64,000 bases of DNA from positions 2,728,001-2,792,000 of the forward strand of contig NZ_CP049362.1 in assembly GCF_019343455.1 (NCBI RefSeq). Direction: 5' to 3'. Numbering within the stretch: position 1 is the first letter of the stretch; the number at the start of each line of letters is the position of its first letter. The position numbers were made by a program, and so were the translations under genes. This stretch comes from Alcaligenes ammonioxydans. GTDB taxonomy: Bacteria; Pseudomonadota; Gammaproteobacteria; Burkholderiales; Burkholderiaceae_B. The notes beneath the pieces were generated by a model. It was given only the letters and a program-made list of their open reading frames with translations, was not told the DNA's origin and ran no database searches. Shown here in pieces: positions 1 through 64,000 of this stretch.

Positions 1-681
1 GAAAAACGCGAATTCGTGGATTACGATGACCAGCAGGAGCTGGGCACTCGCAACTTCAAGATGGCCTTGCGTCGACTGCGACGCTTCGCACGGCAAGGTG
101 CCGCCACCGAACTGGATCTGGAGAGCACCATACGCGAGACCGCCCGTAATGCGGGCATGCTGGATCTACACATGCAGGCGGAGCGGCAAAACCGCGTCAA
201 TGTGCTGATGTTGCTGGATGTGGGCGGCAGCATGGATGACCACATCGCTCAGGTGGAATCTCTCTTCTCGGCGGCCCGCTCGGAGTTCAAGCACCTGGAA
301 GCGTATTACTTCCATAACTGCGTGTATGAGTCGGTATGGCGACACAATTCACGACGGCAAAGTGAACGACTGGATACCTGGGATTTGCTGCGCAAGTACA
401 ACGAGGACTGGCGCATCATCATTGTGGGCGATGCCACCATGAGCCCCTATGAAATCATGGCGCCTGGCGGCTCGGTCGAGCACTACAACAAGGAGACCGG
501 CGCGGCCTGGCTGCAAAGGCTCAACGACCACTGGCCCCGCATCGTCTGGCTCAACCCCGAGCCGAAGGCTTACTGGCCTTACCGCCAGTCCATCGCCATC
601 ATCCAGAACCTGATGTCCGATCACATGTACCCCGTTACCAGCGCAGGGCTGGAAGAGGCGATGCGGTACTTGTCACGCTAG
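1..681 (+). CDS. VWA (CoxE-like) domain protein, 3' part only
   Basis: The reading frame is open from base 1, and the residues before the GTG at 16 (EKREF) fit the family, so this is the C-terminal part of a gene starting outside the window. It shows a von Willebrand A fold with a MIDAS-type DVGGSMD motif (DxGxS) near residue 74 and a later GDATMSP segment, as in CoxE-like/YehP-type proteins of about 390 aa. Such proteins are cytoplasmic and usually work beside a MoxR-type AAA+ ATPase in metal- or cofactor-dependent maturation. That partner would lie upstream and is not visible. The gene ends at a TAG followed by a good hairpin terminator. The substrate is unknown. Confidence 0.8.
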   Translation, partial: EKREFVDYDDQQELGTRNFKMALRRLRRFARQGAATELDLESTIRETARNAGMLDLHMQAERQNRVNVLMLLDVGGSMDDHIAQVESLFSAARSEFKHLEAYYFHNCVYESVWRHNSRRQSERLDTWDLLRKYNEDWRIIIVGDATMSPYEIMAPGGSVEHYNKETGAAWLQRLNDHWPRIVWLNPEPKAYWPYRQSIAIIQNLMSDHMYPVTSAGLEEAMRYLSR

Positions 682-708
682 CGTCAGCCTTCTATCAAGC
701 AGGAAACA

Positions 709-733
709 AAAAGACCCGGGTTTCGGGTCTTTT
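709..733 (+). terminator. Rho-independent terminator after the VWA gene
   Basis: A 10-bp perfect stem (AAAAGACCCG / CGGGTCTTTT) with a 5-nt loop ends in a T run, 28 bases after the stop codon. Confidence 0.85.
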
Positions 734-745
734 CAATCAGCTGTA

Positions 746-781
746 AAAAACCCGCAGAGCCATGAAACCATGCGGGTTTTT
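746..781 (-). terminator. Terminator for the DUF2968 gene
   Basis: An 11-bp stem (AAAAACCCGCA / TGCGGGTTTTT) sits between two converging genes. It has T runs in both directions, so it can serve either strand. It lies 25 bases past the end of the minus-strand gene. Confidence 0.8.
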
Positions 782-805
782 CTTCACATTTTTAAAATGG
801 AGCGA

Positions 806-1516
806 TCAGCGCCCTTTCTGCCGCTGCAACATCCCTGCCCGTTGCTGCTCCAGTTCCTTGATCTGCCGCTGCAATTCACGCAGCTGCTCACGCGCCTCCC
901 GTTCCTGCTCGGCCAGGGCCTGTGCCTCACGGCGCGACTCCTCACGCTGGGCAATGGCCAAGGCTTCCTGCTGGCGCTGCAAAGCCAGATCGTTTTGCAA
1001 AACCGTCAATTGGTCTGCGCTTTCATTGAGTTTCTTTTCTGCATTGGCCACTTCTGCCTGCAGCTTGATGCGTTCCAGATCGGCGGCAGCAAAATCAACC
1101 GTATCCTGACGGTACTGGGTGTACATGCGTTCAGCCAGGGATTCGTCCGTGGTCTTGAAGACACGCCAGAACTCACGCTGCTGGAACAGAGCCACGTAGT
1201 AGGTCATGGTTTCGGCCGAGAACAAGAGACTGGCTCCAAAGCGACCGTTGTAGGCCGTGCGCAGCTCCTGTACCCCACGCGCCTGGATCAACTGCTGCAA
1301 CTGGGCCACGGTGGTGTTCTGATAAGCTGGTGCTGCTGGCGCAGAGGCAGGCTCGGCTGCCGCGACCGGGGCCACTTCCTGGACTTCCTGCTCTTGGGTT
1401 TGCGCCACCACGGGACGCTCCGGCTCCTGGACCAAAGACACCGAGCTGCACGCCGACAATAAAAGAAGTCCGCCCACGGACAGCAACATAGCCGTCTTCT
1501 GACTAAGGTTCACCAT
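806..1516 (-). CDS. DUF2968 family lipoprotein
   Basis: The product is a predicted lipoprotein: a hydrophobic segment ends in LLLLSACSS, a good lipobox. After a short Pro/Glu/Ala-rich linker comes a compact domain (YQNTTVAQLQQLIQARGVQELRT... in part), then about 110 residues of Gln/Glu/Arg-rich heptads that should form a long coiled coil. This architecture matches DUF2968, found in Burkholderiales and of unknown function. I chose the ATG at 1516 because AAGGG is well spaced from it; an ATG two codons upstream (1522) is possible but sits almost on the ribosome site. It is monocistronic with its own terminator. A periplasmic envelope role is inference. Confidence 0.75.
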   Translation of the reverse strand: MVNLSQKTAMLLSVGGLLLLSACSSVSLVQEPERPVVAQTQEQEVQEVAPVAAAEPASAPAAPAYQNTTVAQLQQLIQARGVQELRTAYNGRFGASLLFSAETMTYYVALFQQREFWRVFKTTDESLAERMYTQYRQDTVDFAAADLERIKLQAEVANAEKKLNESADQLTVLQNDLALQRQQEALAIAQREESRREAQALAEQEREAREQLRELQRQIKELEQQRAGMLQRQKGR

Positions 1517-1577
1517 ACCCATCCCTTGTTAATCAATTTTTTGTGTTTAGCTTGATACACAGAATCAGCCCCGTATT

Positions 1578-2981
1578 CTAAACGCGCGATGTCGCGTCTT
1601 GTGCCTTTATGTTGAATTTGCGCATCTTTTCCCACAACACTTTACGGGAAATGCCTAAAACAGCCGCCGTGTCCTGGCGCCGCCAGTTCTGCGTGTCCAG
1701 CACAGCGATAATGCGGGCGCGTTCTTCCTGCTCCTGAGCACTGAGGCTGATGGCCGGCTCGGGCCGTTCCAGAATGGTCGCGCCTTCGGGCAGGGCCGTC
1801 GCCGGGGTCCTGACCGGCGCATTAAAGCGTTCGAGCACCTGCCGCAACTGCACGGACTCCCAGGCTCCGAACTGCTTGCTCATGACCGCCACGCGCTCCA
1901 CCAGATTGGCCAGCTCACGCACATTCCCGTTAAAGCGCATGCTGCCTACGGCATCCAGGACCCACTGGGGAATGTCCTCGACATCACACTCCAGAGCCTG
2001 CTCCAGCAGGGCACAGAAAATAGCAATTTTTTCTTGCGGGCCCCGCTGCTCCAGGTTCGGGACCAATAGTTCCACCACCGCCAGACGGTAATACAGGTCC
2101 GCACGGAACTGACCCTGCTGTACCAGTCCCAACAGGTTCTTGTTAGTGGCGGCCACCATCCGGAAATCCACCGGAATCACTTGCGTTGATCCGAGGCGCG
2201 TCACAGAACGCTGCTCCAGTACACGCAGCAGCTTGACCTGCTGATGCAAGGGCAAATCTCCGATCTCATCCAGAAACAAGGTTCCCTGGTCGGCTTGTTC
2301 AAAATAGCCCTTGTGAGCCCCGATTGCGCCGGTGAAAGCCCCTTTTGCGTGACCGAAGAAATGCGCTTCGAACAAGCCTTCTGGCACCGCTCCGCAGTTC
2401 ACGGGAACAAAAGGGCCTTGGGCACGCGAGGAGCGCTCATGCAGCAATTGGGCAATGCGCTCCTTTCCCACCCCGGTTTCCCCATGGATCAGCACGCTGG
2501 CCCCGCTGTCAGCATACATATCCGCCTCGGCAATCAGGGCCCGCATCACAGGCGAGACGGCCACCAAAGGCTGTGGCCCACCCCGCCCTTCCCGCTCGAG
2601 CTGTGCAGTCAGTCCGGCCAGTTTGGCCACTAGCGTACGCAACTCGGCTGGACTGAAGGACAAGGGTAATGTGTAGGAATACGCCGAGGGATAAAAGCGA
2701 GGGTCGTAGCCCCGCTCCTCCGACGCCACCCAGATAACCGGAATCGCATGCTCCACCAGCCACTGATGCTGCTCGAACCGGCCCTGCGCCATCACACTGA
2801 CCGACACCAGCGCGACCGCATGGCGCGTGGGATGGCGCTCGGCGTCCAGTACCAGGGACGGCTCCACGCGCATGACCGCGACCGAGCTGGGCTCCATGGC
2901 GCGCTCAGCGCGGGTCACCAGGTCAGAACTCCCCTCCCAGACATACAAAACAGGCTCATTACCCATAAAGCTGACACTCAT
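1578..2981 (-). CDS. sigma54-dependent Fis-family regulator of the Tad locus
   Basis: The product is a 467-aa enhancer-binding protein. Residues 1-125 look like a diverged receiver-type domain without a clear phosphorylation site. The AAA+ domain follows, with Walker A GETGVGKE (167-174), the sigma54-contacting GAFTGA loop (214-219) and Walker B LFLDE. The C-terminus is a Fis-type helix-turn-helix. It would activate RNA polymerase carrying sigma54 by ATP hydrolysis. The ATG at 2981 has GGGAGG upstream; a longer frame reaching 3029 would overlap the preceding gene. It is the last gene of the Tad cluster, so a role in Flp pilus expression is likely. It is also a candidate activator for the sigma54 promoters at 18032 and 20579. 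Confidence 0.88.
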
Positions 2982-3001
2982 TGCCGTGCTCGCCTCCCGC
3001 C

Positions 3002-5074
3002 TTATTGCACCAGATAGGCAGTACCACACTGCACATCATGAAGTTTCACATCGGCCTCGACCAGACTGAGGCCCAGCAGTTTAAGCAACTCCTCCAGCAA
3101 CAGGCTCAAGCCCTGCAAGACTGGGTCCAGCAAGGCAACGACCAGGCTCAATACCGCGCCGACCAGGTTGGAATCCTTGAAAACCAACAGTTCCACGGCG
3201 CCGGTACGGCACTCACGCATGGCTGTCTGGCCCCCGATTCCACCAATCACACAGGCCAGATCACTTAAGGGGGCCCCTAATAACGTGGTGAGCAAATTAT
3301 CGACAAAACCCAGGGTCCCGCCCAGTACACCAATCAAGCCGTTCTGACTCATGGTCCGGGCCAGTTGGTCCATGCGTTCCTTGGACCAGTTCATCTCGTT
3401 GACGACCTCAGACACGGAGCGCCCCGCCCCATCCCCGACCAGACTCTCGGCCATCTGGCGCTTGCCAGAGGCGCCACTCCAGGGCGTGTTGAGCAAATCG
3501 CCCAAAATGCCCGACAAGACCGCGTCCGAGAGCAAACGCACGCTGCGGGACAGATCCAGTTGAGTGGCGTTCACGGTCTTTTCGGAGGGTTCGCCCGGCG
3601 GCGCGGTCAGTGTTACCTGAACGGGATTCTTGGTATCAATCAAGGGCAGGGTCACTTTGGCGGTCAAGGGCAAAATACCGAGCACATTAATGACGCGATG
3701 ACGCTGAATCTGCCCGAAAGAGTCATCCTTGCAACTGTTGCTGGTAGAGAAAAAGTCCGAATGCGGGAACTTGCCCAGACACACGTTCACCAGCGAGGAA
3801 CTGACCGCGATCGTGGCTTGATTTTCAGCAATCGGGGCGCGGCAGACATTCACCAGTTCCCCGGTTGCTTGGGACAGTTCGATAATAATAGGCAGACTCA
3901 CTTCGGTGCCCAGCACTTTCAGGATCGGGCCCGCCAGTGGAATCTTGGAGCTGTCCAGATTCACATACACCCGCACTCCCGCCGAGTTTGCCTTGGTGCC
4001 TACGCCACCCATGGCAATGCTGGGCGGCTCCACCACCCGCACCCGCAAGTCCAGGGCGTTATTGAACATATTGGTCAGGCTCGAGGGCAAGGCCGTCAGG
4101 TTCAAATCAATCAGATTCTGTCCATTGGCCACCACCAGCCCGGTATTGACCAGTTGCAGCACATCCAGATTCACATTCAACGCTGACAAGGGGTCCACCC
4201 CGTTGATCAGGGCCAAGATGCCGCCCTCGCCCAGCAATTTGACTGGCAAATCCAACGGCCCCACCCCAAGCAGCAGCCTGATGTAATCCTGCAAAGCGCC
4301 CACATCCAGGCCCAATGTCTTTTGCTGATCCAGCAAATCCAGACTGGCACTGAGCAAATCAGCCAGAGTCAGCCGCTCCAGGCGGGCCAGCTCCTCAGGC
4401 GTACCCACACCGGCAATCACCGTTGCCGGCAGGCCCAGTGCCTTCAACAGTCCCGACGGGGTGATCTTGGCATTGACCAGTCCGGCCGAATCCAGCACCG
4501 TCAACTGATCGGGACGCAGGCCCACGCCACGTAGCAGGTTATAGACCAAGCCGTTGCGTTTTAAGGACAACAGACGACTGCCCACCGAAAACGTGGCCAC
4601 CGGCTCACTGTTCCTGGCCGTGGCCACAGCCTCAATCACCGGAGAAGTATAAAAAGGGAATAAGGAAGGCGGCTGATAGCTCAACTTCACTCGCACCGCG
4701 TCCGCCGGCAAGGTGGGAACAAAGCGTTGTGCCGGCTCGCTATGGCTGCTATTCCATTTCCCACACAGAACGATGACCCCGTCCCCTTTCAAGGCGGCAG
4801 CCGGTGAATCTGGCTGGCTACGCAGGCTGAATCGGGCCATGCCCTCACCCTGCTGGCAACCAGCCTGATCCCCGGAGCCCAGGGCCTGTGCTCCCGCGAG
4901 GGCTGCCAGATCCGCGGCATTTTGCAGACTGCGCTTCACGTAGAAACTGTGTCCCACATGGGCCGCCCCCAGCAGCACCACCCCGACCAGCAGTGCAGCG
5001 GCCGCGGGCACAATAATTGAGCCTTGCTGCTTGTGCGCCGGTTCACCCTGGGTTCGCGTTCTTCCCCATTTCAT
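3002..5074 (-). CDS. tadG: TadG-like pilus assembly protein
   Basis: The 690-aa product begins with a short basic N-terminus, then a hydrophobic helix ([21 protein letters not shown]) and the segment [18 protein letters not shown], the hallmark of TadE/TadG-like Flp-pilus proteins. The rest is a large, mostly hydrophilic domain with Leu/Val-rich repeats, expected in the periplasm. TadG-family proteins are thought to act at the envelope in pilus assembly or anchoring. The ATG at 5074 was chosen for its AGGAG site; a frame extension to 5119 would overlap the upstream gene. At almost 700 aa it is long for the family, although betaproteobacterial versions often are. Confidence 0.82.
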
Positions 5075-5108
5075 CTCGCTCTCCTGACCCGCCCTGGCCT
5101 CGCAGGCC

Positions 5109-5606
5109 TTAATCGCCACTGTTGGTTTTGATGCGCTCTGTCATGTACTCAGGGATGGGATGCTTAAAGCTGTTCAAATAGCGCTCCCAGGCCAGATTGG
5201 CGGCGGCTCCATGCACAGGCAGCACCTGACCTTCACGCTCAGGGTCCGCCTGCATACTGAGCAGGCTGCGAGTATCCGGCCCCACTTCCAGACGCGGTGG
5301 AATATGACGACGTTCGTTCTGTACATGCACGGGCAACCCTTCTACTTCTGGCCAAGGATGCACCTCCTTGTCAGTCAAACGGTACGTTTCGTAAGGCTGT
5401 CGTGGCGCTGACGTGGCCGCGGGCGGCTCATCGGCAGGCACTGCCGGCGTGTGAACGCCCTGATTGCCGGCGGCGACCGCAGGGGCATTGAGCGGATAAG
5501 TCCTTGTGCCAGAGCCCATGGTGCCGGTGAGCGGCGCTTGTGTCTGCGCCCACGCGCCCGTGGCCATCAACAAAGTGCAGCAGGCCAAAATTCGGGATCG
5601 ATTCAT
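5109..5606 (-). CDS. DUF3613-like periplasmic protein of the Tad locus
   Basis: The product has 165 aa with a clean signal peptide (MNRSRILACCTLLMATGAWAQ). A low-complexity Pro/Ala stretch follows, then a conserved-looking C-terminal block with VGPDTRSLLSMQ and RYLNSFKHPIPEYM. That block matches my recollection of DUF3613, a small family found in betaproteobacterial tad operons between tadD and tadG, as here. Function is unknown. Location in the periplasm and co-expression with the Tad machine are supported by the signal peptide and by gaps of about 25-35 bp to both neighbours. Confidence 0.7.
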   Translation of the reverse strand: MNRSRILACCTLLMATGAWAQTQAPLTGTMGSGTRTYPLNAPAVAAGNQGVHTPAVPADEPPAATSAPRQPYETYRLTDKEVHPWPEVEGLPVHVQNERRHIPPRLEVGPDTRSLLSMQADPEREGQVLPVHGAAANLAWERYLNSFKHPIPEYMTERIKTNSGD

Positions 5607-5631
5607 TGCGATATCCTTGAAAAAACGGCAA

Positions 5632-6627
5632 TCAATTCATTGAAGAAGGCACAGAGCCCAGGCTCTCGAGCAAGGGCCGGTTCAGGCCCGCTTGGGACGA
5701 AGAAACCACGGCCGGGACTACACGCGATGCCGCCTGCGGCGGTGACGGCACAGCGCGATTACCCCCCTGAACCGGCCTGATCGAGGCGGACGGACGCAAT
5801 GCCACCGCCTGGACACGAGCCTGTTCATCCCGGGTCGCCTCGGCCAGATACTGCTCCTGCTGTTTTTGCTGCTGCTGACGCGCGTGCAGTTGTTCGAGCT
5901 CCTGCCCGATTTGCTCGGCCATTTGAACCACCGCCTGTTGGGTCGCGGCATCCATACCGGCTTGCTGCATGACAAAACCAGCGCGTTGCGTCTCCTGACT
6001 GACCAGTAGATACAAAGCCATATTGCTCAGAATCTTCGGGTTCTCCGGAGCCAGCTCGGCCGCCTTGCCCAAGGCCAGGCGCGCTTCCTGAGGTCGGCCG
6101 GAACGCAGATAGGCGTAAGCCAGGTCACTTTGCAAAATCGCATTGGTCGGATCTCGCCCGGCAGCCTGTTTGAGAAAATGGGCGGCCTGTTCAAAGTGCT
6201 GTTGTGAGCCGGCAATCAGCCCCAAACCTTGATATGCCCTGGCGGCAACCGGTGTGTTGAGCAGCGCGTTAAAGGTGTGCGCGGCTTGCTCAAGCTGGCC
6301 GGTTTGACGCTGGGCCTCCGCTCGCAACACCATGATCTCAGGGTCGGCCCCATACTCTTTTTCCATGGCCTCGGCATAAGCCAACGAGGCAAAATACCGC
6401 CCTTGCGTCTGCGTCTCTTGCAGCATGCGCACGGCCATCTGTCTGTCGGTAGGCTTGCGCTTTTCCCAGTGCTCAATTTCCTTGCTCTGCAAAAAGGCCT
6501 CCTGTTCCTGTTGCTGACGCACCAGTTCGTAGGCAGAGTCCGTGGTAGAGCACGCCACCAGCCAGGTGCTGCTCAAGCCCAGTGCAGCCCAGCGCAGCAC
6601 GGGACGAATCCAAGTCGATATCTTCAT
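5632..6627 (-). CDS. tadD: TadD-like TPR lipoprotein
   Basis: The 331-aa product has a signal peptide ending in STWLVACSTT (lipobox VAC). Several tetratricopeptide repeats follow over roughly residues 70-220, with typical YQGLGLIAGSQQHFEQA and LAYAYLRSGRPQEA helices, then a Gln-rich coiled segment and a Pro-rich tail. TadD is proposed as an outer-membrane or periplasmic pilotin/assembly factor for the Flp secretin. The ATG at 6627 has GGAGG nine bases upstream. An ATG at 6636 would abut the GGAGG, and the upstream tadC stop lies inside this overlap, so the two genes are probably translationally coupled. Confidence 0.85.
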   Translation of the reverse strand: MKISTWIRPVLRWAALGLSSTWLVACSTTDSAYELVRQQQEQEAFLQSKEIEHWEKRKPTDRQMAVRMLQETQTQGRYFASLAYAEAMEKEYGADPEIMVLRAEAQRQTGQLEQAAHTFNALLNTPVAARAYQGLGLIAGSQQHFEQAAHFLKQAAGRDPTNAILQSDLAYAYLRSGRPQEARLALGKAAELAPENPKILSNMALYLLVSQETQRAGFVMQQAGMDAATQQAVVQMAEQIGQELEQLHARQQQQKQQEQYLAEATRDEQARVQAVALRPSASIRPVQGGNRAVPSPPQAASRVVPAVVSSSQAGLNRPLLESLGSVPSSMN

Positions 6628-6632
6628 CACAA

Positions 6633-7613
6633 TCATCCTCCGGCCACTTGGCTCAAGCCACGGAACAAAGCCAGAAAGCCTGACCCTGCCGTAATAATCA
6701 ATAAAGCAGGCAGCAAGGTCAGGACCATGACACCTGTCATCTTCACGGTTAATTTGCCTACCTTGGCTTTCAGCTCCAGACGTCGTTGCTCGCGCAAACG
6801 CACACCAAAACGGTGCAAAGGTTCCTGCATGGCGCCACCATGCTGATCCACCTGCACAATCAAGCGGCAGATCACGGCCAGATCCTCGTTGGTAAAGCCG
6901 TTGGCAATCCGCTCCAATGACTGCTCGCGGGTACGGCCGCGGGCATATTGTTCGACAGCGATGGTCAGCTCTGAACCCATAACCGGGATCACATCGTGAA
7001 ATTCGCGCTCAATGGTATGCAAGGTCTGGTCCATCGACAGGCCCACTCCCTGCAGCAAACGCAGCAGGTCTACAAACAAGGGCAGCTCGGTCGCGATACG
7101 CTGGCGGCGTTGTGACACACGGCGCAACAACCACCATTTGGGCAGCATCCAACCCAGTGCAAAACCGATGAACACCGACACAAAGGGCACGAAGTCATTG
7201 AGTTGGCGGATCATCGGCAGCAAGCTGAATACAAGGATCAACACGACGCTCAAGCCCACTCGACTCAAGACAAAATATTGACGCGCCACATCCAGCTGCC
7301 TGAAACCCGCATTGGCGATCAACAAGCGGTCTTCCTCGCTCAGCAAACTGGAGCCGAAGCGGCCTTTGAGCCAGCGCTCCCCCAGACTGCCCGCCTGCAT
7401 CTTGATTTGTTCCACCGTCTGGCGAGACTGACTGGGCGTATGCCCCCCCTGTGGTGCCCCTTTCAGTCGCTCATCGACCACCTGGCTCAAGCGCAGAGCC
7501 TGCTGGCGCTGCTGCCAATAGTGATGCAACCACAAAGCCAACAGGATCAGGCCGGCCAACGCACACGCCACCGCGGCCCAGACCAAAACAGTTTGTGCTT
7601 CCAAGGCCATCAT
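6633..7613 (-). CDS. tadC: TadC inner-membrane platform protein
   Basis: The product has 326 aa and a type II secretion F (GspF) domain. A membrane helix at the N-terminus precedes a cytoplasmic stretch, then a paired helix around LSVVLILVFSLL and FVSVFIGFALGWMLP, the cytoplasmic GspF repeat, and a C-terminal helix (MTGVMVLTLLPALLIITAGSGF in part). TadC pairs with TadB to form the platform through which the TadA ATPase drives pilin polymerisation. AGGAG lies just before the ATG. It follows tadB after 9 bases and overlaps the start region of tadD. Confidence 0.9.
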   Translation of the reverse strand: MMALEAQTVLVWAAVACALAGLILLALWLHHYWQQRQQALRLSQVVDERLKGAPQGGHTPSQSRQTVEQIKMQAGSLGERWLKGRFGSSLLSEEDRLLIANAGFRQLDVARQYFVLSRVGLSVVLILVFSLLPMIRQLNDFVPFVSVFIGFALGWMLPKWWLLRRVSQRRQRIATELPLFVDLLRLLQGVGLSMDQTLHTIEREFHDVIPVMGSELTIAVEQYARGRTREQSLERIANGFTNEDLAVICRLIVQVDQHGGAMQEPLHRFGVRLREQRRLELKAKVGKLTVKMTGVMVLTLLPALLIITAGSGFLALFRGLSQVAGG

Positions 7614-7622
7614 GTCTTGCTC

Positions 7623-8546
7623 CTAGACATTACGCGCCATCCAATACAGCCAATAACAGCCCACACACTGCAGGACCGCTGCAAACAACAACATGCGAAA
7701 CCCCACCGGGTCATTCCACATGGTCAGAAAAAGCTCGTTATTGAACATCAGGATGTAGACGCCGATCAGGATCGGCAATAAAGCCAGTATCCAGGCCGAC
7801 AACCGCACTTCCGCCGACAGGGCCACCAGCTCGCTGCGGGCGTTCTCCCGGTCACGCATGAAGCCGGCCATCCGTTCCATGGTCTGATCACTGCGCCCCC
7901 CAAAACGCATCGCCACACTAATGACTGCAGCCACCAGAAAAAGCTCATGCAAGCCGTGCTGACGCGAGACCGTACGCAAGGCCACATCCAGATCCTGACC
8001 GGAGCGATGTAAGGAGTTGGCATCTTGCAGCACCTGACCCAAAGGCTGTGGCGTGTTGTCGGCTGCATTCAGAAATGCCGCTCCCATGCTATTACCGATG
8101 GTGATCAGGCGCACCATCAAGTCCAGAAAATCCGGGATCTGGGAGACGATCTTGCGGTGACGCTTGTCACTTCGAAACCAGAGGTAGGTGTAGGCGCCCA
8201 AAACGGTCGCAATCAGCATGGCCAGGCCAGCCACCGGGCCGACCAGAGCCAAAAGAAGCGCGGGCGGGACCAGTGTCCCGAGCAGAAGGATCAGATAGAA
8301 ACGACGCGACGGCTGAATCCCTGTGCGCAACATGAACTCGCGCCAGCCTTTGGGCGCAGCCAGCCAGGCATCCTGAGCGGCAGGCTGGGCCCGTACGCTG
8401 CTTTGAACGGCAGGACGCAATGCCAACTGCTGTTCAAGCACTTGTGCCGAGCGCCGGGCCTGCTGGCGCTGAGCGCCTTTGGCCCAGAGCAACAAAGCGA
8501 CCAGCATCAAGATGACCGCCGCCAAGGCGCTATACAAAGCCATCAT
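7623..8546 (-). CDS. tadB: TadB inner-membrane platform protein
   Basis: The product has 307 aa with a GspF-type domain. An N-terminal membrane helix and a paired hydrophobic segment near residues 95-140 are followed by the cytoplasmic GspF repeat (FLDLMVRLITIGNSMGAAF) and two C-terminal helices. It is the partner of TadC in the Flp platform. Its ATG starts directly after the tadA stop codon with no gap, which suggests coupled translation. I see no disruption. Confidence 0.9.
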   Translation of the reverse strand: MMALYSALAAVILMLVALLLWAKGAQRQQARRSAQVLEQQLALRPAVQSSVRAQPAAQDAWLAAPKGWREFMLRTGIQPSRRFYLILLLGTLVPPALLLALVGPVAGLAMLIATVLGAYTYLWFRSDKRHRKIVSQIPDFLDLMVRLITIGNSMGAAFLNAADNTPQPLGQVLQDANSLHRSGQDLDVALRTVSRQHGLHELFLVAAVISVAMRFGGRSDQTMERMAGFMRDRENARSELVALSAEVRLSAWILALLPILIGVYILMFNNELFLTMWNDPVGFRMLLFAAVLQCVGCYWLYWMARNV

Positions 8547-9881
8547 TTAGCGTCTCCAATCCCAGAATCCGCCACCCTCCTTGGGCGCATTTTCCTGAGC
8601 CTGAACCTGCTCATTGGCCAGTTGATCGCGATACTGCATCAGCTTGCGCGTATGTGGGTGAATGCCCAGGCTGACCCAGCGATCCTGTTCGGTGCCGTCA
8701 TCGAGCACATAGGACTCGTGGCGATACAGCTCTTGCATGGCGATGACACCATCGCCCATGCCGGTGATTTCCGTGATGGACAAGACCCGGCGTTTACCGT
8801 TGGGCAAACGACCGATTTGAATGATGAAGTCCAGCGCACTGGCAATCTGCCGACGCAAACTGTCCTCACTGCCCTGAAAGCCGGCAAAACCGGCCAGCAT
8901 TTCGACTCGGTAGACACATTCGCGCGGCGAGTTGGCATGGATTGTTGCCATGGAGCCTTCGTGGCCGGTGTTCATGGCCTGCAACATATCGATTACCTCG
9001 GCCCCTCGCACCTCGCCCACGACGACCCGATCCGGGCGCATACGCAAGCTGTTGCGCAACAGTTCACGAATCGAGATTTCACCACTGCCGTCATACCCGG
9101 CCTGACGCGCCTCCAGCCGCACCACATGGGGATGGTTCAAAGCCAGCTCGGCGGTATCTTCCACCGTCACCACCCGTTCTGTTTTGGGGATGTAAAACGC
9201 CAGTGCATTTAACAAGGAGGTTTTGCCCGAGCTGGTGCCACCCGAAATCAGGATGTTGCAGCGCGAGGCTACGGCGGCCTGCAACAGACGGTCCACCGGC
9301 TCATCAAACGCCCCCAGTCGCAGCAAGTCTTCTGGTTTGAGCGGGTCCTTGCGAAACTTGCGGATAGACACCATGGGGCCATCGACCGCCAAAGGATGAA
9401 TCACCACATTAAGGCGACCACCATCGGGCAAACGGGCATCGACCATGGGCACGGATTCATCCAGCCTGCGCCCCAGAGGGGCCAGAATACGGCGCACAAT
9501 GCGCAGCACATGCTGATCATCGGTAAAGCCACTGGGTTCACGCTGCAGAACGCCACCGCGCGAGACGAACAACTTGTCATGACCGTTGATCAGAATGTCT
9601 TCAACGCTAGGATCTTCCAGCAAGTCCTCCAGCGGCCCCAGCCCTGCCAGTTCGCGGGTCAAGGCCTGGACGATCTCCCGAACCTCCTGTTCGTTGACCG
9701 GCACCCGTTTCAAACGAACAAAGCTGGCCAGCTCAATGCCAACAAAATCCTGAATGGCCTGCCGTGTCCAGCGACCAAACTCGGCTCCCAACTCCTCGAT
9801 ACGAGCCAGCAAATGTTCATGGGCCTGTTCCCGGACCTGAATCAGGTCGGGACGCCCACCGAGCAATGAAGTATTGTTCAT
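8547..9881 (-). CDS. tadA: TadA/CpaF secretion ATPase
   Basis: The 444-aa product is a VirB11/CpaF-type hexameric ATPase. An N-terminal helical domain precedes the catalytic core with Walker A GGTSSGKT (214-221), an Asp-box region VEDTAELAL, Walker B-like RVVVGEVRG and a His box [10 protein letters not shown]. It powers assembly, and possibly retraction, of the Flp pilus from the cytoplasmic face of TadB/TadC. All expected catalytic motifs look intact. It sits in the standard order tadZ-tadA-tadB-tadC. Confidence 0.93.
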
Positions 9882-9908
9882 GCCTTACTTTTCCATGCTT
9901 GGGCCTGT

Positions 9909-11186
9909 TCAGCCCCCGAACCTGAATTTCAACCGTCCCAAAACCGTACTGACCTTGTTTTGCGACAGCCCCTGCCTGCGTCCCGTCAACCCCGATGCCA
10001 GATTCTGCAACGCGCGGGTATACGGGTCCCTCTCATCGACCTGCACTAAAATCTTGCCCAGGCCCGCGCTGCGCATATGCCCCAGACGCCGGTCCGGCAG
10101 CACGGCAGCCAGCTCCAGATCAAAACGCTCGGCAATCGCCTGACCGGAAAAGCCATAGGCGGGATCGAACTGATTGACCACCAGGCGCACATTGGCCAGC
10201 GCATCAAACTGGGTCCTTAGCGCCAGGAACTCGGCCAGCGAGACCAGCGCACCCATGCTCTGATCCGTGACAATCAACACCTCATCGACCAATGACTCCA
10301 GCTCCACCAGAAAACGCGGGTTGGGAAAGCCACCGGCATCAATGACCAGACATCCCATGCGTTCGCGCAGGTAACTGCACAGACTCAGGGAGTCCTCCAG
10401 GCTGATCTGATTGAGCGTATTGACATCAGCCGGCAAGGACAGCAGGTTCAATCCGCTGCTGTGCTGGGCCAGCGCCGAGTGCAGCATGGTGTCGTCCATG
10501 CGATGACGCTGCGCGGCAGCCTGAATAAAGTCAAAATCCGACCGCAAGCCCATGTAGAGCGCACAGTCTCCCGTCGGAGCCCCCAGATCCAGCAGACCCA
10601 CACGTTCACTCAAGGGCACCAGCTCGACAGGCAAGGGCTTGGCCGATGACACTCCCCGCTTCTCTTTGCCCAAACGGTTCATTTCCTGCTGCAACAACCA
10701 GGCCAGACTGCTGGCTGCCGTACTGCAGCCAACGCCGATACGGGCACTCATCAGCAAAATGCTGCGAAAAGGTTTGTCCAACAAAGGGCTATGCTGGGTC
10801 TGGCCCAGCTTTTCTATCAACACCTGCAATTGATGATGCAGGTCCTCCCTGGCATCCAGATCCAGAAATTCATTCGCTCCGGCTCGCAGGGCATTGACCG
10901 GACCTTGCGGAACCGACGCCCGGCCCACTGCCACACGCTGCACGCTGGCATCGAGTCGGGCCAGGCTGCGCACCAGCGCCACCACCTGCCCGTTCTCGTC
11001 CCCATGCTGCCCATGAACGAAATCAAAAAACACCAAAGGCTCTGCCTGCTGGGCCAGCTCCCGGCGCAAACTCTCGGTCGTGGGTTCAATGGCCCGCACC
11101 GTCAGCAGCCCCGCGGCGGCCGCGTTAATCATCACGGCCAGCTCGGGGTGCTCTGTACACAAGAGATATTCCCGGTATCGTTGCAC
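9909..11186 (-). CDS. tadZ: TadZ/CpaE-type localisation ATPase with degenerate P-loop
   Basis: The product has 425 aa. Residues 1-125 form an atypical receiver-like domain, followed by a ParA/MinD-type fold (ILLMSARIGVGCST, then LLDLGAPTG and LVIDAGG). TadZ places the Tad machine at the cell pole or envelope site. The deviant Walker motif, normally KGGxGK(S/T) or KGGVGSST, reads ARIGVGCST at 148-156, so neither lysine is kept. The GTG at 11186 was chosen because GGAG lies seven bases before it. It is preceded by the secretin gene with an 18-bp gap. Confidence 0.85.
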   Translation of the reverse strand: MQRYREYLLCTEHPELAVMINAAAAGLLTVRAIEPTTESLRRELAQQAEPLVFFDFVHGQHGDENGQVVALVRSLARLDASVQRVAVGRASVPQGPVNALRAGANEFLDLDAREDLHHQLQVLIEKLGQTQHSPLLDKPFRSILLMSARIGVGCSTAASSLAWLLQQEMNRLGKEKRGVSSAKPLPVELVPLSERVGLLDLGAPTGDCALYMGLRSDFDFIQAAAQRHRMDDTMLHSALAQHSSGLNLLSLPADVNTLNQISLEDSLSLCSYLRERMGCLVIDAGGFPNPRFLVELESLVDEVLIVTDQSMGALVSLAEFLALRTQFDALANVRLVVNQFDPAYGFSGQAIAERFDLELAAVLPDRRLGHMRSAGLGKILVQVDERDPYTRALQNLASGLTGRRQGLSQNKVSTVLGRLKFRFGG

Positions 11187-11203
11187 GTCACCACTCCACG
11201 CGC

Positions 11204-12538
11204 TTAGCGCGAAAACCCTGGCATCTGCTCATAGCCGTGTCGGCCCAGCAAGAAATAGCCCCAGGCATTCGGCGCGTCATCCAGCTTTTCCTGACGCCCT
11301 CCCGGCAGGGCTATCGTTGCCCCCTTCTGGATCGGTTTAATCAGACGAGGGGTGACGACAATGACCAGCTCCAGTTCGCTCTGGCTGTACTGCACATTGC
11401 GGAAAAAACTGCCCAGAATCGGCAAGTCACCCAAGAAAGGAATCTTTTTGACCGCTGCGGCAGTCTGACGGGACACCAGGCCACTGATGATGTAGCTCTG
11501 GCCATCACCCAGCTCGATCGTGGTGTCGGCTCGTCGGGTACGCAAAGACGGCATCACGCCCCCGCCCGGCATTTCCACAACGCGCGAGTAATCCAGCTCG
11601 CTGGCTTCTGGCGCGACTTTCAAGGCAATACGTTCGGCTGAGAGCACCGTCGGCGTGACCGTCAACCCAATACCAAAAGGTTTGTACTCCACCGTGGTGG
11701 TTCCCAGGCCCCCTGAGCTGGGGATAGGAATCTCACCACCGGACAGGAAGCTGGCGCTATGACCGGACATGGCGACCAAGGTTGGCTCGGCCAGAATCCG
11801 GGCCAGTCCGTTTTGCTCAAGCAGATTCAACGCCGCACTGAAGTTGCGGGAGTTATACGCCAGACTCAATCCGCCCGAAATCGCCTGGGGCAGCAAGTTC
11901 ACCCCGCCTGTCCAGGGCTTGCCACCGATGGCATTGGCACTGAGGCCAATGTCTTTCATGACTTCGCGGGAAACTTCCACCACTTTGACTTCCACCTGGA
12001 CCATGCCGCTGGTACTGACCTCGGACAGGTCCAGCACGGGCGCATCCGGGCTTGCGCCGGAACGCGCGGCCGCCATGGCATCCTGATGGTCCAGCAAAGA
12101 GGGGCTGCTGCCGGTAATCAAAGCCTGTTGTCCGGCGCTGGAGACCTGCGCCGACATGGGACGACCGGCCTGCGCCAGTTGCTGTTGCACCTGACTGCTC
12201 ACTTCAATCGTCCACCGATCCGGATTCGTGCGGCCCGGCATCCAGACACGCAGATCCGCCGTGCCCGCGCGTTTACCAATCAGCAGCACCTCGCCGCGTT
12301 GCCCGGCCGATGCGGACAGAATTTGCACATCCGCCACGCTTTCATCGCTAATCGCCACACGCAGCGGGACTTGCGACAAACGTAAAATATCCTGATCGTT
12401 GGCCACCAGGCGTATCACCTTCTGGCTGGCGCTGGTTTGAGCCGCTTGCGCCATGACAGGCACCGGTGCCAAAACCGACAAGCAGAGCGCATACCAGCAC
12501 CCCAAACCCAGACCTGCTTTTCTGATTTTCTGTCTCAT
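11204..12538 (-). CDS. rcpA: RcpA/CpaC outer-membrane secretin
   Basis: The 444-aa product begins with a signal peptide (cleavage after VMAQ). A pilus-secretin N-domain follows (RLVANDQDILRLSQVPLRVA and the later VLLIGKRAGTADLRVW), then the secretin core with VEVKVVEVSREVMKDIG, LAEPTLVAMSG, FLSGGEIPIP and a C-terminal VVTPRLIKPI. It forms the outer-membrane channel for the Flp pilus. I use the ATG at 12538 because it gives a normal signal peptide. TTG codons at 12610/12607 next to an AAGGAG would add 23-24 residues, and I cannot exclude them. Confidence 0.88.
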   Translation of the reverse strand: MRQKIRKAGLGLGCWYALCLSVLAPVPVMAQAAQTSASQKVIRLVANDQDILRLSQVPLRVAISDESVADVQILSASAGQRGEVLLIGKRAGTADLRVWMPGRTNPDRWTIEVSSQVQQQLAQAGRPMSAQVSSAGQQALITGSSPSLLDHQDAMAAARSGASPDAPVLDLSEVSTSGMVQVEVKVVEVSREVMKDIGLSANAIGGKPWTGGVNLLPQAISGGLSLAYNSRNFSAALNLLEQNGLARILAEPTLVAMSGHSASFLSGGEIPIPSSGGLGTTTVEYKPFGIGLTVTPTVLSAERIALKVAPEASELDYSRVVEMPGGGVMPSLRTRRADTTIELGDGQSYIISGLVSRQTAAAVKKIPFLGDLPILGSFFRNVQYSQSELELVIVVTPRLIKPIQKGATIALPGGRQEKLDDAPNAWGYFLLGRHGYEQMPGFSR

Positions 12539-12622
12539 GTGTTTAATCCATGCTGCCTTGCGTCGCTTCTCGTCAACCGCCTCTGGCAGGCTGACCCGTC
12601 CCCACAACAAGCTCCTTGCTGC

Positions 12623-13576
12623 TTAATGCTGAATAAGCTCTAAACGCCCACCGCGAATCACCTCTGTGCGCCGTGGCGGCGCGGCATTCGGCTGCCCGCT
12701 GGCCTGAGCTCGCGCCTGAACCTGCTCTTTCTCGCTCTGGCTGATCGTGAACTCCCGTAAGCCCAGACCTGCCATGGCACGGTTATCGGGTAGCTTCAAG
12801 GCCTCCCGCTGCTCCGCATCCAGCCCGGTGCGCGCTGGGATCAGCCCCGCAAACTCGGGAAACAAGGAGGGATCAGGCAGGCTCTCGTCCTTGGGTGCAC
12901 GCAAGACAACTTGCAAACTGCCACTGCGACTGGCCAGCAAAAGCTCGTTTACCGACTCCAGAGGGACTGCCAGCATGGCATGGCGAACCTGCGTGTCAGC
13001 ACGATTGCCCGAGGTGTTTTCGGCGGGGTCCGGCCCGGACAGGGAGGCACTACCATAGGCCAGCACCCGTACCCGTGGCATCAGCAAGCGAGCCTGGGTG
13101 TCCTTGACCTCGTTGCCATTGTTGAAGGTCATGAAGATATCGACCAGGTCGCCGGGTTCGACCCGGTTGCTGGCGCCCGAGATCACATCAACCGGAATCG
13201 TGACCGCGCGCTCGCCTGCGTCCAGATAGCTGGCCAGACTTTTGGCGATGAAGCTGCTCAATACCGGCTGCCCCTGCCCCAGATCAAAACGCAGCGTCTT
13301 GCCCGTCAAGGATTCCAGCGTATCGAAAGACTGTGCCGGCGCGGCAGGCCACTGGGCCAGCTCCAGCGCGTCGGCCTGCAAGGCCTCTCCCGCTTTAACA
13401 TCCCGTTTAGCGACTACGACCGGGTAAAGCGTCGCCGCTGGCTTGGCGCTGTGCGTGCTCACTACAGGCTGGACCACTTCAGGTTTGGGCTGCATGCCCA
13501 GGTACAAAGCAACTGCAACCAATACGGCTGCGACCAGCAATAAAAGGACTGCTGCCCCCTTCATCATGCCGCTCAT
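12623..13576 (-). CDS. cpaB: CpaB/RcpC Flp-pilus assembly protein
   Basis: The product has 317 aa with an N-terminal membrane anchor (GAAVLLLLVAAVLVAVALYLG). A SAF domain follows (VVAKRDVKAGEALQADALEL), and then the RcpC/CpaB domain with GERAVTIPVDVISGASNRVEPGDLVDIF. CpaB proteins are periplasmic, bind peptidoglycan or secretin and modulate the outer-membrane pore. The start overlaps the stop of the preceding tadE gene by four bases (ATGA), so translation is probably coupled. Confidence 0.9.
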   Translation of the reverse strand: MSGMMKGAAVLLLLVAAVLVAVALYLGMQPKPEVVQPVVSTHSAKPAATLYPVVVAKRDVKAGEALQADALELAQWPAAPAQSFDTLESLTGKTLRFDLGQGQPVLSSFIAKSLASYLDAGERAVTIPVDVISGASNRVEPGDLVDIFMTFNNGNEVKDTQARLLMPRVRVLAYGSASLSGPDPAENTSGNRADTQVRHAMLAVPLESVNELLLASRSGSLQVVLRAPKDESLPDPSLFPEFAGLIPARTGLDAEQREALKLPDNRAMAGLGLREFTISQSEKEQVQARAQASGQPNAAPPRRTEVIRGGRLELIQH

Positions 13577-14064
13577 GAATGTGGTCTCCTGAGTACAAGT
13601 AATGTCTTGGCGCTTAAGCTGCGCAATGGATCCGCCCCTTCCTTTTCAGGGGTGAGCAGGTCCAGGGTTTGAGAAAGAATGCCGGGCTCGAGATCCAGCT
13701 TCAACGAAAGTTGCGCGCAGTCGTACAGGGGCTCGGACGTGCAGGCCTGGGACTGGACCTCGGCGCTGAGATCACCGAACCAGTTCAAAAATGCGTCGCT
13801 CTTTGCTTGGCCCTTGCCATAGTTCTCGGCCAGTTGCTCATTGACAAAGGACTCTATCCCGTCAGCCGCCTTGACCTGCATGCTTACTTGGCGCGAAAGG
13901 TCGCCCAGCAAATGGTTCATCTTTTGCTGGGCCAGAAAGAATGAGCTGAAGGTAAGGATGCCGCTGAAAATCACCAGCAACAGCCCCACCATCAATGCAA
14001 ACTCGATGGCGGCCACGCCATGCTGACGCTGGGCAACGGCAATGGACGCGCGGGCATGAGTCAT
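13573..14064 (-). CDS. TadE-like pseudopilin 1
   Basis: The product has 163 aa. The N-terminus QHGVAAIEFALMVGLLLVIFSG is a class IVb pseudopilin leader: a Gly is followed by VAAIEFAL with Glu at +5, then a hydrophobic helix. The rest is a periplasmic domain with one Cys pair (ACTSEPLYDC). TadE-family pseudopilins are processed by the prepilin peptidase and needed for Flp assembly. It overlaps both neighbours by four bases (ATGA), marking one tightly coupled translation unit. Confidence 0.85.
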   Translation of the reverse strand: MTHARASIAVAQRQHGVAAIEFALMVGLLLVIFSGILTFSSFFLAQQKMNHLLGDLSRQVSMQVKAADGIESFVNEQLAENYGKGQAKSDAFLNWFGDLSAEVQSQACTSEPLYDCAQLSLKLDLEPGILSQTLDLLTPEKEGADPLRSLSAKTLLVLRRPHS

Positions 14065-14600
14065 GGCGTGCCCCCCTCTAAGCCCACCTCACCCGCAACC
14101 AGCAGATTGATGCGGGCATGCCCTTTTAGCTGTTCGGGCACGACCAGTGAAAACAGGGTATCGGGTGCAAAACGCGGAATCAGCGGTGCCTGCACGTAGT
14201 CGTAAACAATCCCGACGCTGATTTCCTCGCGTGACAAATCGGCGCTGACGCGCACATGCTCACTTCCCACCCAATGGCTTAACCATTGAACGTGATCGGC
14301 AGCTACTTGCCGGGCCCGGTCCGCCCGTGCCTGCAAGCGAGCCGGGCTGCTCATCGGATCGCTGTTTCCTGCCGCTGGCTCAATCAACGCCGCCCGCGCA
14401 CCGGATTCGGCGGCAAAATTCAGAGACTGCTGCGCGGTCATAATCAAACCGAAAGTCAGCAAGCCGTACATAAAAAGAAACAACAATGGAAAAACCAATG
14501 CAAATTCCAGCGCGTAGGCTCCGTATTGATAGTTTTTATCGACGCCTCGCCGCTTTGGTAATTGACCCTGTCGTGGGAGCATTATTGATTTTGCATCCAT
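14061..14600 (-). CDS. TadE-like pseudopilin 2
   Basis: The product has 179 aa, with the pseudopilin-type segment YQYGAYALEFALVFPLLFLFMYG (Gly then AYALE, Glu at +5). A longer hydrophilic leader precedes the helix than in the next gene. I place the start at the ATG at 14600, behind a GGGGTGG stretch. An ATG at 14582 that overlaps the upstream stop as TAATG is an equally sensible coupled start and would shorten the protein by six residues. The frame is open well upstream but runs through the peptidase gene, so that extension is not real. Confidence 0.8.
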   Translation of the reverse strand: MDAKSIMLPRQGQLPKRRGVDKNYQYGAYALEFALVFPLLFLFMYGLLTFGLIMTAQQSLNFAAESGARAALIEPAAGNSDPMSSPARLQARADRARQVAADHVQWLSHWVGSEHVRVSADLSREEISVGIVYDYVQAPLIPRFAPDTLFSLVVPEQLKGHARINLLVAGEVGLEGGTP

Positions 14601-15091
14601 ACCCACCCCATTGTTGCAAGGGATAACCAGGCCCCCAAGGGGACACTGCGCGCCTTGACCCGGGTACCCGGCAAGGCGAATCCGTACTTGCGCTCCAATG
14701 ATGGAATCAGCACCAACGCCAAGGCATGCAAACCCGCCAGCACTGTGCCGAACAACACCACCATGCCTGCCTCTTTCCACCCCAGCGCCAACCCTAACAC
14801 GGCCATCAGTTTCACATCGGCTGCCCCCATCAGGCGTGCGAGCCAAATGGGATAAAACACGAGCAAGGCAGCGGCAAAACCGATCAGCGAATCTCCCCAC
14901 CCCACCACCGATCCCCAGGGAAGGCCATAGAACACACTGACCAGGATCTTGTGTAGCAGAAGCGCCAAACCATAGAAAACTAGTACGGTATTAGGGATTT
15001 TCCGGAATTTCAGATCGCAATAAATAATCTGAATGGAAAAGAAAAGCAGAAGAAAAACAAAAGAAAGTTTTATTAAAACAAACATAAGCAT
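14582..15091 (-). CDS. tadV: Prepilin peptidase (A24 family, TadV/CpaA type)
   Basis: The product is a 169-aa polytopic membrane protein with five to six hydrophobic helices. The two catalytic aspartates of A24 aspartyl prepilin peptidases are recognisable: Asp26 in IYCDLKFRKIPN and Asp92 in LMGAADVKLM. The second motif is normally GxGD but here reads G-A-A-D (89-92). It should cleave the leaders of Flp and the TadE-like pseudopilins. The short form without an N-terminal methylase domain is normal for Tad loci. It lies directly downstream of flp. Confidence 0.85.
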   Translation of the reverse strand: MLMFVLIKLSFVFLLLFFSIQIIYCDLKFRKIPNTVLVFYGLALLLHKILVSVFYGLPWGSVVGWGDSLIGFAAALLVFYPIWLARLMGAADVKLMAVLGLALGWKEAGMVVLFGTVLAGLHALALVLIPSLERKYGFALPGTRVKARSVPLGAWLSLATMGWVWMQNQ

Positions 15092-15151
15092 CAGCCATTC
15101 AAACTTAAAGGCTCAGCCATTGTTTAATTGGCTGATGCTCAAACAATCGCC

Positions 15152-15334
15152 CTACTCGGCTTCTGCAGCAGAAGTCAGCTCAGTAGATATCCTTGTAAAC
15201 AAACCCTTCAAATCTCCACTTAGGGTGCTCAAAACACCAATGATCGCCACAGCGATCAGACCAGCGATCAAGCCATACTCGATAGCGGTCGCACCGTCTT
15301 CGTCTTTCCAGAATTGCTGAAGTTGAGTCTTCAT
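15152..15334 (-). CDS. flp: Flp-type IVb major pilin
   Basis: The precursor has 60 aa. A short hydrophilic leader MKTQLQQFWKDEDG ends at the cleavage Gly, followed by ATAIEYGLIAGLIAVAII, the Flp signature with Glu5 and Tyr6 of the mature pilin. The mature pilin would have about 46 residues and form the bundled adhesive fibre. The ATG at 15334 follows a GGGGA ribosome site. An upstream in-frame ATG at 15370 would spoil the leader. It is the first gene of the 13.7-kb Tad cluster. Confidence 0.95.
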   Translation of the reverse strand: MKTQLQQFWKDEDGATAIEYGLIAGLIAVAIIGVLSTLSGDLKGLFTRISTELTSAAEAE

Positions 15335-16011
15335 GACTGTCCCCATGTAAAAAGAAAAAAGCACCCTCAAGCGCGAGGGTCAGATACCCCTGAAGGCACA
15401 AAACGTTGCCAAATCCGGCAACAACCACTGCGAACTGTTATCAATTTTTGTATTTTTCCGTTGAAATCATCTTAAACCTTCGTATGTCTATGTTTTTACT
15501 AGGGTTTACGTGTAACAGCCGTCAAATACACAAACGAATTCTAGCCTAAAGATACGAAAAACGCATGATTGTGTATTTACAACAGCCAAAATCCCATGAA
15601 AAAAGGCTAAAAAACCGCTAATTTGAAACCTTTTCTTACTTGAAATGTGTCTAAATTTGATAATGTTACCGTTTTTATCATTTCAAAATGCAACAGAAAA
15701 TGCTGCTCCTGTTCCCTGACAGGACACGCTGATGACACTTTAATTACTTGAAAGAAAGTAACTTTTTCTTTTGGGCTTGCGGCGGAAGTGAGCCATTTTG
15801 CAGCGCCGCAAGTAGACGTGAATACAGCCATAAAGGACTGTTTGCCAACACCCTAAATCAGGCCTATTTTTTTTACGTTTCAAAATGTAATATTTGCGGT
15901 CTTTTAAATCACTATGTGGAAATAGATTGTTTTCAAACAGCAAAAAGTGACAGCGAAGTTAAACTACGGCACAGTAGAAAAAAGCGCCCGATTTTCAGCG
16001 AATAATGATTA
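15335..16011. promoter_or_regulatory. AT-rich divergent intergenic region between flp and the tpsB-like gene
   Basis: I see no credible gene in these 677 bases, which are markedly more AT-rich than their surroundings. They hold several dyads: GTTGCC-N6-GGCAAC at 15405-15422; CTTGCGGCG-N19-CGCCGCAAG at 15776-15812; and the near-palindrome GAAAGAAAGTAAC followed by TTTTTCTTTT at about 15750-15772. A sequence resembling the GTTACGTAAC palindrome found downstream occurs at 15504-15516 (GTTTACGTGTAAC). On the minus strand TGGCAACGTTTTGTGC at 15396-15411 resembles a sigma54 element but has 11 instead of 10 bases between GG and GC. Both flanking promoters should lie here. Confidence 0.6.
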
Positions 16012-17769
16012 ATGCAAATGAATGACAAGCACCCCGTATCACTGGCCTTCCTTAGAAAAAAAAATCCCAGCCTGATTGCGAGCGTGGGATGCATGATGGG
16101 CCTGGCAGCGACAAGTCCGGCTAGCTGGGCAGACGCGCCCCTGCGGGGTAACCCCGTCGACGCGTTGCCGCCCATCAGCGCACCAGCCCCCAGGACGACT
16201 ACGCCGTCTTTAAGCATCCCCCCCGCCGCGGCACAAAACCAACTTCAACAACAACTCCAGCAGCAAGTGCTCGTTCGCAGCTTTGACGTCAGTGGCAGTC
16301 GCAGCATCCCCTTTGAACAGATCACGGCCATTCTGGAGCCGCTGGCGGGCAAAACACTGACCATCGCCCAGTTGATCAACGAAGTGAACAAGATCACTGC
16401 GCTTTATCAACAAAAAGGCTACCCGCTGTCCTTTGCTGTCTTGCAGCAACAAGACTTCGCGCAAGGTCACATCAAGGTTACGGTCGTGGAAGGCCATGTT
16501 GGCAGTGTCCGCATTGAAGGCGATCCGGGCCGCAGCCGGGCGCGGATCGAACGCATTGCCCAGGCGATGGTGGACGAAAAGCCGCTGACCCAACGCACGC
16601 TGGAGCGCACCATGAACTTGCTGCGCACCGTGCCTGGCCTGAAGATCGACCCCAAGCTGGACATGCCTGTGCGCACGGATGGCGCCTCCGAGCTGCTGAT
16701 AGAGGCTCAACACAAATCATTTAGCGCAAATGCCAGTATCGCGGAGATGGGGTCCAGCAAACAGGCGCTGGTGCAACTGAGCGCCAACAGCCTGACCCCC
16801 TTGGGAGAAGAGCTCAAGCTAACCGCCGCCATTCCCACCGGCCCCGAAGACGTCAAATACGTCAGCGGCAATCTGACCATCCCTCTTAACGGCAACGGTC
16901 TGAACCTGGAAATAGACGGCTACCACTATCGCTCCGAGCCACGCGACGAAGTCCTGGAAAGACAGGGCTGGAATCGCAAGGTTATCAACGAGCGCATCGG
17001 CGCAGCCATCAGCTACCCCTTCATTCTGAACAATCAGCGCAGCCTCAAAGGTACGGCCGGCTTTTATGCCAGCCGGTCTCTGGACGATTACACCCACAAA
17101 ACGCTGGACAATGTCTGGATCGAAAACACCACCGATGTACGCGCATTGAAGGCCGAGCTGCGCTATACCGATGCCTCGGCCCGACAGTCGCGGGAACTGA
17201 ACCTGGGGGTATACAAGGGCTTGGACGCCATGGGCGCTCGTAAATCCTTGAACACGTACTTGCAGCGTGACGCCGAATCCGATCTGGACCTGGATTTCAC
17301 CCGCTGGACCGCTTCCTTCAGACAGAATCTGGCCTTGCCGGGACAATTTGGCATGAGCTTTTCTGCCAGTGGCCAATACAGCTCCAATGTCCTGCCCAAT
17401 TCCGAACAGATCTCGTTTGGCGCATGGCGACACGGCTACGGGTATCCCCAAGGTGAACTGGCCGGTGACAAAGGCCTGGGCGCGACCTTGGAAATCAATC
17501 GTCGTTTTACCAACTCCTCGCGCTGGCTCAATAGCATCCAACCCTATATCGCTTATGACTGGGCACGCGCTTGGTATAACCTGGATCGCCTGAACAGCTA
17601 CAACAACCGTGAATTGCGATCGGCAGCCATTGGGGTACGGCTGTCCAATAACAAGCATTACTTGTTTGATATCAACGTGGCAAAACCGCTGGGAGATTTG
17701 CCGGTCAATTCCGACCAACGAAAACTACGGTTGAACACGAATTTCCTGTTCTTCTACGACGGCTTTTAA
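16012..17769 (+). CDS. TpsB/FhaC/ShlB-family outer-membrane transporter
   Basis: The product has 585 aa. After a signal region (cleavage near SWADA) comes a Pro/Gln-rich linker, then a POTRA domain (VRSFDVSGSRSIPFEQITAI), a second POTRA-like region (VTVVEGHVGSVRIEG) and a C-terminal 16-strand barrel ending in LNTNFLFFYDGF with terminal Phe. TpsB proteins secrete large beta-helical TpsA exoproteins in two-partner secretion. The conserved loop-6 motif, usually with RGY, reads HGYGYPQGELAGDKG (474-488), placing Tyr476 where Arg is expected. No TpsA-like gene lies in the window. An ATG at 16018 is an alternative start. Confidence 0.85.
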   Translation: MQMNDKHPVSLAFLRKKNPSLIASVGCMMGLAATSPASWADAPLRGNPVDALPPISAPAPRTTTPSLSIPPAAAQNQLQQQLQQQVLVRSFDVSGSRSIPFEQITAILEPLAGKTLTIAQLINEVNKITALYQQKGYPLSFAVLQQQDFAQGHIKVTVVEGHVGSVRIEGDPGRSRARIERIAQAMVDEKPLTQRTLERTMNLLRTVPGLKIDPKLDMPVRTDGASELLIEAQHKSFSANASIAEMGSSKQALVQLSANSLTPLGEELKLTAAIPTGPEDVKYVSGNLTIPLNGNGLNLEIDGYHYRSEPRDEVLERQGWNRKVINERIGAAISYPFILNNQRSLKGTAGFYASRSLDDYTHKTLDNVWIENTTDVRALKAELRYTDASARQSRELNLGVYKGLDAMGARKSLNTYLQRDAESDLDLDFTRWTASFRQNLALPGQFGMSFSASGQYSSNVLPNSEQISFGAWRHGYGYPQGELAGDKGLGATLEINRRFTNSSRWLNSIQPYIAYDWARAWYNLDRLNSYNNRELRSAAIGVRLSNNKHYLFDINVAKPLGDLPVNSDQRKLRLNTNFLFFYDGF

Positions 17770-17804
17770 AGTCGAGCCGTTGGCCGGACACATGTTTTTT
17801 TCTC

Positions 17805-17830
17805 AGGCCATCGCAAGATGGCCTTTTTTT
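17805..17830 (+). terminator. Terminator after the tpsB-like gene
   Basis: A perfect 8-bp stem AGGCCATC / GATGGCCT with a stable GCAA tetraloop is followed by seven T. It shows that the transporter and the first lipoprotein are separate transcription units. Confidence 0.9.
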
Positions 17831-17874
17831 GTATTCCATCGAGCCATTTTTTGGGCTCAGGTGTTACGAAAAAC

Positions 17875-17884
17875 GTTACGTAAC
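17875..17884. promoter_or_regulatory. GTTACGTAAC palindrome, candidate upstream activator/operator site 1
   Basis: A perfect 10-bp palindrome with an extra half site GTTACG 13 bases upstream. It lies about 150 bp upstream of the sigma54 promoter at 18032, a usual position for an enhancer-binding-protein site. The identical palindrome stands before the second lipoprotein gene. It could instead be a MarR operator. Binding is inference. Confidence 0.6.
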
Positions 17885-18031
17885 AGGAACAGAACAAAGC
17901 GTTAAAACCGGGCTACCCCCCTCTTATCCAGGCTTAAAAACCACACACCAGCGTGCCTGAAAACACAAAAACCAAGCCCAAGCCAATGATTTAAAACCAA
18001 AAAACAAAAAACAAAACCATACACAATAAAT

Positions 18032-18047
18032 TGGCACTATTTTTGCT
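18032..18047 (+). promoter_or_regulatory. sigma54 (RpoN) promoter of lipoprotein gene 1
   Basis: TGGCACTATTTTTGCT matches the sigma54 consensus TGGCAC-N5-TTGC with the required GG-N10-GC spacing. Transcription should start near 18057, leaving a leader of about 46 bases before the ATG at 18104. Confidence 0.8.
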
Positions 18048-18103
18048 TAAAGACTGACAACAGCCCTTGAAGGGCGTGCTTACACTTCAAACCGGAGTCA
18101 GTC

Positions 18104-19828
18104 ATGAAAGCAAGGAATTCAGCAAGAAACGCCTCAAGCCAACGCAACTTGCAACGTGCGCTTGTCGCGACATTGATCATCAGCGCTACCGTTCTGGCCG
18201 GATGCTCCTCACGCGGCGGCGTGCGTGATGGTCTGGACCTGTCGGCTCGCCCGCCGGCTATCGATCCCAACCTGCCCACACCCGGCGACGGGGGCACAGG
18301 AGGCGGCGGCGATGGTGGCGGTGGCAACAACGGCGGAGGGGACAACGGCGGTGGTGACAACGGCGGCGGCAAAGACAACAGCCTGACCCAAAATGCGTTG
18401 GGTAATCTGGGCCAGGCAGTCGACAACGTGGTTCCCCTGAATCTGAGCAAGACTGGCAATCAACTGGGCGAAACACTCGATGGCGCATTGAAACCGGTTA
18501 CGGATATCGTGACCGACACAAGCCGTACTGTCGGTAGTGTGACCGGACTGGGTCAGCCTGTTAATGGACTGACTCAACAAGTCGGCGGAGTAGTGACCAA
18601 TCTGGGCGACCAATTGGGCAAGACCGGCCTGCCGCTGAATCTGGGTGAAGGTGCAGGCGGCCTGCTCTCTCATCTGGGTCAAGCCGTCGGATCGGTTGGC
18701 GGGTTGCTGGTAAATGACCCGCAAAATCTCAACCCGCTAGGCGACACACTGCACCACGCCACCAAGGGCGTAGAAGTCCTGACCGGTTCTTTGCTGGGTG
18801 AGGGCAGTCTCCTGCATCCCCTGACCGCTCAACTGGGACTGGGTGGTCTCTTGCTGGCAGAAGAAGGGGAACCGGTGCTCAAACCGGCCTTGGGCAATGT
18901 CGGACAAACCGTAGATAACATTTTGCCTCTGGGCCTGAACCCCATTTTAGGTGACGTGGGCGGCGCTCTGGACAATACCGTTGCACCGGTGGTCGCTACC
19001 GTCACCAATGTGACTCAGCAAGTCGGCGACGGTCTGGGCGTCGGGCAGCCTATCAATGCCCTGCTTGGCGGCGTGGGTAGTGCTTTGGGGAATGTAGGCA
19101 GCCAATTGGACCATGCTGCGCCGTTGGGGCTGGGTGGTGTGGTAGGTCATCTGGGCCAGGCCGTGGCTTCAGCAGGTGGTTTGCTACACCACACAGACAG
19201 CAACACCAATCCCTTGGGTGACACCCTGAATCACGCTACCCAGGCGGTTGCCTCCCTGACAGGCGGGCTGGGCGGAATTACGGGTGGAGAGGGAGGTGGC
19301 CTACTAGCTCCTGTAACTGGCCTGCTGGGCGGGCTGGGTGGCGGCGAAGCTGCTAATGGCGGTTTGCTCGCACCCGTGACCAACCTGGTCGGCGGGCTGA
19401 CGGGCGGACTGGCCGGCGGTGACGCAGCCAACGGCGGTTTGCTCGCGCCAGTGACCAACCTGGTCGGCGGGCTGACGGGCGGACTGGCCGGCGGTGACGC
19501 AGCCAACGGCGGTTTGCTCGCACCCGTGACCAACCTGGTCGGCGGGCTGACGGGCGGACTGGCTGGCGGTGACGCAGCCAACGGCGGTTTGCTCGCACCC
19601 GTGACCAACCTGGTCGGCGGGCTGACGGGCGGACTGGCTGGCGGTGACGCAGCCAACGGCGGTTTGCTCGCGCCAGTGACCGGTTTGGTCGGTGGGCTGG
19701 TTGGTGGCCTGACAGGCTCGGTCAGTGCCCCGGCCAATACTGGCGAGAGCGGCGCTCAAGCCAATGGAGGATTGCTCTCACCCGTCACCGGCCTGGTCGG
19801 TGGCTTGCTCGGAGGTGGCCGCAAATGA
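18104..19828 (+). CDS. Repeat-rich surface lipoprotein 1 (collagen-like-repeat type)
   Basis: The 574-aa product has a lipoprotein signal (LIISATVLAGCSS). A Gly/Asn/Asp linker (units of DNGGG) follows, then two related blocks of about 150 aa that both carry GNxGQxVDN, VTGLGQPVN/GLGVGQPIN, HLGQAVxSxGGL and PLGDTLxHAT motifs. The C-terminal region contains four full 25-aa repeats (core LAPVTNLVGGLTGGLAGG). Composition is extremely rich in Gly and Leu with almost no aromatic residues. Databases tend to name such proteins collagen-like repeat proteins; I know no proven function. A surface or outer-membrane tethered adhesin or matrix role is inferred. GGAG precedes the ATG. The stop overlaps the MarR start (ATGA). 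Confidence 0.75.
   Translation: MKARNSARNASSQRNLQRALVATLIISATVLAGCSSRGGVRDGLDLSARPPAIDPNLPTPGDGGTGGGGDGGGGNNGGGDNGGGDNGGGKDNSLTQNALGNLGQAVDNVVPLNLSKTGNQLGETLDGALKPVTDIVTDTSRTVGSVTGLGQPVNGLTQQVGGVVTNLGDQLGKTGLPLNLGEGAGGLLSHLGQAVGSVGGLLVNDPQNLNPLGDTLHHATKGVEVLTGSLLGEGSLLHPLTAQLGLGGLLLAEEGEPVLKPALGNVGQTVDNILPLGLNPILGDVGGALDNTVAPVVATVTNVTQQVGDGLGVGQPINALLGGVGSALGNVGSQLDHAAPLGLGGVVGHLGQAVASAGGLLHHTDSNTNPLGDTLNHATQAVASLTGGLGGITGGEGGGLLAPVTGLLGGLGGGEAANGGLLAPVTNLVGGLTGGLAGGDAANGGLLAPVTNLVGGLTGGLAGGDAANGGLLAPVTNLVGGLTGGLAGGDAANGGLLAPVTNLVGGLTGGLAGGDAANGGLLAPVTGLVGGLVGGLTGSVSAPANTGESGAQANGGLLSPVTGLVGGLLGGGRK
19355..19693 (+). repeat. 75-bp in-frame tandem repeats in lipoprotein 1
   Basis: There are four complete 75-bp units (starting 19355, 19430, 19505, 19580) and a partial fifth. 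Each encodes 25 aa starting NGGLLAPVTN. The units are nearly identical in DNA, which suggests recent expansion or gene conversion. Because 75 is a multiple of three, copy-number change would alter length but not frame. Confidence 0.9.
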
Positions 19829-20415
19829 TGAATAAAGTCATGAATCCGGTAAGTTTGCCGGTCAACTTTCACCCAGGTACATCAGGCGCAGGCAGCCGTT
19901 CCAACTGGTCCTCCCACGATGAACAGCAACACATGCTGTCAGAAAAGATGTTGATGGATCTGGGCAAAATGCTGGGCCGTCAGTTCACCATTTATGCAGA
20001 GGCCCTGAAAGCCAGTCTGGCCGAACAGGCCAATATGCCCCTGAATGATTTCAAGGCCTTGGAATACATCATGGAGTTCGATGCCCTGCCAACAGGACAA
20101 CTGGCACACCTGATGGACTTAAGCGCCAGTGGCGTCAGCGCCCTGATTAATCGCCTGGAGCACAAAGGATACATCACCCGCGGTCGCCACCCCTTGGACA
20201 AGCGGGTCATTGCCCTGCACCCGGTCATGGACAAATGTCGCGAAGTCCTTGCCGTGAAAGAGCGTGCCATCAATCAAGCGATCAACACGGCGGCCAGCCA
20301 GAATCCCGCCCAACTGATCGCCATGTATGACTTTTTGGTCGACAGCATGAGCACCTTCCGACAAAACACCAAAGCATGGCTGGATGCGAAGGCACTGGTA
20401 CCGCGGTCCTCCTGA
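19825..20415 (+). CDS. MarR-family regulator 1
   Basis: The product has 196 aa. A disordered N-terminal extension of about 45 residues precedes a MarR-type winged helix: LSEKMLMDLGKMLGRQ, the recognition region LSASGVSALINRLEHKGYITR and the wing RGRHPLDKRVIALHPV. Its start overlaps the stop of lipoprotein gene 1 by four bases, so the two are co-translated. It is a paralogue of the regulator at 23074 (shared L-N-x-(F/Y)KALE, DLSxSGxxALIxRLE and HPxDxR signatures). It may control the lipoprotein genes or respond to an envelope ligand; neither is shown by the sequence. Confidence 0.85.
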   Translation: MMNKVMNPVSLPVNFHPGTSGAGSRSNWSSHDEQQHMLSEKMLMDLGKMLGRQFTIYAEALKASLAEQANMPLNDFKALEYIMEFDALPTGQLAHLMDLSASGVSALINRLEHKGYITRGRHPLDKRVIALHPVMDKCREVLAVKERAINQAINTAASQNPAQLIAMYDFLVDSMSTFRQNTKAWLDAKALVPRSS

Positions 20416-20433
20416 ACCTGTTGCCACGCCTTT

Positions 20434-20465
20434 AAGAACCGCTGCTTGTCAGCGGTTCTTTTTTT
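20434..20465 (+). terminator. Terminator after MarR regulator 1
   Basis: An 11-bp perfect stem AAGAACCGCTG / CAGCGGTTCTT with a 5-nt loop and a T run. It ends one base before the second GTTACGTAAC palindrome. Confidence 0.92.
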
Positions 20466-20475
20466 GTTACGTAAC
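20466..20475. promoter_or_regulatory. GTTACGTAAC palindrome, candidate upstream activator/operator site 2
   Basis: This is identical to the palindrome at 17875 and lies about 110 bp upstream of the second sigma54 promoter. A further half site CGTAAC occurs about 30 bp downstream, near 20500. Repeated placement before both intact lipoprotein genes argues for a shared regulator. Confidence 0.6.
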
Positions 20476-20578
20476 ACGTTCCTCCCAAGCGCCGAAACCC
20501 GTAACAAATAGCCCTCTTTTTTTCTCGTATTTTGCACCAAACCGAGCATCGATGCGGGTTTCATAAAACCAAGAAAAT

Positions 20579-20594
20579 TGGCATGCGAATTGCT
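20579..20594 (+). promoter_or_regulatory. sigma54 (RpoN) promoter of lipoprotein gene 2
   Basis: TGGCATGCGAATTGCT has the sigma54 arrangement GG-N10-GC with TTGCT in the -12 box. The start of transcription should be near 20605, about 43 bases before the ATG at 20648, almost the same layout as at 18032. Confidence 0.78.
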
Positions 20595-20647
20595 TGAACC
20601 TCAACCAAGAAGCAAGCAGGTACCCCGATCATTTATTGGAGCAAGCA

Positions 20648-22630
20648 ATGCATAACAATACAGACAGCAAGAAACCAGGCCTTCGCCTGACCATCCTAGC
20701 CACCTTGATGGCCAGTACTCTGGCTTTAACCGCCTGCGGCAGCCTAAGCGGCGGCGGTTCTTCGGGAGGCTCTGACAATTCCATCCCAACCAATCCAGAC
20801 ACAGGCAACGGAGGTGGTACAGGCGGCGGTGGTGACAACGGCGGTGGTGACAACGGCGGTGGCGACAACGGCGGTGGCGACAACGGCGGCGGTGACAACG
20901 GCGGTGGCGACAACGGCGGTGGTGATAACGGCGGAGGTGATAACGGCGGTGGTGACAACGGCGGCGGTGACAACGGCGGTGGTGATAACGGCGGTGGTGA
21001 TAACGGCGGTGGTGATAACGGCGGCGGTGACAACGGCGGTGGCGACAACGGCGGTGGTAATCCTCGCACTCCCGGACCACTGGAAACCACGCTCAACAAT
21101 GTCGGTGAAGCAGTCGATAACGTGCTGCCGGTAGGCTTGCAAGATACAGGAGCAGGCTTGGGCCAAGCACTGGATACCGTCGTCGCCCCGGTTGTGGATA
21201 CTGCCACAGGCCTGACCCAACAAGTTGGAGGTGCCACAGGTTTGGGCGAGCCCGTCAATAATCTGCTGGGGCAGACGGGCGGCGTGGTCGTCAATCTAGG
21301 CGAGCAACTGGGTAATACCGGCCTGCCACTAAACCTGGGTCAAGGTGTGGGCGGTCTGTTGACCGGGCTGGGCAATGCGGTGGGCAGCGCGGGTGGTTTG
21401 CTGCATGCAGACGCCAGCAACCCGAAGCCATTGACCGCCGTGCTAGGTCATGCGACAGGAGGGGTTGCCGCTTTGACCGACTCCTTGTTGGGTGAAGGCA
21501 GCCTGCTCTATCCATTGACGGGTCAGTTGGGTTTGGGTGGCCTGCTGGACGGCACAGACGCCGCTCCCATTCTTGAGCCATCACTGGCGAATGTAGGCCA
21601 GACGGTAGACAACATCCTGCCCCTTGGACTGAACCCCATTCTGGGCAATGTCGGCCAGACTCTGGATACCGTCGTTGCTCCAGTCGGCGCAACGGTCACT
21701 CATGTGACGCAACAAGTCGGTGACGGCCTGGGCGTGGGCCAACCCATCAACGCCCTGCTAGGCGGCGTGGGCAGCGCCCTGGCTAATGTGGGCACGCAGC
21801 TAGATGGCGCTGCCCCTGTGGGGCTGGGCGGTGTTGTGGGTCATCTGGGCCAGGCAGTCGCCTCGGTGGGCGGACTGGTTCACCAAACCGATAGCAACAC
21901 GAACCCCCTGGGTAATACCCTCAACCACGCGACACAAGCCGTTGCCTCTTTAACCGGTGGTCTGACTGGCAATGGTGACGGCGGCTTGCTTTCGCCTGTA
22001 ACCGGCTTGCTGGGCGGGCTGACGGGCGGTTTGGCCGGTGGTGATGCTGCCAATGGTGGCTTGCTCGCTCCCGTCACCAATCTGGTCGGTGGCCTGACGG
22101 GCGGTTTGGCCGGTGGTGATGCCGCCAATGGTGGCTTGCTCGCCCCTGTCACCAATCTGGTCGGCGGGCTGACCGGCGGTTTGGCCGGTGGCGATGCCGC
22201 CAATGGTGGCTTGCTCGCTCCTGTCACCAATCTGGTCGGCGGGCTGACCGGCGGTTTGGCCGGTGGTGATGCTGCCAATGGTGGCTTGCTCGCTCCCGTC
22301 ACCAATCTGGTCGGTGGCCTGACGGGCGGTTTGGCCGGTGGTGATGCCGCCAATGGTGGCTTGCTCGCCCCTGTCACCAATCTGGTCGGCGGGCTGACCG
22401 GCGGTTTGGCCGGTGGCGATGCTGCCAATGGTGGCTTGCTCGCTCCTGTGACAGGCTTGGTCGGTGGCTTGACGGGAGGACTGCTGGGTGGGACAAGCGT
22501 CTCGGTTGACGTGGGAGCTTCGGGCAGCGTGGACGCGGGCGGTCCCGCTACTGCAGGCAACAACAATGGCGGCCTGCTGGCACCGGTAACCGGTTTGCTG
22601 GGCGGCTTGCTCGGTAGCGGGCCTCGCTAA
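20648..22630 (+). CDS. Repeat-rich surface lipoprotein 2 (paralogue of lipoprotein 1)
   Basis: The product has 660 aa. The signal ends in ALTACGSLSGGG (lipobox LTAC). It is followed by exactly fifteen DNGGG units, two 150-aa related blocks like those in the first paralogue (GLGEPVNNLLGQ, GLGVGQPINALLGG, HLGQAVASVGGLVHQ), five complete 25-aa repeats (core LAPVTNLVGGLTGGLAGG) and a short tail ending LLGGLLGSGPR. The long Gly-rich linker would hold the domains away from the lipid anchor. The ATG at 20648 follows a GGAG site; an upstream TTG at 20594 lies inside the promoter. It forms its own transcription unit. Function is unknown; a surface adhesin is my inference. Confidence 0.75.
   Translation: MHNNTDSKKPGLRLTILATLMASTLALTACGSLSGGGSSGGSDNSIPTNPDTGNGGGTGGGGDNGGGDNGGGDNGGGDNGGGDNGGGDNGGGDNGGGDNGGGDNGGGDNGGGDNGGGDNGGGDNGGGDNGGGDNGGGNPRTPGPLETTLNNVGEAVDNVLPVGLQDTGAGLGQALDTVVAPVVDTATGLTQQVGGATGLGEPVNNLLGQTGGVVVNLGEQLGNTGLPLNLGQGVGGLLTGLGNAVGSAGGLLHADASNPKPLTAVLGHATGGVAALTDSLLGEGSLLYPLTGQLGLGGLLDGTDAAPILEPSLANVGQTVDNILPLGLNPILGNVGQTLDTVVAPVGATVTHVTQQVGDGLGVGQPINALLGGVGSALANVGTQLDGAAPVGLGGVVGHLGQAVASVGGLVHQTDSNTNPLGNTLNHATQAVASLTGGLTGNGDGGLLSPVTGLLGGLTGGLAGGDAANGGLLAPVTNLVGGLTGGLAGGDAANGGLLAPVTNLVGGLTGGLAGGDAANGGLLAPVTNLVGGLTGGLAGGDAANGGLLAPVTNLVGGLTGGLAGGDAANGGLLAPVTNLVGGLTGGLAGGDAANGGLLAPVTGLVGGLTGGLLGGTSVSVDVGASGSVDAGGPATAGNNNGGLLAPVTGLLGGLLGSGPR
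20834..21058 (+). repeat. 15 tandem copies of a 15-bp repeat encoding DNGGG
   Basis: The repeat spans 225 bases of units gaYaacggcggYggY, with differences only at third positions. It encodes fifteen consecutive DNGGG pentapeptides just after the lipid anchor. Paralogue 1 has only two to three such units (about 18335-18370). Slipped-strand length variation in frame is expected. Confidence 0.95.
22018..22476 (+). repeat. 75-bp in-frame tandem repeats in lipoprotein 2
   Basis: There are five complete 75-bp units (starting 22052, 22127, 22202, 22277, 22352) flanked by partial ones. The encoded 25-aa unit is identical to that of lipoprotein 1, although codon choice differs between the genes (for example gccaatggtggc here, gccaacggcggt there). 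The protein unit is thus conserved across the duplication while each array is homogenised within its own gene. Confidence 0.92.
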
Positions 22631-22636
22631 ACCAGA

Positions 22637-22661
22637 GGAAGGGGCGCATCCCGCCCCTTCC
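22637..22661 (+). terminator. Hairpin after lipoprotein gene 2
   Basis: A 10-bp GC-rich stem GGAAGGGGCG / CGCCCCTTCC has a 5-base loop and lies seven bases past the stop. There is no T run, so it may be a weak terminator or an mRNA 3' stabiliser. Confidence 0.6.
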
Positions 22662-22695
22662 TTCAAAAGCTCATCCATTTCTCATGGAGTAAGTC

Positions 22696-23067
22696 ATGAC
22701 TCGCAGAAGACACAGGCATTATGAATCTGGCAGACTTGGCTTACTCAGCCCAAGGATTACCTTCTTGACAGCATTTGCCAGCTTGGCAAGACAGGCTGCC
22801 AAGTCATCACTCACACCCGGCACGGTGAGCATGACAACGGCTGTCACAACGCCCCGTACAGGGGCCGCTTCCCCCTCTTTCGCACACACTAAACAAACCT
22901 GGTCCATCAGGGGCCAGCTCATGGTCGCCCCAGCATCCAGTCCCCAGCAGTCCGCTGCTCTTGCCCACTCTGCCCGCTGCGTATCGGGCGCTCCTGACGG
23001 CGACCCTGCTCTTTACCACAAGCGTCTGACACCCTTTACCGGTTTGCTGGGTGCTCCCCCACGCTAG
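22696..23067 (+). pseudogene. Probable decayed third copy of the lipoprotein gene
   Basis: The open frame has 123 codons. Its translation start context GGAGTAAGTCATGA nearly copies that of lipoprotein 1 (GGAGTCAGTCATGA). Its end ...TPFTGLLGAPPR resembles the paralogues' ...APVTGLLGGLLGSGPR, with shared DNA ACCGGTTTGCTGGG. The interior has no lipobox, no repeats and no family motifs, and its composition is unlike a typical protein. It stands directly before a MarR gene, as lipoprotein 1 does. I read it as an internally deleted or scrambled remnant. A small unrelated protein acting as a coupling leader remains possible. Confidence 0.45.
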
Positions 23068-23073
23068 GGATAT

Positions 23074-23604
23074 ATGCGTATGCCCAATAAACAGCCCCTG
23101 ACAACCGTGTGGACCGAGCCAGAAGCAAGGGACGAAGTTTTGTCAGGGCATATGCAAAACGATATCGTGCGCATGATGTTGCGCCAGTTTGATGTCTACC
23201 TGGAAGCAAACAAGCACCAGTTGGCACGAGCCGCTGGTTTGAGTCTGAATGAGTACAAGGCCCTGGAGTTTGTGCTGGAACTCAAACCCCTGTCTCCGGG
23301 GAGGCTGGCCCAATTACTGGATCTGAGCCCCAGCGGCACTCAAGCCTTGATTACCCGACTGGAAAACGCAGGTTACTTGCTGCGCAAGCCCCATCCGCGC
23401 GACGGACGCATGACCAGCCTGTATCCCAACCAGGAACGCTGCAAGCGCTTGATGGGCGACATGGATTTACCCGCGCAGCAGGTCATGCAGGCCGCGGCAC
23501 ACTACAACCCTAAACAAATCACCGCTCTTTACGAATTTCTTCTTAAAAGTCTTGAGCATCTGCGTCAGGATGCCCTGGACAGGCTCAAGCACAAAACCAC
23601 CTAG
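23074..23604 (+). CDS. MarR-family regulator 2
   Basis: The product has 176 aa, with a winged-helix core including LNEYKALEFVLELKPLSPGRLAQLLDLS in part, the recognition helix SPSGTQALITRLENAGYLLR and the wing KPHPRDGRMTSLYP. It is a clear paralogue of the regulator at 19825, including the C-terminal helices (NPKQITALYEFLL against NPAQLIAMYDFLV). An ATG at 23080 is an alternative start; AGGG lies before both. It follows the lipoprotein remnant by seven bases and ends at a strong terminator. Target and ligand are unknown. Confidence 0.85.
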   Translation: MRMPNKQPLTTVWTEPEARDEVLSGHMQNDIVRMMLRQFDVYLEANKHQLARAAGLSLNEYKALEFVLELKPLSPGRLAQLLDLSPSGTQALITRLENAGYLLRKPHPRDGRMTSLYPNQERCKRLMGDMDLPAQQVMQAAAHYNPKQITALYEFLLKSLEHLRQDALDRLKHKTT

Positions 23605-23627
23605 GGGTGCCGTTTTCTTGCTGTTTT

Positions 23628-23659
23628 GCCCACCAGCCACCACTGGTGGGCTTTTTTTT
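23628..23659 (+). terminator. Terminator after MarR regulator 2
   Basis: A perfect 9-bp stem GCCCACCAG / CTGGTGGGC is followed by eight T. Confidence 0.92.
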
Positions 23660-23775
23660 GACAGAACAAACTTTTTGCAGGGATTGCCGCCTACCCAGCT
23701 AAACGGCCCCATGCTACAAAAGACACTGGTCGGCCTGGCTGGCTTATTTCTCGCTAAAACCGTAAGGATGTGTTC

Positions 23776-26613
23776 ATGAAACTCTCTGTACTGATTGCCG
23801 CCCTGCGCCTGCGCCATCTTGCAGGAGCTGCGCTGCTGTCAAGTTCACTGGCCGCTTATGCGCTACCCCCTGGCCTGGCCCAAGGCCCCTCTGTCGAAGG
23901 CGTTACGCAATATACGCTGGACAATGGTCTGCGCCTTGTTCTGGCCCCTGACGATTCCAAGCCTACGACCACCGTCAACATGACCTATCTGGTCGGCTCA
24001 CGGCACGAGAATTATGGGCAGACCGGCATGGCGCACTTGCTCGAGCACATGCTGTTTCGCGGCACGCCCACCTTGCGCAATGCGTTAGGGGAGTTCTCCA
24101 AGCGTGGTCTGGAGGCCAATGGCACCACATCCAGTGACCGTACCAATTACTTTGCCAGTTTCGCTGCCGATCCTGAAACCTTGAAATGGTATCTGGACTG
24201 GCAGGCCGATGTCATGGTCAACGCCCTGATCGACAAGCAGGATCTGGAAGCAGAAATGCCCGTGGTGCGCAATGAAATGGAAAGCGGCGAGAACAGTCCT
24301 TTCCGGGTGCTGATGCAAAAGCTCACTGCCGCCGCTTATCAATGGCATAGCTATGGCAAGACCACCATCGGCGCACGATCGGACGTAGAGAACGTAGACG
24401 TAGAACAACTGCGCAAGTTCTATCACGACTACTATCAGCCTGATAACGCCGTACTCTTTGTAACCGGGCAGTTCGATACGGACCAGACCCTGGAGAACAT
24501 TGCTAAGGCCTTTGGCTCCATCCCCAAACCCACCCGCCACTTGCGCCCGGAATACACGGTCGAACCCGTGCAAGATGGCACGCGTACGGTGACCTTGCGT
24601 CGCCAGGGCGGCACGCCGCTGATCATGTCGCTCTATCATCTGCCCAGCGCCGCCAGCCCGGACTATATGAACCTGAGCCTGGGCATCAGTGCCTTGGGTG
24701 ACACACCTAGTGGCCAGCTTTACAAGAACCTGGTCAACAACAATCTGGCTACCAGCGTATTTAGCTTTGACTCCGAAAATCACGATCCAGGCTACGCCCT
24801 GTTTGGTGCGGAACTCAAGTCCGATATGGACCCGCAAAAAGCCTTAAAGGTCATGAATGAAACGGTGGAAGGTGTCGCCAAGTCCCCACTGAAAGAGGCG
24901 GACCTGGAACGCGTGCGCAGCCAGTGGCTGACGGGCTGGACGCAAACCTACGCCAATCCCTCACGCCTGGCCAGCGCCTTGTCCGAGGCAGCGGCCAGCG
25001 GCGACTGGCGTTTGTTCTTTCTACAGCGTGATCGGGTAGAAGACGCTAAGCTACCACAAGTGCAAAAGGCCTTGGAAACCTGGCTGGTGGCCAGCAACCG
25101 CAGCAATGGCTTGTACATTCCCACCGACAAACCGGTACGTGCTCCTGAGGCCACACCAGTGGATGTCGCCAAGCTGGTGCAGGATTACACCGGCAAGGAC
25201 AGCGGCAAAGCCGTCGAAGCGTTTGATCCCAGCCCAGCAAACATCATGGCTCGCACTGATTTGCAGCCCCTGTCCTTAGGCAAGGATCTGGGCGAAGTCA
25301 AAATGGCACTGCTTCCCAAAGCGACCCGCGCCGAGCGTGTCGAGGCCCGAATGTCCTTCAAGTTTGGCTCGCCTGAGCAACTGAAAAACCAGAGCGCCAC
25401 AGCCGCGGCAGTGGCCAGTCTGCTAAGCACCGGCACCAAAAAGCTCAACCGGGAACAGATTTCCGACCAGTTTACGGCCATGCAAACCCAGTTCAGCACT
25501 AGCGGCTCCAATGGCCGTCTGTATCTGAGCCTGTCGTCCAACCGCGAAAATCTGCCCAAGGCCATTGCGCTGGCACTGGACGTGCTGCGCGAGGCAAACT
25601 TCCCGGAGGACGAACTGAAGAAATACCAGCAGGCCGTCGTTACGGACCTGAAATCGGCCAGCACCGAGCCGGCTGCCCTGGCAAGCCAAACCATTGAACG
25701 CTACACCAACCCCTGGCCCAAAGACGATATCCGCTACACCCCTACTTTTGAAGAAGGGATAGAGCGGGTGCAGGCCGTCACCCTCAAACAGGTACGGGAT
25801 TTCCATCAGAAATTTTATGGAACAGGCGATGTCGCCTTTAGCGCCGTGGGTGACTTTGACGAGGAGCAGGTTCGCAAGGCTCTGTCGGACGGTTTGAAAG
25901 GATGGCGTAAAGCGCCGACGTATCAACGGCCGGACGACCCGCTGCACCCTGTCCCGCCCAAGGTATTCGATATCAATACGCCGGACAAAGCCAACGCCTT
26001 TTATCTGGCTGAACTGGGCCTGAAGCTGCAAGATACCGACGCTGACTTCCCGGCCGTCTATCTGGCGAATTACTTGCTGGGCCTGTCGGAAACCTCGCGT
26101 CTGTGGAATCGTGTGCGGGTGGAGGATGGCCTGTCCTACAACGTACGCAGCCAGCTCGATGCGTCCAGCTATGAGCCCCATGGCTCATGGACGGTCTACG
26201 CCATCCACGCTCCCACCAACAGCGAAAAACTGGGCAACACCATTAATGAGGTGCTGAACCAGACACTGAAGGACGGTTTTAGCGAACAAGAGGTCAAGGA
26301 AGGCATCACTGCCCTGTTGAACTATCGCCGCCTCTCGCGCAGTCAGGATGCTGTGGTTAGCAGTGCCTGGTTGAACTACCTGGATCTGGGCCGCAGCTTT
26401 GAATGGTCCGAGAAAATGGATCAGGACCTGCAAAAACTCGATGCTCAACAGGTCAACGCAGCCTTGCGCAAATATCTGAAACCTCAGGACATGGTGGTTG
26501 CCATTGCCGCCGACCATGAGCGTCAGAAAGACGATGTTGCACCTGCAACAAAGACGGCGACAGACGTCCCGGACAGCGCTGCTGAACCGGCCCTGATGGA
26601 GGCCCAACCCTAA
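23776..26613 (+). CDS. M16-family zinc metallopeptidase (insulinase/pitrilysin type)
   Basis: The product has 945 aa with a signal peptide (cleavage near AAYAL), so it is periplasmic. The first M16 unit has the inverted zinc motif HLLEH (87-91) within GMAHLLEHMLFRGT and a downstream Glu in RNEMESGENSP. Three further M16-type domains follow, and the last lacks the zinc motif, as usual for a fused active/inactive pair. Such enzymes degrade peptides or unfolded fragments. The ATG at 23776 has AAGGA upstream; a GTG at 23770 is less well placed. A weak sigma54-like TGGCTTATTTCTCGCT lies before the gene (about 23740) but departs from consensus in both boxes. Confidence 0.9.
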   Translation: MKLSVLIAALRLRHLAGAALLSSSLAAYALPPGLAQGPSVEGVTQYTLDNGLRLVLAPDDSKPTTTVNMTYLVGSRHENYGQTGMAHLLEHMLFRGTPTLRNALGEFSKRGLEANGTTSSDRTNYFASFAADPETLKWYLDWQADVMVNALIDKQDLEAEMPVVRNEMESGENSPFRVLMQKLTAAAYQWHSYGKTTIGARSDVENVDVEQLRKFYHDYYQPDNAVLFVTGQFDTDQTLENIAKAFGSIPKPTRHLRPEYTVEPVQDGTRTVTLRRQGGTPLIMSLYHLPSAASPDYMNLSLGISALGDTPSGQLYKNLVNNNLATSVFSFDSENHDPGYALFGAELKSDMDPQKALKVMNETVEGVAKSPLKEADLERVRSQWLTGWTQTYANPSRLASALSEAAASGDWRLFFLQRDRVEDAKLPQVQKALETWLVASNRSNGLYIPTDKPVRAPEATPVDVAKLVQDYTGKDSGKAVEAFDPSPANIMARTDLQPLSLGKDLGEVKMALLPKATRAERVEARMSFKFGSPEQLKNQSATAAAVASLLSTGTKKLNREQISDQFTAMQTQFSTSGSNGRLYLSLSSNRENLPKAIALALDVLREANFPEDELKKYQQAVVTDLKSASTEPAALASQTIERYTNPWPKDDIRYTPTFEEGIERVQAVTLKQVRDFHQKFYGTGDVAFSAVGDFDEEQVRKALSDGLKGWRKAPTYQRPDDPLHPVPPKVFDINTPDKANAFYLAELGLKLQDTDADFPAVYLANYLLGLSETSRLWNRVRVEDGLSYNVRSQLDASSYEPHGSWTVYAIHAPTNSEKLGNTINEVLNQTLKDGFSEQEVKEGITALLNYRRLSRSQDAVVSSAWLNYLDLGRSFEWSEKMDQDLQKLDAQQVNAALRKYLKPQDMVVAIAADHERQKDDVAPATKTATDVPDSAAEPALMEAQP

Positions 26614-26652
26614 GAGGCAGGATGGGCCCTGAAGCCGTCCTGAACAGAAAGA

Positions 26653-26684
26653 AAAAAGCCCGGTACAGCAGTACCGGGCTTTTT
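26653..26684. terminator. Bidirectional terminator between the M16 peptidase and dnaJ
   Basis: A 14-bp perfect stem AAAAAGCCCGGTAC / GTACCGGGCTTTTT with the loop AGCA. A/T runs on both sides make it usable by the two converging genes. Confidence 0.93.
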
Positions 26685-26706
26685 GTTTCGCTATGCCTTG
26701 GAGGAC

Positions 26707-27840
26707 TCAGGAAAAGAAACTTTTTACCTTGTCCGTCCAGGACTCACTTTTGGGCGAGTGCTTGACACCTCCATCATTGAGAGCCTGTTCAAACTGACGC
26801 AGCAATTTCTTTTGCTCTTCGTTCAGGCGTACAGGCGTCTCGATCTGAATGTGACAATACAAGTCACCGGGGTAACTGGAACGCAGGCCCTTGATCCCCT
26901 TGCCACGCAAGCGGAAGGTCTTGCCCACCTGAGTACCTTCAGGGATGGTGATTTCACCTCGTCCAGTCAGCGTAGGCACCTCAACGGTGCCGCCCAAGGC
27001 GGCGGTCGTAAAGGGGATGGTCAGCTCGCAATGCAGATCCTCGCCGTCACGCTGGAAGATTCCGTGCGGCTTGATGCGGATTTCCACATACAAGTCACCG
27101 GGTGGCCCACCGTTCACGCCCGGTTCGCCATTGCCGCTGGAACGGATGCGCATACCGTCATCAATACCGGCAGGAATCTTGACCTGCAAGGTTTTGGTCT
27201 TCTTGACCTTGCCCTCGCCGTGGCACACCACGCAGGGATCAGGAATTTCCTTGCCGCTACCGTGACAGGTTGGGCAGGTTTGCTGCATGCTGAAAATACC
27301 CTGCTGCATACGAACCGCGCCACTGCCCTGGCAGGTGCGACACGTCTGTGCCGACGTCCCAGGCTTGGCACCCGTACCCGAGCAGGTATCGCAGTTTTCC
27401 CAGCTTGGTACTCGAATTTCCGTATCAAAACCGGCAGCCGCCTGCTCCAGGCTGATATCGAGCGAATAGCGCAAATCCGCGCCGCGGTAAACCTGAGGGC
27501 CACCGCCACGGCGCCCACCGCCACCACCGAAGATCTCGCCAAAAATATCACCAAAGGCGTCTGCAAATCCGGCCCCGCCCATGCCGCCACCCATACCGCC
27601 CATGCCAGCGTTGGGATCGACTCCGGCATGACCATAGCGGTCATAGGCTTCGCGCTTCTGTTCATCGGACAGGATTTCGTACGCTTCCTTGGCTTCCTTG
27701 AACTTTTCCTCGGCGTCCTTGCTATCCGGATTACGGTCAGGGTGGAACTTCATGGCCAGCTTGCGATACGCCTTGCGGATTTCATCCTGCGTCGCATTTT
27801 TGGCCACACCGAGAATTTCGTATAAATCGCGTTTTGCCAT
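26707..27840 (-). CDS. dnaJ: Chaperone DnaJ (Hsp40)
   Basis: The 377-aa product is a complete type I J-protein: J domain with the HPD tripeptide (FHPDRNPDS), a Gly/Phe-rich linker ([18 protein letters not shown]), four CxxCxGxG zinc modules ([32 protein letters not shown]) and the C-terminal substrate domains. It delivers unfolded clients to DnaK and stimulates its ATPase. It lies about 100 bp downstream of dnaK on the same strand and is probably read from the sigma32 promoter before dnaK. Confidence 0.97.
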
Positions 27841-27942
27841 GATTGATTAACGACGTCCAAACGCCGCTGTTTGAATAATAATGCCCGATCTCCAGCGTAA
27901 GCCGCCAAAGATCGGGCCAGGGAACCTTACTCAGGCTCGCAA

Positions 27943-29868
27943 TTACTGATCGCGTTTGACTTCTTTAAAGTCGGCGTCGACCACGTTCTCGTCGGCGGGC
28001 TGCTGAGCCGTCGCTTCCGCACCTTGTTGTGCAGCGGCTTGGGCCTGCATGTCGGCGTACATCTTCTCGCCCAGTTTCTGCGAGGCCACGCCCAGCGCTT
28101 CCACCTTGGCGTCGATCGCTTCCTTGTCACCGTCTTTCAGCGTTTCTTCCAGATCGGCGATCGCCTTTTCGATGGCTTCTTTCTCTGCAGCTTCCAACTT
28201 GTCGCCGTAGTCCGTCAAGGACTTGCGGGTCGAGTGGATCAGGGCTTCAGCCTGGTTGCGCGCCACTGCCAGTTCCGCGATGCGGTGGTCTTCTGCCGCG
28301 TTGATCTCGGCATCTTTCACCATGCGCTCGATCTCCTCATCGGACAAACCGGAGTTCGCCTTGATGGTGATCTTGTTTTCCTTGCCCGTACCCTTGTCTT
28401 TGGCGGATACATGCAAGATACCGTTGGCGTCGATGTCGAAGGTCACTTCAATCTGTGGCAGGCCACGTGCTGCTGGTGGAATGCCTTCCAGGTTGAACTC
28501 GCCCAATGCCTTGTTACCAGCAGCGATTTCACGCTCACCCTGGAACACCTTGATGGTCACGGCAGGCTGGTTATCATCAGCCGTGGAGAACACCTGCGAA
28601 TGACGCGTAGGAATCGTGGTGTTCTTCTGGATCATCTTGGTCATGACACCACCCAGGGTTTCAATCCCCAGGGACAGCGGAGTCACGTCCAGCAGCAGAA
28701 CGTCAGTGCGGTCGCCCGACAGCACAGAACCTTGAATCGCGGCACCGGCAGCAACCGCCTCATCTGGGTTGATGTCTTTGCGAGGATCGCGGCCAAAGAA
28801 CTCTTTAACACGTTCCTGTACCTTGGGCATGCGGCTCATGCCACCGACCAGGATCACGTCGTCGATTTCCGAAACCTTCACACCAGCATCCTTAATGGCT
28901 ACGCGGCAAGGCTCGATCGTGCGTTCAATCAGGTCCTCAACCAGCGCTTCCAGCTTGGCGCGGGTGATCTTCAGGTTCAAGTGCTTAGGACCGGAAGCAT
29001 CAGCCGTGATGTAAGGCAGGTTGATTTCGGTCTGCTGCGTCGAAGACAGCTCGATCTTGGCTTTCTCAGCGGACTCTTTCAGGCGCTGCAAGGCCAGCAC
29101 GTCTTTGGACAGATCAACGCCGCTTTCCTTCTTGAACTCGGCAATGATGTAGTCAATGATGCGCTTGTCAAAGTCCTCGCCACCCAGGAAGGTGTCACCG
29201 TTGGTCGAGAGCACTTCAAACTGCTTCTCACCGTCGATGTCAGCGATTTCGATGATGGACACGTCAAACGTGCCGCCACCCAAGTCGTAAACAGCGATCT
29301 TGCGGTCACCTTTGTCAGCCTTGTCCAGACCGAAAGCCAAGGCAGCAGCAGTAGGCTCGTTGATGATGCGCTTGACGTCCAGGCCAGCAATACGGCCGGC
29401 GTCCTTGGTTGCCTGACGCTGGCTGTCGTTAAAGTAAGCAGGCACGGTAATGACGGCCTCGGTTACTTCTTCGCCCAGGTAGTCTTCGGCGGTTTTCTTC
29501 ATTTTGCGCAAGATGTCGGCAGACACTTGCTGAGGAGCCATCTTCTTGCCTTGAGCTTCCACCCAGGCGTCACCGTTGTCGGCAGCGACAATGGTGTAAG
29601 GCACGTGTTCAATATCTGTTTGAACTGCCTTTTCAGTGAACTTACGACCAATCAAACGCTTGACCGCGAAGATGGTGTTGGCAGGGTTGGTAACCGCCTG
29701 GCGTTTGGCTGGAGCGCCAACCAGGATTTCGCCATCCTGCATGTAAGCCACGATGGAAGGCGTTGTGCGACCGCCTTCGGCATTTTCGATAATACGAACC
29801 TGGTCGCCATCCAACACCGATACACAGCTATTGGTGGTTCCAAGGTCAATACCAATGATTTTGCCCAT
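27943..29868 (-). CDS. dnaK: Chaperone DnaK (Hsp70)
   Basis: The 641-aa product has normal family length. It starts [16 protein letters not shown] and shows the phosphate-2 motif [14 protein letters not shown], the adenosine motif [15 protein letters not shown], the hydrophobic linker [15 protein letters not shown], and the substrate domain and lid. It is the central ATP-dependent cytoplasmic chaperone. It is preceded by a strong sigma32 promoter (29924-29951). The C-terminal tail is [13 protein letters not shown]. Confidence 0.98.
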
Positions 29869-29923
29869 GATTTTTTACCTGACTAAAAGATTGATTGCGA
29901 AAGCAAATTATTCGATGAAATGC

Positions 29924-29951
29924 ATATGGGGAAAGGTACGTGCATTTCAAG
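29924..29951 (-). promoter_or_regulatory. sigma32 heat-shock promoter of dnaK
   Basis: On the minus strand CTTGAA is followed after 14 bases by CCCCATAT, matching the RpoH consensus CTTGAA-N13-15-CCCCATNT. The leader to the dnaK ATG is about 49 bases. Confidence 0.88.
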
Positions 29952-30056
29952 AGCCACTGCCTTAATTTTTTTCACTGGGCAAGCGGCAGGTCCGAAGCAA
30001 GCACGCAAATGCGTCTATATTCTGGACGGCCTGCCGGCCCAGTTTGCCAGGCGCGA

Positions 30057-30647
30057 TTACTTGGGCGCCGACACCATCACCAAGGCAGGACGCAAAACCC
30101 GGTCCGAAATGGTGTAGCCTTTTTGCAGCAGCTGGGCCACCGCGCCTTCTTCAAACTCCGAGGGCACAGCCGAAATGGCCTGATGCAGGTGTGGATCAAA
30201 CTTGTCCCCGGCTTGCGGTGCCACTTCTTTCAAGCTATTGCGCTCGAAGGCCTTGTTCAACTGGCGCAACGTGGTTTCCACGCCTTCCTTCCAGGCCTCC
30301 GGGGTTTGCTCGGTCTGGGCCAGAGCGGCTTCCAGACTGTCGCGCACCGGAATCAGGCTTTCAGCGAAAGACTCGGTACCGAACTTGCGGGCTTTGGCCA
30401 CATCGTCGTCCGCACGGCGGCGGATGTTTTCCACTTCGGCTTTGGCACGCAACAACTGGTCGTAGTACTGCGACACTTTTTCCTGAGCCTGGGCCAACTC
30501 GGTCGCCAGATCAGCTGGGTTTTCCTCGGGCTGCTGGGCCAAAATCTCTGGCTGGTCCTGCTCGACAGCGCCCTGTTGTGCCTGTTCAGGCGTGTTTTCC
30601 GTCACTTCCCCGTCCAGAGGCTTATTGGGATCGGCATGTGTAGCCAT
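30057..30647 (-). CDS. grpE: Nucleotide exchange factor GrpE
   Basis: The 196-aa product has an acidic, disordered N-terminus, a long helix with [24 protein letters not shown] in part, and the compact C-terminal domain with [18 protein letters not shown] and [14 protein letters not shown]. It releases ADP from DnaK. I place the start at the ATG at 30647 (GGAG upstream); a frame extension to 30683 runs back into the heat-shock promoter. It lies between hemH and dnaK, with its own sigma32 promoter. Confidence 0.95.
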
Positions 30648-30685
30648 TCGATGTATCTCCACTACAGAATTCGTTGATCGCATAA

Positions 30686-30713
30686 AAATGGGGGCATCTG
30701 CCCCCAGTTCAAG
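30686..30713 (-). promoter_or_regulatory. sigma32 heat-shock promoter of grpE
   Basis: Minus-strand CTTGAA-N14-CCCCATTT is an excellent RpoH match. The spacer and -10 box also form a GGGGGCA/TGCCCCC dyad. The -10 box lies about 40 bases before the grpE ATG. Confidence 0.9.
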
Positions 30714-30760
30714 ACCCGCGTTCGTATTTTGCTGAGCTGAGCCTGAAACACTGCCTCATC

Positions 30761-31846
30761 CTACCGGGCGGGCACCAGACGACTGGGTAGCCAGCCGCCC
30801 AAGTGCTGCACGGCCAGCCGTCCCAGGCCCTCTATCCACTGGGGATCGTCATTCAGACAAGGGATGTAATGAAACTGGCCGCCCCCTTCTTGCAGAAAGG
30901 CGTCTCGACACTCCACCTGGATCTCCTCCAGGGTTTCCAGGCAGTCGGCCACAAAGCCGGGGCAAACCGCATCCACGCGCCCCACACCCTGCTTGCCCCA
31001 TTCACGCAAAGTCGGCTCGGTGTACGGCTCGAGCCAACGCTCCGCACCAAAGCGGCTTTGAAACGCCATATGCACCTCTACGCCGGGCTCATCGAGCGCG
31101 GCACGCAAGGCATTGGTCGTTTCACGACAATCCCGGTAATACGGGTCACCCAGTTCCACGCAACGGCGCGGCAAGCCATGAAAGCTCAACAACAAGCGCT
31201 CGGGCTTGCCGTGCTCATCCCAGTAACGACGGATCTTGGCCGCCAGCGGGCCGATATAATCCGGATGGGTGTGGTAGCGCTTGATAAAGCGCAATTCAGG
31301 CTGATTGCGCTGTTTGGCCAGATGCCCGGCCACGCAATCCACGGCGGTCGCGGTGGTGCTGGCGGCATATTGGGGATACAGCGGCAGGCCCAAGATGCGT
31401 TCGCAACCGGCCGCTTTCAACTTATCCAGCCCACTGGCAATGGACGGGTTGCCATAACGCATGCCCAGCTCCACCTTGACATCATGGCCTTGCGCCTGCA
31501 GCAGCGCCTGCAATCCATCGGCCTGCGCCTGGCTGTAAACCAGCAACGGCGCGCCCTGCGGCAACCAGATATCCTGATAACGCGGGGCCAGCTTGCGCGG
31601 GCGCAGCGGCAAAATGAACAGGCGCAGAATAATTTGCCAAAGAGGCTGAGGGATTTCGATCACCCGGGGGTCCGACAGGAACTCGCCCAGATAACGGCGG
31701 ATGGACGCAGCATCAGGCTGATCGGGCGTACCCAGGTTAAGCAGCAAAATACCGACAGGCCCGGCCGGTCTGACCGGAGCCTGGGCATTGAACATATCAG
31801 CATCCTTTGCTTCGGGCAAATAAGGAGAGGCAAACAACTTGGGCAT
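30761..31846 (-). CDS. hemH: Ferrochelatase
   Basis: The 361-aa product has the ferrochelatase fold: GILLLNLGTPDQPDAASIRRYL at the start in part, the metal-binding His in LLLSFHGLPRRCVELGDPYY, and the later HYIPCLNDDPQWIEGL. It inserts Fe2+ into protoporphyrin IX, the last step of haem synthesis. An ATG at codon 18 (31795) is an alternative start that fits the usual N-terminus. It lies between hrcA and grpE, an order known in related betaproteobacteria. Confidence 0.95.
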   Translation of the reverse strand: MPKLFASPYLPEAKDADMFNAQAPVRPAGPVGILLLNLGTPDQPDAASIRRYLGEFLSDPRVIEIPQPLWQIILRLFILPLRPRKLAPRYQDIWLPQGAPLLVYSQAQADGLQALLQAQGHDVKVELGMRYGNPSIASGLDKLKAAGCERILGLPLYPQYAASTTATAVDCVAGHLAKQRNQPELRFIKRYHTHPDYIGPLAAKIRRYWDEHGKPERLLLSFHGLPRRCVELGDPYYRDCRETTNALRAALDEPGVEVHMAFQSRFGAERWLEPYTEPTLREWGKQGVGRVDAVCPGFVADCLETLEEIQVECRDAFLQEGGGQFHYIPCLNDDPQWIEGLGRLAVQHLGGWLPSRLVPAR

Positions 31847-31911
31847 GATTTGATTAATACCTTAGACAGCCAGCGAACCTTGCGCCTACCAACAGGTTAA
31901 AGGTCTATCCA

Positions 31912-32925
31912 TTAACTGGCCGAGTGATGGCTCAGGGCATTGGACAATAGCCGGGCTGTAATGTCTACGATCGGAATCACACGATCATACGCCATCCGTG
32001 ACGGCCCGATCACACCCAGCGTGCCCACGACTTTACCGTCCACCCCATACGGTGCGGTAATCACGGAGACATCGTCCAGCGGCAGGAGCTGGGAGTCGCC
32101 ACCAATATAAATCTGCACCCCTTCAGCCTGGCTGGACACATCCAGCAGATGCAGCAGATCGGTTTTTTTCTCGAACAGGGAAAACAGGCGGCGAAGCCTG
32201 TCCATATCCGCCACCATTTCAGTGACGTTCAGCAACTTGCTCTCGCCTGCAATCACCACCGCTTCCTCGCTGTCGGGTTGGTGACTGCCAACATCCACGG
32301 CTTGTTGCATGAGGCGCGAGATATCCAGCTGCAAAGAGCTGAGCTCTTTTGACAAAGCCAGCTTGACGGCCTCAAAGGACATGCCCGAAAAATGCTGGTT
32401 GAAAAAATTGCTGGCCTCGATCAGTTCCTGTTCCAGATAGTCGCGCGGCACAAACAGGATACGGTTTTGCACATCCCCATCCGGGGTGACGATAATCAGC
32501 AACACCCGCTTGTCGGACAAACGGATAAATTCAATTTGCCGAAAGGTCTGTGCTTTTTTGGGTGCCAGAACCACGCCGGCGAATTGCGACAGGTTCGATA
32601 GCAGGGACGCGGCGGAACTGACCGCACGGTTGGGTTCATCAAAGGGCAGGTACTAGCTGAGATTGCGGGCATCGGGGCGCTCAAAACGCTCGGCTGCCAG
32701 CAGACGGTCCACAAACAAGCGGTAGCCTTTAGGCGTGGGGATGCGCCCCGCCGAGGTGTGAGGACTGTGAATCAGGCCCAGACCCTCCAGTTCCGCCATC
32801 ACATTACGAATCGTGGCCGGAGAAAAATCAAAAACGGTCGATAAGGTGCGAGACCCCACCGGCTGACCATCGGCGATGTAACGCTCGATCAGCACCTTCA
32901 ACAAGGCATTTGCTCTGTCATCCAT
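31912..32925 (-). pseudogene. hrcA: hrcA heat-inducible repressor gene interrupted by an amber codon
   Basis: Codons 1-90 encode the HrcA winged-helix domain ([55 protein letters not shown]). Codon 91 is TAG (32653-32655). The same frame then continues with [20 protein letters not shown] and the full effector domain ([20 protein letters not shown] to [16 protein letters not shown]). A single stop thus separates two halves that are otherwise full length (337 codons). HrcA represses chaperone operons at CIRCE sites. The DNA-binding part alone would lack the dimerisation domain. A sequencing error or amber readthrough are alternatives. It is divergent from nadK. Confidence 0.85.
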
Positions 32926-33003
32926 GTCGCGTACGTCACTTAAAAACACCAGCTCTGCATGATAAAGGGGAGAATCTTACAGCCAAGCCTAGAGTGGCAA
33001 CTC

Positions 33004-33009
33004 TATAAT
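33004..33009 (+). promoter_or_regulatory. Possible -10 box of nadK
   Basis: A perfect TATAAT stands 44 bases before the nadK ATG in the 127-bp hrcA/nadK divergent gap. No good -35 box sits at the right distance, so this rests on the hexamer alone. Confidence 0.4.
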
Positions 33010-33052
33010 CCACTGATCGCCATTATTTCATTAATCATAAGGTTTTCGCCCC

Positions 33053-33952
33053 ATGCATTTCAAAACGGTTGCCATTGTTGGTAGATACCAGGACTGTGGC
33101 TTGGATGCGCCCATCCGGTCGCTGGCCAACACCCTGGTCAACACGGGCTGCTCAGTACTAATTGAGGCTACAACCGCCCAAAATGCCGGTATAACCGAAT
33201 TTCCCATCGGCGATTATGCCCAGATCGGCCAGCGCGCCGATCTGGCGATCGTGATGGGCGGGGATGGCACCATGATAGGCGCTGCACGCGAATTAGCCCA
33301 CAGCAAGGTCCCCCTGATCGGCATTAACCATGGCCGCCTGGGCTTTATTACCGACATTCCCTTGAATGATGCCAACGAGGCCTTGCTCAGTGTTCTGAAA
33401 GGCGAGTACGACATTGAAGAACGCTCCATGCTGGAAGGCCGCGTGGTGCGTGACGGAGAAGTGCTGTACTCGGGCGTGGCCCTGAACGATGTGGTCATCA
33501 ACCGCGCCGGACGTGGCGGCATGATCGAGCTGCGTGTGGAGCTGGATGGCGTTTTCATGTACCGACAGCGATCGGACGGCCTGATCATTTCCACCCCCAC
33601 CGGCTCAACCGCTTATGCCCTGGCGGCCAGTGGCCCCTTGCTGCACCCGTCGCTGAAAGCCTTTCTGCTGGTGCCGGTCGCCCCCCAAACCCTGTCGAAC
33701 CGCCCCATTGTACTGCCCGATACCGGCACCCTGAATTTGACCATTACCGCCCTGGGTCGGGTGGAAACCGGCGGCAGCGTGCACTTTGATATGCAAACCT
33801 GGTCGGACTGCCAGCAGGGAGACCGGATTGATGTGCGCCGCTCCCAGGACACCAGCCGCTTTATCCACCCCAAGGGCTACAGCTTTTTTTCCACCTTGCG
33901 CCAGAAGCTGGGCTGGAATCACATCCCTTTGCCTAACGACGAAAACGACTGA
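33053..33952 (+). CDS. nadK: NAD kinase
   Basis: The 299-aa product has the catalytic GGDGT motif in LAIVMGGDGTMIGAAREL, then NHGRLGFITDIP and the Gly-rich STPTGSTAYALAASGP, which together form the NAD/ATP site. It phosphorylates NAD to NADP. It is divergent from hrcA and lies six bases upstream of recN, with which it probably forms one transcript. Confidence 0.96.
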   Translation: MHFKTVAIVGRYQDCGLDAPIRSLANTLVNTGCSVLIEATTAQNAGITEFPIGDYAQIGQRADLAIVMGGDGTMIGAARELAHSKVPLIGINHGRLGFITDIPLNDANEALLSVLKGEYDIEERSMLEGRVVRDGEVLYSGVALNDVVINRAGRGGMIELRVELDGVFMYRQRSDGLIISTPTGSTAYALAASGPLLHPSLKAFLLVPVAPQTLSNRPIVLPDTGTLNLTITALGRVETGGSVHFDMQTWSDCQQGDRIDVRRSQDTSRFIHPKGYSFFSTLRQKLGWNHIPLPNDEND

Positions 33953-33958
33953 ACCCCT

Positions 33959-35608
33959 ATGCTCCGTACCTTGCACGTTCGAGACTTTGTAATCGTGGAT
34001 CAAGCCACGATTGATTTCGACTCCGGCTTCACGGTTTTTTCCGGGGAGACCGGCGCTGGCAAATCCATCCTGATTGACGCCCTCTCACTGGTACTGGGAG
34101 CTCGCGGTGACGCCAAAGCCATACGCGAGGGCTGCACCCGTACCGAGGTCAGCGCGCATTTCGATTGCCCGCCCGATATTCAAGGCTGGCTAAGCGAGCG
34201 CGACTTCGATGTCTCTGATGAGCTGATACTGCGCCGCCTGATCGACCAGCAGGGTCGCAACCGCAGTTACATCAATGGTGGCGCAGCCACCTTGACCCAG
34301 TTGCGTGAACTGGGCGAACTACTGGTCGATATTCATGGCCAGCACGCGCACCAAAGCCTGATGAATCCCCAAAGCCAGTACGACCTGCTCGACAGCCAGG
34401 GTGGCCATTTGCCACTGGCACGACAAGTCGCCCAGGCCTGGCAACAACTGAGCCAGGCCCGCAAGGCCGTCGAACAGGCCAGCCAGAGCGCAGAACAGGG
34501 CAAACGCGAACAGGAACGCCTGGAATGGCAGATCAATGAGCTCTCCAGCCTGAATCTGCGCCCCGGGGAATGGGATCAGCTGCAGCAGGAACACACTCGC
34601 CTGTCCCATGCCCAAGCCCTGATTGATGGCAGTGCCCTGGCCTTGAACGCGCTGGACGGCGAAGAGACCTCGGTACAACAATTGCTGGGCAAAGCCAGTC
34701 ATGAAATGAGCGCTCTGCTGCGCCACGACCCTGGTCTGCAGGCCATTGTCGATGCCCTGGAGTCGGCGCAAATTGCCGTGACCGAGGCGGCATCAGACTT
34801 GAACAGTTATTTAAGCGCTATGGAGCTGGACCCGGAACGCCTGGCTCAGGCGGAGGAACGGGTATCGGCCATTTTCAGTGCCGCTCGCAAACTGAAAGTC
34901 GAGCCGCAAGACCTGCCCAGTCTGCTGGAAACCTGGCAAGAACAGCTCGCTCAGCTACAGCAATCTTTTGATTTGCACGCCTTGCAAGCCAGGGCTCGGC
35001 AGGCTGAACAGCACTATCAGGAGCTGGGCGGAAAACTGAGCGCGGCACGGCGCAAAACCAGTGTGCAGCTGAGCAAGCAGGTCAGCCAGGCGATGCAGTC
35101 CATGGCCATGCAAGGCGGCCGTTTTGAGGTTGCCCTGACCGCCTGCGCCCCGCAGGTTCACGGTCTTGAACAGGTGGAGTTTCTGGTGGCTGGCCATGAA
35201 GGGGTCACCCCTCGACCGCTGGCCAAAGTAGCCTCCGGCGGTGAGCTGGCCCGGATATCCCTGGCACTGTCCGTCATCGCCAGCCAGGCGGCTCGTGTGC
35301 CCACCTTGATTTTTGACGAAGTAGATACCGGTGTGGGCGGCGCCGTGGCCGAAGTGGTAGGACGATTGCTGCAAGAACTGGGGGCACGCCATCAGGTCTT
35401 GTGTGTGACCCACCTGCCCCAGGTCGCTGCTTGCGGCAATCATCATTTAAAGGTCGAAAAAACAAGCGAGCAAGGCCAGACTTTTTCCTCCATCCGCCCC
35501 TTGTCTGAACAGGAGCGGGTAGATGAAATTGCCCGTATGCTCGGAGGACTGGAAATTACCCAGACCACGCGTGAACACGCACGAGAAATGCTGGCACGCC
35601 AGCGTTGA
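33959..35608 (+). CDS. recN: DNA repair protein RecN
   Basis: The 549-aa product is an SMC-like ATPase: Walker A GETGAGKSILIDAL near residue 29, a central coiled-coil region (AWQQLSQARKAVEQASQSAE), signature KVASGGELARISLAL and Walker B PTLIFDEVDTGVGG, then an H-loop QVLCVTHLPQVA. It acts in double-strand-break repair by gathering DNA ends. Length and motifs are complete. It follows nadK by six bases. Confidence 0.96.
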   Translation: MLRTLHVRDFVIVDQATIDFDSGFTVFSGETGAGKSILIDALSLVLGARGDAKAIREGCTRTEVSAHFDCPPDIQGWLSERDFDVSDELILRRLIDQQGRNRSYINGGAATLTQLRELGELLVDIHGQHAHQSLMNPQSQYDLLDSQGGHLPLARQVAQAWQQLSQARKAVEQASQSAEQGKREQERLEWQINELSSLNLRPGEWDQLQQEHTRLSHAQALIDGSALALNALDGEETSVQQLLGKASHEMSALLRHDPGLQAIVDALESAQIAVTEAASDLNSYLSAMELDPERLAQAEERVSAIFSAARKLKVEPQDLPSLLETWQEQLAQLQQSFDLHALQARARQAEQHYQELGGKLSAARRKTSVQLSKQVSQAMQSMAMQGGRFEVALTACAPQVHGLEQVEFLVAGHEGVTPRPLAKVASGGELARISLALSVIASQAARVPTLIFDEVDTGVGGAVAEVVGRLLQELGARHQVLCVTHLPQVAACGNHHLKVEKTSEQGQTFSSIRPLSEQERVDEIARMLGGLEITQTTREHAREMLARQR

Positions 35609-35636
35609 ATTCGTCTTGTCGTTCAATGACAATTTG

Positions 35637-35671
35637 AACCACCAGCGCCAAAAGCCACTGGTGGTTTTTTT
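35637..35671 (+). terminator. Terminator after recN
   Basis: A 9-bp stem AACCACCAG / CTGGTGGTT with a 12-base loop and a T run, 28 bases past the recN stop. Confidence 0.85.
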
Positions 35672-35791
35672 GTGCCGTCCTGATCAGCCCTGCAGCCCCG
35701 ATCTGATTATTCTTTGAATTTTCAGGATGCCTGCCTGGCTATCCTGCCCCCAATCATCAGATTACACGCCTGCGGGCACTATCAAAACGGA

Positions 35792-36247
35792 TTAACCGCG
35801 CAAGATAGGCTTGGCCTGTTTGCCCGCTTCCGAACATTTAGGGCAAATGCCATACAACAGCATCGTATGGCTTTCCAGCACAAAACCGTGGTCCTTGGCG
35901 ACCTGGTGCTGGCGAGCCTCGATATTGCTGTCGGTAAACTCTTCAACCACACCACAATTGGTGCAAATCAGGTGATCGTGATGATCGCCGTCATTGAGTT
36001 CAAAGACGGCTTTGCCACCGTCAAACTGGCTGCGCACCAAAATGCCGGCTTGCTCGAACTGGGTAAGCACACGATACACCGTGGCAAGACCAATATCGAC
36101 TTCTTCGGCGATGAGCAGGCGGTAGACGTCTTCCGCGCTCAGGTGTCGTTGTCCGTCCTGATCGGAGCGGCGAAAAATATCCAGAATCTTCAGGCGCGGA
36201 AAAGTCGCCTTAAGCCCCATGTTCTTCAGTTCATTTTGATCGTTCAT
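35792..36247 (-). CDS. fur: Ferric uptake regulator Fur
   Basis: The 151-aa product has a winged helix ([34 protein letters not shown]) and a metal/dimer domain with [19 protein letters not shown] and a second CPKC pair. It represses iron-uptake genes when bound to Fe2+. Its likely targets in this window are the boxes at 49751 and 51051. It is divergent from bamE with the usual Burkholderiales neighbourhood fur|bamE-dapB. Its start is the ATG at 36247. Confidence 0.96.
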
Positions 36248-36393
36248 GGCTAAATTATCGCATCTTGATGGGGATGGATCTCAAGTCCGCCCTGGTTAAA
36301 AACCAGCTCGTCTTGAGGCGGTTCAATGCGCAATTCATGCGCTTTTTCCTAAACCCTTATATGATAACGATTTTATTCCTACTGGGGCATTTC
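36248..36393. promoter_or_regulatory. fur/bamE divergent promoter region
   Basis: This is a 146-bp gap. It contains TATATGATAACGATTTTATT near 36357, which resembles both a -10 region and a weak Fur box and could serve fur autoregulation. I see no gene here. Confidence 0.4.
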
Positions 36394-36861
36394 GTGCAGA
36401 AGAAGGCCAATTCATTCACTCCTGTCATCCGCGCCATACTCGCAGCCAGTCTGGCTGCCGCCGCCCTGAGCGCTTGCGGATCTTCCAAATGGGGCTTCCC
36501 ATACCGCGCCGACATTCAGCAGGGGAACTGGATCACTGCCGAGCAGGTGGCGCGCCTGCAACCCGGGATGACGCGCGAACAGGTTCGCTACCTGCTGGGC
36601 TCTCCCACTTTGCAGGACATTTTCAACGCCGACCGCTGGGACTACCCCTACCTGAACAAGCCCGGCTATGGCAAGAGCGAACAACGCAAGTTCACGGTCT
36701 GGTTTGAAGGCGATACGCTGGTTCGCTGGCAGGGCGATGAGCAGCCGGATCGCCAGCCTTTCGAGCGCAGCGACACCGGCAAAAAACAGACGCCGCCTCC
36801 CGCAGACAGCGATAGTGCCGCCCCCACCCCCAGCGTGAGCGGCTCCCAGCCCACGCTTTAA
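36394..36861 (+). CDS. bamE: Outer-membrane assembly lipoprotein BamE
   Basis: The product has 155 aa from a GTG at 36394 behind GGGG. The signal peptide ends in [20 protein letters not shown] with a lipobox Cys. The SmpA/OmlA fold follows: [28 protein letters not shown] in part, then [10 protein letters not shown] and [17 protein letters not shown]. BamE stabilises BamD in the beta-barrel assembly machine. The frame is open further upstream (to 36265), but this would bury the signal peptide. A low-complexity Pro/Ser tail follows the domain. Confidence 0.93.
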
Positions 36862-36886
36862 GCTTTACGTTAAGGACACAGGATTC

Positions 36887-37678
36887 ATGCGCATTGCCAT
36901 TGCTGGCGCAGACGGCCGTATGGGCCGTATGCTGATTGAAGCTGTCTTGAACAGCACCGACCTGACCCTGGCCGCTGCCTTGGACCACCGCGGCTCCCAA
37001 GCAATCGGTCAGGACGCTGGCGCTTTTCTGGGCAAAGAAACGGGCATCATGGTCACGGACGACCTGAACGTTCTGGCCCAGGCCGACTGCCTGATCGACT
37101 TCACCCGTCCCGAAGGCACCCTGGCCCATCTGGACGCCTGCCTGCAACACGGCACCCGTCTGGTCATTGGCACCACCGGTTTTTCCGAAACCGAGAAACA
37201 GCAGATTCAGGCGGCTGGCCGCGAAATTGCCATTGTCTTTGCGCCCAACATGAGCGTTGGTGTCAATGCCACCCTGAAATTGATCGAAATGGCCGCTGCT
37301 TTGCTCCGCCAGGGCTACGACGCCGAGGTATTTGAAGCCCACCACCGCAACAAGGTCGATGCCCCTTCGGGGACCGCACTGGCAATGGGCGAGGCCATCG
37401 CCAAGACTTGGGGAGAATCCCTGAATGACGTAGCTGACTGGGCCCGTCACGGCCACACCGGCGTGCGTCAGGACGGCCGCATTGGTTTTTCCGTGGTGCG
37501 CGGTGGCGATATTGTGGGCGACCACACCGTATTTTTTTGCGGTGAAGGCGAACGCATCGAGATCTCGCATCGCTCCAGCAGCCGTGCCGGATACGCCAAT
37601 GGCAGCCTGCGTGCGGCCCGTTTCCTGGGTGATAAAAGCACCGGTCTGTACAACATGCAGGACGTGCTGGGCCTGTAA
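36887..37678 (+). CDS. dapB: 4-hydroxy-tetrahydrodipicolinate reductase
   Basis: The 263-aa product has a Rossmann N-terminus ([16 protein letters not shown]) and the family signature [17 protein letters not shown] with the catalytic His pair and Lys. It reduces the dihydrodipicolinate precursor in lysine and diaminopimelate synthesis. It follows bamE by 25 bases and ends before a strong terminator. Confidence 0.97.
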
Positions 37679-37706
37679 GTGCCTCACTTGCAAACGCGCT
37701 CATAAC

Positions 37707-37734
37707 AAGCCGGCTTTCGAGCCGGCTTTTTTTT
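37707..37734 (+). terminator. Terminator after dapB
   Basis: A perfect 8-bp stem AAGCCGGC / GCCGGCTT with a 6-base loop and eight T. Confidence 0.93.
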
Positions 37735-37985
37735 CCCTCAAGCGGCGTCTGCCCGGCAAACAGTGTATTGAAAGACGCTTCTTTTCTCACTGATCTGCGC
37801 CCCCTTACGGTCTCTTTCTCCCACCCTAAACACGTTTCCAGGCAGGCGCCCACAAGGGCGTGCGCGTTTCAAACGCACTGCGCTGGTGCACCCCCCCTAT
37901 TTTCCCTGCTTGACGTAAAGAAAAATATCACTAATATGTCAGTTGGATATTCAAAGAATAAACTTTTCTGCAGGAGACAGACAAG

Positions 37986-38804
37986 ATGATGAGCGAACGC
38001 CAACGCAAGTTCCGCGAGGAATACAAATCCAATATCAGCCCCGCCTATAACGGTATTGTTCATGTCCTCGTAACGTATGTCGTGGGGCTGGCAGCGATTT
38101 ACTACAGCATCAGTCAGTTGCAGTCGGTAGGCTGGGAATGGCTGATCATCATCCCCGTCTTTCTGGCGGGCAATTTTGTGGAATGGGCCATGCACCGCTA
38201 TGTCATGCATCGGCGCATCAACATTATTGGTTTACGGGAAATTTATGAGCGTCACACCCGCCAGCACCACCAATACTTCACCGATAACGAAGCAACCATT
38301 GATTCGAGCAAGGAGTTCCGGATCGTCTTTTTCCCTTGGCGAGTCCTGCTCACCCTGGGTATCGGGGGTGGCATCCTGGGCTGGCTGGCCGCTACCCTTA
38401 TCAACCCCAATGCGGGCTACTTTGTGTTCATGACCATGGTGGCGCAATACCTGGTGTACGAGGCTTTTCACTATTGCTGTCACGTCCATGAAAACAGCTT
38501 TGTGCGCAACATGCCCTTTATCAACACAATTCGCCGCCACCATACCGCTCATCACAACCAGGGCATCATGATGAAGTACAACATGAACCTGACCTTCCCC
38601 ATCGCCGACTGGGCCATGGGCACCACCGATCTGCGCCGTGGTCTGCTGGGCCACCTGTTCAATGGCTACAGCGAAAAACACGTCAAGGAAGAGCTCAAGC
38701 CCATTATTCGCCGCTTCCGCTTTGAAGACACGGGTGACACCACCGATGGCCCCGCCCTGAAACAGGAAGAGGCACACGCGCTGGAGCGCGGTCTGGCTAA
38801 CTAA
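37986..38804 (+). CDS. Fatty-acid hydroxylase / sterol desaturase family membrane protein
   Basis: The 272-aa product has four hydrophobic segments and the three His clusters of the di-iron hydroxylase superfamily: HRYVMH, RHTRQHHQYF and RRHHTAHHNQ. It would oxidise a lipid, sterol-like or carotenoid substrate in the inner membrane; the substrate cannot be read from the sequence. AGGAG lies nine bases before the ATG. It stands alone. The 250-bp stretch upstream (37735-37985) shows no gene and is AT-rich close to the start. It converges on a GntR regulator with only 14 bases between. Confidence 0.82.
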   Translation: MMSERQRKFREEYKSNISPAYNGIVHVLVTYVVGLAAIYYSISQLQSVGWEWLIIIPVFLAGNFVEWAMHRYVMHRRINIIGLREIYERHTRQHHQYFTDNEATIDSSKEFRIVFFPWRVLLTLGIGGGILGWLAATLINPNAGYFVFMTMVAQYLVYEAFHYCCHVHENSFVRNMPFINTIRRHHTAHHNQGIMMKYNMNLTFPIADWAMGTTDLRRGLLGHLFNGYSEKHVKEELKPIIRRFRFEDTGDTTDGPALKQEEAHALERGLAN

Positions 38805-38818
38805 GACCCCGACCTTGT

Positions 38819-39541
38819 TTACAAGCTGGAGATCAGCGTCGTGCGAGCGAGCTCTTCAATGTAATCCATCAACCGGTCCAGGCTTTTTCCGGCCTGGTCC
38901 ACATCACCGCCCGCGATAGTCATGGCCAGATCGGCATGCAGTCTGCCCATTTCCGTCAAGTCCGGGTTTTGCTGATAGTGGCAAAACCAGAATCGGCGGG
39001 AAAGGCCGTGAGTCAGGCGCATGGCCCCTTCCGCGAACTCGTTGCGTGCGGCCTCGATTTCCAGCTCATTTAACCGTCGATCTGCCCGGATGAAACTGAC
39101 TTCATCATTCTGGGCAGCCGCTTCCAGGAAAGCGTCATGCAAGCCCTTGAACTGCTCGCGTTGGTCCCGTGTCGCCCGCTTTGCCGCACTGCGGCAGATC
39201 AAGCGTTCGATTTCCCGCCGTGTCTCGATCAGACGCAACTGCTTGGGCATATCCAGCTCGGGAATCAACAGGCCGCGTTGCGGCAACACCAACATCAAGT
39301 GTTCACGTGCCAGGCGCTGAATGGCTTCCCGAATGGGGGTGCGGCCAATCTCGAACATCTGGCTCAAGGTCAGCTCCGACACAATGCTGCCCGGCGGCAA
39401 CTTCAAGGTAATGATGGCTTCTTCCAAGCGCTCGTAAGCAATGTCCGTGAGCTTGGGCTTGGGTTCTGTCAAGGCCTTGATTTCCCGCGTCTCGTCCTGA
39501 GACCGCTCCTTTCCCGCTACCTTCCGCTTGCTTGTGACCAT
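38819..39541 (-). CDS. GntR-family (FadR/FCD subfamily) regulator
   Basis: The product has 240 aa. A basic, charged tail of about 30 residues precedes the winged helix (AYERLEEAIITLKLPPGSIVSE in part, and IGRTPIREAIQRLAREHL). The FCD ligand domain follows. Its first metal-binding His is not obvious (RADRRLNELE in place of the usual D-x-x-F-H), although GRLHADLAM keeps a later one. It is divergent from a hydrolase-dehydrogenase-MFS transcript, which it probably controls. FCD proteins usually sense organic acids or sugar acids. Confidence 0.85.
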   Translation of the reverse strand: MVTSKRKVAGKERSQDETREIKALTEPKPKLTDIAYERLEEAIITLKLPPGSIVSELTLSQMFEIGRTPIREAIQRLAREHLMLVLPQRGLLIPELDMPKQLRLIETRREIERLICRSAAKRATRDQREQFKGLHDAFLEAAAQNDEVSFIRADRRLNELEIEAARNEFAEGAMRLTHGLSRRFWFCHYQQNPDLTEMGRLHADLAMTIAGGDVDQAGKSLDRLMDYIEELARTTLISSL

Positions 39542-39679
39542 GCTAACCCTGCCTTAAAAACGCAGCGTTCGCTGCTGAAACCTGATACCTGAGGTCTGCT
39601 GCCCCCCCGGTGCACGCACTGAGCAGAGCCAGACAACAATCTCATATCTTAGTTGTATTTCTTTACTCCAGGAAGCCAC

Positions 39680-40396
39680 ATGAGCATTGCCTGCCCTTCA
39701 ACTGCCCCGGCCATCCTTGCTGTTCATGGCATTCAAGGCACTCAACGCAGCTGGCTGCCAGTCGTCCAGGCCAGTTCACTTTCACCGCATTGGCAGACTC
39801 CGGATTTACGAGGCCGGGGGGACGCCCACTACGGTACCTGCCAGCAGGATTATGAGCTGAGCCAATTTGTCCACGATCTGCGCATCCCTATTGCCGCCTT
39901 GTCGGCCACGACACCCTATGTTCTGGCTGGCTGGAGCCTGGGCGTATCGATTGTGCTGCAAACCTGCCTGACGCTACTGGACGAACAGGCTGTGCTCCCT
40001 CAGGCCCTGGTGCTGATATCGGGTACCCCCAGCCTGAATCAAACCCGCTGGTTCAAGTCTGAGCACACCCCCGCCTTGCTGCAGGAAATTGCAGAACGCG
40101 AGCAACGCCTGGGCCTGAGCCAGGCGGCCGGCCATCAAGATGTGGCCTGGACCTGGCTGGCCAACCGACATCACGACCAGTACGCACAGTTGCCTCGCAT
40201 TTCCATCCCCTCATTGATTATTCATGGCGATCAAGACCAGGACTGCCCCATTGAACATGCCCGCCTGTTAGCGCAGGCACTGCCGCAAGCCAGCTTGCAC
40301 AGTTTGCCTGGTGCGGGCCACAGCCTTTTAAGCTCGCATCCCGACCGGATCGCTTCTTTGATCGACTCTTTTTGCACTGCAAGGACTACCACATGA
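39680..40396 (+). CDS. alpha/beta-hydrolase
   Basis: The 238-aa product has an oxyanion segment AVHGIQGTQRSW, nucleophile elbow AGWSLGVS (GxSxG), the acid in HGDQDQDCPIE and catalytic His in PGAGHSLLSS, so all triad members are present. The fold recalls BioH-type or lactone/ester hydrolases. The ATG at 39680 follows AGGAAG. Its stop overlaps the next start by four bases (ATGA), so it is co-translated with the alcohol dehydrogenase. I infer ester or lactone cleavage releasing a hydroxy compound for the next enzyme. Confidence 0.8.
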   Translation: MSIACPSTAPAILAVHGIQGTQRSWLPVVQASSLSPHWQTPDLRGRGDAHYGTCQQDYELSQFVHDLRIPIAALSATTPYVLAGWSLGVSIVLQTCLTLLDEQAVLPQALVLISGTPSLNQTRWFKSEHTPALLQEIAEREQRLGLSQAAGHQDVAWTWLANRHHDQYAQLPRISIPSLIIHGDQDQDCPIEHARLLAQALPQASLHSLPGAGHSLLSSHPDRIASLIDSFCTARTTT

Positions 40397-41640
40397 ACAC
40401 GCACGTTTTCTTTTGCCCGCCCCCCCGTACCTTGATGGGGCGCGGCTGCCGCCATGAGCTTCCTGCCTTGATCGCCCATTTGGGCTGGCGCCGCGGCTTA
40501 GTGATTACTGACCGTTTTTTCACCACCCAGACCCGCTGGGTTGAGGACCATATTAACGCCTGTAAGAAACAGGGCATTGAGATTGTGGTGTTTGATGGTG
40601 GCCAGCCCGATCCTTCCACCACTTTGTGCGATCAGGCCACGCAGCACGTGCGGGCTCATCTGGCCGAGCAGCCCATCGACTATGTATTGGCTATGGGAGG
40701 CGGCAGCAATATCGATCTGGCCAAAGCGCTGTGCCTGACCGTGCCAACTGGCCAAACCATACGAGCGTACAGCGGTACCTGGCCTGCCCACACCCGCCCC
40801 CTGCCTCTGATCGCCTTGCCCACCACCTCCGGCACAGGCTCGGAAGCCACACCAGGGGCGATTCTGGTCGATCCCGACAACGCCACCAAGATCGCCGTGA
40901 TGGGCAACGCCCTACGCCCCGCCATTGCCGTCATCGACCCTGAGCTGAGCGATAGCTGCCCGCCCCGCGTCACCGCCGATGCCGGTATTGACGCCCTAAC
41001 CCATGCAATTGAATCATTTGTCACACAAGACGCCAGCCTGTTTGACCGCGGCGGCAGCCCTGACCCGGGCTATAGCGGCCGCTCCGGCCTGACGATGATG
41101 TTTGCACGCGAAGCGATACGGCTGTGCGGACACTACATGCTGCGAGCCTATCGCGACGGCACCGACACCGAAGCCAGGGACGGCATGGCCAGCGCCAGCT
41201 ACTATGCAGCCCTGTCCTATGGCACGGCGGGCTTAAATGCCGTGCATGGCATCGCCTACGCTCTGGCCGGCTTGACGCATCAGTCTCACGGCACCACCAA
41301 TGCCGTCTTGCTGCCCTATGTTCTGGACGAACTGCGTGAGACCCGTGCCCCAGAGTTGCGGGAAGTCGCCCAGCTTCTGGGCATGCCAACCGACCAGACA
41401 GAAGACGCCGTGCTGGCACTGCCCGCCTATGTGCGTTCATTAATCGAACAATTGGGCATCCCCACCGATCTACGCCAATGCGGCGTGCAGGAACACCAAC
41501 TGGAAGGCCTGCTGCACGATGCGCTGCAAGTCACCCGTCTTGCCAAAGCCTTCCCGGTGGCTGATCGTACCAGCGCCTATCAGCGCATTATCCGACACGC
41601 TTTTGAGGGCTCATTGGCCACTCATTTCATCCTTAATTAA
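40393..41640 (+). CDS. Iron-containing alcohol dehydrogenase 1
   Basis: The 415-aa product is a group III Fe-ADH: NAD-binding MGGGSNIDLAKAL and PTTSGTGSEATPGAIL, and metal ligands in DAGIDALTHAIE and in NAVHGIAYALAGLTHQSHGTTNAV. The region SFVTQDASLFDRGGSPDPGY is an insertion-like loop. The ATG at 40393 follows AAGGAC and overlaps the hydrolase gene. It likely oxidises the alcohol released by the hydrolase. Substrate unknown; gamma-hydroxy acids and diols are typical of the family. Confidence 0.88.
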   Translation: MNTHVFFCPPPRTLMGRGCRHELPALIAHLGWRRGLVITDRFFTTQTRWVEDHINACKKQGIEIVVFDGGQPDPSTTLCDQATQHVRAHLAEQPIDYVLAMGGGSNIDLAKALCLTVPTGQTIRAYSGTWPAHTRPLPLIALPTTSGTGSEATPGAILVDPDNATKIAVMGNALRPAIAVIDPELSDSCPPRVTADAGIDALTHAIESFVTQDASLFDRGGSPDPGYSGRSGLTMMFAREAIRLCGHYMLRAYRDGTDTEARDGMASASYYAALSYGTAGLNAVHGIAYALAGLTHQSHGTTNAVLLPYVLDELRETRAPELREVAQLLGMPTDQTEDAVLALPAYVRSLIEQLGIPTDLRQCGVQEHQLEGLLHDALQVTRLAKAFPVADRTSAYQRIIRHAFEGSLATHFILN

Positions 41641-41795
41641 TTAGCCAGCTAAGTACATACCAGTATTTAACCCTGAGCCAGACACCACTAGTATCCATGT
41701 AATATATCAGCAAAAGAACAAAGACCTGTCCTGGCCTGACGACAGGTCACCTAGTCATAAAACCCGCCACAAGAGCGGACCTACAGGAGACACCT

Positions 41796-43157
41796 ATGAC
41801 AGCCGTATCCCCCAATGTGGCCAATCGTCTGGAGCGATTGCCCATGACTCGCTATCAACGCATGCTGTTCGGTATTATTGCGACCGCCTGGTTCTTTGAC
41901 TCCATGGACCTGGGCATCATGACTTTTGTATTGGGTTCCATCAAGGCAGAAATGGGACTGAGCACGGCGCAGGCAGGTCTGCTGGCCAGCTCCAGCTTTT
42001 TAGGCATGTTTTTAGGTGCGGCCATTGCAGGCATGCTGGCAGACAAGTACGGCCGCAAGCCCGTCTTTCAATGGAGCATGATTTTTTGGGGAGTGGGGAG
42101 TCTGGCCTGTGGGCTGGCCCAAAACGTCGAGCAACTGATGGCCTTTCGGGTACTGCTCGGGTTTGGCATGGGGATGGAATTCCCTATCGGCCTGGCGATG
42201 GTCTCGGAAATTGTGCCCGCCAAAAGCCGTGGTCGCTATATTGCAATTCTGGAAGGTTTCTGGCCGCTGGGCTTTATCAGTGCCGGGATTCTGACCTATC
42301 TCAGCCTGGACTATATAGGCTGGCGTGGAATCTTCATTGCCTTGTCCATCCCTGCCCTGTTTGTATTCGTAATTCGCCGCTGGGTACCGGAGTCACCCCG
42401 CTGGCTGGAAGAAGCAGGACATAACGAACGCGCCGAGCAGGTGACCAGCGCTTTTGAGCATAAAGTCATTCAGGCCAATGGTGGTCAGGCACTGCCCTTG
42501 CCCCTGCCTCCCAGCCCTTGTGAAAAACTCAAGCGCGGCGCCTTGTTTGCCCAACTCTGGCAAGGTCAATATGCACGCCGCACCTTGATGCTGTGGATGC
42601 TGTGGTTTTTCTCCCTGCTCGGTTACTACGGCTTGACCACCTGGCTGGGTGCGCTGTTGCAACAGGCAGGATACGCGGTCACCAAGTCCGTGACCTATAC
42701 CATCTATATTTCCCTGGCAGGCATTCCGGGCTTCATTTTCTCGGCCTGGTTGCTCGAAAAATGGGGGCGCAAGGCCACCATGGTACTCATGTTATTCGGT
42801 AGCGCAGGCTGCGCCTTTATTTATGGGCACGTCGCCACCAGTCAGGCGCCGGTCGCACAATTGATCGGTGCCGGGCTATGCATGCAGTTCTTCATGTTTG
42901 GCATGTGGTCGGTCTTGTATGCCTATACACCTGAGCTCTATCCCACGCGGACACGCAGTACCGGAGCCGGGTTTGCATCGTCTATTGGTCGCCTCGGTTC
43001 CCTGCTCGGCCCTCTGCTGGTTGGCATTATCTTGCCGTGGACCGGGCATACCGGCGTATTTACGCTGGGCGCCATCTCTTTTTCGATTGCCGCCTTAGTG
43101 GTCGTCGCCCTCGGGGTGGAAACCAAAGGTCGTTCTCTGGAAGAAGTATCAGCCTGA
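41796..43157 (+). CDS. MFS transporter (metabolite:H+ symporter type)
   Basis: The 453-aa product has twelve predicted helices. Typical MFS signatures are LADKYGRKPVF between helices 2 and 3, RVLLGFGMGMEFPIGLAMVSE, and a second-half AWLLEKWGRKATM. Helix 1 carries the D-S-M-D-L motif common in aromatic-acid and organic-acid importers of the AAHS/SV2-like type. It sits 155 bp downstream of the Fe-ADH gene. AGGAG lies before the ATG. It probably imports the substrate of the hydrolase/dehydrogenase pair. Confidence 0.87.
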   Translation: MTAVSPNVANRLERLPMTRYQRMLFGIIATAWFFDSMDLGIMTFVLGSIKAEMGLSTAQAGLLASSSFLGMFLGAAIAGMLADKYGRKPVFQWSMIFWGVGSLACGLAQNVEQLMAFRVLLGFGMGMEFPIGLAMVSEIVPAKSRGRYIAILEGFWPLGFISAGILTYLSLDYIGWRGIFIALSIPALFVFVIRRWVPESPRWLEEAGHNERAEQVTSAFEHKVIQANGGQALPLPLPPSPCEKLKRGALFAQLWQGQYARRTLMLWMLWFFSLLGYYGLTTWLGALLQQAGYAVTKSVTYTIYISLAGIPGFIFSAWLLEKWGRKATMVLMLFGSAGCAFIYGHVATSQAPVAQLIGAGLCMQFFMFGMWSVLYAYTPELYPTRTRSTGAGFASSIGRLGSLLGPLLVGIILPWTGHTGVFTLGAISFSIAALVVVALGVETKGRSLEEVSA

Positions 43158-43215
43158 CGAACAAGAGCCGGACGCGCTGCCAGGCCTTTTGAACAAGCAG
43201 CAACGTCACCAGCAA

Positions 43216-43252
43216 AAACCCCGTGTCAGTGCAACGCGCCGACACGGGGTTT
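43216..43252. terminator. Terminator between the MFS gene and murB
   Basis: A 12-bp stem AAACCCCGTGTC / GACACGGGGTTT with a 13-base loop lies between converging genes and may act on both. Confidence 0.85.
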
Positions 43253-43349
43253 CCCTTTATCGGTCTGCCTCATCCCTGAGTTGACCGGGCTTGCCCGACG
43301 CAACGTAGCTACGAGCCACGATTCGCCAAACCCTAGAGAGCCGCCAGGC

Positions 43350-44360
43350 CTAAGCCACCACAACGGGTTCTTGCTCCAGCTCGACGCCGAAGCGCTCCCG
43401 CACCGAGGCTCGGATCGCTGTTGCCAGCCGCCCAATATCCGCAGCGGTTCCACCACCATGATTGACCAGCACCAAAGCCTGCCTGTCGTGCACCCCCACA
43501 GCGCCATCCGTCCGCCCTTTCCAGCCGCACTGCTCAATCAACCAGCCCGCTGCCAGCTTGCACCGCCCCTGTCCCACGTCGTAAGACACCAGATCAGGCC
43601 ATTGCTGTTTTAGCGCATCGCGCTGCGCGGTCTGCACCACCGGATTCTTGAAAAAGCTACCTGCATTAGCCAGAACCTTGGGGTCTGGCAGCTTTTGACG
43701 ACGAATATCGCAGACGGCCTGAAAAATCGTTTCCGGGTCCGGCTTACCTGCCAGGTGGGCTTGTTTGTTCAGGTCGGGATACTCCAGCACGGGCATCCAG
43801 GGACGAGGCAGCATGAAACGTACCGCCACAATCAACCAACTACCGGCAGGATCGCGTTTGAAACGGCTGTCTCTATAAGCGAAACCACATTCTGGTGCTG
43901 ACAGTTCCAGCAATCGGCCCTCTTTAAAACTCCAGGCCAGCACACTGTGAACTCGTTGCTCCAACTCCAGACCATAAGCACCGATATTCTGAACCGGAGC
44001 GGCGCCCACTGTGCCGGGGATCAGCGCCAGATTTTCCAAACCGGGCCAACCCTGTTGCAAACAGTACTGCACAAAGTCATGCCAGCATTCGCCTGCCTGC
44101 GCTTCCACTATAAAGCCATCGTCATGCTGGGCCAGCAAGCGAATTCCTTTGCTTTGCACTTTGATCACCAAGGCATCGAGTTGCTCGGCCAGCACGACAT
44201 TGCTGCCCCCGCCGAGGACGAAAACACGTTCGCCCTGCTCCACCGCAGCCTGCAACTCCGGTAGCTGGCCAAGCTGTTCGTACACCACCAGATCACGTGC
44301 ACAGCTATCCAGACCCAAGGTGTTAAAAGCGCTCAAATCAACATTATGCTGCCTGTCCAC
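43350..44360 (-). CDS. murB: UDP-N-acetylenolpyruvoylglucosamine reductase
   Basis: The 336-aa product is a type I MurB: FAD-binding [12 protein letters not shown] and [12 protein letters not shown], then [17 protein letters not shown], the catalytic Ser region [12 protein letters not shown], and the C-terminal [13 protein letters not shown]. It makes UDP-N-acetylmuramate for peptidoglycan. It is a single gene convergent with the MFS transporter. Confidence 0.96.
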
Positions 44361-44573
44361 GACCCAGTCCCACGATCCAAGAAAGCAATAAGCATAGCTC
44401 GGACAGACAATTTTCCGGAAAAAATTACAGAATCTCTTGACAGGGATACGTCTTGCAGACTAAAGTTACGTTCTTGCTTGACGCAGCGTCCGTTTGGCAG
44501 CAAAAAGCAGTTTGCAGGCAGTAAAGTTTGTTCAGCAGTTTTGATGAAAGCGTGTGCAAATTATCAAAAAAAC

Positions 44574-44602
44574 TTGACAAACAAAAACAGCCACTTTAAA
44601 CT
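44574..44602 (+). promoter_or_regulatory. sigma70 promoter of the tRNA cluster
   Basis: A perfect -35 box TTGACA is followed after 17 bases by TAAACT (-10). Transcription should begin near 44609, about 65 bases before the first tRNA. Confidence 0.82.
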
Positions 44603-44674
44603 AGCTTTCTTTACTTAATCAGCACCAGCTAATAAGTAAAACGCTGAAAACAGATTCAATCTGCACAGCAAAAT

Positions 44675-44750
44675 GCGGGAGTAGCTCAGTTGGTAGAGCG
44701 CAACCTTGCCAAGGTTGAGGTCGCGAGTTCGAGACTCGTCTCCCGCTCCA
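44675..44750 (+). tRNA. tRNA-Gly (anticodon GCC), copy 1
   Basis: A 76-nt cloverleaf: acceptor GCGGGAG / CTCCCGC, D arm, anticodon loop TTGCCAA with GCC, T loop TTCGAGA and an encoded TCCA end. It reads GGC and GGU codons. Confidence 0.98.
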
Positions 44751-44757
44751 GATTCCT

Positions 44758-44782
44758 AAGGGAAGCCTAGGCTTCCCTTTTT
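44758..44782 (+). terminator. Hairpin between tRNA-Gly and tRNA-Cys
   Basis: A palindromic 10-bp stem AAGGGAAGCC / GGCTTCCCTT is followed by a short T run. It looks like a terminator, or an attenuator that would reduce readthrough to the next two tRNAs. Confidence 0.65.
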
Positions 44783-44792
44783 AATCGACCAC

Positions 44793-44866
44793 GGCGCAAT
44801 GGCAGAGTGGTTATGCAGCGGATTGCAAATCCGTCTAGGTCGGTTCGATTCCGGCTTGCGCCTCCA
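44793..44866 (+). tRNA. tRNA-Cys (anticodon GCA)
   Basis: A 74-nt cloverleaf: acceptor GGCGCAA / TTGCGCC, anticodon loop ATTGCAAAT with GCA, T arm GGTTCGATTCC and an encoded TCCA end. Confidence 0.98.
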
Positions 44867-44902
44867 GTAATGCTGGTCACAAGTCGGTAATGCAGTAAAA
44901 AT

Positions 44903-44978
44903 GCGGGAGTAGCTCAGTTGGTAGAGCGCAACCTTGCCAAGGTTGAGGTCGCGAGTTCGAGACTCGTCTCCCGCTCCA
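44903..44978 (+). tRNA. tRNA-Gly (anticodon GCC), copy 2
   Basis: All 76 bases are identical to the copy at 44675. The preceding five bases (AAATG against AAATG) also match, pointing to a recent local duplication. Confidence 0.98.
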
Positions 44979-44983
44979 AATTC

Positions 44984-45015
44984 AAAAAGCCCAAACTTCG
45001 GTTTGGGCTTTTTTT
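44984..45015 (+). terminator. Terminator of the tRNA cluster
   Basis: A 13-base stem AAAAAGCCCAAAC pairs with GTTTGGGCTTTTT over a TTCG tetraloop and ends in a T run. Confidence 0.95.
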
Positions 45016-45239
45016 CGTCCTGCCATTTCCCTCTCCTCCCAAGAACATCCGTACCAAACCCGGCTCGTCCCTGTCTGAGGCGCATCACCGCTAGCGTCTC
45101 AATAAGGCAACGTGCCCCGCCCCGAGGTATAAATACCGCTAAGCTGTCCTGACGTGGAACAAACGGAAATCATCATCGTCCGCCAGCGTCACTTTATCGA
45201 GATGGGCCCCGTTACTGATTGTTTTTTACAGCCGACCCT

Positions 45240-47474
45240 ATGGAGCACTGGACAACCATGAGCGCCCCCTCCTACCCGGTATCTGTCGAAGAAGATCGTC
45301 GCCTACGCGCCCTGGCGGAGTACAAACTGCTCGATGCCCCTCCCACCGAGGAGTTTGACCGACTCGCCAACCTGGCGGCCAGGCTATTCAAGGTTCCCAT
45401 CGTTCTGATCACACTGATCGATAAAGATCGACAGTTTTTCAAGGCGCGCGTGGGTACGGACCTGAACGAGATCAGTCGCGCTGATTCCTTGTGCGCACAT
45501 GCCATCCTGTCCAATGACCTTCTACTGATCCCCGATGCCCTGCAAGATCCACGCTTTGCTTCGAACCCTTTAGTTACGGGCCCGCCCTTCGTTCGCTTTT
45601 ATGCCGGAAAGCCGCTGCTGGCCCCAACAGGAGAACGATTAGGCACCGTGTGCCTGATTGATACCAAGCCACGACAAGCCTTTAGCGATGACGAGCGAGC
45701 CAATCTGTCCGATCTGGCCAGCCTGATCATGGAACGTATGCAAGCCCGTCGTCTGGAACAGACTCCATCAGTCAGCAAAGCCCGATTTGAAAATATCGCG
45801 ACCGCCTCTCCCGATGCCATCATCGGCTCGGATGAGCATGGCCGCATTACCTTATGGAATCATTCTGCCGAAAAGATCTTTGGCTATGTAGCGGAAGAAA
45901 TTCTGGGGCAACCCGGCTCGATCATTGTGCCTGACAACTGGCGCAAGGTTTACGAGCACGAACTTGTCCGACTCCAGCAGGGCGAACAGATGAAACTGCC
46001 TGACCGCAGGATCGAACTGTCCGCTTTGCGCAAGGATGGCACCGAATTCCCGGCAGAGTTCTCCCTATCGACCTGGACTGAGGCCGGCTCACGCCATATC
46101 GGCGCCATTGTTCGAGACACCACGGCGCGGCGGCACCATGAAGAAAGACTGTTCCAGCTGGCTTCGCTCGATGCCCTGACAGGGCTTGCCAACCGGGGAA
46201 TGTGGCAGGCACGCCTTGCCCAGACACTTGCCGAAGAAGCGCCCGCCACCATCTTGCTGATCGATCTGGATGACTTCAAGGAGATTAACGACACCTTCGG
46301 ACATTCCGCCGGCGATGCCGTCCTCAAACATATTGCACAGCAAATGAAGTCCGCCTTTCCTGACGCGATCATGCTTGCTCGACTGGGCGGCGACGAGTTT
46401 GTGGCCTTGCTACCCGGCAATCAGGAGCAGGCCGCCCGCATCGCGGCTCAAACGCTGCTCAATACCTTGGCGACACCCTGCAACTTTGCTGGCCAGGTTA
46501 TTGAAACCAGTGCCAGCATGGGAGTGGCGCTGACGCTGATGCACGGCACCAGCGCCGAGGAGGTTCTGAACGCTGCCGATCTGGCGCTGTACAAAGCCAA
46601 ATCCTCCGGGAAACGACACTACGTGATGTTCTCTTCACTCTTGCGTGAAGTGGCGGTCGCACGCAGATCGTTCGAGCGGGAGCTACGCCTGGCTTTTGAA
46701 CACGGGGAGTTTGAGCTTTTCTACCAACCCCAGGTCTCTACCCGCAGCGGATTGCTGACCGGCGCGGAGGCGCTGCTCCGATGGAATCATCCAACACGAG
46801 GCTTGTTATCCCCGGTCTCTTTTATTGATGTGCTCAACGAAAAGCAGTCTGCCCCTGCCATAGGGGCGTGGATAATACGCACGGCATGCCGTCAGGCCGC
46901 GCACTGGCACGCGACCATCCCCACTTTTCGGATTGGCGTGAACCTGTTCGAGGCACAGCTACGAACCAATCGTCTGCGCTCCACGATCAGCACCATCCTG
47001 GCTGAAACAGGCCTGCCAGCGCACTGTCTGGAACTGGAGATTGTGGAAACATCCTTGTTCCGCAACGACATGGTGACCAAGAACCTGCTCCACAGTTTAC
47101 GTGACCTCGGCATTGGCCTGGCCTTCGACGACTACGGGACGGGCTATGCATCATTGAGCCTGCTCAAAACCTACCCAGTCAGCCGACTGAAAATTGACCG
47201 CTCTTTTATCCGCAATGTCCACGAAGATACCGGAAACGCCGCCCTGGTCAAGGCGATTATCTACTTGGCTAAAAACTTTGGTCTGGATGTCATTGCAGAA
47301 GGCGTGGAAACCGAGGAGCAACTTCAGTTCCTGAGAAGTAATGAATGCCCCGAAGTACAAGGTTATTTGTATGGCAAGCCGGTTTGTGCCGACACATTCA
47401 CAACACAATTCATCCAGCACAAAGGCCCACTAAAACCTTGCCCACTCGATAGAAAACCCATTATCGGTCCCTAG
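45240..47474 (+). CDS. GAF-PAS-GGDEF-EAL cyclic-di-GMP protein
   Basis: The product has about 744 aa. The order is GAF (roughly 20-165), PAS (about 175-295, IATASPDAIIGSDEHGRITLWN), GGDEF (about 310-465) with intact ARLGGDEFVALL and upstream DLDDFKEIND, and EAL (about 480-735) with GAEALLRW, ELEIVETS, AFDDYGTGYASL, LKIDRSFI and EGVET. Both catalytic sites look complete, so it could make and degrade c-di-GMP. I see no membrane helix. The ATG at 45240 lacks a clear ribosome site; the ATG at 45258 has GGAG 12 bases upstream and is a good alternative. Confidence 0.9.
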   Translation: MEHWTTMSAPSYPVSVEEDRRLRALAEYKLLDAPPTEEFDRLANLAARLFKVPIVLITLIDKDRQFFKARVGTDLNEISRADSLCAHAILSNDLLLIPDALQDPRFASNPLVTGPPFVRFYAGKPLLAPTGERLGTVCLIDTKPRQAFSDDERANLSDLASLIMERMQARRLEQTPSVSKARFENIATASPDAIIGSDEHGRITLWNHSAEKIFGYVAEEILGQPGSIIVPDNWRKVYEHELVRLQQGEQMKLPDRRIELSALRKDGTEFPAEFSLSTWTEAGSRHIGAIVRDTTARRHHEERLFQLASLDALTGLANRGMWQARLAQTLAEEAPATILLIDLDDFKEINDTFGHSAGDAVLKHIAQQMKSAFPDAIMLARLGGDEFVALLPGNQEQAARIAAQTLLNTLATPCNFAGQVIETSASMGVALTLMHGTSAEEVLNAADLALYKAKSSGKRHYVMFSSLLREVAVARRSFERELRLAFEHGEFELFYQPQVSTRSGLLTGAEALLRWNHPTRGLLSPVSFIDVLNEKQSAPAIGAWIIRTACRQAAHWHATIPTFRIGVNLFEAQLRTNRLRSTISTILAETGLPAHCLELEIVETSLFRNDMVTKNLLHSLRDLGIGLAFDDYGTGYASLSLLKTYPVSRLKIDRSFIRNVHEDTGNAALVKAIIYLAKNFGLDVIAEGVETEEQLQFLRSNECPEVQGYLYGKPVCADTFTTQFIQHKGPLKPCPLDRKPIIGP

Positions 47475-47498
47475 CATCGGCACAAGCGGGCTTCACAG

Positions 47499-47516
47499 AA
47501 GGGCGAGCCCGCCCTT
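47499..47516. terminator. Weak hairpin between the c-di-GMP gene and the TonB receptor gene
   Basis: A 7-bp GC-rich stem AAGGGCG / CGCCCTT over AGCC lies between converging genes. It has no T run. Confidence 0.4.
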
Positions 47517-47525
47517 GGCCCAGTC

Positions 47526-49742
47526 TCAATATTGCGCCTTCAGGGACAGCATTACGTTCTGAGGCGCGCCATACCAGCCCTGATTATAAAAACCGATCTG
47601 CGAGTAGTACTTCTTGTCAAACAGGTTGTTCACGTTCAAGGTGGCAGACATACGCTTGTTAAAGTCATAGCGGGCCATCACGTTGACGATGGCATAGCTG
47701 CCCTGCTCTACCTTGACCACGTTGCGCCCCGGCGCGGTCGCATCCTGGTACATGCGGTTTTGCCAATCGATGCCACCGCCCACTGTCAGTCCTTGCCAAT
47801 CTCCCTGCATGCGGTACGTGGTAAAGAGCTTGAACAAGGTACGCGGCTTGTTTGTGTTAATAGGCTTGCCCTGTGCATCCTTGGCGGTAAACGTAGTCAG
47901 GCTGCTGGCCACGTTCCAACCGGGCATCACTTCACCGCCCAGTTCCAGCTCAATCCCCTCTACCTTGGCACCCGAGACCGGGCGATAAGCAGGGGTGTTG
48001 GGCGGCGCGCCCATCACCTGCTTGCCAGTAGCCTGAGCCAGGTTGTCCTGTCGCGTCTGAAAGACAGACACCGCAGCATTTAACCGTCCGTCCAGCCAGG
48101 CCGCTTTCAGCCCGAGTTCGTAACTTGTACCCGTGATCGGCGCAAGAATCTCACCTTGCTCATCGCGTGCATTTTGCGGTTTGAAAATCGCTGTATAGCT
48201 GGCGTAGGTCGTATAGCTGTCATCAAAGTCATAAGTCAGGCCAGCATAAGGAATCAATTCATTCCGATGACGATACTGACGTTTAGCACCAAAGTAGGTC
48301 TGGTCCGTTTCCCAATTGCTCAACCGCCCGCCCACCATCAAGCGCAGATTATCCCGCAGGCTCAGACGGGCCACGGCATAAGCTCCCGATTGTCGGTTAT
48401 CCGTATCATCCGCCTGGGAAGGATTGGCGGACCAGACCGGCTCGGACACAAGCCCGGGCTGATAAAAGCTGCCCGCATCCGGCAACGGCGCCATGGCACG
48501 ATACTGGGGAAAGGAGACTCGATCCCGAGATGTCGTCCACCCCACCGAAAACTCGTGCTCTTTGCCAAACAGCTCCACAGGCCCCGACAAAGCAGCATTG
48601 AAAGCCTGGCGACGCACTTCCCCCTTATAAAACGAATAGGAGTTGGACATCCCGAGACCCGTGTCCCGGTCCGGATAGCCCCCGCGGAAAATCTGTTTCA
48701 TGGACGCATCCGTATGCGACTGGTTATAGCTCAGGCGCAGTTTCAAGTGATTGGCAAACTGGTGGCTGACATCCACAAAGCCAGTGAGTGTGTCGTTCTC
48801 GATACGTGACCAATCACTATTGTTGGAAACCGAGCGCTTGAAGTCCGTACGCGAGCCGTCGCTATAAAACAGCGGGAAACCGCTGCCAAAGCCATTATTG
48901 GCGCTGGACTGATAGGCCACCCCGCCGCTCAGCTCCATCCCCGGGATCAGGTCAGCCGTCATTACGCCATACAGCGTACGCGTCTGCGTATCCTGCCAAT
49001 CCGTGTAGCTATTACCCTTGCCATAAGCGCCCACGAGACGCCCGCGCACACGACCATCCTGGCTAATCGGTGCAGAAACGTCTGCGTAGCCTCGTGCGAA
49101 ATCCCAACTACCGGTCTGCACCCCGGCCGAGAACGCCAAGTCCCGTAAAGGCCGTTTGCGCACATAGTTGACCGCTGCAGAAGGGTTACCCGCGCCTGTC
49201 ATCAAACCGGTAGCACCGCGCACCACCTCCACCCGGTCAAATACCACCAAATCCAGATTACTCTCTCCGAACGCCCAGGGAGACAGAACAGGCTGAGTCC
49301 AGCCGTCGAATTGGTAGTTATCTATGGCAAAGCCACGGGACGAGAACGAATAGCGGTTGGTGTCGCTGCGCGTCACCGAAACACCCGGCGCGCTTTGCAG
49401 CGCATCTGCCGTCGTTTGCATACCCCTATCATCCATCATCTGACGGCTGACCACGCTGACCGACTGTGGCGTTTCCCGAATGGACAGTGACAAACCAGTG
49501 GCCGTGCTCATGGCCTTGGCGGTGTAGGACCCGCTGGTTTCTGTCACACCCGGGTCCCGACTGCCTTGAATGGTAATCACGGATAACTCCACCGGTGAGG
49601 GTTCAGGCGCACTGCCTTGCGCCCAGACGGGGCTGGCGGCCGTCGCCAACCACAGGGCTGACCGGGAAAGGGACGTCAGTAGACGGACACGCAAGCAGGC
49701 AGAGCTGGAAAAAACAGCAGACATGAAGGTCAATCTCGGCAT
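47526..49742 (-). CDS. TonB-dependent siderophore receptor
   Basis: The product has 738 aa with a signal peptide (cleavage after PVWAQ). A TonB box-like SVITIQG is followed by the plug domain (LSIRETPQSVSVVSRQMMDDRG, VEVVRGATGLMTGAGNPSAAVNYVRKRP in part) and a 22-strand barrel ending LSLKAQY. The plug motifs are those of ferric-siderophore receptors of the FhuA/FpvA/FoxA group. A Fur box lies directly before the start. An ATG at 49724 is an alternative start. It clusters with an AraC regulator and an esterase but no siderophore synthesis genes. Confidence 0.92.
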   Translation of the reverse strand: MPRLTFMSAVFSSSACLRVRLLTSLSRSALWLATAASPVWAQGSAPEPSPVELSVITIQGSRDPGVTETSGSYTAKAMSTATGLSLSIRETPQSVSVVSRQMMDDRGMQTTADALQSAPGVSVTRSDTNRYSFSSRGFAIDNYQFDGWTQPVLSPWAFGESNLDLVVFDRVEVVRGATGLMTGAGNPSAAVNYVRKRPLRDLAFSAGVQTGSWDFARGYADVSAPISQDGRVRGRLVGAYGKGNSYTDWQDTQTRTLYGVMTADLIPGMELSGGVAYQSSANNGFGSGFPLFYSDGSRTDFKRSVSNNSDWSRIENDTLTGFVDVSHQFANHLKLRLSYNQSHTDASMKQIFRGGYPDRDTGLGMSNSYSFYKGEVRRQAFNAALSGPVELFGKEHEFSVGWTTSRDRVSFPQYRAMAPLPDAGSFYQPGLVSEPVWSANPSQADDTDNRQSGAYAVARLSLRDNLRLMVGGRLSNWETDQTYFGAKRQYRHRNELIPYAGLTYDFDDSYTTYASYTAIFKPQNARDEQGEILAPITGTSYELGLKAAWLDGRLNAAVSVFQTRQDNLAQATGKQVMGAPPNTPAYRPVSGAKVEGIELELGGEVMPGWNVASSLTTFTAKDAQGKPINTNKPRTLFKLFTTYRMQGDWQGLTVGGGIDWQNRMYQDATAPGRNVVKVEQGSYAIVNVMARYDFNKRMSATLNVNNLFDKKYYSQIGFYNQGWYGAPQNVMLSLKAQY

Positions 49743-49750
49743 AGGTTTTA

Positions 49751-49769
49751 GATGCGAATAATTATCATC
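49751..49769 (-). promoter_or_regulatory. Fur box before the siderophore receptor gene
   Basis: On the minus strand the 19-mer GATGATAATTATTCGCATC agrees with the Fur consensus at 12 of 19 positions and lies eight bases before the ATG. Iron repression of the receptor is expected. Confidence 0.7.
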
Positions 49770-49885
49770 TACACATTTGGTAGTGATGTATTCACAAACG
49801 CAAAAACGCTATGCCAAACACCCGTCCTGGCTGTACTGGCGCCCAGCTCGCCACCGCCGCCGAATCGCATCGGCCAGCACATCTA

Positions 49886-50836
49886 TCAAGCTTGGCTCAA
49901 CTCGCTAGGCGATATGCCGTAGCGCTCGCGAAATGCCGTCGCAAAGTTGGTGGCATGGCGGTATCCGACAGAGTGCGCCGCCTGCTGCACGCTCCCCCCT
50001 TGCATCAGATATTCACGCGCCAGTTCCAACCTGCGTTCACGCAGCCAGCTAAAAACCGAGCATCCATAGACAGCCTGAAACTTCAAGCGCAAGGTGCTGG
50101 GGCTCATGCAGGCCAGCCGCGCCAGTTCAGCCAGAGTGTGATCCTCGCCGGGGGCCTGATAGAGACATTCTTTAACGCGTTCGAGCAATTGCCGATCACG
50201 GATCGAGACAGGGGAATTTTTTTCTGTGCTTCGAGCCAGTCCATCCAGCGCGTGGGCCAACACTTGCAGGCTGATCCCCTCCAGCAACAGGTGATGCAAT
50301 GCTCCTTGCAAGGGGCTGTCGATCAATTGGTCGATAGCGGTCAGCAAGTGAGGGGGTACGGCCCAGGGTTGCAACCATATTTGCGTTGAAGCCATGACGC
50401 CAGTCAGGGCTTCGCCCAGCGGCGAATCAGCCAGACTGTCTGGGGTGCTCATGGTGATATTAAGGCCCCGCAGGCGCTGCCCGGCAGGGTGAATTCCTGT
50501 CACGTTCAAGGCATCAGCATGGGCAATTGTGGCTCCCCGTTGGGCCGTCATGCTAAGCGAACTCTGCTTGGCAAGCTGCGCGTGTGCCCGCCCCCGCACA
50601 ATGACAATTGCTGAAAACTGCGGGGCGGCCAGTGAGGTCGCTGCGTATTGATGATGAGTGATGATGTCCGACAGCACCATCTTCATGCCTGGCCGAAGCT
50701 CATAGTCCTGCACCTTGCCCTGAGCAATGCACAGCTGCTCCATGTCCTGCTTCGGGCCGGTGTACTCCGGCAAGCAATAGCGGAAACCCATCGGACTACC
50801 GAGCCGGTTAAAGTCCGATACCGTAAATCTGATCAT
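49886..50836 (-). CDS. AraC-family regulator (siderophore-responsive type)
   Basis: The product has 316 aa. An N-terminal effector domain is followed by the two-helix-turn-helix AraC domain (LAELARLACMSPSTLRLKFQ, VQQAAHSVGYRHATNFATAFRERYG in part). The layout is that of PchR/AlcR-type regulators that sense a ferric siderophore and activate its receptor. I use the ATG at 50836, although no clear ribosome site precedes it. The frame continues upstream to a GTG at 50938, but that stretch contains a long inverted repeat that looks like promoter DNA. It lies beside the TonB receptor and is divergent from the esterase gene. Confidence 0.82.
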   Translation of the reverse strand: MIRFTVSDFNRLGSPMGFRYCLPEYTGPKQDMEQLCIAQGKVQDYELRPGMKMVLSDIITHHQYAATSLAAPQFSAIVIVRGRAHAQLAKQSSLSMTAQRGATIAHADALNVTGIHPAGQRLRGLNITMSTPDSLADSPLGEALTGVMASTQIWLQPWAVPPHLLTAIDQLIDSPLQGALHHLLLEGISLQVLAHALDGLARSTEKNSPVSIRDRQLLERVKECLYQAPGEDHTLAELARLACMSPSTLRLKFQAVYGCSVFSWLRERRLELAREYLMQGGSVQQAAHSVGYRHATNFATAFRERYGISPSELSQA

Positions 50837-50923
50837 AGCAATCGAGAGGGGGAAATGCTCAAGCCAGACCCGCAGCTCCTTCTCTTTACCAGAGCAGGCC
50901 ACGACGGCAAGGGGAAACGGCGT

Positions 50924-50950
50924 AATTGAGAATAACACACATTCTCAATT
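50924..50950. promoter_or_regulatory. Long inverted repeat before the AraC gene
   Basis: Perfect 10-bp arms AATTGAGAAT and ATTCTCAATT are separated by seven bases. TGAGAAT/ATTCTCA heptamers resemble Fur half sites, but the 7-base spacer is not the usual single base. It could bind Fur twice or serve as an operator for the AraC protein itself. Confidence 0.6.
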
Positions 50951-51050
50951 ATATGGTGGCTTTATGTCTCCCTCGTGCCCGTCAACCGCGTTGGGCTTAT
51001 CAAAAGGGACGGGAAAACAAAATGGGTTTACTCTTCCTGAAGCCCTGAGA

Positions 51051-51069
51051 TGTAATAATAATCATTAGC
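51051..51069 (+). promoter_or_regulatory. Fur box before the esterase gene
   Basis: The 19-mer TGTAATAATAATCATTAGC agrees with the GATAATGATAATCATTATC consensus at 15 of 19 positions and lies about 30 bases before the ATG. This is the best Fur site in the window. Confidence 0.82.
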
Positions 51070-51098
51070 AATTAATTTTCCCGTTTCACACCTTGATA

Positions 51099-52004
51099 AT
51101 GACTTTCCTACCCCGCTTTCTGCTCAATGCCGTCACGCTCTGCTTGACCCTCACCCTTGCCGCTCATACTTACGCCCAGCAAAGCACCCGCCCCTGGGAC
51201 GAGCCAGTAGGTCCTACCATCGTGGACCAGCAACAAAGCCTGTACCGCTTTGAGACGCTGTTCATGAACTCGCAGGACGGCCAGCGGCGCTACAAAATCC
51301 AGATCGGTACGCCAAACCGCCCTGCTCCTGCACGCGGTCATCCCGTGATTTACATGCTGGATGGCAATGCCGCCATGGCCAGTATCGAGGTGGACGACTT
51401 GAAAGCCATCAGTGCCCTATCTGCCCCGGTTCTGGTCGCCATTGGCTATGAGACCGATGCCCGCCACGATGTGCTTGCCCGTTCTTTTGACTACACGCCT
51501 CCCGTCACAGACAACGGCCCGAACAAAACGGTGGAAGTCCGGGGCCGTTTGGGTGGCGGCGCAGATGTTTTTCTGGACTATATCGAAACGCAGATCAAGC
51601 CGATGGTCGAAAACCGCGAACTGATTGACCGCTCGCGCCAGACGCTATGGGGCCACTCGTACGGCGGCTTGTTCACCTTGTACACCCTGTTCAACCGTCC
51701 CGATCGATACCATCGCTACGTCGCGGGGGATCCCTCCTTATGGTGGCACGATGGCATTCTGGTCAAGACTGCCCTGGCCTTTGATACGTCGCTGGCGAAG
51801 GACAAGCACATCGCCATCCTGGTTGGCGGGCAGCGCAGAAATACCTCCATGAGCAATGCCGCAGCACACTGGTCTACCCAGGATCTGGCCACGTATCTGC
51901 GGGATGCGGGGCTGAATGTCAGTTACGAAAACTTTAGCGAACTGAATCATAGGCAAATGCTGGCCGCCTCCTTGAAACCAGCGCTGAGAATGGCCGCACA
52001 ATAA
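51099..52004 (+). CDS. Secreted alpha/beta-hydrolase-fold esterase (IroE/Fes-like)
   Basis: The 301-aa product has a signal peptide (cleavage after HTYAQ), so it is periplasmic. The fold has YKIQIGTP, PVIYMLDGNAAMA, nucleophile elbow LWGHSYGGLF (GHSYGG), GDPSLWWHDG and a His near FSELNHRQML. It matches the family of siderophore esterases (Fes, IroE, PfeE) that hydrolyse catecholate trilactones such as enterobactin. The strong Fur box and the adjacent receptor support release of iron from an imported ester siderophore. The ATG at 51099 is used; no strong ribosome site is visible. Confidence 0.85.
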   Translation: MTFLPRFLLNAVTLCLTLTLAAHTYAQQSTRPWDEPVGPTIVDQQQSLYRFETLFMNSQDGQRRYKIQIGTPNRPAPARGHPVIYMLDGNAAMASIEVDDLKAISALSAPVLVAIGYETDARHDVLARSFDYTPPVTDNGPNKTVEVRGRLGGGADVFLDYIETQIKPMVENRELIDRSRQTLWGHSYGGLFTLYTLFNRPDRYHRYVAGDPSLWWHDGILVKTALAFDTSLAKDKHIAILVGGQRRNTSMSNAAAHWSTQDLATYLRDAGLNVSYENFSELNHRQMLAASLKPALRMAAQ

Positions 52005-52330
52005 TAATGCCCACCCAAAGCCTCCTCCTGAGCCGGTCAGCCCCTATTCCCAACGGCACTGGACGACGCCGCCTTGAGTAGAAAACAGCCCTAGTCCTCG
52101 TCGCGCAGCTGACGCAGCAGCACAGCGGGCTGACACCGAGGCCAAAGAAAAAAAGAAAGGCAAAGCAGACGACGTGAGCAACACCCTACCTTAGTCTGCA
52201 GACTCGCAAGTACCCGCTTGGCTACCCCTTCCTGCCCTACTCGTTGAGGCTTGCTTTTCCTAGAACAAAAAAAACCTGAGCCGGCACAGCACCAGACTCA
52301 GGCAAAACGGTTTCCGCTGTAAGCGGTCTA
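52005..52330. other. Intergenic region between the esterase and Fe-ADH 2 genes
   Basis: I find no convincing gene in these 326 bases. The stretch near 52145-52180 is unusually A/G-rich. The only clear element is the minus-strand terminator at 52266-52302. Confidence 0.6.
52266..52302 (-). terminator. Terminator of the aldehyde dehydrogenase/ABC/ADH operon
   Basis: On the minus strand CCTGAG and CTCAGG form the stem, with an inner CTGG/CCGG helix, followed by eight T. It lies about 30 bases past the stop of Fe-ADH 2. Confidence 0.8.
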
Positions 52331-53485
52331 TCAGAACGCGGCGCTGTAAATAGCGAAAGCGTCGTCTTCGGTCACGTCGCGGGGGTTGTTGCCCAGCAGA
52401 CGGGTTTGTTTCATGGCTTCCTGGGCCATACGACGCAAGTCGCTTTCCTTGATACCCACGTCGCGCAGTTGGCGCTCGATGCCGGTATCAATGGCGATCT
52501 GTTCCATGAAGTGGATGAAGGCTTCGGTCTTGGAGGCCTCATCACCCTGGATGCCGGGAATCAGCACTTCAGCCAGCTCGGCATACAACGGGGCTGCAGC
52601 CGGAGCGTTAAAGCGCAGAACGTGCGGCAGAACCAGCGAGTTCGACAAGCCATGTGGCACGTGGAAAATACCGCCGATCGGGTAAGCCAATGCGTGTACG
52701 GCACCCACGGGGGCGTTCGCAAAAGCCTGACCAGCCAGCGTGGCGCCCAGCAGGATGTCCTGACGTGCAGCGGCATCCTGGCCGTTGCGACAAACGTGTA
52801 CCAGCTTGCCGCCAATCAGACGCAGGGCTTGTTTGGCCAGGTTGTCCGAGAGCGGGTTTTTCAGGATACGGCTGGTGTAGGCCTCGATGGCGTGGACCAT
52901 GGCGTCGATACCGGTCGCCGCCGTAATACGGGGAGGCAGACCTAATGTCAGTTCCGAGTCCAGAATGGCCAGGTCGGCGTACAGCTCGGGAGCGACCACA
53001 CCGGATTTGGTGGTCTCGCCGGTGGTCACGATGGAAATAGGCGTCACTTCCGACCCTGTTCCCGCTGTGGTCGGAATCTGCACCAAGGGCAGGCGTGAGC
53101 CGCGCACCTTATCAATGCCATACATCTCTTGCAGGGGCTGGTCCGACGCCAGCAACACAGCCAGCAGCTTGGCCACGTCCATCGACGAGCCGCCCCCCAA
53201 ACCAACCACGATTTCCGTCTTGGCCTGACGGGCGCGCTCGGTCGCCTGCAGGACAATATGCTCGGGCGGATCGGCAATCACATCATCAATCACTTGCACG
53301 GTCCAGCCGTTGGCTTTCAGATCAGCCAGTGCAGGGTCCAGCAGACCGCTTTCGTGCAGGAATCGGTCAGTCACCAGACAAACACGCTCTTGCGAGTAGC
53401 GCTTGCGCAGGATCTGGCCGAGCCGGGCAGCGGCTCCGCTTTCAACGTAAATAGCGGGGGTGGTTCTGAACTCGAATGCCGACAT
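52331..53485 (-). CDS. Iron-containing alcohol dehydrogenase 2
   Basis: The 384-aa product is a group III Fe-ADH: GLGGGSSMDVAKL and PTTAGTGSEVTPISI for NAD, metal ligands in ATGIDAMVHAIEAY and AVHALAYPIGGIFHVPHGLSN. Its size and motifs resemble 4-hydroxybutyrate and 1,3-propanediol/lactaldehyde dehydrogenases. AAGGAG precedes the ATG. It is the last gene of an operon that begins with a succinate-semialdehyde-type aldehyde dehydrogenase. The two enzymes together could take a primary omega-hydroxy acid or diol to a carboxylate. Confidence 0.9.
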   Translation of the reverse strand: MSAFEFRTTPAIYVESGAAARLGQILRKRYSQERVCLVTDRFLHESGLLDPALADLKANGWTVQVIDDVIADPPEHIVLQATERARQAKTEIVVGLGGGSSMDVAKLLAVLLASDQPLQEMYGIDKVRGSRLPLVQIPTTAGTGSEVTPISIVTTGETTKSGVVAPELYADLAILDSELTLGLPPRITAATGIDAMVHAIEAYTSRILKNPLSDNLAKQALRLIGGKLVHVCRNGQDAAARQDILLGATLAGQAFANAPVGAVHALAYPIGGIFHVPHGLSNSLVLPHVLRFNAPAAAPLYAELAEVLIPGIQGDEASKTEAFIHFMEQIAIDTGIERQLRDVGIKESDLRRMAQEAMKQTRLLGNNPRDVTEDDAFAIYSAAF

Positions 53486-53496
53486 GGGCTTTCTCC

Positions 53497-54159
53497 TTAT
53501 GGTATGGCGGGCTGCGGTACTTCGATACGGCCGCGGTCCATCCGGTAGGTGTAATCAATCACATTGCCGGCGTGCTGCAAGTCGGCACCCGACAACAAAG
53601 CACTGAAGCCTTCTTTGCTCAGCTCACCCACCACTTCCGCAATACGCTTGGACAGCGCAGGCGCGACGCCTTCAAAAGGCTCGTCCAGCAACAGCAGCTT
53701 GTCGGCAGTCATCAAGGCGCGCCCAATGGCAACCAGCTTTTGTTGCCCTCCGGACAACTGCAAGGCACGGCGCGGGCCAAATACCTTCAATTCCGGGATG
53801 ATGCGCCAGACACGGTCCAGACGCGCTTCGATATCCTGAGATTTCAGTGCCCAGGCGGGCAGGCGGATGTTCTCTTCCACGCTCAGCTCTGGGATCAATT
53901 TGCGATCCTCGGGGGCAAAACCCATGCCCAGGCTGGTGCGACGGTAAGCGGGCATCTTGGCCAGCTCCTGCCCATCGAACTGAATCGAGCCGTTTTCCAC
54001 GGCCAGCAAGCCCATTACCGTACGCATCAGCGTGGTTTTACCTGCCCCATTACGGCCGGCCAGACCCACGATCTGGCCTTGGCGCACTTGCAGGTTTACC
54101 TGGCGCAAGATGCTGGTCGGGCCAATACATACATCCAGATTCTTGACATCAAGCAGCAT
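53497..54159 (-). CDS. Branched-chain-type ABC transporter ATPase (LivF-like)
   Basis: The 220-aa product has Walker A GRNGAGKTT, Q-loop region GMGFAPEDRKLIPELSVEEN, signature LSGGQQKLVAIGRAL and Walker B LLLLDEPFEG. The region after Walker B (LLSGADLQHAGNVIDYTYRMDRGRI) differs from ordinary LivF. AGGAGG precedes the ATG at 54159; a frame extension to 54327 would run through livG. It is one of two ATPases for a HAAT-type importer. Confidence 0.9.
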   Translation of the reverse strand: MLLDVKNLDVCIGPTSILRQVNLQVRQGQIVGLAGRNGAGKTTLMRTVMGLLAVENGSIQFDGQELAKMPAYRRTSLGMGFAPEDRKLIPELSVEENIRLPAWALKSQDIEARLDRVWRIIPELKVFGPRRALQLSGGQQKLVAIGRALMTADKLLLLDEPFEGVAPALSKRIAEVVGELSKEGFSALLSGADLQHAGNVIDYTYRMDRGRIEVPQPAIP

Positions 54160-54898
54160 GATCGGCCTCCTGTTTATTGCGTCCCACCGGCTCGCCGATG
54201 ATGTATTCACGAACCTGCTCATGGGCCAGCACTTCGTCTGGAGTGCCGTTGGCCAAAATGGTGCCGTCGTAGAAAGCCAGCACGCGATCACTGTAGCGAC
54301 GCACGATTTCCATATCGTGCTCCACAAACAGAACCGTCACGCCCGCATCACGGACCACTTTCATGACGCGGTCCATCACTTCAAATTTCTCGTCACTGGC
54401 AACGCCACTGGTGGGCTCGTCCAGCAAGAGCACTTTAGGCTGGGCCACCATGGCCAGCGCAATGTCCAGCAACTTGCGAATCCCTTCGGGCAAGGTGCCT
54501 GCCTGGGACTGGGAGAAAGCGCTCAGGCCGAAACGCTCCAGAATTGCACTGGCTTCGGACAAGGACTGTTTGGCCACGCCCAGGGCAATTTCCACGTTTT
54601 CCAGGGCGTTCAGCGAGGTAAACAGCTGCGGAATCTGGAAAGAACGGGCGATACCCATGCGGGTCACTTCCCGTGGTGGCAAACCCGTAATCTCGCGACC
54701 GGCAAAAAAGATATTGCCCGAGTCCGGCTTCATGTAGCCGGTCAACATGTTCACGAAGGTGGTTTTACCTGCGCCATTGGTGCCAATCAGGCCCGTAATG
54801 GTTTGCGCATGGATATCAACGGTCATATCGCGTGCAGCGTGGACAGCGCCAAACTGCTTGCACAAACCTTTAGCGGAAATCAAGGGTGACTGACTCAT
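54149..54898 (-). CDS. Branched-chain-type ABC transporter ATPase (LivG-like)
   Basis: The 249-aa product has Walker A GTNGAGKTTF, the LivG-type insertion GREITGLPPREVTRMGIARSFQIPQLF in part, signature LPEGIRKLLDIALAM (where LSGG is expected, LPEG is seen, as in several LivG proteins), Walker B VLLLDEPTSG and H-loop FVEHDMEIV. It overlaps livF by 11 bases and livM by four. Confidence 0.92.
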   Translation of the reverse strand: MSQSPLISAKGLCKQFGAVHAARDMTVDIHAQTITGLIGTNGAGKTTFVNMLTGYMKPDSGNIFFAGREITGLPPREVTRMGIARSFQIPQLFTSLNALENVEIALGVAKQSLSEASAILERFGLSAFSQSQAGTLPEGIRKLLDIALAMVAQPKVLLLDEPTSGVASDEKFEVMDRVMKVVRDAGVTVLFVEHDMEIVRRYSDRVLAFYDGTILANGTPDEVLAHEQVREYIIGEPVGRNKQEADHAA

Positions 54899-55881
54899 GA
54901 GCGGGCCCCTGTCGGTGAAGAAGAATCGTTGGAGGTAGCAGCCGCATTGCGACGGTTCAAAATACTGATCAGGCCACCGGGCAAAAACACAATCAGGGCC
55001 AACATGCTGACACCCATGACAATCTGCCAGGTGTTAGGGGCATATTGGTAGGCCAGTGTGCGGATCAGTTCCAGGCTCAAGGCACCCAGGAAAGGCGCGT
55101 AAGCATTACGAGTACCGCCCAGCACAGCAATGAAGATGAACTCGCCCGAGGTGGTCCAGAACGCCAGTTCAGGGTCTACGTGACCGATGCTCAGCGAGGA
55201 CAGGGCACCGCCCAGACCGGCCAGCGCGGCAGCCAGCACGTAGCTCAGGTGAATATTGCGGTAGGCCGAAGCCCCCAGGTATTCAACGCGGATTTCATTG
55301 TCCTTGATCGCTGGGCCGAGACGACCGGCGCGGCTGCGCAAGAAGCCTTGCATGGCCCACAGCACCACACCGACCAGCACCACGGTCAGGACAAACACAC
55401 CCGGACGCGACAACGTATCGGCGAACGTTCCCCACAGAAAAGAGGGAGCATGAACATTAAAACCGTCACTGCCGCCCAGGCTGGGGTTACGCACCAGCAG
55501 GCCGTACATAATCATGGACAGCGCCAGACTGAGCATGGCAAAGAAAATATCGCGGTAGCGAGCCAGCAGAAAACCCAGCACCCAGGCAAGCAACGCGGCA
55601 CAAGCGGCGGCAAAAGGCAGCAGGATGACGGTTTCGCGCCAGTCCAGATAGTTCATGGCCATGCCGACGCCATAGGCGCCAATGCAGTAGTACAGACCCT
55701 GACCGAAAGAGGCCAGGCCCGAGCGCAGCAACAGCACCACGCCCAGGGCAACCAACCCCTTGGCCAGCGCCACTGTAATCAGAAACTGCCAGGATGGCAG
55801 GCCAAAGCCCACAATAAGGGCAGCCACCGTAATGGTCAGGGCAATCATGCCCTGCTTAAGCGTAATGTTGGTCTTGTTCAT
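54895..55881 (-). CDS. Branched-chain-type ABC permease (LivM-like)
   Basis: The 328-aa polytopic membrane protein has the LivM signature GLASFGQGLYYCIGAYGVGMAMN in part and GRLGPAIKDNEIRVEYLGASAYRNIHLSYVLAA in part (the ATPase-coupling EAA-like loop). It ends in a Ser/Ala-rich tail. It overlaps livG (ATGA) and livH (ATGA), so the transporter is translated as one coupled block. Confidence 0.92.
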   Translation of the reverse strand: MNKTNITLKQGMIALTITVAALIVGFGLPSWQFLITVALAKGLVALGVVLLLRSGLASFGQGLYYCIGAYGVGMAMNYLDWRETVILLPFAAACAALLAWVLGFLLARYRDIFFAMLSLALSMIMYGLLVRNPSLGGSDGFNVHAPSFLWGTFADTLSRPGVFVLTVVLVGVVLWAMQGFLRSRAGRLGPAIKDNEIRVEYLGASAYRNIHLSYVLAAALAGLGGALSSLSIGHVDPELAFWTTSGEFIFIAVLGGTRNAYAPFLGALSLELIRTLAYQYAPNTWQIVMGVSMLALIVFLPGGLISILNRRNAAATSNDSSSPTGARS

Positions 55882-56774
55882 ATCTTTCGGGCCTCGGCAG
55901 CAGCAAACAGTCCTTTAGGACGGACGGCCAGCACCAAGGCCATTACCGCGTAGATGGAGAAAAGTTCGATTTCGGGCCAGTAGTGAACAGCAAAAGAGCG
56001 CACCAGGCCAACAATCACTGCGCCAAGCGCAGCGCCGGGCAAGGAGCCCAGACCGCCAATCACGACCACGGCGAAAGCCATCACAATGACCTCCACCCCC
56101 ATGCCGGGCGCCACAGAAATTGTGGGGGCCGTCAGCGCGCCACCCAGCGCAGCCAGTGTGGCACCGGCAATAAAGGTCAGCAGGAAGTAGCGTTGCACAT
56201 TGATGCCCATGGCCTGACTGACTTCACGGTCATGAATCACGGCCAGCAAGATGCGGCCCTGACGCGAATACTTCAGGAACAAGGTCAGGCACAAGCCAGC
56301 CAGAATGGCCGCCACGACAATCACAAAGCTGTAGGTGGGGTAGAACAGATCACCGAATTCGACGTTACCCAGCAAACCGTAAGGCTCGGCGATCACGTAA
56401 GGATCGACACCCCAGACCAGTTTGACGGTATCTTCCAGGATCAGGAATACCGCATAGGTAATCAGCAAAGAGACAACCGGCTCTTCCTGGTAGAAAAAGC
56501 GCAGCAGGCCGTATTCAATGACAAGACCCAGCACCAGACCGGCAATGACCGCGGCCAGGATCAGCATCAGATAGCTGCCGTACGGGCTGTGATCGGTAGA
56601 GAGCCACTGCGTCACCATGGTGACAGCGGTGTAAGCGCCAATGGTATAGAGGCTGCCGTGGGCCATGTTCAGGATCTTCATCACACCATAGATCAGCGTG
56701 AGTCCGACCGCGACCAGAAACAGCCAGGCGGCGTACATGATGCCATCTATTAAGGCAGCAGAAAGAAGAGACAT
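55878..56774 (-). CDS. Branched-chain-type ABC permease (LivH-like)
   Basis: The 298-aa product has LTLIYGVMKILNMAHGSLYTIGAY near the N-terminus in part, the classic LivH start, and the coupling loop AVIHDREVSQAMGINVQRYF. The C-terminal GGLGSLPGAALGAVIVGLV is also typical. The ATG at 56774 begins the conserved region; a frame extension to 56840 enters the intergenic repeat. It lies about 250 bp downstream of the substrate-binding-protein gene. Confidence 0.92.
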   Translation of the reverse strand: MSLLSAALIDGIMYAAWLFLVAVGLTLIYGVMKILNMAHGSLYTIGAYTAVTMVTQWLSTDHSPYGSYLMLILAAVIAGLVLGLVIEYGLLRFFYQEEPVVSLLITYAVFLILEDTVKLVWGVDPYVIAEPYGLLGNVEFGDLFYPTYSFVIVVAAILAGLCLTLFLKYSRQGRILLAVIHDREVSQAMGINVQRYFLLTFIAGATLAALGGALTAPTISVAPGMGVEVIVMAFAVVVIGGLGSLPGAALGAVIVGLVRSFAVHYWPEIELFSIYAVMALVLAVRPKGLFAAAEARKI

Positions 56775-56830
56775 AGTCGGTTTCTGTGGAAATGGAATAA
56801 AAAATGCCACCACGCCGCAGCGTGGGTGTG

Positions 56831-56953
56831 CCTCCCCCAAACGGGGGAGCTTTTACCTGGGGAACAGCCCGGCGGTAAACATGCGCCCTGGCTACGCCTT
56901 CGGCTTGCTTCCCCCCGAGGGGGCCTTTACCCTGGGAGCGTCCCCGTGGTAAA
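56831..56953. repeat. Duplicated dyad element between the binding-protein and permease genes
   Basis: Two related units lie about 74 bp apart. Each has a C-run/G-run hairpin (CTCCCCC...GGGGGAG at 56832-56849; CCCCCC...GGGGG at 56911-56923) followed by a 28-bp imperfect palindrome bounded by TTTACC and GGTAAA (56852-56879 and 56926-56953). It resembles a REP/BIME-type intergenic element. In the operon it could stabilise the binding-protein mRNA or dampen expression of the downstream permeases. Confidence 0.75.
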
Positions 56954-57027
56954 GACCGGACATACAAAACAAGGTCTTGCAGGCCCTCAGGTTCAGAGCA
57001 GCGTCCTTGTCAGGACGCCTGTCCGTA

Positions 57028-58326
57028 TCAGTGCTTCAAGCCGCCCTTGATCCAGTCGATGGATTTCACGCCTTCGGGCGGTGTCACTTCTTCAGGTTTG
57101 AAGTGACGCAGATCGGTGTAGCTGATCACGCCCTTGTCGTTTTTCACCACGCCCAAGGTCGTACCTTGAACAGCCTGGTGGCCTTTGCCCAAGGACATGC
57201 TGACATCACCCGATGGGCTCTCGAAGGTCAGATGCTCGAAAGCACTGATCACTTGTTCGGTGGACGGTGTTTTACCGTCGTTGGCAGCCTGGGCTTTTTC
57301 ATAAGCGGCTTTCAAACCCAGCAACGTCTGTGTCATCTTGTAGGAAGGGTAGCTGGGGTCCGCATTGAACTGCTCGCGGTAGCTGGCACGCAACCACCGG
57401 TTCAATTCATTGTCAGGGGCAAACGCAGCGTGTGGACCGCGAGCGCCAATGATGGTGCCTGTGGGGATCTGGTTGTTGGCTCGGTGCGTTGCTGTTTCGC
57501 CAGCAGTCAGCACGGTCAGGGTGTTGCGGAACAAACCACGTGGCAGAGCCTGCACCACAAAGCCTTCCAGATCGCCACCCCAGAAGCTGGAGTGAATCAC
57601 TTCTGGACGGGCCGCCATCAAGGAAGAGATCTCGGCATTGTACTGGCCCGCGCCCAGTTTGGGCATTTGCGAGGTCTTGGCTTCTACGCCGGGCTTGAGC
57701 GCTTGCAATGTGCCTTCAAAGTCGTGCCAAGCATCCTGACCCCAGGCGTAGTTCTGGTTGATACCGGCGTAGCTCTTGAGTTCGGGGTTGCGCTCCAGCA
57801 CAAAGCGGGCAGCGGCCACGTTGTCCATCGTGGCGTGGGCCACCGGACGGAACACGTATTTGTAGCTGGCATCTTCAAACAGACGCGGTGTGCCGCAGTC
57901 GAAAATCAGGGTCAGTTTTTTCAGTTCTTCAGCAACGGGGGCCACGGCCAGACAATCGCCCGAAGAGATGTAGCCGACCACGATGTCCACGTTTTGTTGC
58001 TGAACCAGGTTGCGGTATTCGCTGACCTGCTTAGCAGTACCACCGTTCTCGTCAATGAAAACCAGTTCAATCGGTGCACCGCCCAGACCCTTGGTGTTGT
58101 AAGGGGCGGGGACCTTGCCTTCGTTCAACTGGGCAGCCGTCAGTTCAGCGGCATTCTTGGCAGGCACGCCAAAAGGACCGGAGGCCGCGCCGGACAAGAA
58201 GGTGACCACACCAATCTTGATGGGTTTGACCTCTTCTGCCAGGGCAGTCGTGCCGGACAAAAGGCCAGCCGTGGCCAACGTCAGGGCCAGGGTCAGTTTG
58301 CGTGGGGTTGCAGACAGGATAGACAT
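57028..58326 (-). CDS. ABC transporter substrate-binding protein (HAAT family)
   Basis: The 432-aa product has a signal peptide (cleavage after TALAE). It has the periplasmic-binding-protein type I fold (IKIGVVTFLSGAASGPFG, VDIVVGYISSGDCLAVAP, NQNYAWGQDAWHDFEGTL). It captures the substrate for LivHMGF. The family also takes aromatic and small organic acids, so the ligand is not fixed as an amino acid. AAGGAGA precedes the ATG. It lies between the aldehyde dehydrogenase gene and livH. Confidence 0.9.
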   Translation of the reverse strand: MSILSATPRKLTLALTLATAGLLSGTTALAEEVKPIKIGVVTFLSGAASGPFGVPAKNAAELTAAQLNEGKVPAPYNTKGLGGAPIELVFIDENGGTAKQVSEYRNLVQQQNVDIVVGYISSGDCLAVAPVAEELKKLTLIFDCGTPRLFEDASYKYVFRPVAHATMDNVAAARFVLERNPELKSYAGINQNYAWGQDAWHDFEGTLQALKPGVEAKTSQMPKLGAGQYNAEISSLMAARPEVIHSSFWGGDLEGFVVQALPRGLFRNTLTVLTAGETATHRANNQIPTGTIIGARGPHAAFAPDNELNRWLRASYREQFNADPSYPSYKMTQTLLGLKAAYEKAQAANDGKTPSTEQVISAFEHLTFESPSGDVSMSLGKGHQAVQGTTLGVVKNDKGVISYTDLRHFKPEEVTPPEGVKSIDWIKGGLKH

Positions 58327-58429
58327 AACGTCTCCTTATTTAGCTTATTGTGGGGTTCTGCTGATGGGGCGCTCTGCGCTATCGGCAAAGCGGCCCCCTT
58401 CGCTGCGCGGGGCGCGGGTATGTATCAAC

Positions 58430-59905
58430 TTACAGCTGCTGGCACATGTATTTGATTTCCAGGTACTCGTCGATCCCATAACGGGAGCCTTCACGACCCA
58501 GACCGGATTGCTTGACGCCGCCAAACGGGGCGACTTCGTTGGAAATCAAACCGGTATTGACGCCGACCATGCCGTATTCCAGCGCTTCGCCCATGCGCCA
58601 GGCACGGGCGTTGTCACGCGTGAACAAATAGGCAGCCAGACCATACTCGGTGTCATTGGCCATCGCGATGGCTTCGGCTTCATCTTTGAAGCGGAACAAA
58701 GGTGCCACAGGGCCAAACAATTCTTCACGGGCCACGCGCATGGCGGGTGTCGCCTCACCCAGCACGGTGGGTGCAAAGTAGGTACCGCCCAAAGGATGGG
58801 GCTGGCCGCCTTGCAAAACGCGGGCCCCCTTCTGAACGGCATCATCAATCAGTTCGCGCAGGCGATTGACGGCCTTTTGCTCGATCAGCGGACCTTGCTC
58901 TACGCCTTTGTCCATACCGTTGCCCACTTTCAGGGCAGCCACACGTTCGCCCAGGGCTTTGGCAAAGCGGTCATAAATACCGTCCTGCACCAAAAAGCGG
59001 TTGGCGCACACACATGTCTGACCGCTGTTGCGGTACTTGGACGCCATCGCGCCTTCAACGGCCGCATCCAGATCCGCATCGTCAAATACGATGAAGGGCG
59101 CATTGCCACCCAGTTCCAGCGACAAGCGCTTGATGGTGGGAGCACACTGTGCCATCAGCAAGCGACCCACCTCGGTGGAACCGGTAAAGGACAGCTTGCG
59201 CACGATAGGGCTTTCCGTCAGGGCGGCACCCACCACGCGGGACTGGCCAGTTACCAGCTGGAACACACCCGCGGGAATACCCACGCGCTCGGCCAGGACG
59301 GCCAGCGCCAGGGCGGTCAGGGGAGTCAGGTCGGCAGGACGAACAATAATGCTGCAACCAGCCGCTAAAGCGGGTGCAACCTTGCGGGTAATCATGGCCG
59401 CCGGGAAGTTCCAGGGGGTGATGGCCGCGCATACGCCCACGGGCTGCTTGACCACCACAATGCGTTTGTCCGCCTGGGGGTGGCCGACCACGTCGCCATA
59501 CACGCGCTTGGCCTCTTCGCTGAACCATTCCACAAAGGAAGCCGCGTACAGCACTTCGCCACGAGCCTCGGCCCAGGGCTTGCCCTGTTCCATGGTCATG
59601 ATGGTGGCCAGGTCATCCGCATTGGCCACCAGCGCATCGAACCAGGCGCGCAACAGCTTGGCGCGCTCGTGCCCGCTGCGTGCCTTCCACTCGCGCTGGG
59701 CCACTTCAGCATCGCTGATGACCGCTTCAATCTCTTTCGTGGCCAGGCTGGCGACATTGGCCAGGCACTCACCCGTGGCCGGATTCAGAACGGCAAACGT
59801 GTTGCCATCCCCCGCGCTGACCCAACCCTGAGCGGTCCAGGACTGATCTTTGGCCAGGCTGGGGTCCTTCAGTTTGCTAATCAATGATGCCGCGATATTG
59901 TTCAT
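58430..59905 (-). CDS. NAD(P)-dependent aldehyde dehydrogenase (succinate-semialdehyde type)
   Basis: The 491-aa product is a full-length ALDH: ITPWNFPAAMITRKVAPALAAGC in part, GSTEVGRLLM, catalytic Glu in SLELGGNAPFIVFDDADLD and catalytic Cys in NSGQTCVCANRFLV. The GQTCVCANR context is characteristic of the succinate-semialdehyde/glutarate-semialdehyde group (GabD-like). It is the first gene of the operon, behind a good sigma70 promoter (59944-59973) and divergent from an IclR regulator. Confidence 0.9.
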   Translation of the reverse strand: MNNIAASLISKLKDPSLAKDQSWTAQGWVSAGDGNTFAVLNPATGECLANVASLATKEIEAVISDAEVAQREWKARSGHERAKLLRAWFDALVANADDLATIMTMEQGKPWAEARGEVLYAASFVEWFSEEAKRVYGDVVGHPQADKRIVVVKQPVGVCAAITPWNFPAAMITRKVAPALAAGCSIIVRPADLTPLTALALAVLAERVGIPAGVFQLVTGQSRVVGAALTESPIVRKLSFTGSTEVGRLLMAQCAPTIKRLSLELGGNAPFIVFDDADLDAAVEGAMASKYRNSGQTCVCANRFLVQDGIYDRFAKALGERVAALKVGNGMDKGVEQGPLIEQKAVNRLRELIDDAVQKGARVLQGGQPHPLGGTYFAPTVLGEATPAMRVAREELFGPVAPLFRFKDEAEAIAMANDTEYGLAAYLFTRDNARAWRMGEALEYGMVGVNTGLISNEVAPFGGVKQSGLGREGSRYGIDEYLEIKYMCQQL

Positions 59906-59943
59906 TATGCTGAACCTGTTTCTCTTATAGTGAACTTGGTAGA

Positions 59944-59973
59944 ATTATAGGAGCCGAAAAAACGCGTCGTCAA
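59944..59973 (-). promoter_or_regulatory. sigma70 promoter of the aldehyde dehydrogenase operon
   Basis: Minus-strand TTGACG is followed after 18 bases by a perfect TATAAT. The start would be about 30 bases before the ATG at 59905. Confidence 0.78.
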
Positions 59974-59983
59974 CGAATCGGCT

Positions 59984-59999
59984 TACGGGTTTACCCGTA
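59984..59999. promoter_or_regulatory. Candidate IclR operator
   Basis: Inverted arms TACGGGT and ACCCGTA are separated by TT and lie just upstream of the -35 box in the divergent gap. IclR regulators commonly bind palindromes of about this size near their divergent target. Confidence 0.55.
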
Positions 60000-60213
60000 T
60001 AAGATCAGTCGCCGTATTTTTTGTTTTAGGGCGTTTGAGGGCACAATGGAGCGCTGGCATCAAAGCGGCAAATCTGGCCTAATGCAGGACCTGTACGTCT
60101 GGTCCGGCCGGCTCGATTATGGGATGCTGCACCTTGTACGGACGGTCCCTTACCCCTGTTTCCAGAGTTCAGCACCCGTGCATCCGGGCTCACTGGACTT
60201 CCTGTGTGTTGTT

Positions 60214-61002
60214 ATGGAGTTAGTCGTAGTGGAAGAGAAGAAACTGGTTCCGGCTGTAGTACGCGCAGTCACCGTACTGGACGAATTGGCGGCCTCACCG
60301 GAGCCCCTGTCATTTACGGACCTGGTCAAACGTCTGGGTATGCCCAAAAGTTCCCTGTATGGTCTGTGCACCACGCTACTGGATCTGCACCTGATCCGTA
60401 AGCTGGAAAATGGCAGTTTCACCTTGGGCACACACGTCATGGGCTGGGCCAATGCGTTCCTGTCCCAGCTGGATCTGACACAGGAATTTTTTGCCGCCTG
60501 GGACGACATGCGCGTCCTGCCGGAAGAGACGATTACCCTGTCCATTCTGGATGGTGAAGATGTGGTCTACATTGCCTGTCGAAACGGGACCCGGCCGCTG
60601 GGTTTCACCTTCCGCGCCGGCATGCGCCTGCCGGCGGTCTACACCGCCACCGGTAAAGCCATGCTCAGCACGTTGCCAGCGCCGGAACTGGACCAGGCCC
60701 TGAATCATCCCTGGCCCGACCCTTTGACGGCGCACGGCCCGCGCAACAAGGAAGAATTGATGGTGGAGCTCAGCGACGTGCAGCGCCTGGGCTATTCGGT
60801 GGATGCCTGTGGCGTACGGGATGGCATGCACTGTTTTGGAGCCGCGGTGTTCGACTCCAATAACCGTGCTGCCGTGGCCGGGGTCGCGGTCAGTTTGCTC
60901 ACCCAGGAAGCGGACGAGGCAGCCCAGCGCCGTGCAGGGGAAGCCATGCGTAAACTGGCCAATCGCCTCTCGGAGCGTCTGGGCGCATCGCGCAAAGCAT
61001 AA
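60214..61002 (+). CDS. IclR-family regulator
   Basis: The 262-aa product has a winged helix (VPAVVRAVTVLDELAASPEP, LSFTDLVKRLGMPKSSLYGLC in part) and the IclR effector domain (VVYIACRNGTRPLGFTFRAGMRLPAVYTATGKAML in part; GYSVDACGVRDGMHCFGAAVFD in part). It probably controls the divergent ALDH/ABC/ADH operon in response to its substrate. ATG 60214 and GTG 60229 are both possible; the GTG has GGAG eight bases upstream. The frame is open further upstream to 60046, but this lies in the control region. Confidence 0.88.
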   Translation: MELVVVEEKKLVPAVVRAVTVLDELAASPEPLSFTDLVKRLGMPKSSLYGLCTTLLDLHLIRKLENGSFTLGTHVMGWANAFLSQLDLTQEFFAAWDDMRVLPEETITLSILDGEDVVYIACRNGTRPLGFTFRAGMRLPAVYTATGKAMLSTLPAPELDQALNHPWPDPLTAHGPRNKEELMVELSDVQRLGYSVDACGVRDGMHCFGAAVFDSNNRAAVAGVAVSLLTQEADEAAQRRAGEAMRKLANRLSERLGASRKA

Positions 61003-61030
61003 GCGCATCCAGATCTGTACGACGCGCTGC

Positions 61031-61060
61031 AAAAAGGGGCCGCTTCTGCCGCCCCTTTTT
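61031..61060 (+). terminator. Terminator after the IclR gene
   Basis: A 10-bp stem AAAAAGGGGC / GCCCCTTTTT with a 10-base loop and a terminal T run. Confidence 0.88.
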
Positions 61061-61173
61061 GTTTGAATCATGATCGGCAACTGTCCCCGCTCGGACTGCC
61101 TTCTATTATTTCCCAGCCATCGGTCCGCAAACGGTAAACTGTCGCTAAATCCTTTATTTTGCAGTTCTTTTTG

Positions 61174-62574
61174 ATGTCTCCCATCGTGCCACATACCTCT
61201 TTCAGTACCCTTCCCCTTCTGCCCGCCTTGCTTGAAACCCTCGACAGTCTGGGTTTTGAAAACATGACGGCGATTCAGGAGCAAAGCCTGCCGCTGATTC
61301 TGCAAGGCCGTGACCTGATCGCCCAAGCCAAGACCGGCAGCGGCAAAACGGCCGCCTTTGGCCTGGGTCTGTTGCAAACCCTCAACCCCAGCAAACTGAC
61401 ACCACAAGCCTTGGTGATCTGCCCCACGCGCGAACTGGCCGATCAGGTCACCACCGAGTTGCGCCGTCTGGCTCGCCAGATTCCTAACGTGCGCATGCTG
61501 ACCTTGTGTGGGGGCGTGCCCTCGCGCCCGCAGACAGAAGCCTTGCGCAATGGCGCTCACGTGGTAGTGGGAACACCAGGCCGGATCCAGGATCATCTGG
61601 AGCGAGGCAATCTGGACTTGTCGGCCCTGAAAACACTGGTTCTGGACGAAGCCGACCGCATGGTGGACATGGGTTTTCATGATGATATTGTGGCGATTGC
61701 TTCGCACTGCCCTCCCCGCCGTCAGACACTGCTGTTTTCGGCCACCTACCCCGAGAACATCCGTAAGCTCAGCGCCCGCTTTTTGCATAAACCTGCAGAA
61801 GTCAAGGTGGAGGCGCTGCACGATGCCAGTCAGATCGAGCAGATCTTTTATGAAGTCCACCCCGAGCAACGCCTGTCTGCCGTGGTGACCTTGCTGGAGC
61901 ACTTCCGCCCCGCCTCTACCCTGATTTTCTGCAACACCAAAGTGCGGTGTCAGGAAGTAGTGGAAGAGCTGCAATCCGAAGGCATCCAGGCCCTGGCGCT
62001 GACCGGCGATCTGGAGCAGCGTGACCGCGACGAAATTCTGGTGCAGTTCTCCAACCAGAGCTGCGCTGTACTGGTAGCCACCGACGTGGCCTCGCGCGGT
62101 CTGGATATTCAGAATCTAGGCGCTGTCATCAACGTGGACGTTACCAAAGACAGCGAAGTGCATATCCACCGTGTGGGCCGTGTGGGTCGTGGTGATCAGA
62201 AAGGCCTGGCCCTGAATCTGGTCTCGCGCAGCGAACAGCGCTGGGTGAAGTTGATCGAGGAGTTTCAGGGCAGCGAAGTCAAATGGAGCAACCTGAAAGG
62301 CTTGCGCCCTCAGTCCAAAGAGCCGTTACGCGCGCCCATGATGACGCTGGAAATTCAGGGCGGCAAAAAAGACAAGTTGCGCCCCGGCGACCTGCTCGGT
62401 GCCTTGACCCGCGATGTGGGGCTGAAAGGTGAGCAAGTCGGCAAGATTGCGATTACCGATGCCCGTTCCTACGTGGCGCTGGATCGCCGGATTGCCCGAC
62501 AATACTTTGATCGGATCGCCGAAACGAATATCAAGGGCCGCCGCTTCCGCATGCGCTTTGTGGAAGATAAGTAA
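61174..62574 (+). CDS. dbpA: ATP-dependent RNA helicase DbpA
   Basis: The 466-aa product is a DEAD-box helicase: Q motif GFENMTAIQEQSLP, Walker A AQAKTGSGKTAAFG, PTRELADQV, VGTPGRIQDHL, VLDEADRMVDMGF, SATYPENI, then ATDVASRGLDI and HRVGRVGRGD. Motif II is DEAD. The C-terminal domain (KKDKLRPGDLLGALTRDVGL, ARSYVALDRRIARQYFDR) is the DbpA RNA-binding domain that recognises 23S rRNA helix 92. It acts in large-subunit assembly. I chose the ATG at 61174; a few codons upstream (61159) are also open. Confidence 0.94.
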   Translation: MSPIVPHTSFSTLPLLPALLETLDSLGFENMTAIQEQSLPLILQGRDLIAQAKTGSGKTAAFGLGLLQTLNPSKLTPQALVICPTRELADQVTTELRRLARQIPNVRMLTLCGGVPSRPQTEALRNGAHVVVGTPGRIQDHLERGNLDLSALKTLVLDEADRMVDMGFHDDIVAIASHCPPRRQTLLFSATYPENIRKLSARFLHKPAEVKVEALHDASQIEQIFYEVHPEQRLSAVVTLLEHFRPASTLIFCNTKVRCQEVVEELQSEGIQALALTGDLEQRDRDEILVQFSNQSCAVLVATDVASRGLDIQNLGAVINVDVTKDSEVHIHRVGRVGRGDQKGLALNLVSRSEQRWVKLIEEFQGSEVKWSNLKGLRPQSKEPLRAPMMTLEIQGGKKDKLRPGDLLGALTRDVGLKGEQVGKIAITDARSYVALDRRIARQYFDRIAETNIKGRRFRMRFVEDK

Positions 62575-62608
62575 GTCGTCCCCACTCAGCGATCCCGCCA
62601 CACTGAGG

Positions 62609-62632
62609 CAGCCCCCGAATGGGGGCTGTTTT
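62609..62632 (+). terminator. Terminator after dbpA
   Basis: A perfect 8-bp stem CAGCCCCC / GGGGGCTG over GAAT is followed by four T. Confidence 0.85.
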
Positions 62633-62706
62633 CATGCCCAAAGCCATGCTGGGAAGGCTGCGACGCCCCGCCACAGCCAGACAGAAACTCGGCCCCTCAA
62701 GGCCTT

Positions 62707-63660
62707 TCACAGACAGGCGATCTTGCTGGGTGCCTGTTTCAAATGACTGGCTGCTGACGGCCCCGAACCATGCCAGCGTGCCAGCTCCCGTATGCGTTCT
62801 ATCAGGCTGACAGCCGCCTCGCTCATGCAGCCTGTCTCACGAGGGTAAGCCATAAAAAGTTCACACCGCGGCCCGCCACCAATCAAGGGGCGTGACACCA
62901 CGTTCTTGGGCATGAAGTATTCCGCGTACGTGGGCAACAAGGTATAACCCAGCCCGGCCGCCACCAGATTAATGCTCATCAAGGGGTTGGCCGAGTTGTA
63001 GGTATGCTCGGGCACCACTTTATGGTGAGCCAGGTAGCGGGCCAGCACATCATGCATGGACCGACCGTAAGAGCGGTCAACGGCGATCATGGGCAGACGA
63101 TTCAAGCGGGCGGGAGGTATCAGGCTGTAGGCTTCCAGGCGGTGCCCTTTGGGCAAATAGACCCGCAAGGGCTCATCCAGAACGACCTCGCTACAGACAT
63201 TGGTGGCGCGCACCGGCCCGCGCATAAAACCCAGATCCAGCTCTCCCCGGGCCAGGGCTCCTTCCTGCTCATTGGAGGTCAGGCTGCGCAACACCACATC
63301 CACTTGTGGAAAGGCGGCCCGAAAGGCAGGCAGAACAGAGGGGAAGATACGCACCTCTGCAGCAGGCACAAAGCCTATCGTCAGCACTTCCCGAGCCTGT
63401 GAAGCCACCCTGCCCGCACGTACCAGAGCCTGCTCCACTTTATGCAAGATCTCGCGCGCATCCTCCAGGAAAACCACCCCGGCTTCCGTCAACTCAACTT
63501 TGCGCCGCGTACGGTTCAGCAAGGGGTAACCGATCTCCTCTTCCAGATTGCGGATCTGCTCACTCAAAGAGGGCTGAGAAGTGTAGAGCCGTTCCGCAGC
63601 ACGGGTGAAATTCAACTCTTCCGCGACGGCAACGAAATAACGCAAGTGTCGCAATTCCAA
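62707..63660 (-). CDS. LysR-family regulator
   Basis: The 317-aa product has the LysR winged helix (MELRHLRYFVAVAEELNFTRAAERLYTSQPSLSEQIRNLE in part) and a periplasmic-binding-like effector domain (LTIGFVPAAEVRIFPSVLPAF, LDLGFMRGPV). The N-terminus is like that of BenM/CatM/HcaR-type regulators of aromatic catabolism. Its start is the ATG at 63660. The target is probably divergent, beyond the window end. Confidence 0.88.
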   Translation of the reverse strand: MELRHLRYFVAVAEELNFTRAAERLYTSQPSLSEQIRNLEEEIGYPLLNRTRRKVELTEAGVVFLEDAREILHKVEQALVRAGRVASQAREVLTIGFVPAAEVRIFPSVLPAFRAAFPQVDVVLRSLTSNEQEGALARGELDLGFMRGPVRATNVCSEVVLDEPLRVYLPKGHRLEAYSLIPPARLNRLPMIAVDRSYGRSMHDVLARYLAHHKVVPEHTYNSANPLMSINLVAAGLGYTLLPTYAEYFMPKNVVSRPLIGGGPRCELFMAYPRETGCMSEAAVSLIERIRELARWHGSGPSAASHLKQAPSKIACL

Positions 63661-64000
63661 GTTTGTCTCCTGTCAAATTGATCACGCCTGCCCGGCTCAA
63701 ACCCGAACAGGGTCTGGTCCGGCCAGCAGTTCTCCCACCGGGCCAGCCCGTCTTGCAAGCCCTATTGTCGCTGCTCTACGGCCTTCAAAATCAGCCCCCA
63801 GGTTGAATGCTGCATCGCAGCATTCATGCCTATCGTAAACCCTAACCCCTATCAAACCCGCATCAATACTGGACTTCGCCCTTAGACCCTACCCAAACCA
63901 GGGTCTTAAGCCGGACTTATCGGCTTTGCCGATCACCCGATCTAAAGCAAGTATTGGTCGGATTCATTTCAAGCTTCTACATTTTGCCCTTGGCGACAAA
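63661..64000. promoter_or_regulatory. Control region upstream of the LysR gene, no gene seen
   Basis: These 340 bases carry no credible gene. An inverted repeat AGACCCT-N9-AGGGTCT spans 63884-63906. Outside it, CAATACT (63864-63870) and AGTATTG (63950-63956) form a second, wider dyad. T-N11-A-type LysR operators and a divergent promoter to a gene outside the window are plausible. Confidence 0.5.

Follow-up and report, generated by a model that had tools for sequence, protein, structure and literature searches.

A predicted sigma-54 regulon of Collagen_mid surface lipoproteins beside a Tad cluster ending in a GtrR-type activator gene

We analysed a stretch of 64,000 nucleotides from Alcaligenes ammonioxydans (hereafter, the window) and found two paralogous genes for repeat-rich lipoproteins (CLP1 and CLP2), each preceded by a sigma-54-type box and, further upstream, by one and the same palindrome (UAS). 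This arrangement suggests that the Collagen_mid lipoproteins form a sigma-54 regulon activated by the GtrR-type enhancer-binding protein (EBP) whose gene closes the neighbouring Tad cluster. From the sequence evidence, we give this reading a probability of about 0.85. The features are listed in Table 1.

Table 1 Features of the lipoprotein locus and its surroundings (positions in the window).
Feature	Position	Strand	Remarks
GtrR-type sigma-54 activator (bEBP), end of Tad cluster	1578..3029	-	PF00158 + HTH_8; conserved start near 2981
Tad/Flp cluster: flp, tadV, two TadE-type, rcpC, rcpA, tadZ, tadA, tadB, tadC, TPR/tadD-like, DUF3613, tadG	3002..15334	-	
Orphan TpsB	16012..17769	+	POTRA_2 + ShlB
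UAS palindrome of CLP1 (predicted)	17875..17884	.	GTTACGTAAC; extra GTTACG half-site at 17863
CLP1 sigma-54 -24/-12 promoter (predicted)	18031..18048	+	TTGGCACTATTTTTGCTT, 55 bp before ATG
CLP1, Collagen_mid repeat-rich lipoprotein	18104..19828	+	PF15984, E 2.9e-21
MarR1	19825..20415	+	PF12802/PF01047; 4-nt overlap with CLP1
UAS palindrome of CLP2 (predicted)	20466..20475	.	GTTACGTAAC; extra CGTAAC half-site at 20500
CLP2 sigma-54 -24/-12 promoter (predicted)	20578..20595	+	TTGGCATGCGAATTGCTT, 52 bp before ATG
CLP2, Collagen_mid repeat-rich lipoprotein	20648..22630	+	PF15984, E 8.9e-22
Third CLP paralogue, degenerate remnant	22696..23067	+	family C-terminus kept
MarR2	23074..23604	+	PF12802/PF01047

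Lipoprotein genes and their upstream elements

The initial annotation had described two intact lipoprotein paralogues, a probable remnant of a third, and two paralogous MarR genes of which one is translationally coupled, and all of these were recovered. CLP1 and CLP2 were identical in 358 of 503 aligned columns, both carried a signal peptide and a lipobox cysteine as judged by eye, and their Collagen_mid (PF15984) scores of 76.6 and 78.3 bits exceeded the curated cut-off of 31.1. CLP2 contained tandem repeats with units of 15 and 75 bp. The proteins did not qualify as true collagen with a Gly-X-Y triple helix, being built instead from GGGDN repeats and a unit of 25 residues. The remnant lacked the lipoprotein start and kept the C-terminus of the family as its sole part. 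Longer copies were observed at this position in 6 of 9 genus-mates, with a signal peptide but no lipobox (by eye). MarR1 and MarR2 were 40% identical. The best of five models of CLP1 was of low confidence (mean pLDDT 53.9) and showed two helical modules with disordered ends, and of its 73 Foldseek matches in the PDB (E up to 10), none reached E ≤ 0.001; hence, we claim no fold for this protein.

GG-N10-GC in a TGGCAY/TTGCW context was present before both CLP genes, and each box scored 13 of 14 by hand against the sigma-54 consensus. Both boxes match the search pattern used in the window exactly, a pattern derived from these same boxes. When two mismatches were allowed, 4 boxes were found in the window against 4.59 expected, so that the box alone is not above chance. 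Strict sigma-54-like sites numbered 10 in the 3.77 Mb genome (1 in the reversed control), and the only two of them with a nearby UAS were the two CLP promoters. The palindrome, whose pattern was taken from the finding itself, was absent from 100 shuffles of the window, and its two copies in the genome both lie at CLP genes (the reversed control matched at 1 place). From its centre to the box start, the distance was 151 bp for CLP1 and 107 bp for CLP2. Thus, the two promoters and the shared palindrome of the initial annotation stood up in the genome-wide search.

Related loci were collected around TpsB, as the best 79 of 181 TpsB relatives with closely related species counted separately. A UAS (≤1 mismatch) together with a sigma-54 box preceded CLP in 72 of these 79 loci, in support of the proposed conservation of lipoprotein, palindrome and box beside tad. 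The set contained 126 UAS-box pairs against 0.4 per block-shuffled set (mean of 5; single-base content preserved in 200-bp blocks only). CLP lay downstream of 119 pairs, and 6 of the other 7 occupied the equal position where CLP was lost or cut off. The spacing window of 80-250 bp was set after a first look at conserved loci; the UAS-to-promoter distance across loci was about 105-210 bp. The spacings of neighbouring UAS copies were mixed (5, 17, 22, 32, 33 and 100 bp), which does not fit uniform helical phasing. The exact palindrome occurred in only 3 of the 30 pair-bearing Burkholderia-side loci, and genome G017 (locus L071) had a one-mismatch UAS only. CLPs not linked to such a locus carried the pair in 6 of 8 cases read, and those of L204 and L205 (BCAL2397 counterpart) had neither UAS nor box. 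One search behind the counts covered 12 genomes and included one match with no assigned locus; the CLP alignment comprised 14 proteins.

The candidate activator encoded beside the Tad genes

The adjacent Tad cluster was found as annotated, with flp, tadA-C, rcpA, rcpC and TadE/TadG genes. Pfam assignments cover ten of its ORFs (3002-14064); the second TadE-type gene, tadV and flp were named by sequence and position, and 9909-11186, which had no Pfam match, was called tadZ by position. An RcpC search matched 37 of 38 genomes and was taken to include SAF/FlgA-like proteins; Tad presence was accordingly not scored from it. As expected of a bEBP, the EBP at the cluster end combines an AAA+ sigma-54 domain, in which GAFTGA is present, with an HTH of Fis type, and the start at 2981 given earlier fits the conserved start. 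Its profile matched PDB 7vbs with E 6.3e-226. As in classical sigma-54/bEBP promoters of the NtrC and FleQ class, the system combines a UAS, an IHF-like motif (in 23 of 72 UAS-promoter spacers), a -24/-12 box and a GAFTGA AAA+ activator. Unlike the classical activators, the EBP has an N-terminal domain that matched no Pfam family, and its PDB matches were limited to 7vbs/7vbw. A receiver domain was rejected, since 14 of 14 members gave no Pfam match there.

The EBP (E ≤ 1e-70) was detected in exactly those 16 of 38 genomes that encode PF15984. This comparison comprised G000-G036 and G042, the latter added because it bears CLP, out of a same-order set whose other 23 genomes all lack CLP. In a second comparison, covering 29 of the 79 loci, the EBP (E ≤ 1e-90) was found in 28 of 29 genomes, as a single match in 27. 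The exception was the genome of L121, a locus with CLP and TpsB in which no Tad gene, UAS or box was seen. In an alignment of the window EBP with 26 of 44 other EBP matches, the recognition helix was invariant in all 27 except at two near-invariant positions. This co-occurrence supports the Tad-end EBP as the activator.

Published gtrR primers match both ends of a 463-residue B. cenocepacia ORF exactly; accordingly, this counterpart of the EBP (L163; 51% identical to the window protein) is GtrR (BCAL1536). It occupies the equivalent end of the Tad cluster, and the window EBP, which belongs to the GtrR family, is on position and primers its orthologue. GtrR is a known downstream regulator in the Burkholderia RpfR/BDSF/c-di-GMP quorum-sensing pathway, and the literature searched yielded no DNA site, direct regulon or CLP regulon for it. 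The reported GtrR target bclACB counts against the proposed regulon: neither the EMSA probe nor the 300 bp on either side of it contained a UAS (≤2 mismatches) or a sigma-54 box (≥10/14), and a UAS in front of bclACB was rejected. A pattern search of B. cenocepacia that was blind to CLPs gave 7 pairs and led to the counterparts of BCAL1524, BCAM0695 and BCAM1598 and to another secreted repeat protein, with unlinked collagen-like genes thus also preceded by a UAS; 3 of the 7 had no convincing downstream gene, and the 10-of-14 threshold was loose.

The B. cenocepacia flp cluster BCAL1520-1537 with BCAL1523/BCAL1524 (L128) likewise has PF15984 lipoproteins beside Tad and TpsB. The portions available of PMC10224339, PMC7970998 and PMC2753556 place BCAL1523/1524, BCAL1522 and the flp operon side by side. 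The available text of PMC7970998 reports co-induction of BCAL1523/1524 and the flp genes upon contact with host-cell membrane vesicles; that of PMC10224339 adds BCAM0695, a second-hand statement, as the name is missing from the main text of PMC7970998. Deletion of BCAL1524 lowered autoaggregation (PMC10303873). By position, the TpsB of L128 is BCAL1522, called a heme utilization-related exported protein in the accessible part of the published description. The locus differs from the window in having no MarR, in its order (CLP-CLP-TpsB on one flp side, against TpsB-CLP-MarR) and in its GTS repeats. Hence, the earlier statement that no such system was known is partly incorrect: lipoproteins and flp operon have been described together, and it is the regulatory wiring of the CLP/EBP locus that was not found in the literature searched.

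Alternative roles for MarR, flp and TpsB

MarR proteins are frequent binders of palindromes, and in Alcaligenaceae-type loci their genes are coupled to CLP, so that the palindrome could be an operator through which MarR represses or activates the lipoproteins. MarR was present in 37 of 45 such loci, the 8 misses being contig ends in or before CLP. On the Burkholderia side, however, 30 of 34 loci held the pair and none of the 34 fetched stretches (a few of them short) held MarR, and MarR is therefore not the conserved binder. Moreover, about 105-210 bp before the promoter is the position of an enhancer rather than an operator, and unlinked CLPs also carry the palindrome. We thus rejected MarR as the binder and regard an operator role as very improbable; the MarR link of the initial annotation applies to the Alcaligenaceae-type loci, where MarR is a lineage-specific companion of CLP. 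The initial annotation had also suggested one programme for pilus and lipoproteins, and the two are indeed neighbours reported as co-induced in B. cenocepacia. This, the place of the EBP as last gene of the cluster, and a UAS-like GTTACACGTAAAC 173-182 bp before flp in Alcaligenes, with a TTGG-N11-GC element that starts 78 bp upstream of flp in all 8 of the 8 genomes tested, would suit an EBP that activates the pilus through a sigma-54 promoter as well. Yet the 700 bp upstream of each listed flp gene contained no sigma-54 box (≥12/14), and a single shared sigma-54 switch is accordingly unsupported. The UAS-like element was restricted to 12 of 62 flp upstream regions, all from Alcaligenes (9 distinct genomes, some of the genomes in these sets being present twice under two locus ids), and the spacing of GG-N11-GC is not the standard one, with G004 lacking the element. 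We consider such a common switch unlikely.

The description of TpsB as an orphan was upheld. Its POTRA_2 and ShlB domains are those of two-partner secretion (FhaC/ShlB); in place of a TpsA, its neighbour is a lipoprotein, and no PF05860 protein was found in this genome (G000) by a search that matched in 7 of 12 genomes. TpsB may be a chance neighbour unrelated to the lipoproteins, a reading to which we assign somewhat less than an even chance. It would agree with the lack of a TPS-domain match in CLP1 and CLP2, with the lack of a TpsB match in the 18 kb that surround the unlinked G042 CLP (L047), and with Table 1 of PMC10224339, which, in the part available, gives BCAL2397, BCAM0695 and BCAM1598 no neighbour of this kind. 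Against it, TpsB and CLP are adjacent whichever the gene order and on either side of the family split (in loci chosen by TpsB), the two also stand together in L112 and L121, where the fetched stretch held no Tad gene, and TpsB is retained in G000, G001, G021, G061 and G074, none of which had a PF05860 protein.

Proposed mechanism and its meaning

In the sigma-54 regulon proposed here, GtrR would bind the palindrome about 105-210 bp upstream, IHF may bend the intervening DNA in part of the loci, and the AAA+ domain of GtrR would open sigma-54 polymerase at the -24/-12 box. CLP would then be made, in Alcaligenaceae together with the coupled MarR, and would reach the outer membrane, there to act as an adhesin beside the Tad pilus, with the adjacent TpsB probably aiding its surface display. 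An RpfR/c-di-GMP input in Alcaligenes is presumed, and feedback control by MarR is a guess.

More broadly, the direct regulon of GtrR in Alcaligenaceae and Burkholderiaceae may consist of dispersed collagen-like adhesins under one palindromic enhancer, with the orphan TpsB as a dedicated lipoprotein exporter, a view that we hold only tentatively. If it is true, adhesin display would therefore be decided by quorum sensing and c-di-GMP (via RpfR), and the locus would represent a two-partner system with a lipoprotein cargo. The partner of the orphan TpsB is now a concrete question. The palindrome-promoter pair provides a precise predicted site and a target list for GtrR that fit the published co-induction, and it would tie pilus, adhesin and quorum sensing together in many environmental and opportunistic bacteria.

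Features of the locus in the window
Feature	Position	Strand	Remark
EBP (enhancer-binding protein) gene	1578-3029	minus	leftmost gene
Tad/Flp cluster	up to flp at 15334	minus	right of EBP gene
GTTACACGTAAAC, spaced element	15504-15516		UAS-like, upstream of flp
TpsB	16012-17769		divergent from Tad/Flp cluster
CLP1	18104-19828		collagen-like lipoprotein, PF15984 (Collagen_mid)
CLP1 tandem repeats	19327-19699		75 bp, in frame (25 residues), C-terminal
MarR1	19825-20415
CLP2	20648-22630		collagen-like lipoprotein, PF15984 (Collagen_mid)
CLP2 tandem repeats	22013-22476		75 bp, in frame (25 residues), C-terminal
Third-copy remnant			between CLP2 and MarR2
MarR2	23074-23604
Presumed M16-type peptidase gene	23770-26613		3' of MarR2; also in 9/9 genus-mates

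Palindrome and sigma-54 boxes upstream of the lipoprotein genes

The locus lies in a genome of 3.77 Mb on one contig, and its TpsB is closest to Alcaligenes among named loci (92% to A. faecalis AU14). As initially annotated, sigma-54-type -24/-12 boxes precede both intact lipoprotein genes at similar distances, 55 bp (CLP1) and 52 bp (CLP2) 5' of the start codons. The identical palindrome GTTACGTAAC, a predicted enhancer site (UAS), was likewise confirmed upstream of both boxes; the spacing, initially given as 110-150 bp, was measured as 151 bp (CLP1) and 107 bp (CLP2) from centre to box. Genome-wide, only these two copies of GTTACGTAAC exist. A box with two mismatches allowed is not rare (4 in the window versus 4.59 expected); the strict box TTGGCAYN5TTGCW was found at 10 sites genome-wide versus 1 for the reversed control, and among these only the CLP1 and CLP2 boxes had a UAS (at most two mismatches) within 400 bp.

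The repeats of both CLPs consist of GGGDN and a 25-residue unit. A low-confidence structure model of CLP1 showed disordered ends flanking two helical modules, and structure comparison found no fold match for it. Judged by the repeats and this helical model, the name "Collagen" is misleading for CLP1 and CLP2. Genus-mates differ in CLP length, and the C-terminal repeat copy number may vary.

Conservation of the palindrome-box pair

In eight of the nine other same-genus genomes, the order TpsB, palindrome, box, CLP1, MarR1, palindrome, box, CLP2, MarR2 is kept, and both elements, palindrome and -24/-12 box, are conspicuous in ten-genome alignments. The ninth, G005 (L037/L067), has lost CLP1, and no UAS of at most one mismatch was found before its CLP2. 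At 2238-3081 of L037/L067, MarR1 follows immediately after two palindromes, spaced by 22 bp, and a sigma-54 box. PF15984 was found in 16 of 61 relatives. In a scan of 38 genomes, the 16 with CLP had 40 palindromes, 29 of them at the CLP locus, and the 22 without CLP had 13 altogether.

Subsequently, 79 loci from a TpsB-alignment scan, the best 79 of 181 TpsB relatives, were examined; they were mostly from Alcaligenes, Achromobacter, Bordetella, Pigmentiphaga, Allopusillimonas, Burkholderia, Paraburkholderia, Trinickia, Cupriavidus and Collimonas. A pair was defined as a UAS (at most 1 mismatch) 80-250 bp from a sigma-54 box (at least 11/14, GG-N10-GC). Such a pair lay 5' of a CLP in 72 of these 79 TpsB-anchored loci (42/45 Alcaligenaceae-type, 30/34 Burkholderia-side). 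Overall, 119 of 126 pairs were upstream of a CLP, and block-shuffled sequence gave 0.4 pairs per set. Six of the other seven pairs belong to L067 and to contigs L088 and L095, which end before the CLP; one, in L118, is a stray. Loci without a pair before a CLP were L067, L088, L095, L134 (the contig begins inside a CLP), L118 (UAS present, no box at the 11/14 threshold), L112 and L121. An IHF-like motif was found in the UAS-box spacer of 23 of the 72 loci versus 0.76 expected by base shuffling. The Cupriavidus loci L110, L115, L118, L133 and L138 carry two CLPs in divergent, face-to-face arrangement, and two copies of the UAS lie within or close to the region between the genes.

Candidate proteins acting at the palindrome

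Conservation of MarR with the locus, which the initial annotation had proposed to check, held only on one side: a profile search detected MarR in 37 of the 45 Alcaligenaceae-type loci (the remaining eight stop at contig ends) but in none of the 34 on the Burkholderia side, of which a few are short stretches. Since the pair is kept in 30 of these 34, the palindrome is, by its distribution, independent of MarR. EBP (E <= 1e-70) was found in exactly the 16 PF15984 genomes among the 38 searched. For 25 of 28 genomes, its gene maps, by coordinates and with the contig taken as the same, at most 7 kb from the fetched-locus edge; the three exceptions, L105, L112 and L118, have it on a different contig. 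No Tad gene was found in the fetched stretches of L112 and L121. The L121 genome was the sole one of 29 in which EBP (E <= 1e-90) was not found; in the L112 genome, the EBP gene is separated by about 15 kb from another pair of CLPs, the first of which carries UAS and box. Among 27 orthologues, the helix that we take to be the EBP recognition helix shows substitutions only at its V and M, and these in few of them.

On sequence grounds, the window EBP is GtrR. Its profile matched PDB 7vbs with E 6.3e-226, and the N-terminal part had no other PDB match up to E 10. GtrR is reported as BCAL1536 (PMC9684580, PMC12838280), which falls inside the flp operon BCAL1525-1537 (PMC2753556), and the gtrR cloning primers printed in PMC8174753 matched both ends of a 463-residue EBP gene of B. 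cenocepacia NCTC13227 with zero mismatches. GtrR is described as a partner of RpfR in a complex, acting under the control of BDSF and c-di-GMP (PMC12838280).

Neither UAS nor sigma-54 box was found in or near the EMSA probe of the reported GtrR target bclACB; GtrR may bind there in a different mode, or RpfR may be needed for the effect. As for the proposal that pilus and lipoproteins form one programme, no sigma-54 box of at least 12/14 precedes any flp gene examined. Among 62 flp entries, 12 have GTTACACGTAAAC at 173-182 bp 5' of the gene; all of these are Alcaligenes and represent 9 distinct genomes. The element lies inside a strongly conserved stretch and is absent from every other genus scanned. 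Therefore, the pilus may or may not join the CLP switch.

Dispersed genes and the extent of the putative regulon

TpsB was next to CLP in both gene orders, in loci picked by TpsB. A search of 12 genomes for a TPS-domain protein was positive in seven and found none in G000 (the window genome), G001, G021, G061 and G074. We infer that TpsB would serve CLP display.

The initial annotation knew of no described system with this layout. In Burkholderia, flp-adjacent collagen-like lipoproteins, their co-induction and GtrR are already known; in a literature search with most subscription papers outside it, we found neither the palindromic enhancer, sigma-54 boxes and their assignment to GtrR nor the dispersed CLP regulon, the Alcaligenaceae MarR arm and the TpsB-CLP link. 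PF15984 proteins have been proposed as a new adhesin class of the Burkholderia cepacia complex (PMC10224339). BCAL1520, BCAL1523, BCAL1524, BCAL1533 and flp genes were co-induced in a transcriptome upon contact with host-cell membrane vesicles (PMC7970998). According to PMC10224339, BCAM0695, a gene also named in PMC3079749, was induced in that study as well; its name was not found in the main text of PMC7970998. Loss of BCAL1524 lowered autoaggregation, and the protein was found in outer membrane vesicles (PMC10303873).

Six of eight unlinked CLPs read carried UAS and box: L003 (G042), L186 (Collimonas), and L206, L208, L209 and L210 (Burkholderia). L204 and L205, the latter the BCAL2397 counterpart, had neither. 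In the B. cenocepacia genome, GYTACGTWAC occurs at 14 places, seven with a box (at least 10/14, a loose threshold) at 80-250 bp. Three of these seven pairs had no convincing gene behind them; the other four lie 5' of the BCAL1524, BCAM1598 and BCAM0695 counterparts (recognised from their gene neighbours, size and GTS repeats) and of the gene for a secreted repeat protein outside the PF15984 search matches. The latter, encoded on the plus strand of L217 from 1691, has NPLAPVQGVVNQVTGALGGG-type repeats and, by eye, a signal peptide without lipobox. From its position behind UAS and box, this protein is likely a new member of the regulon.
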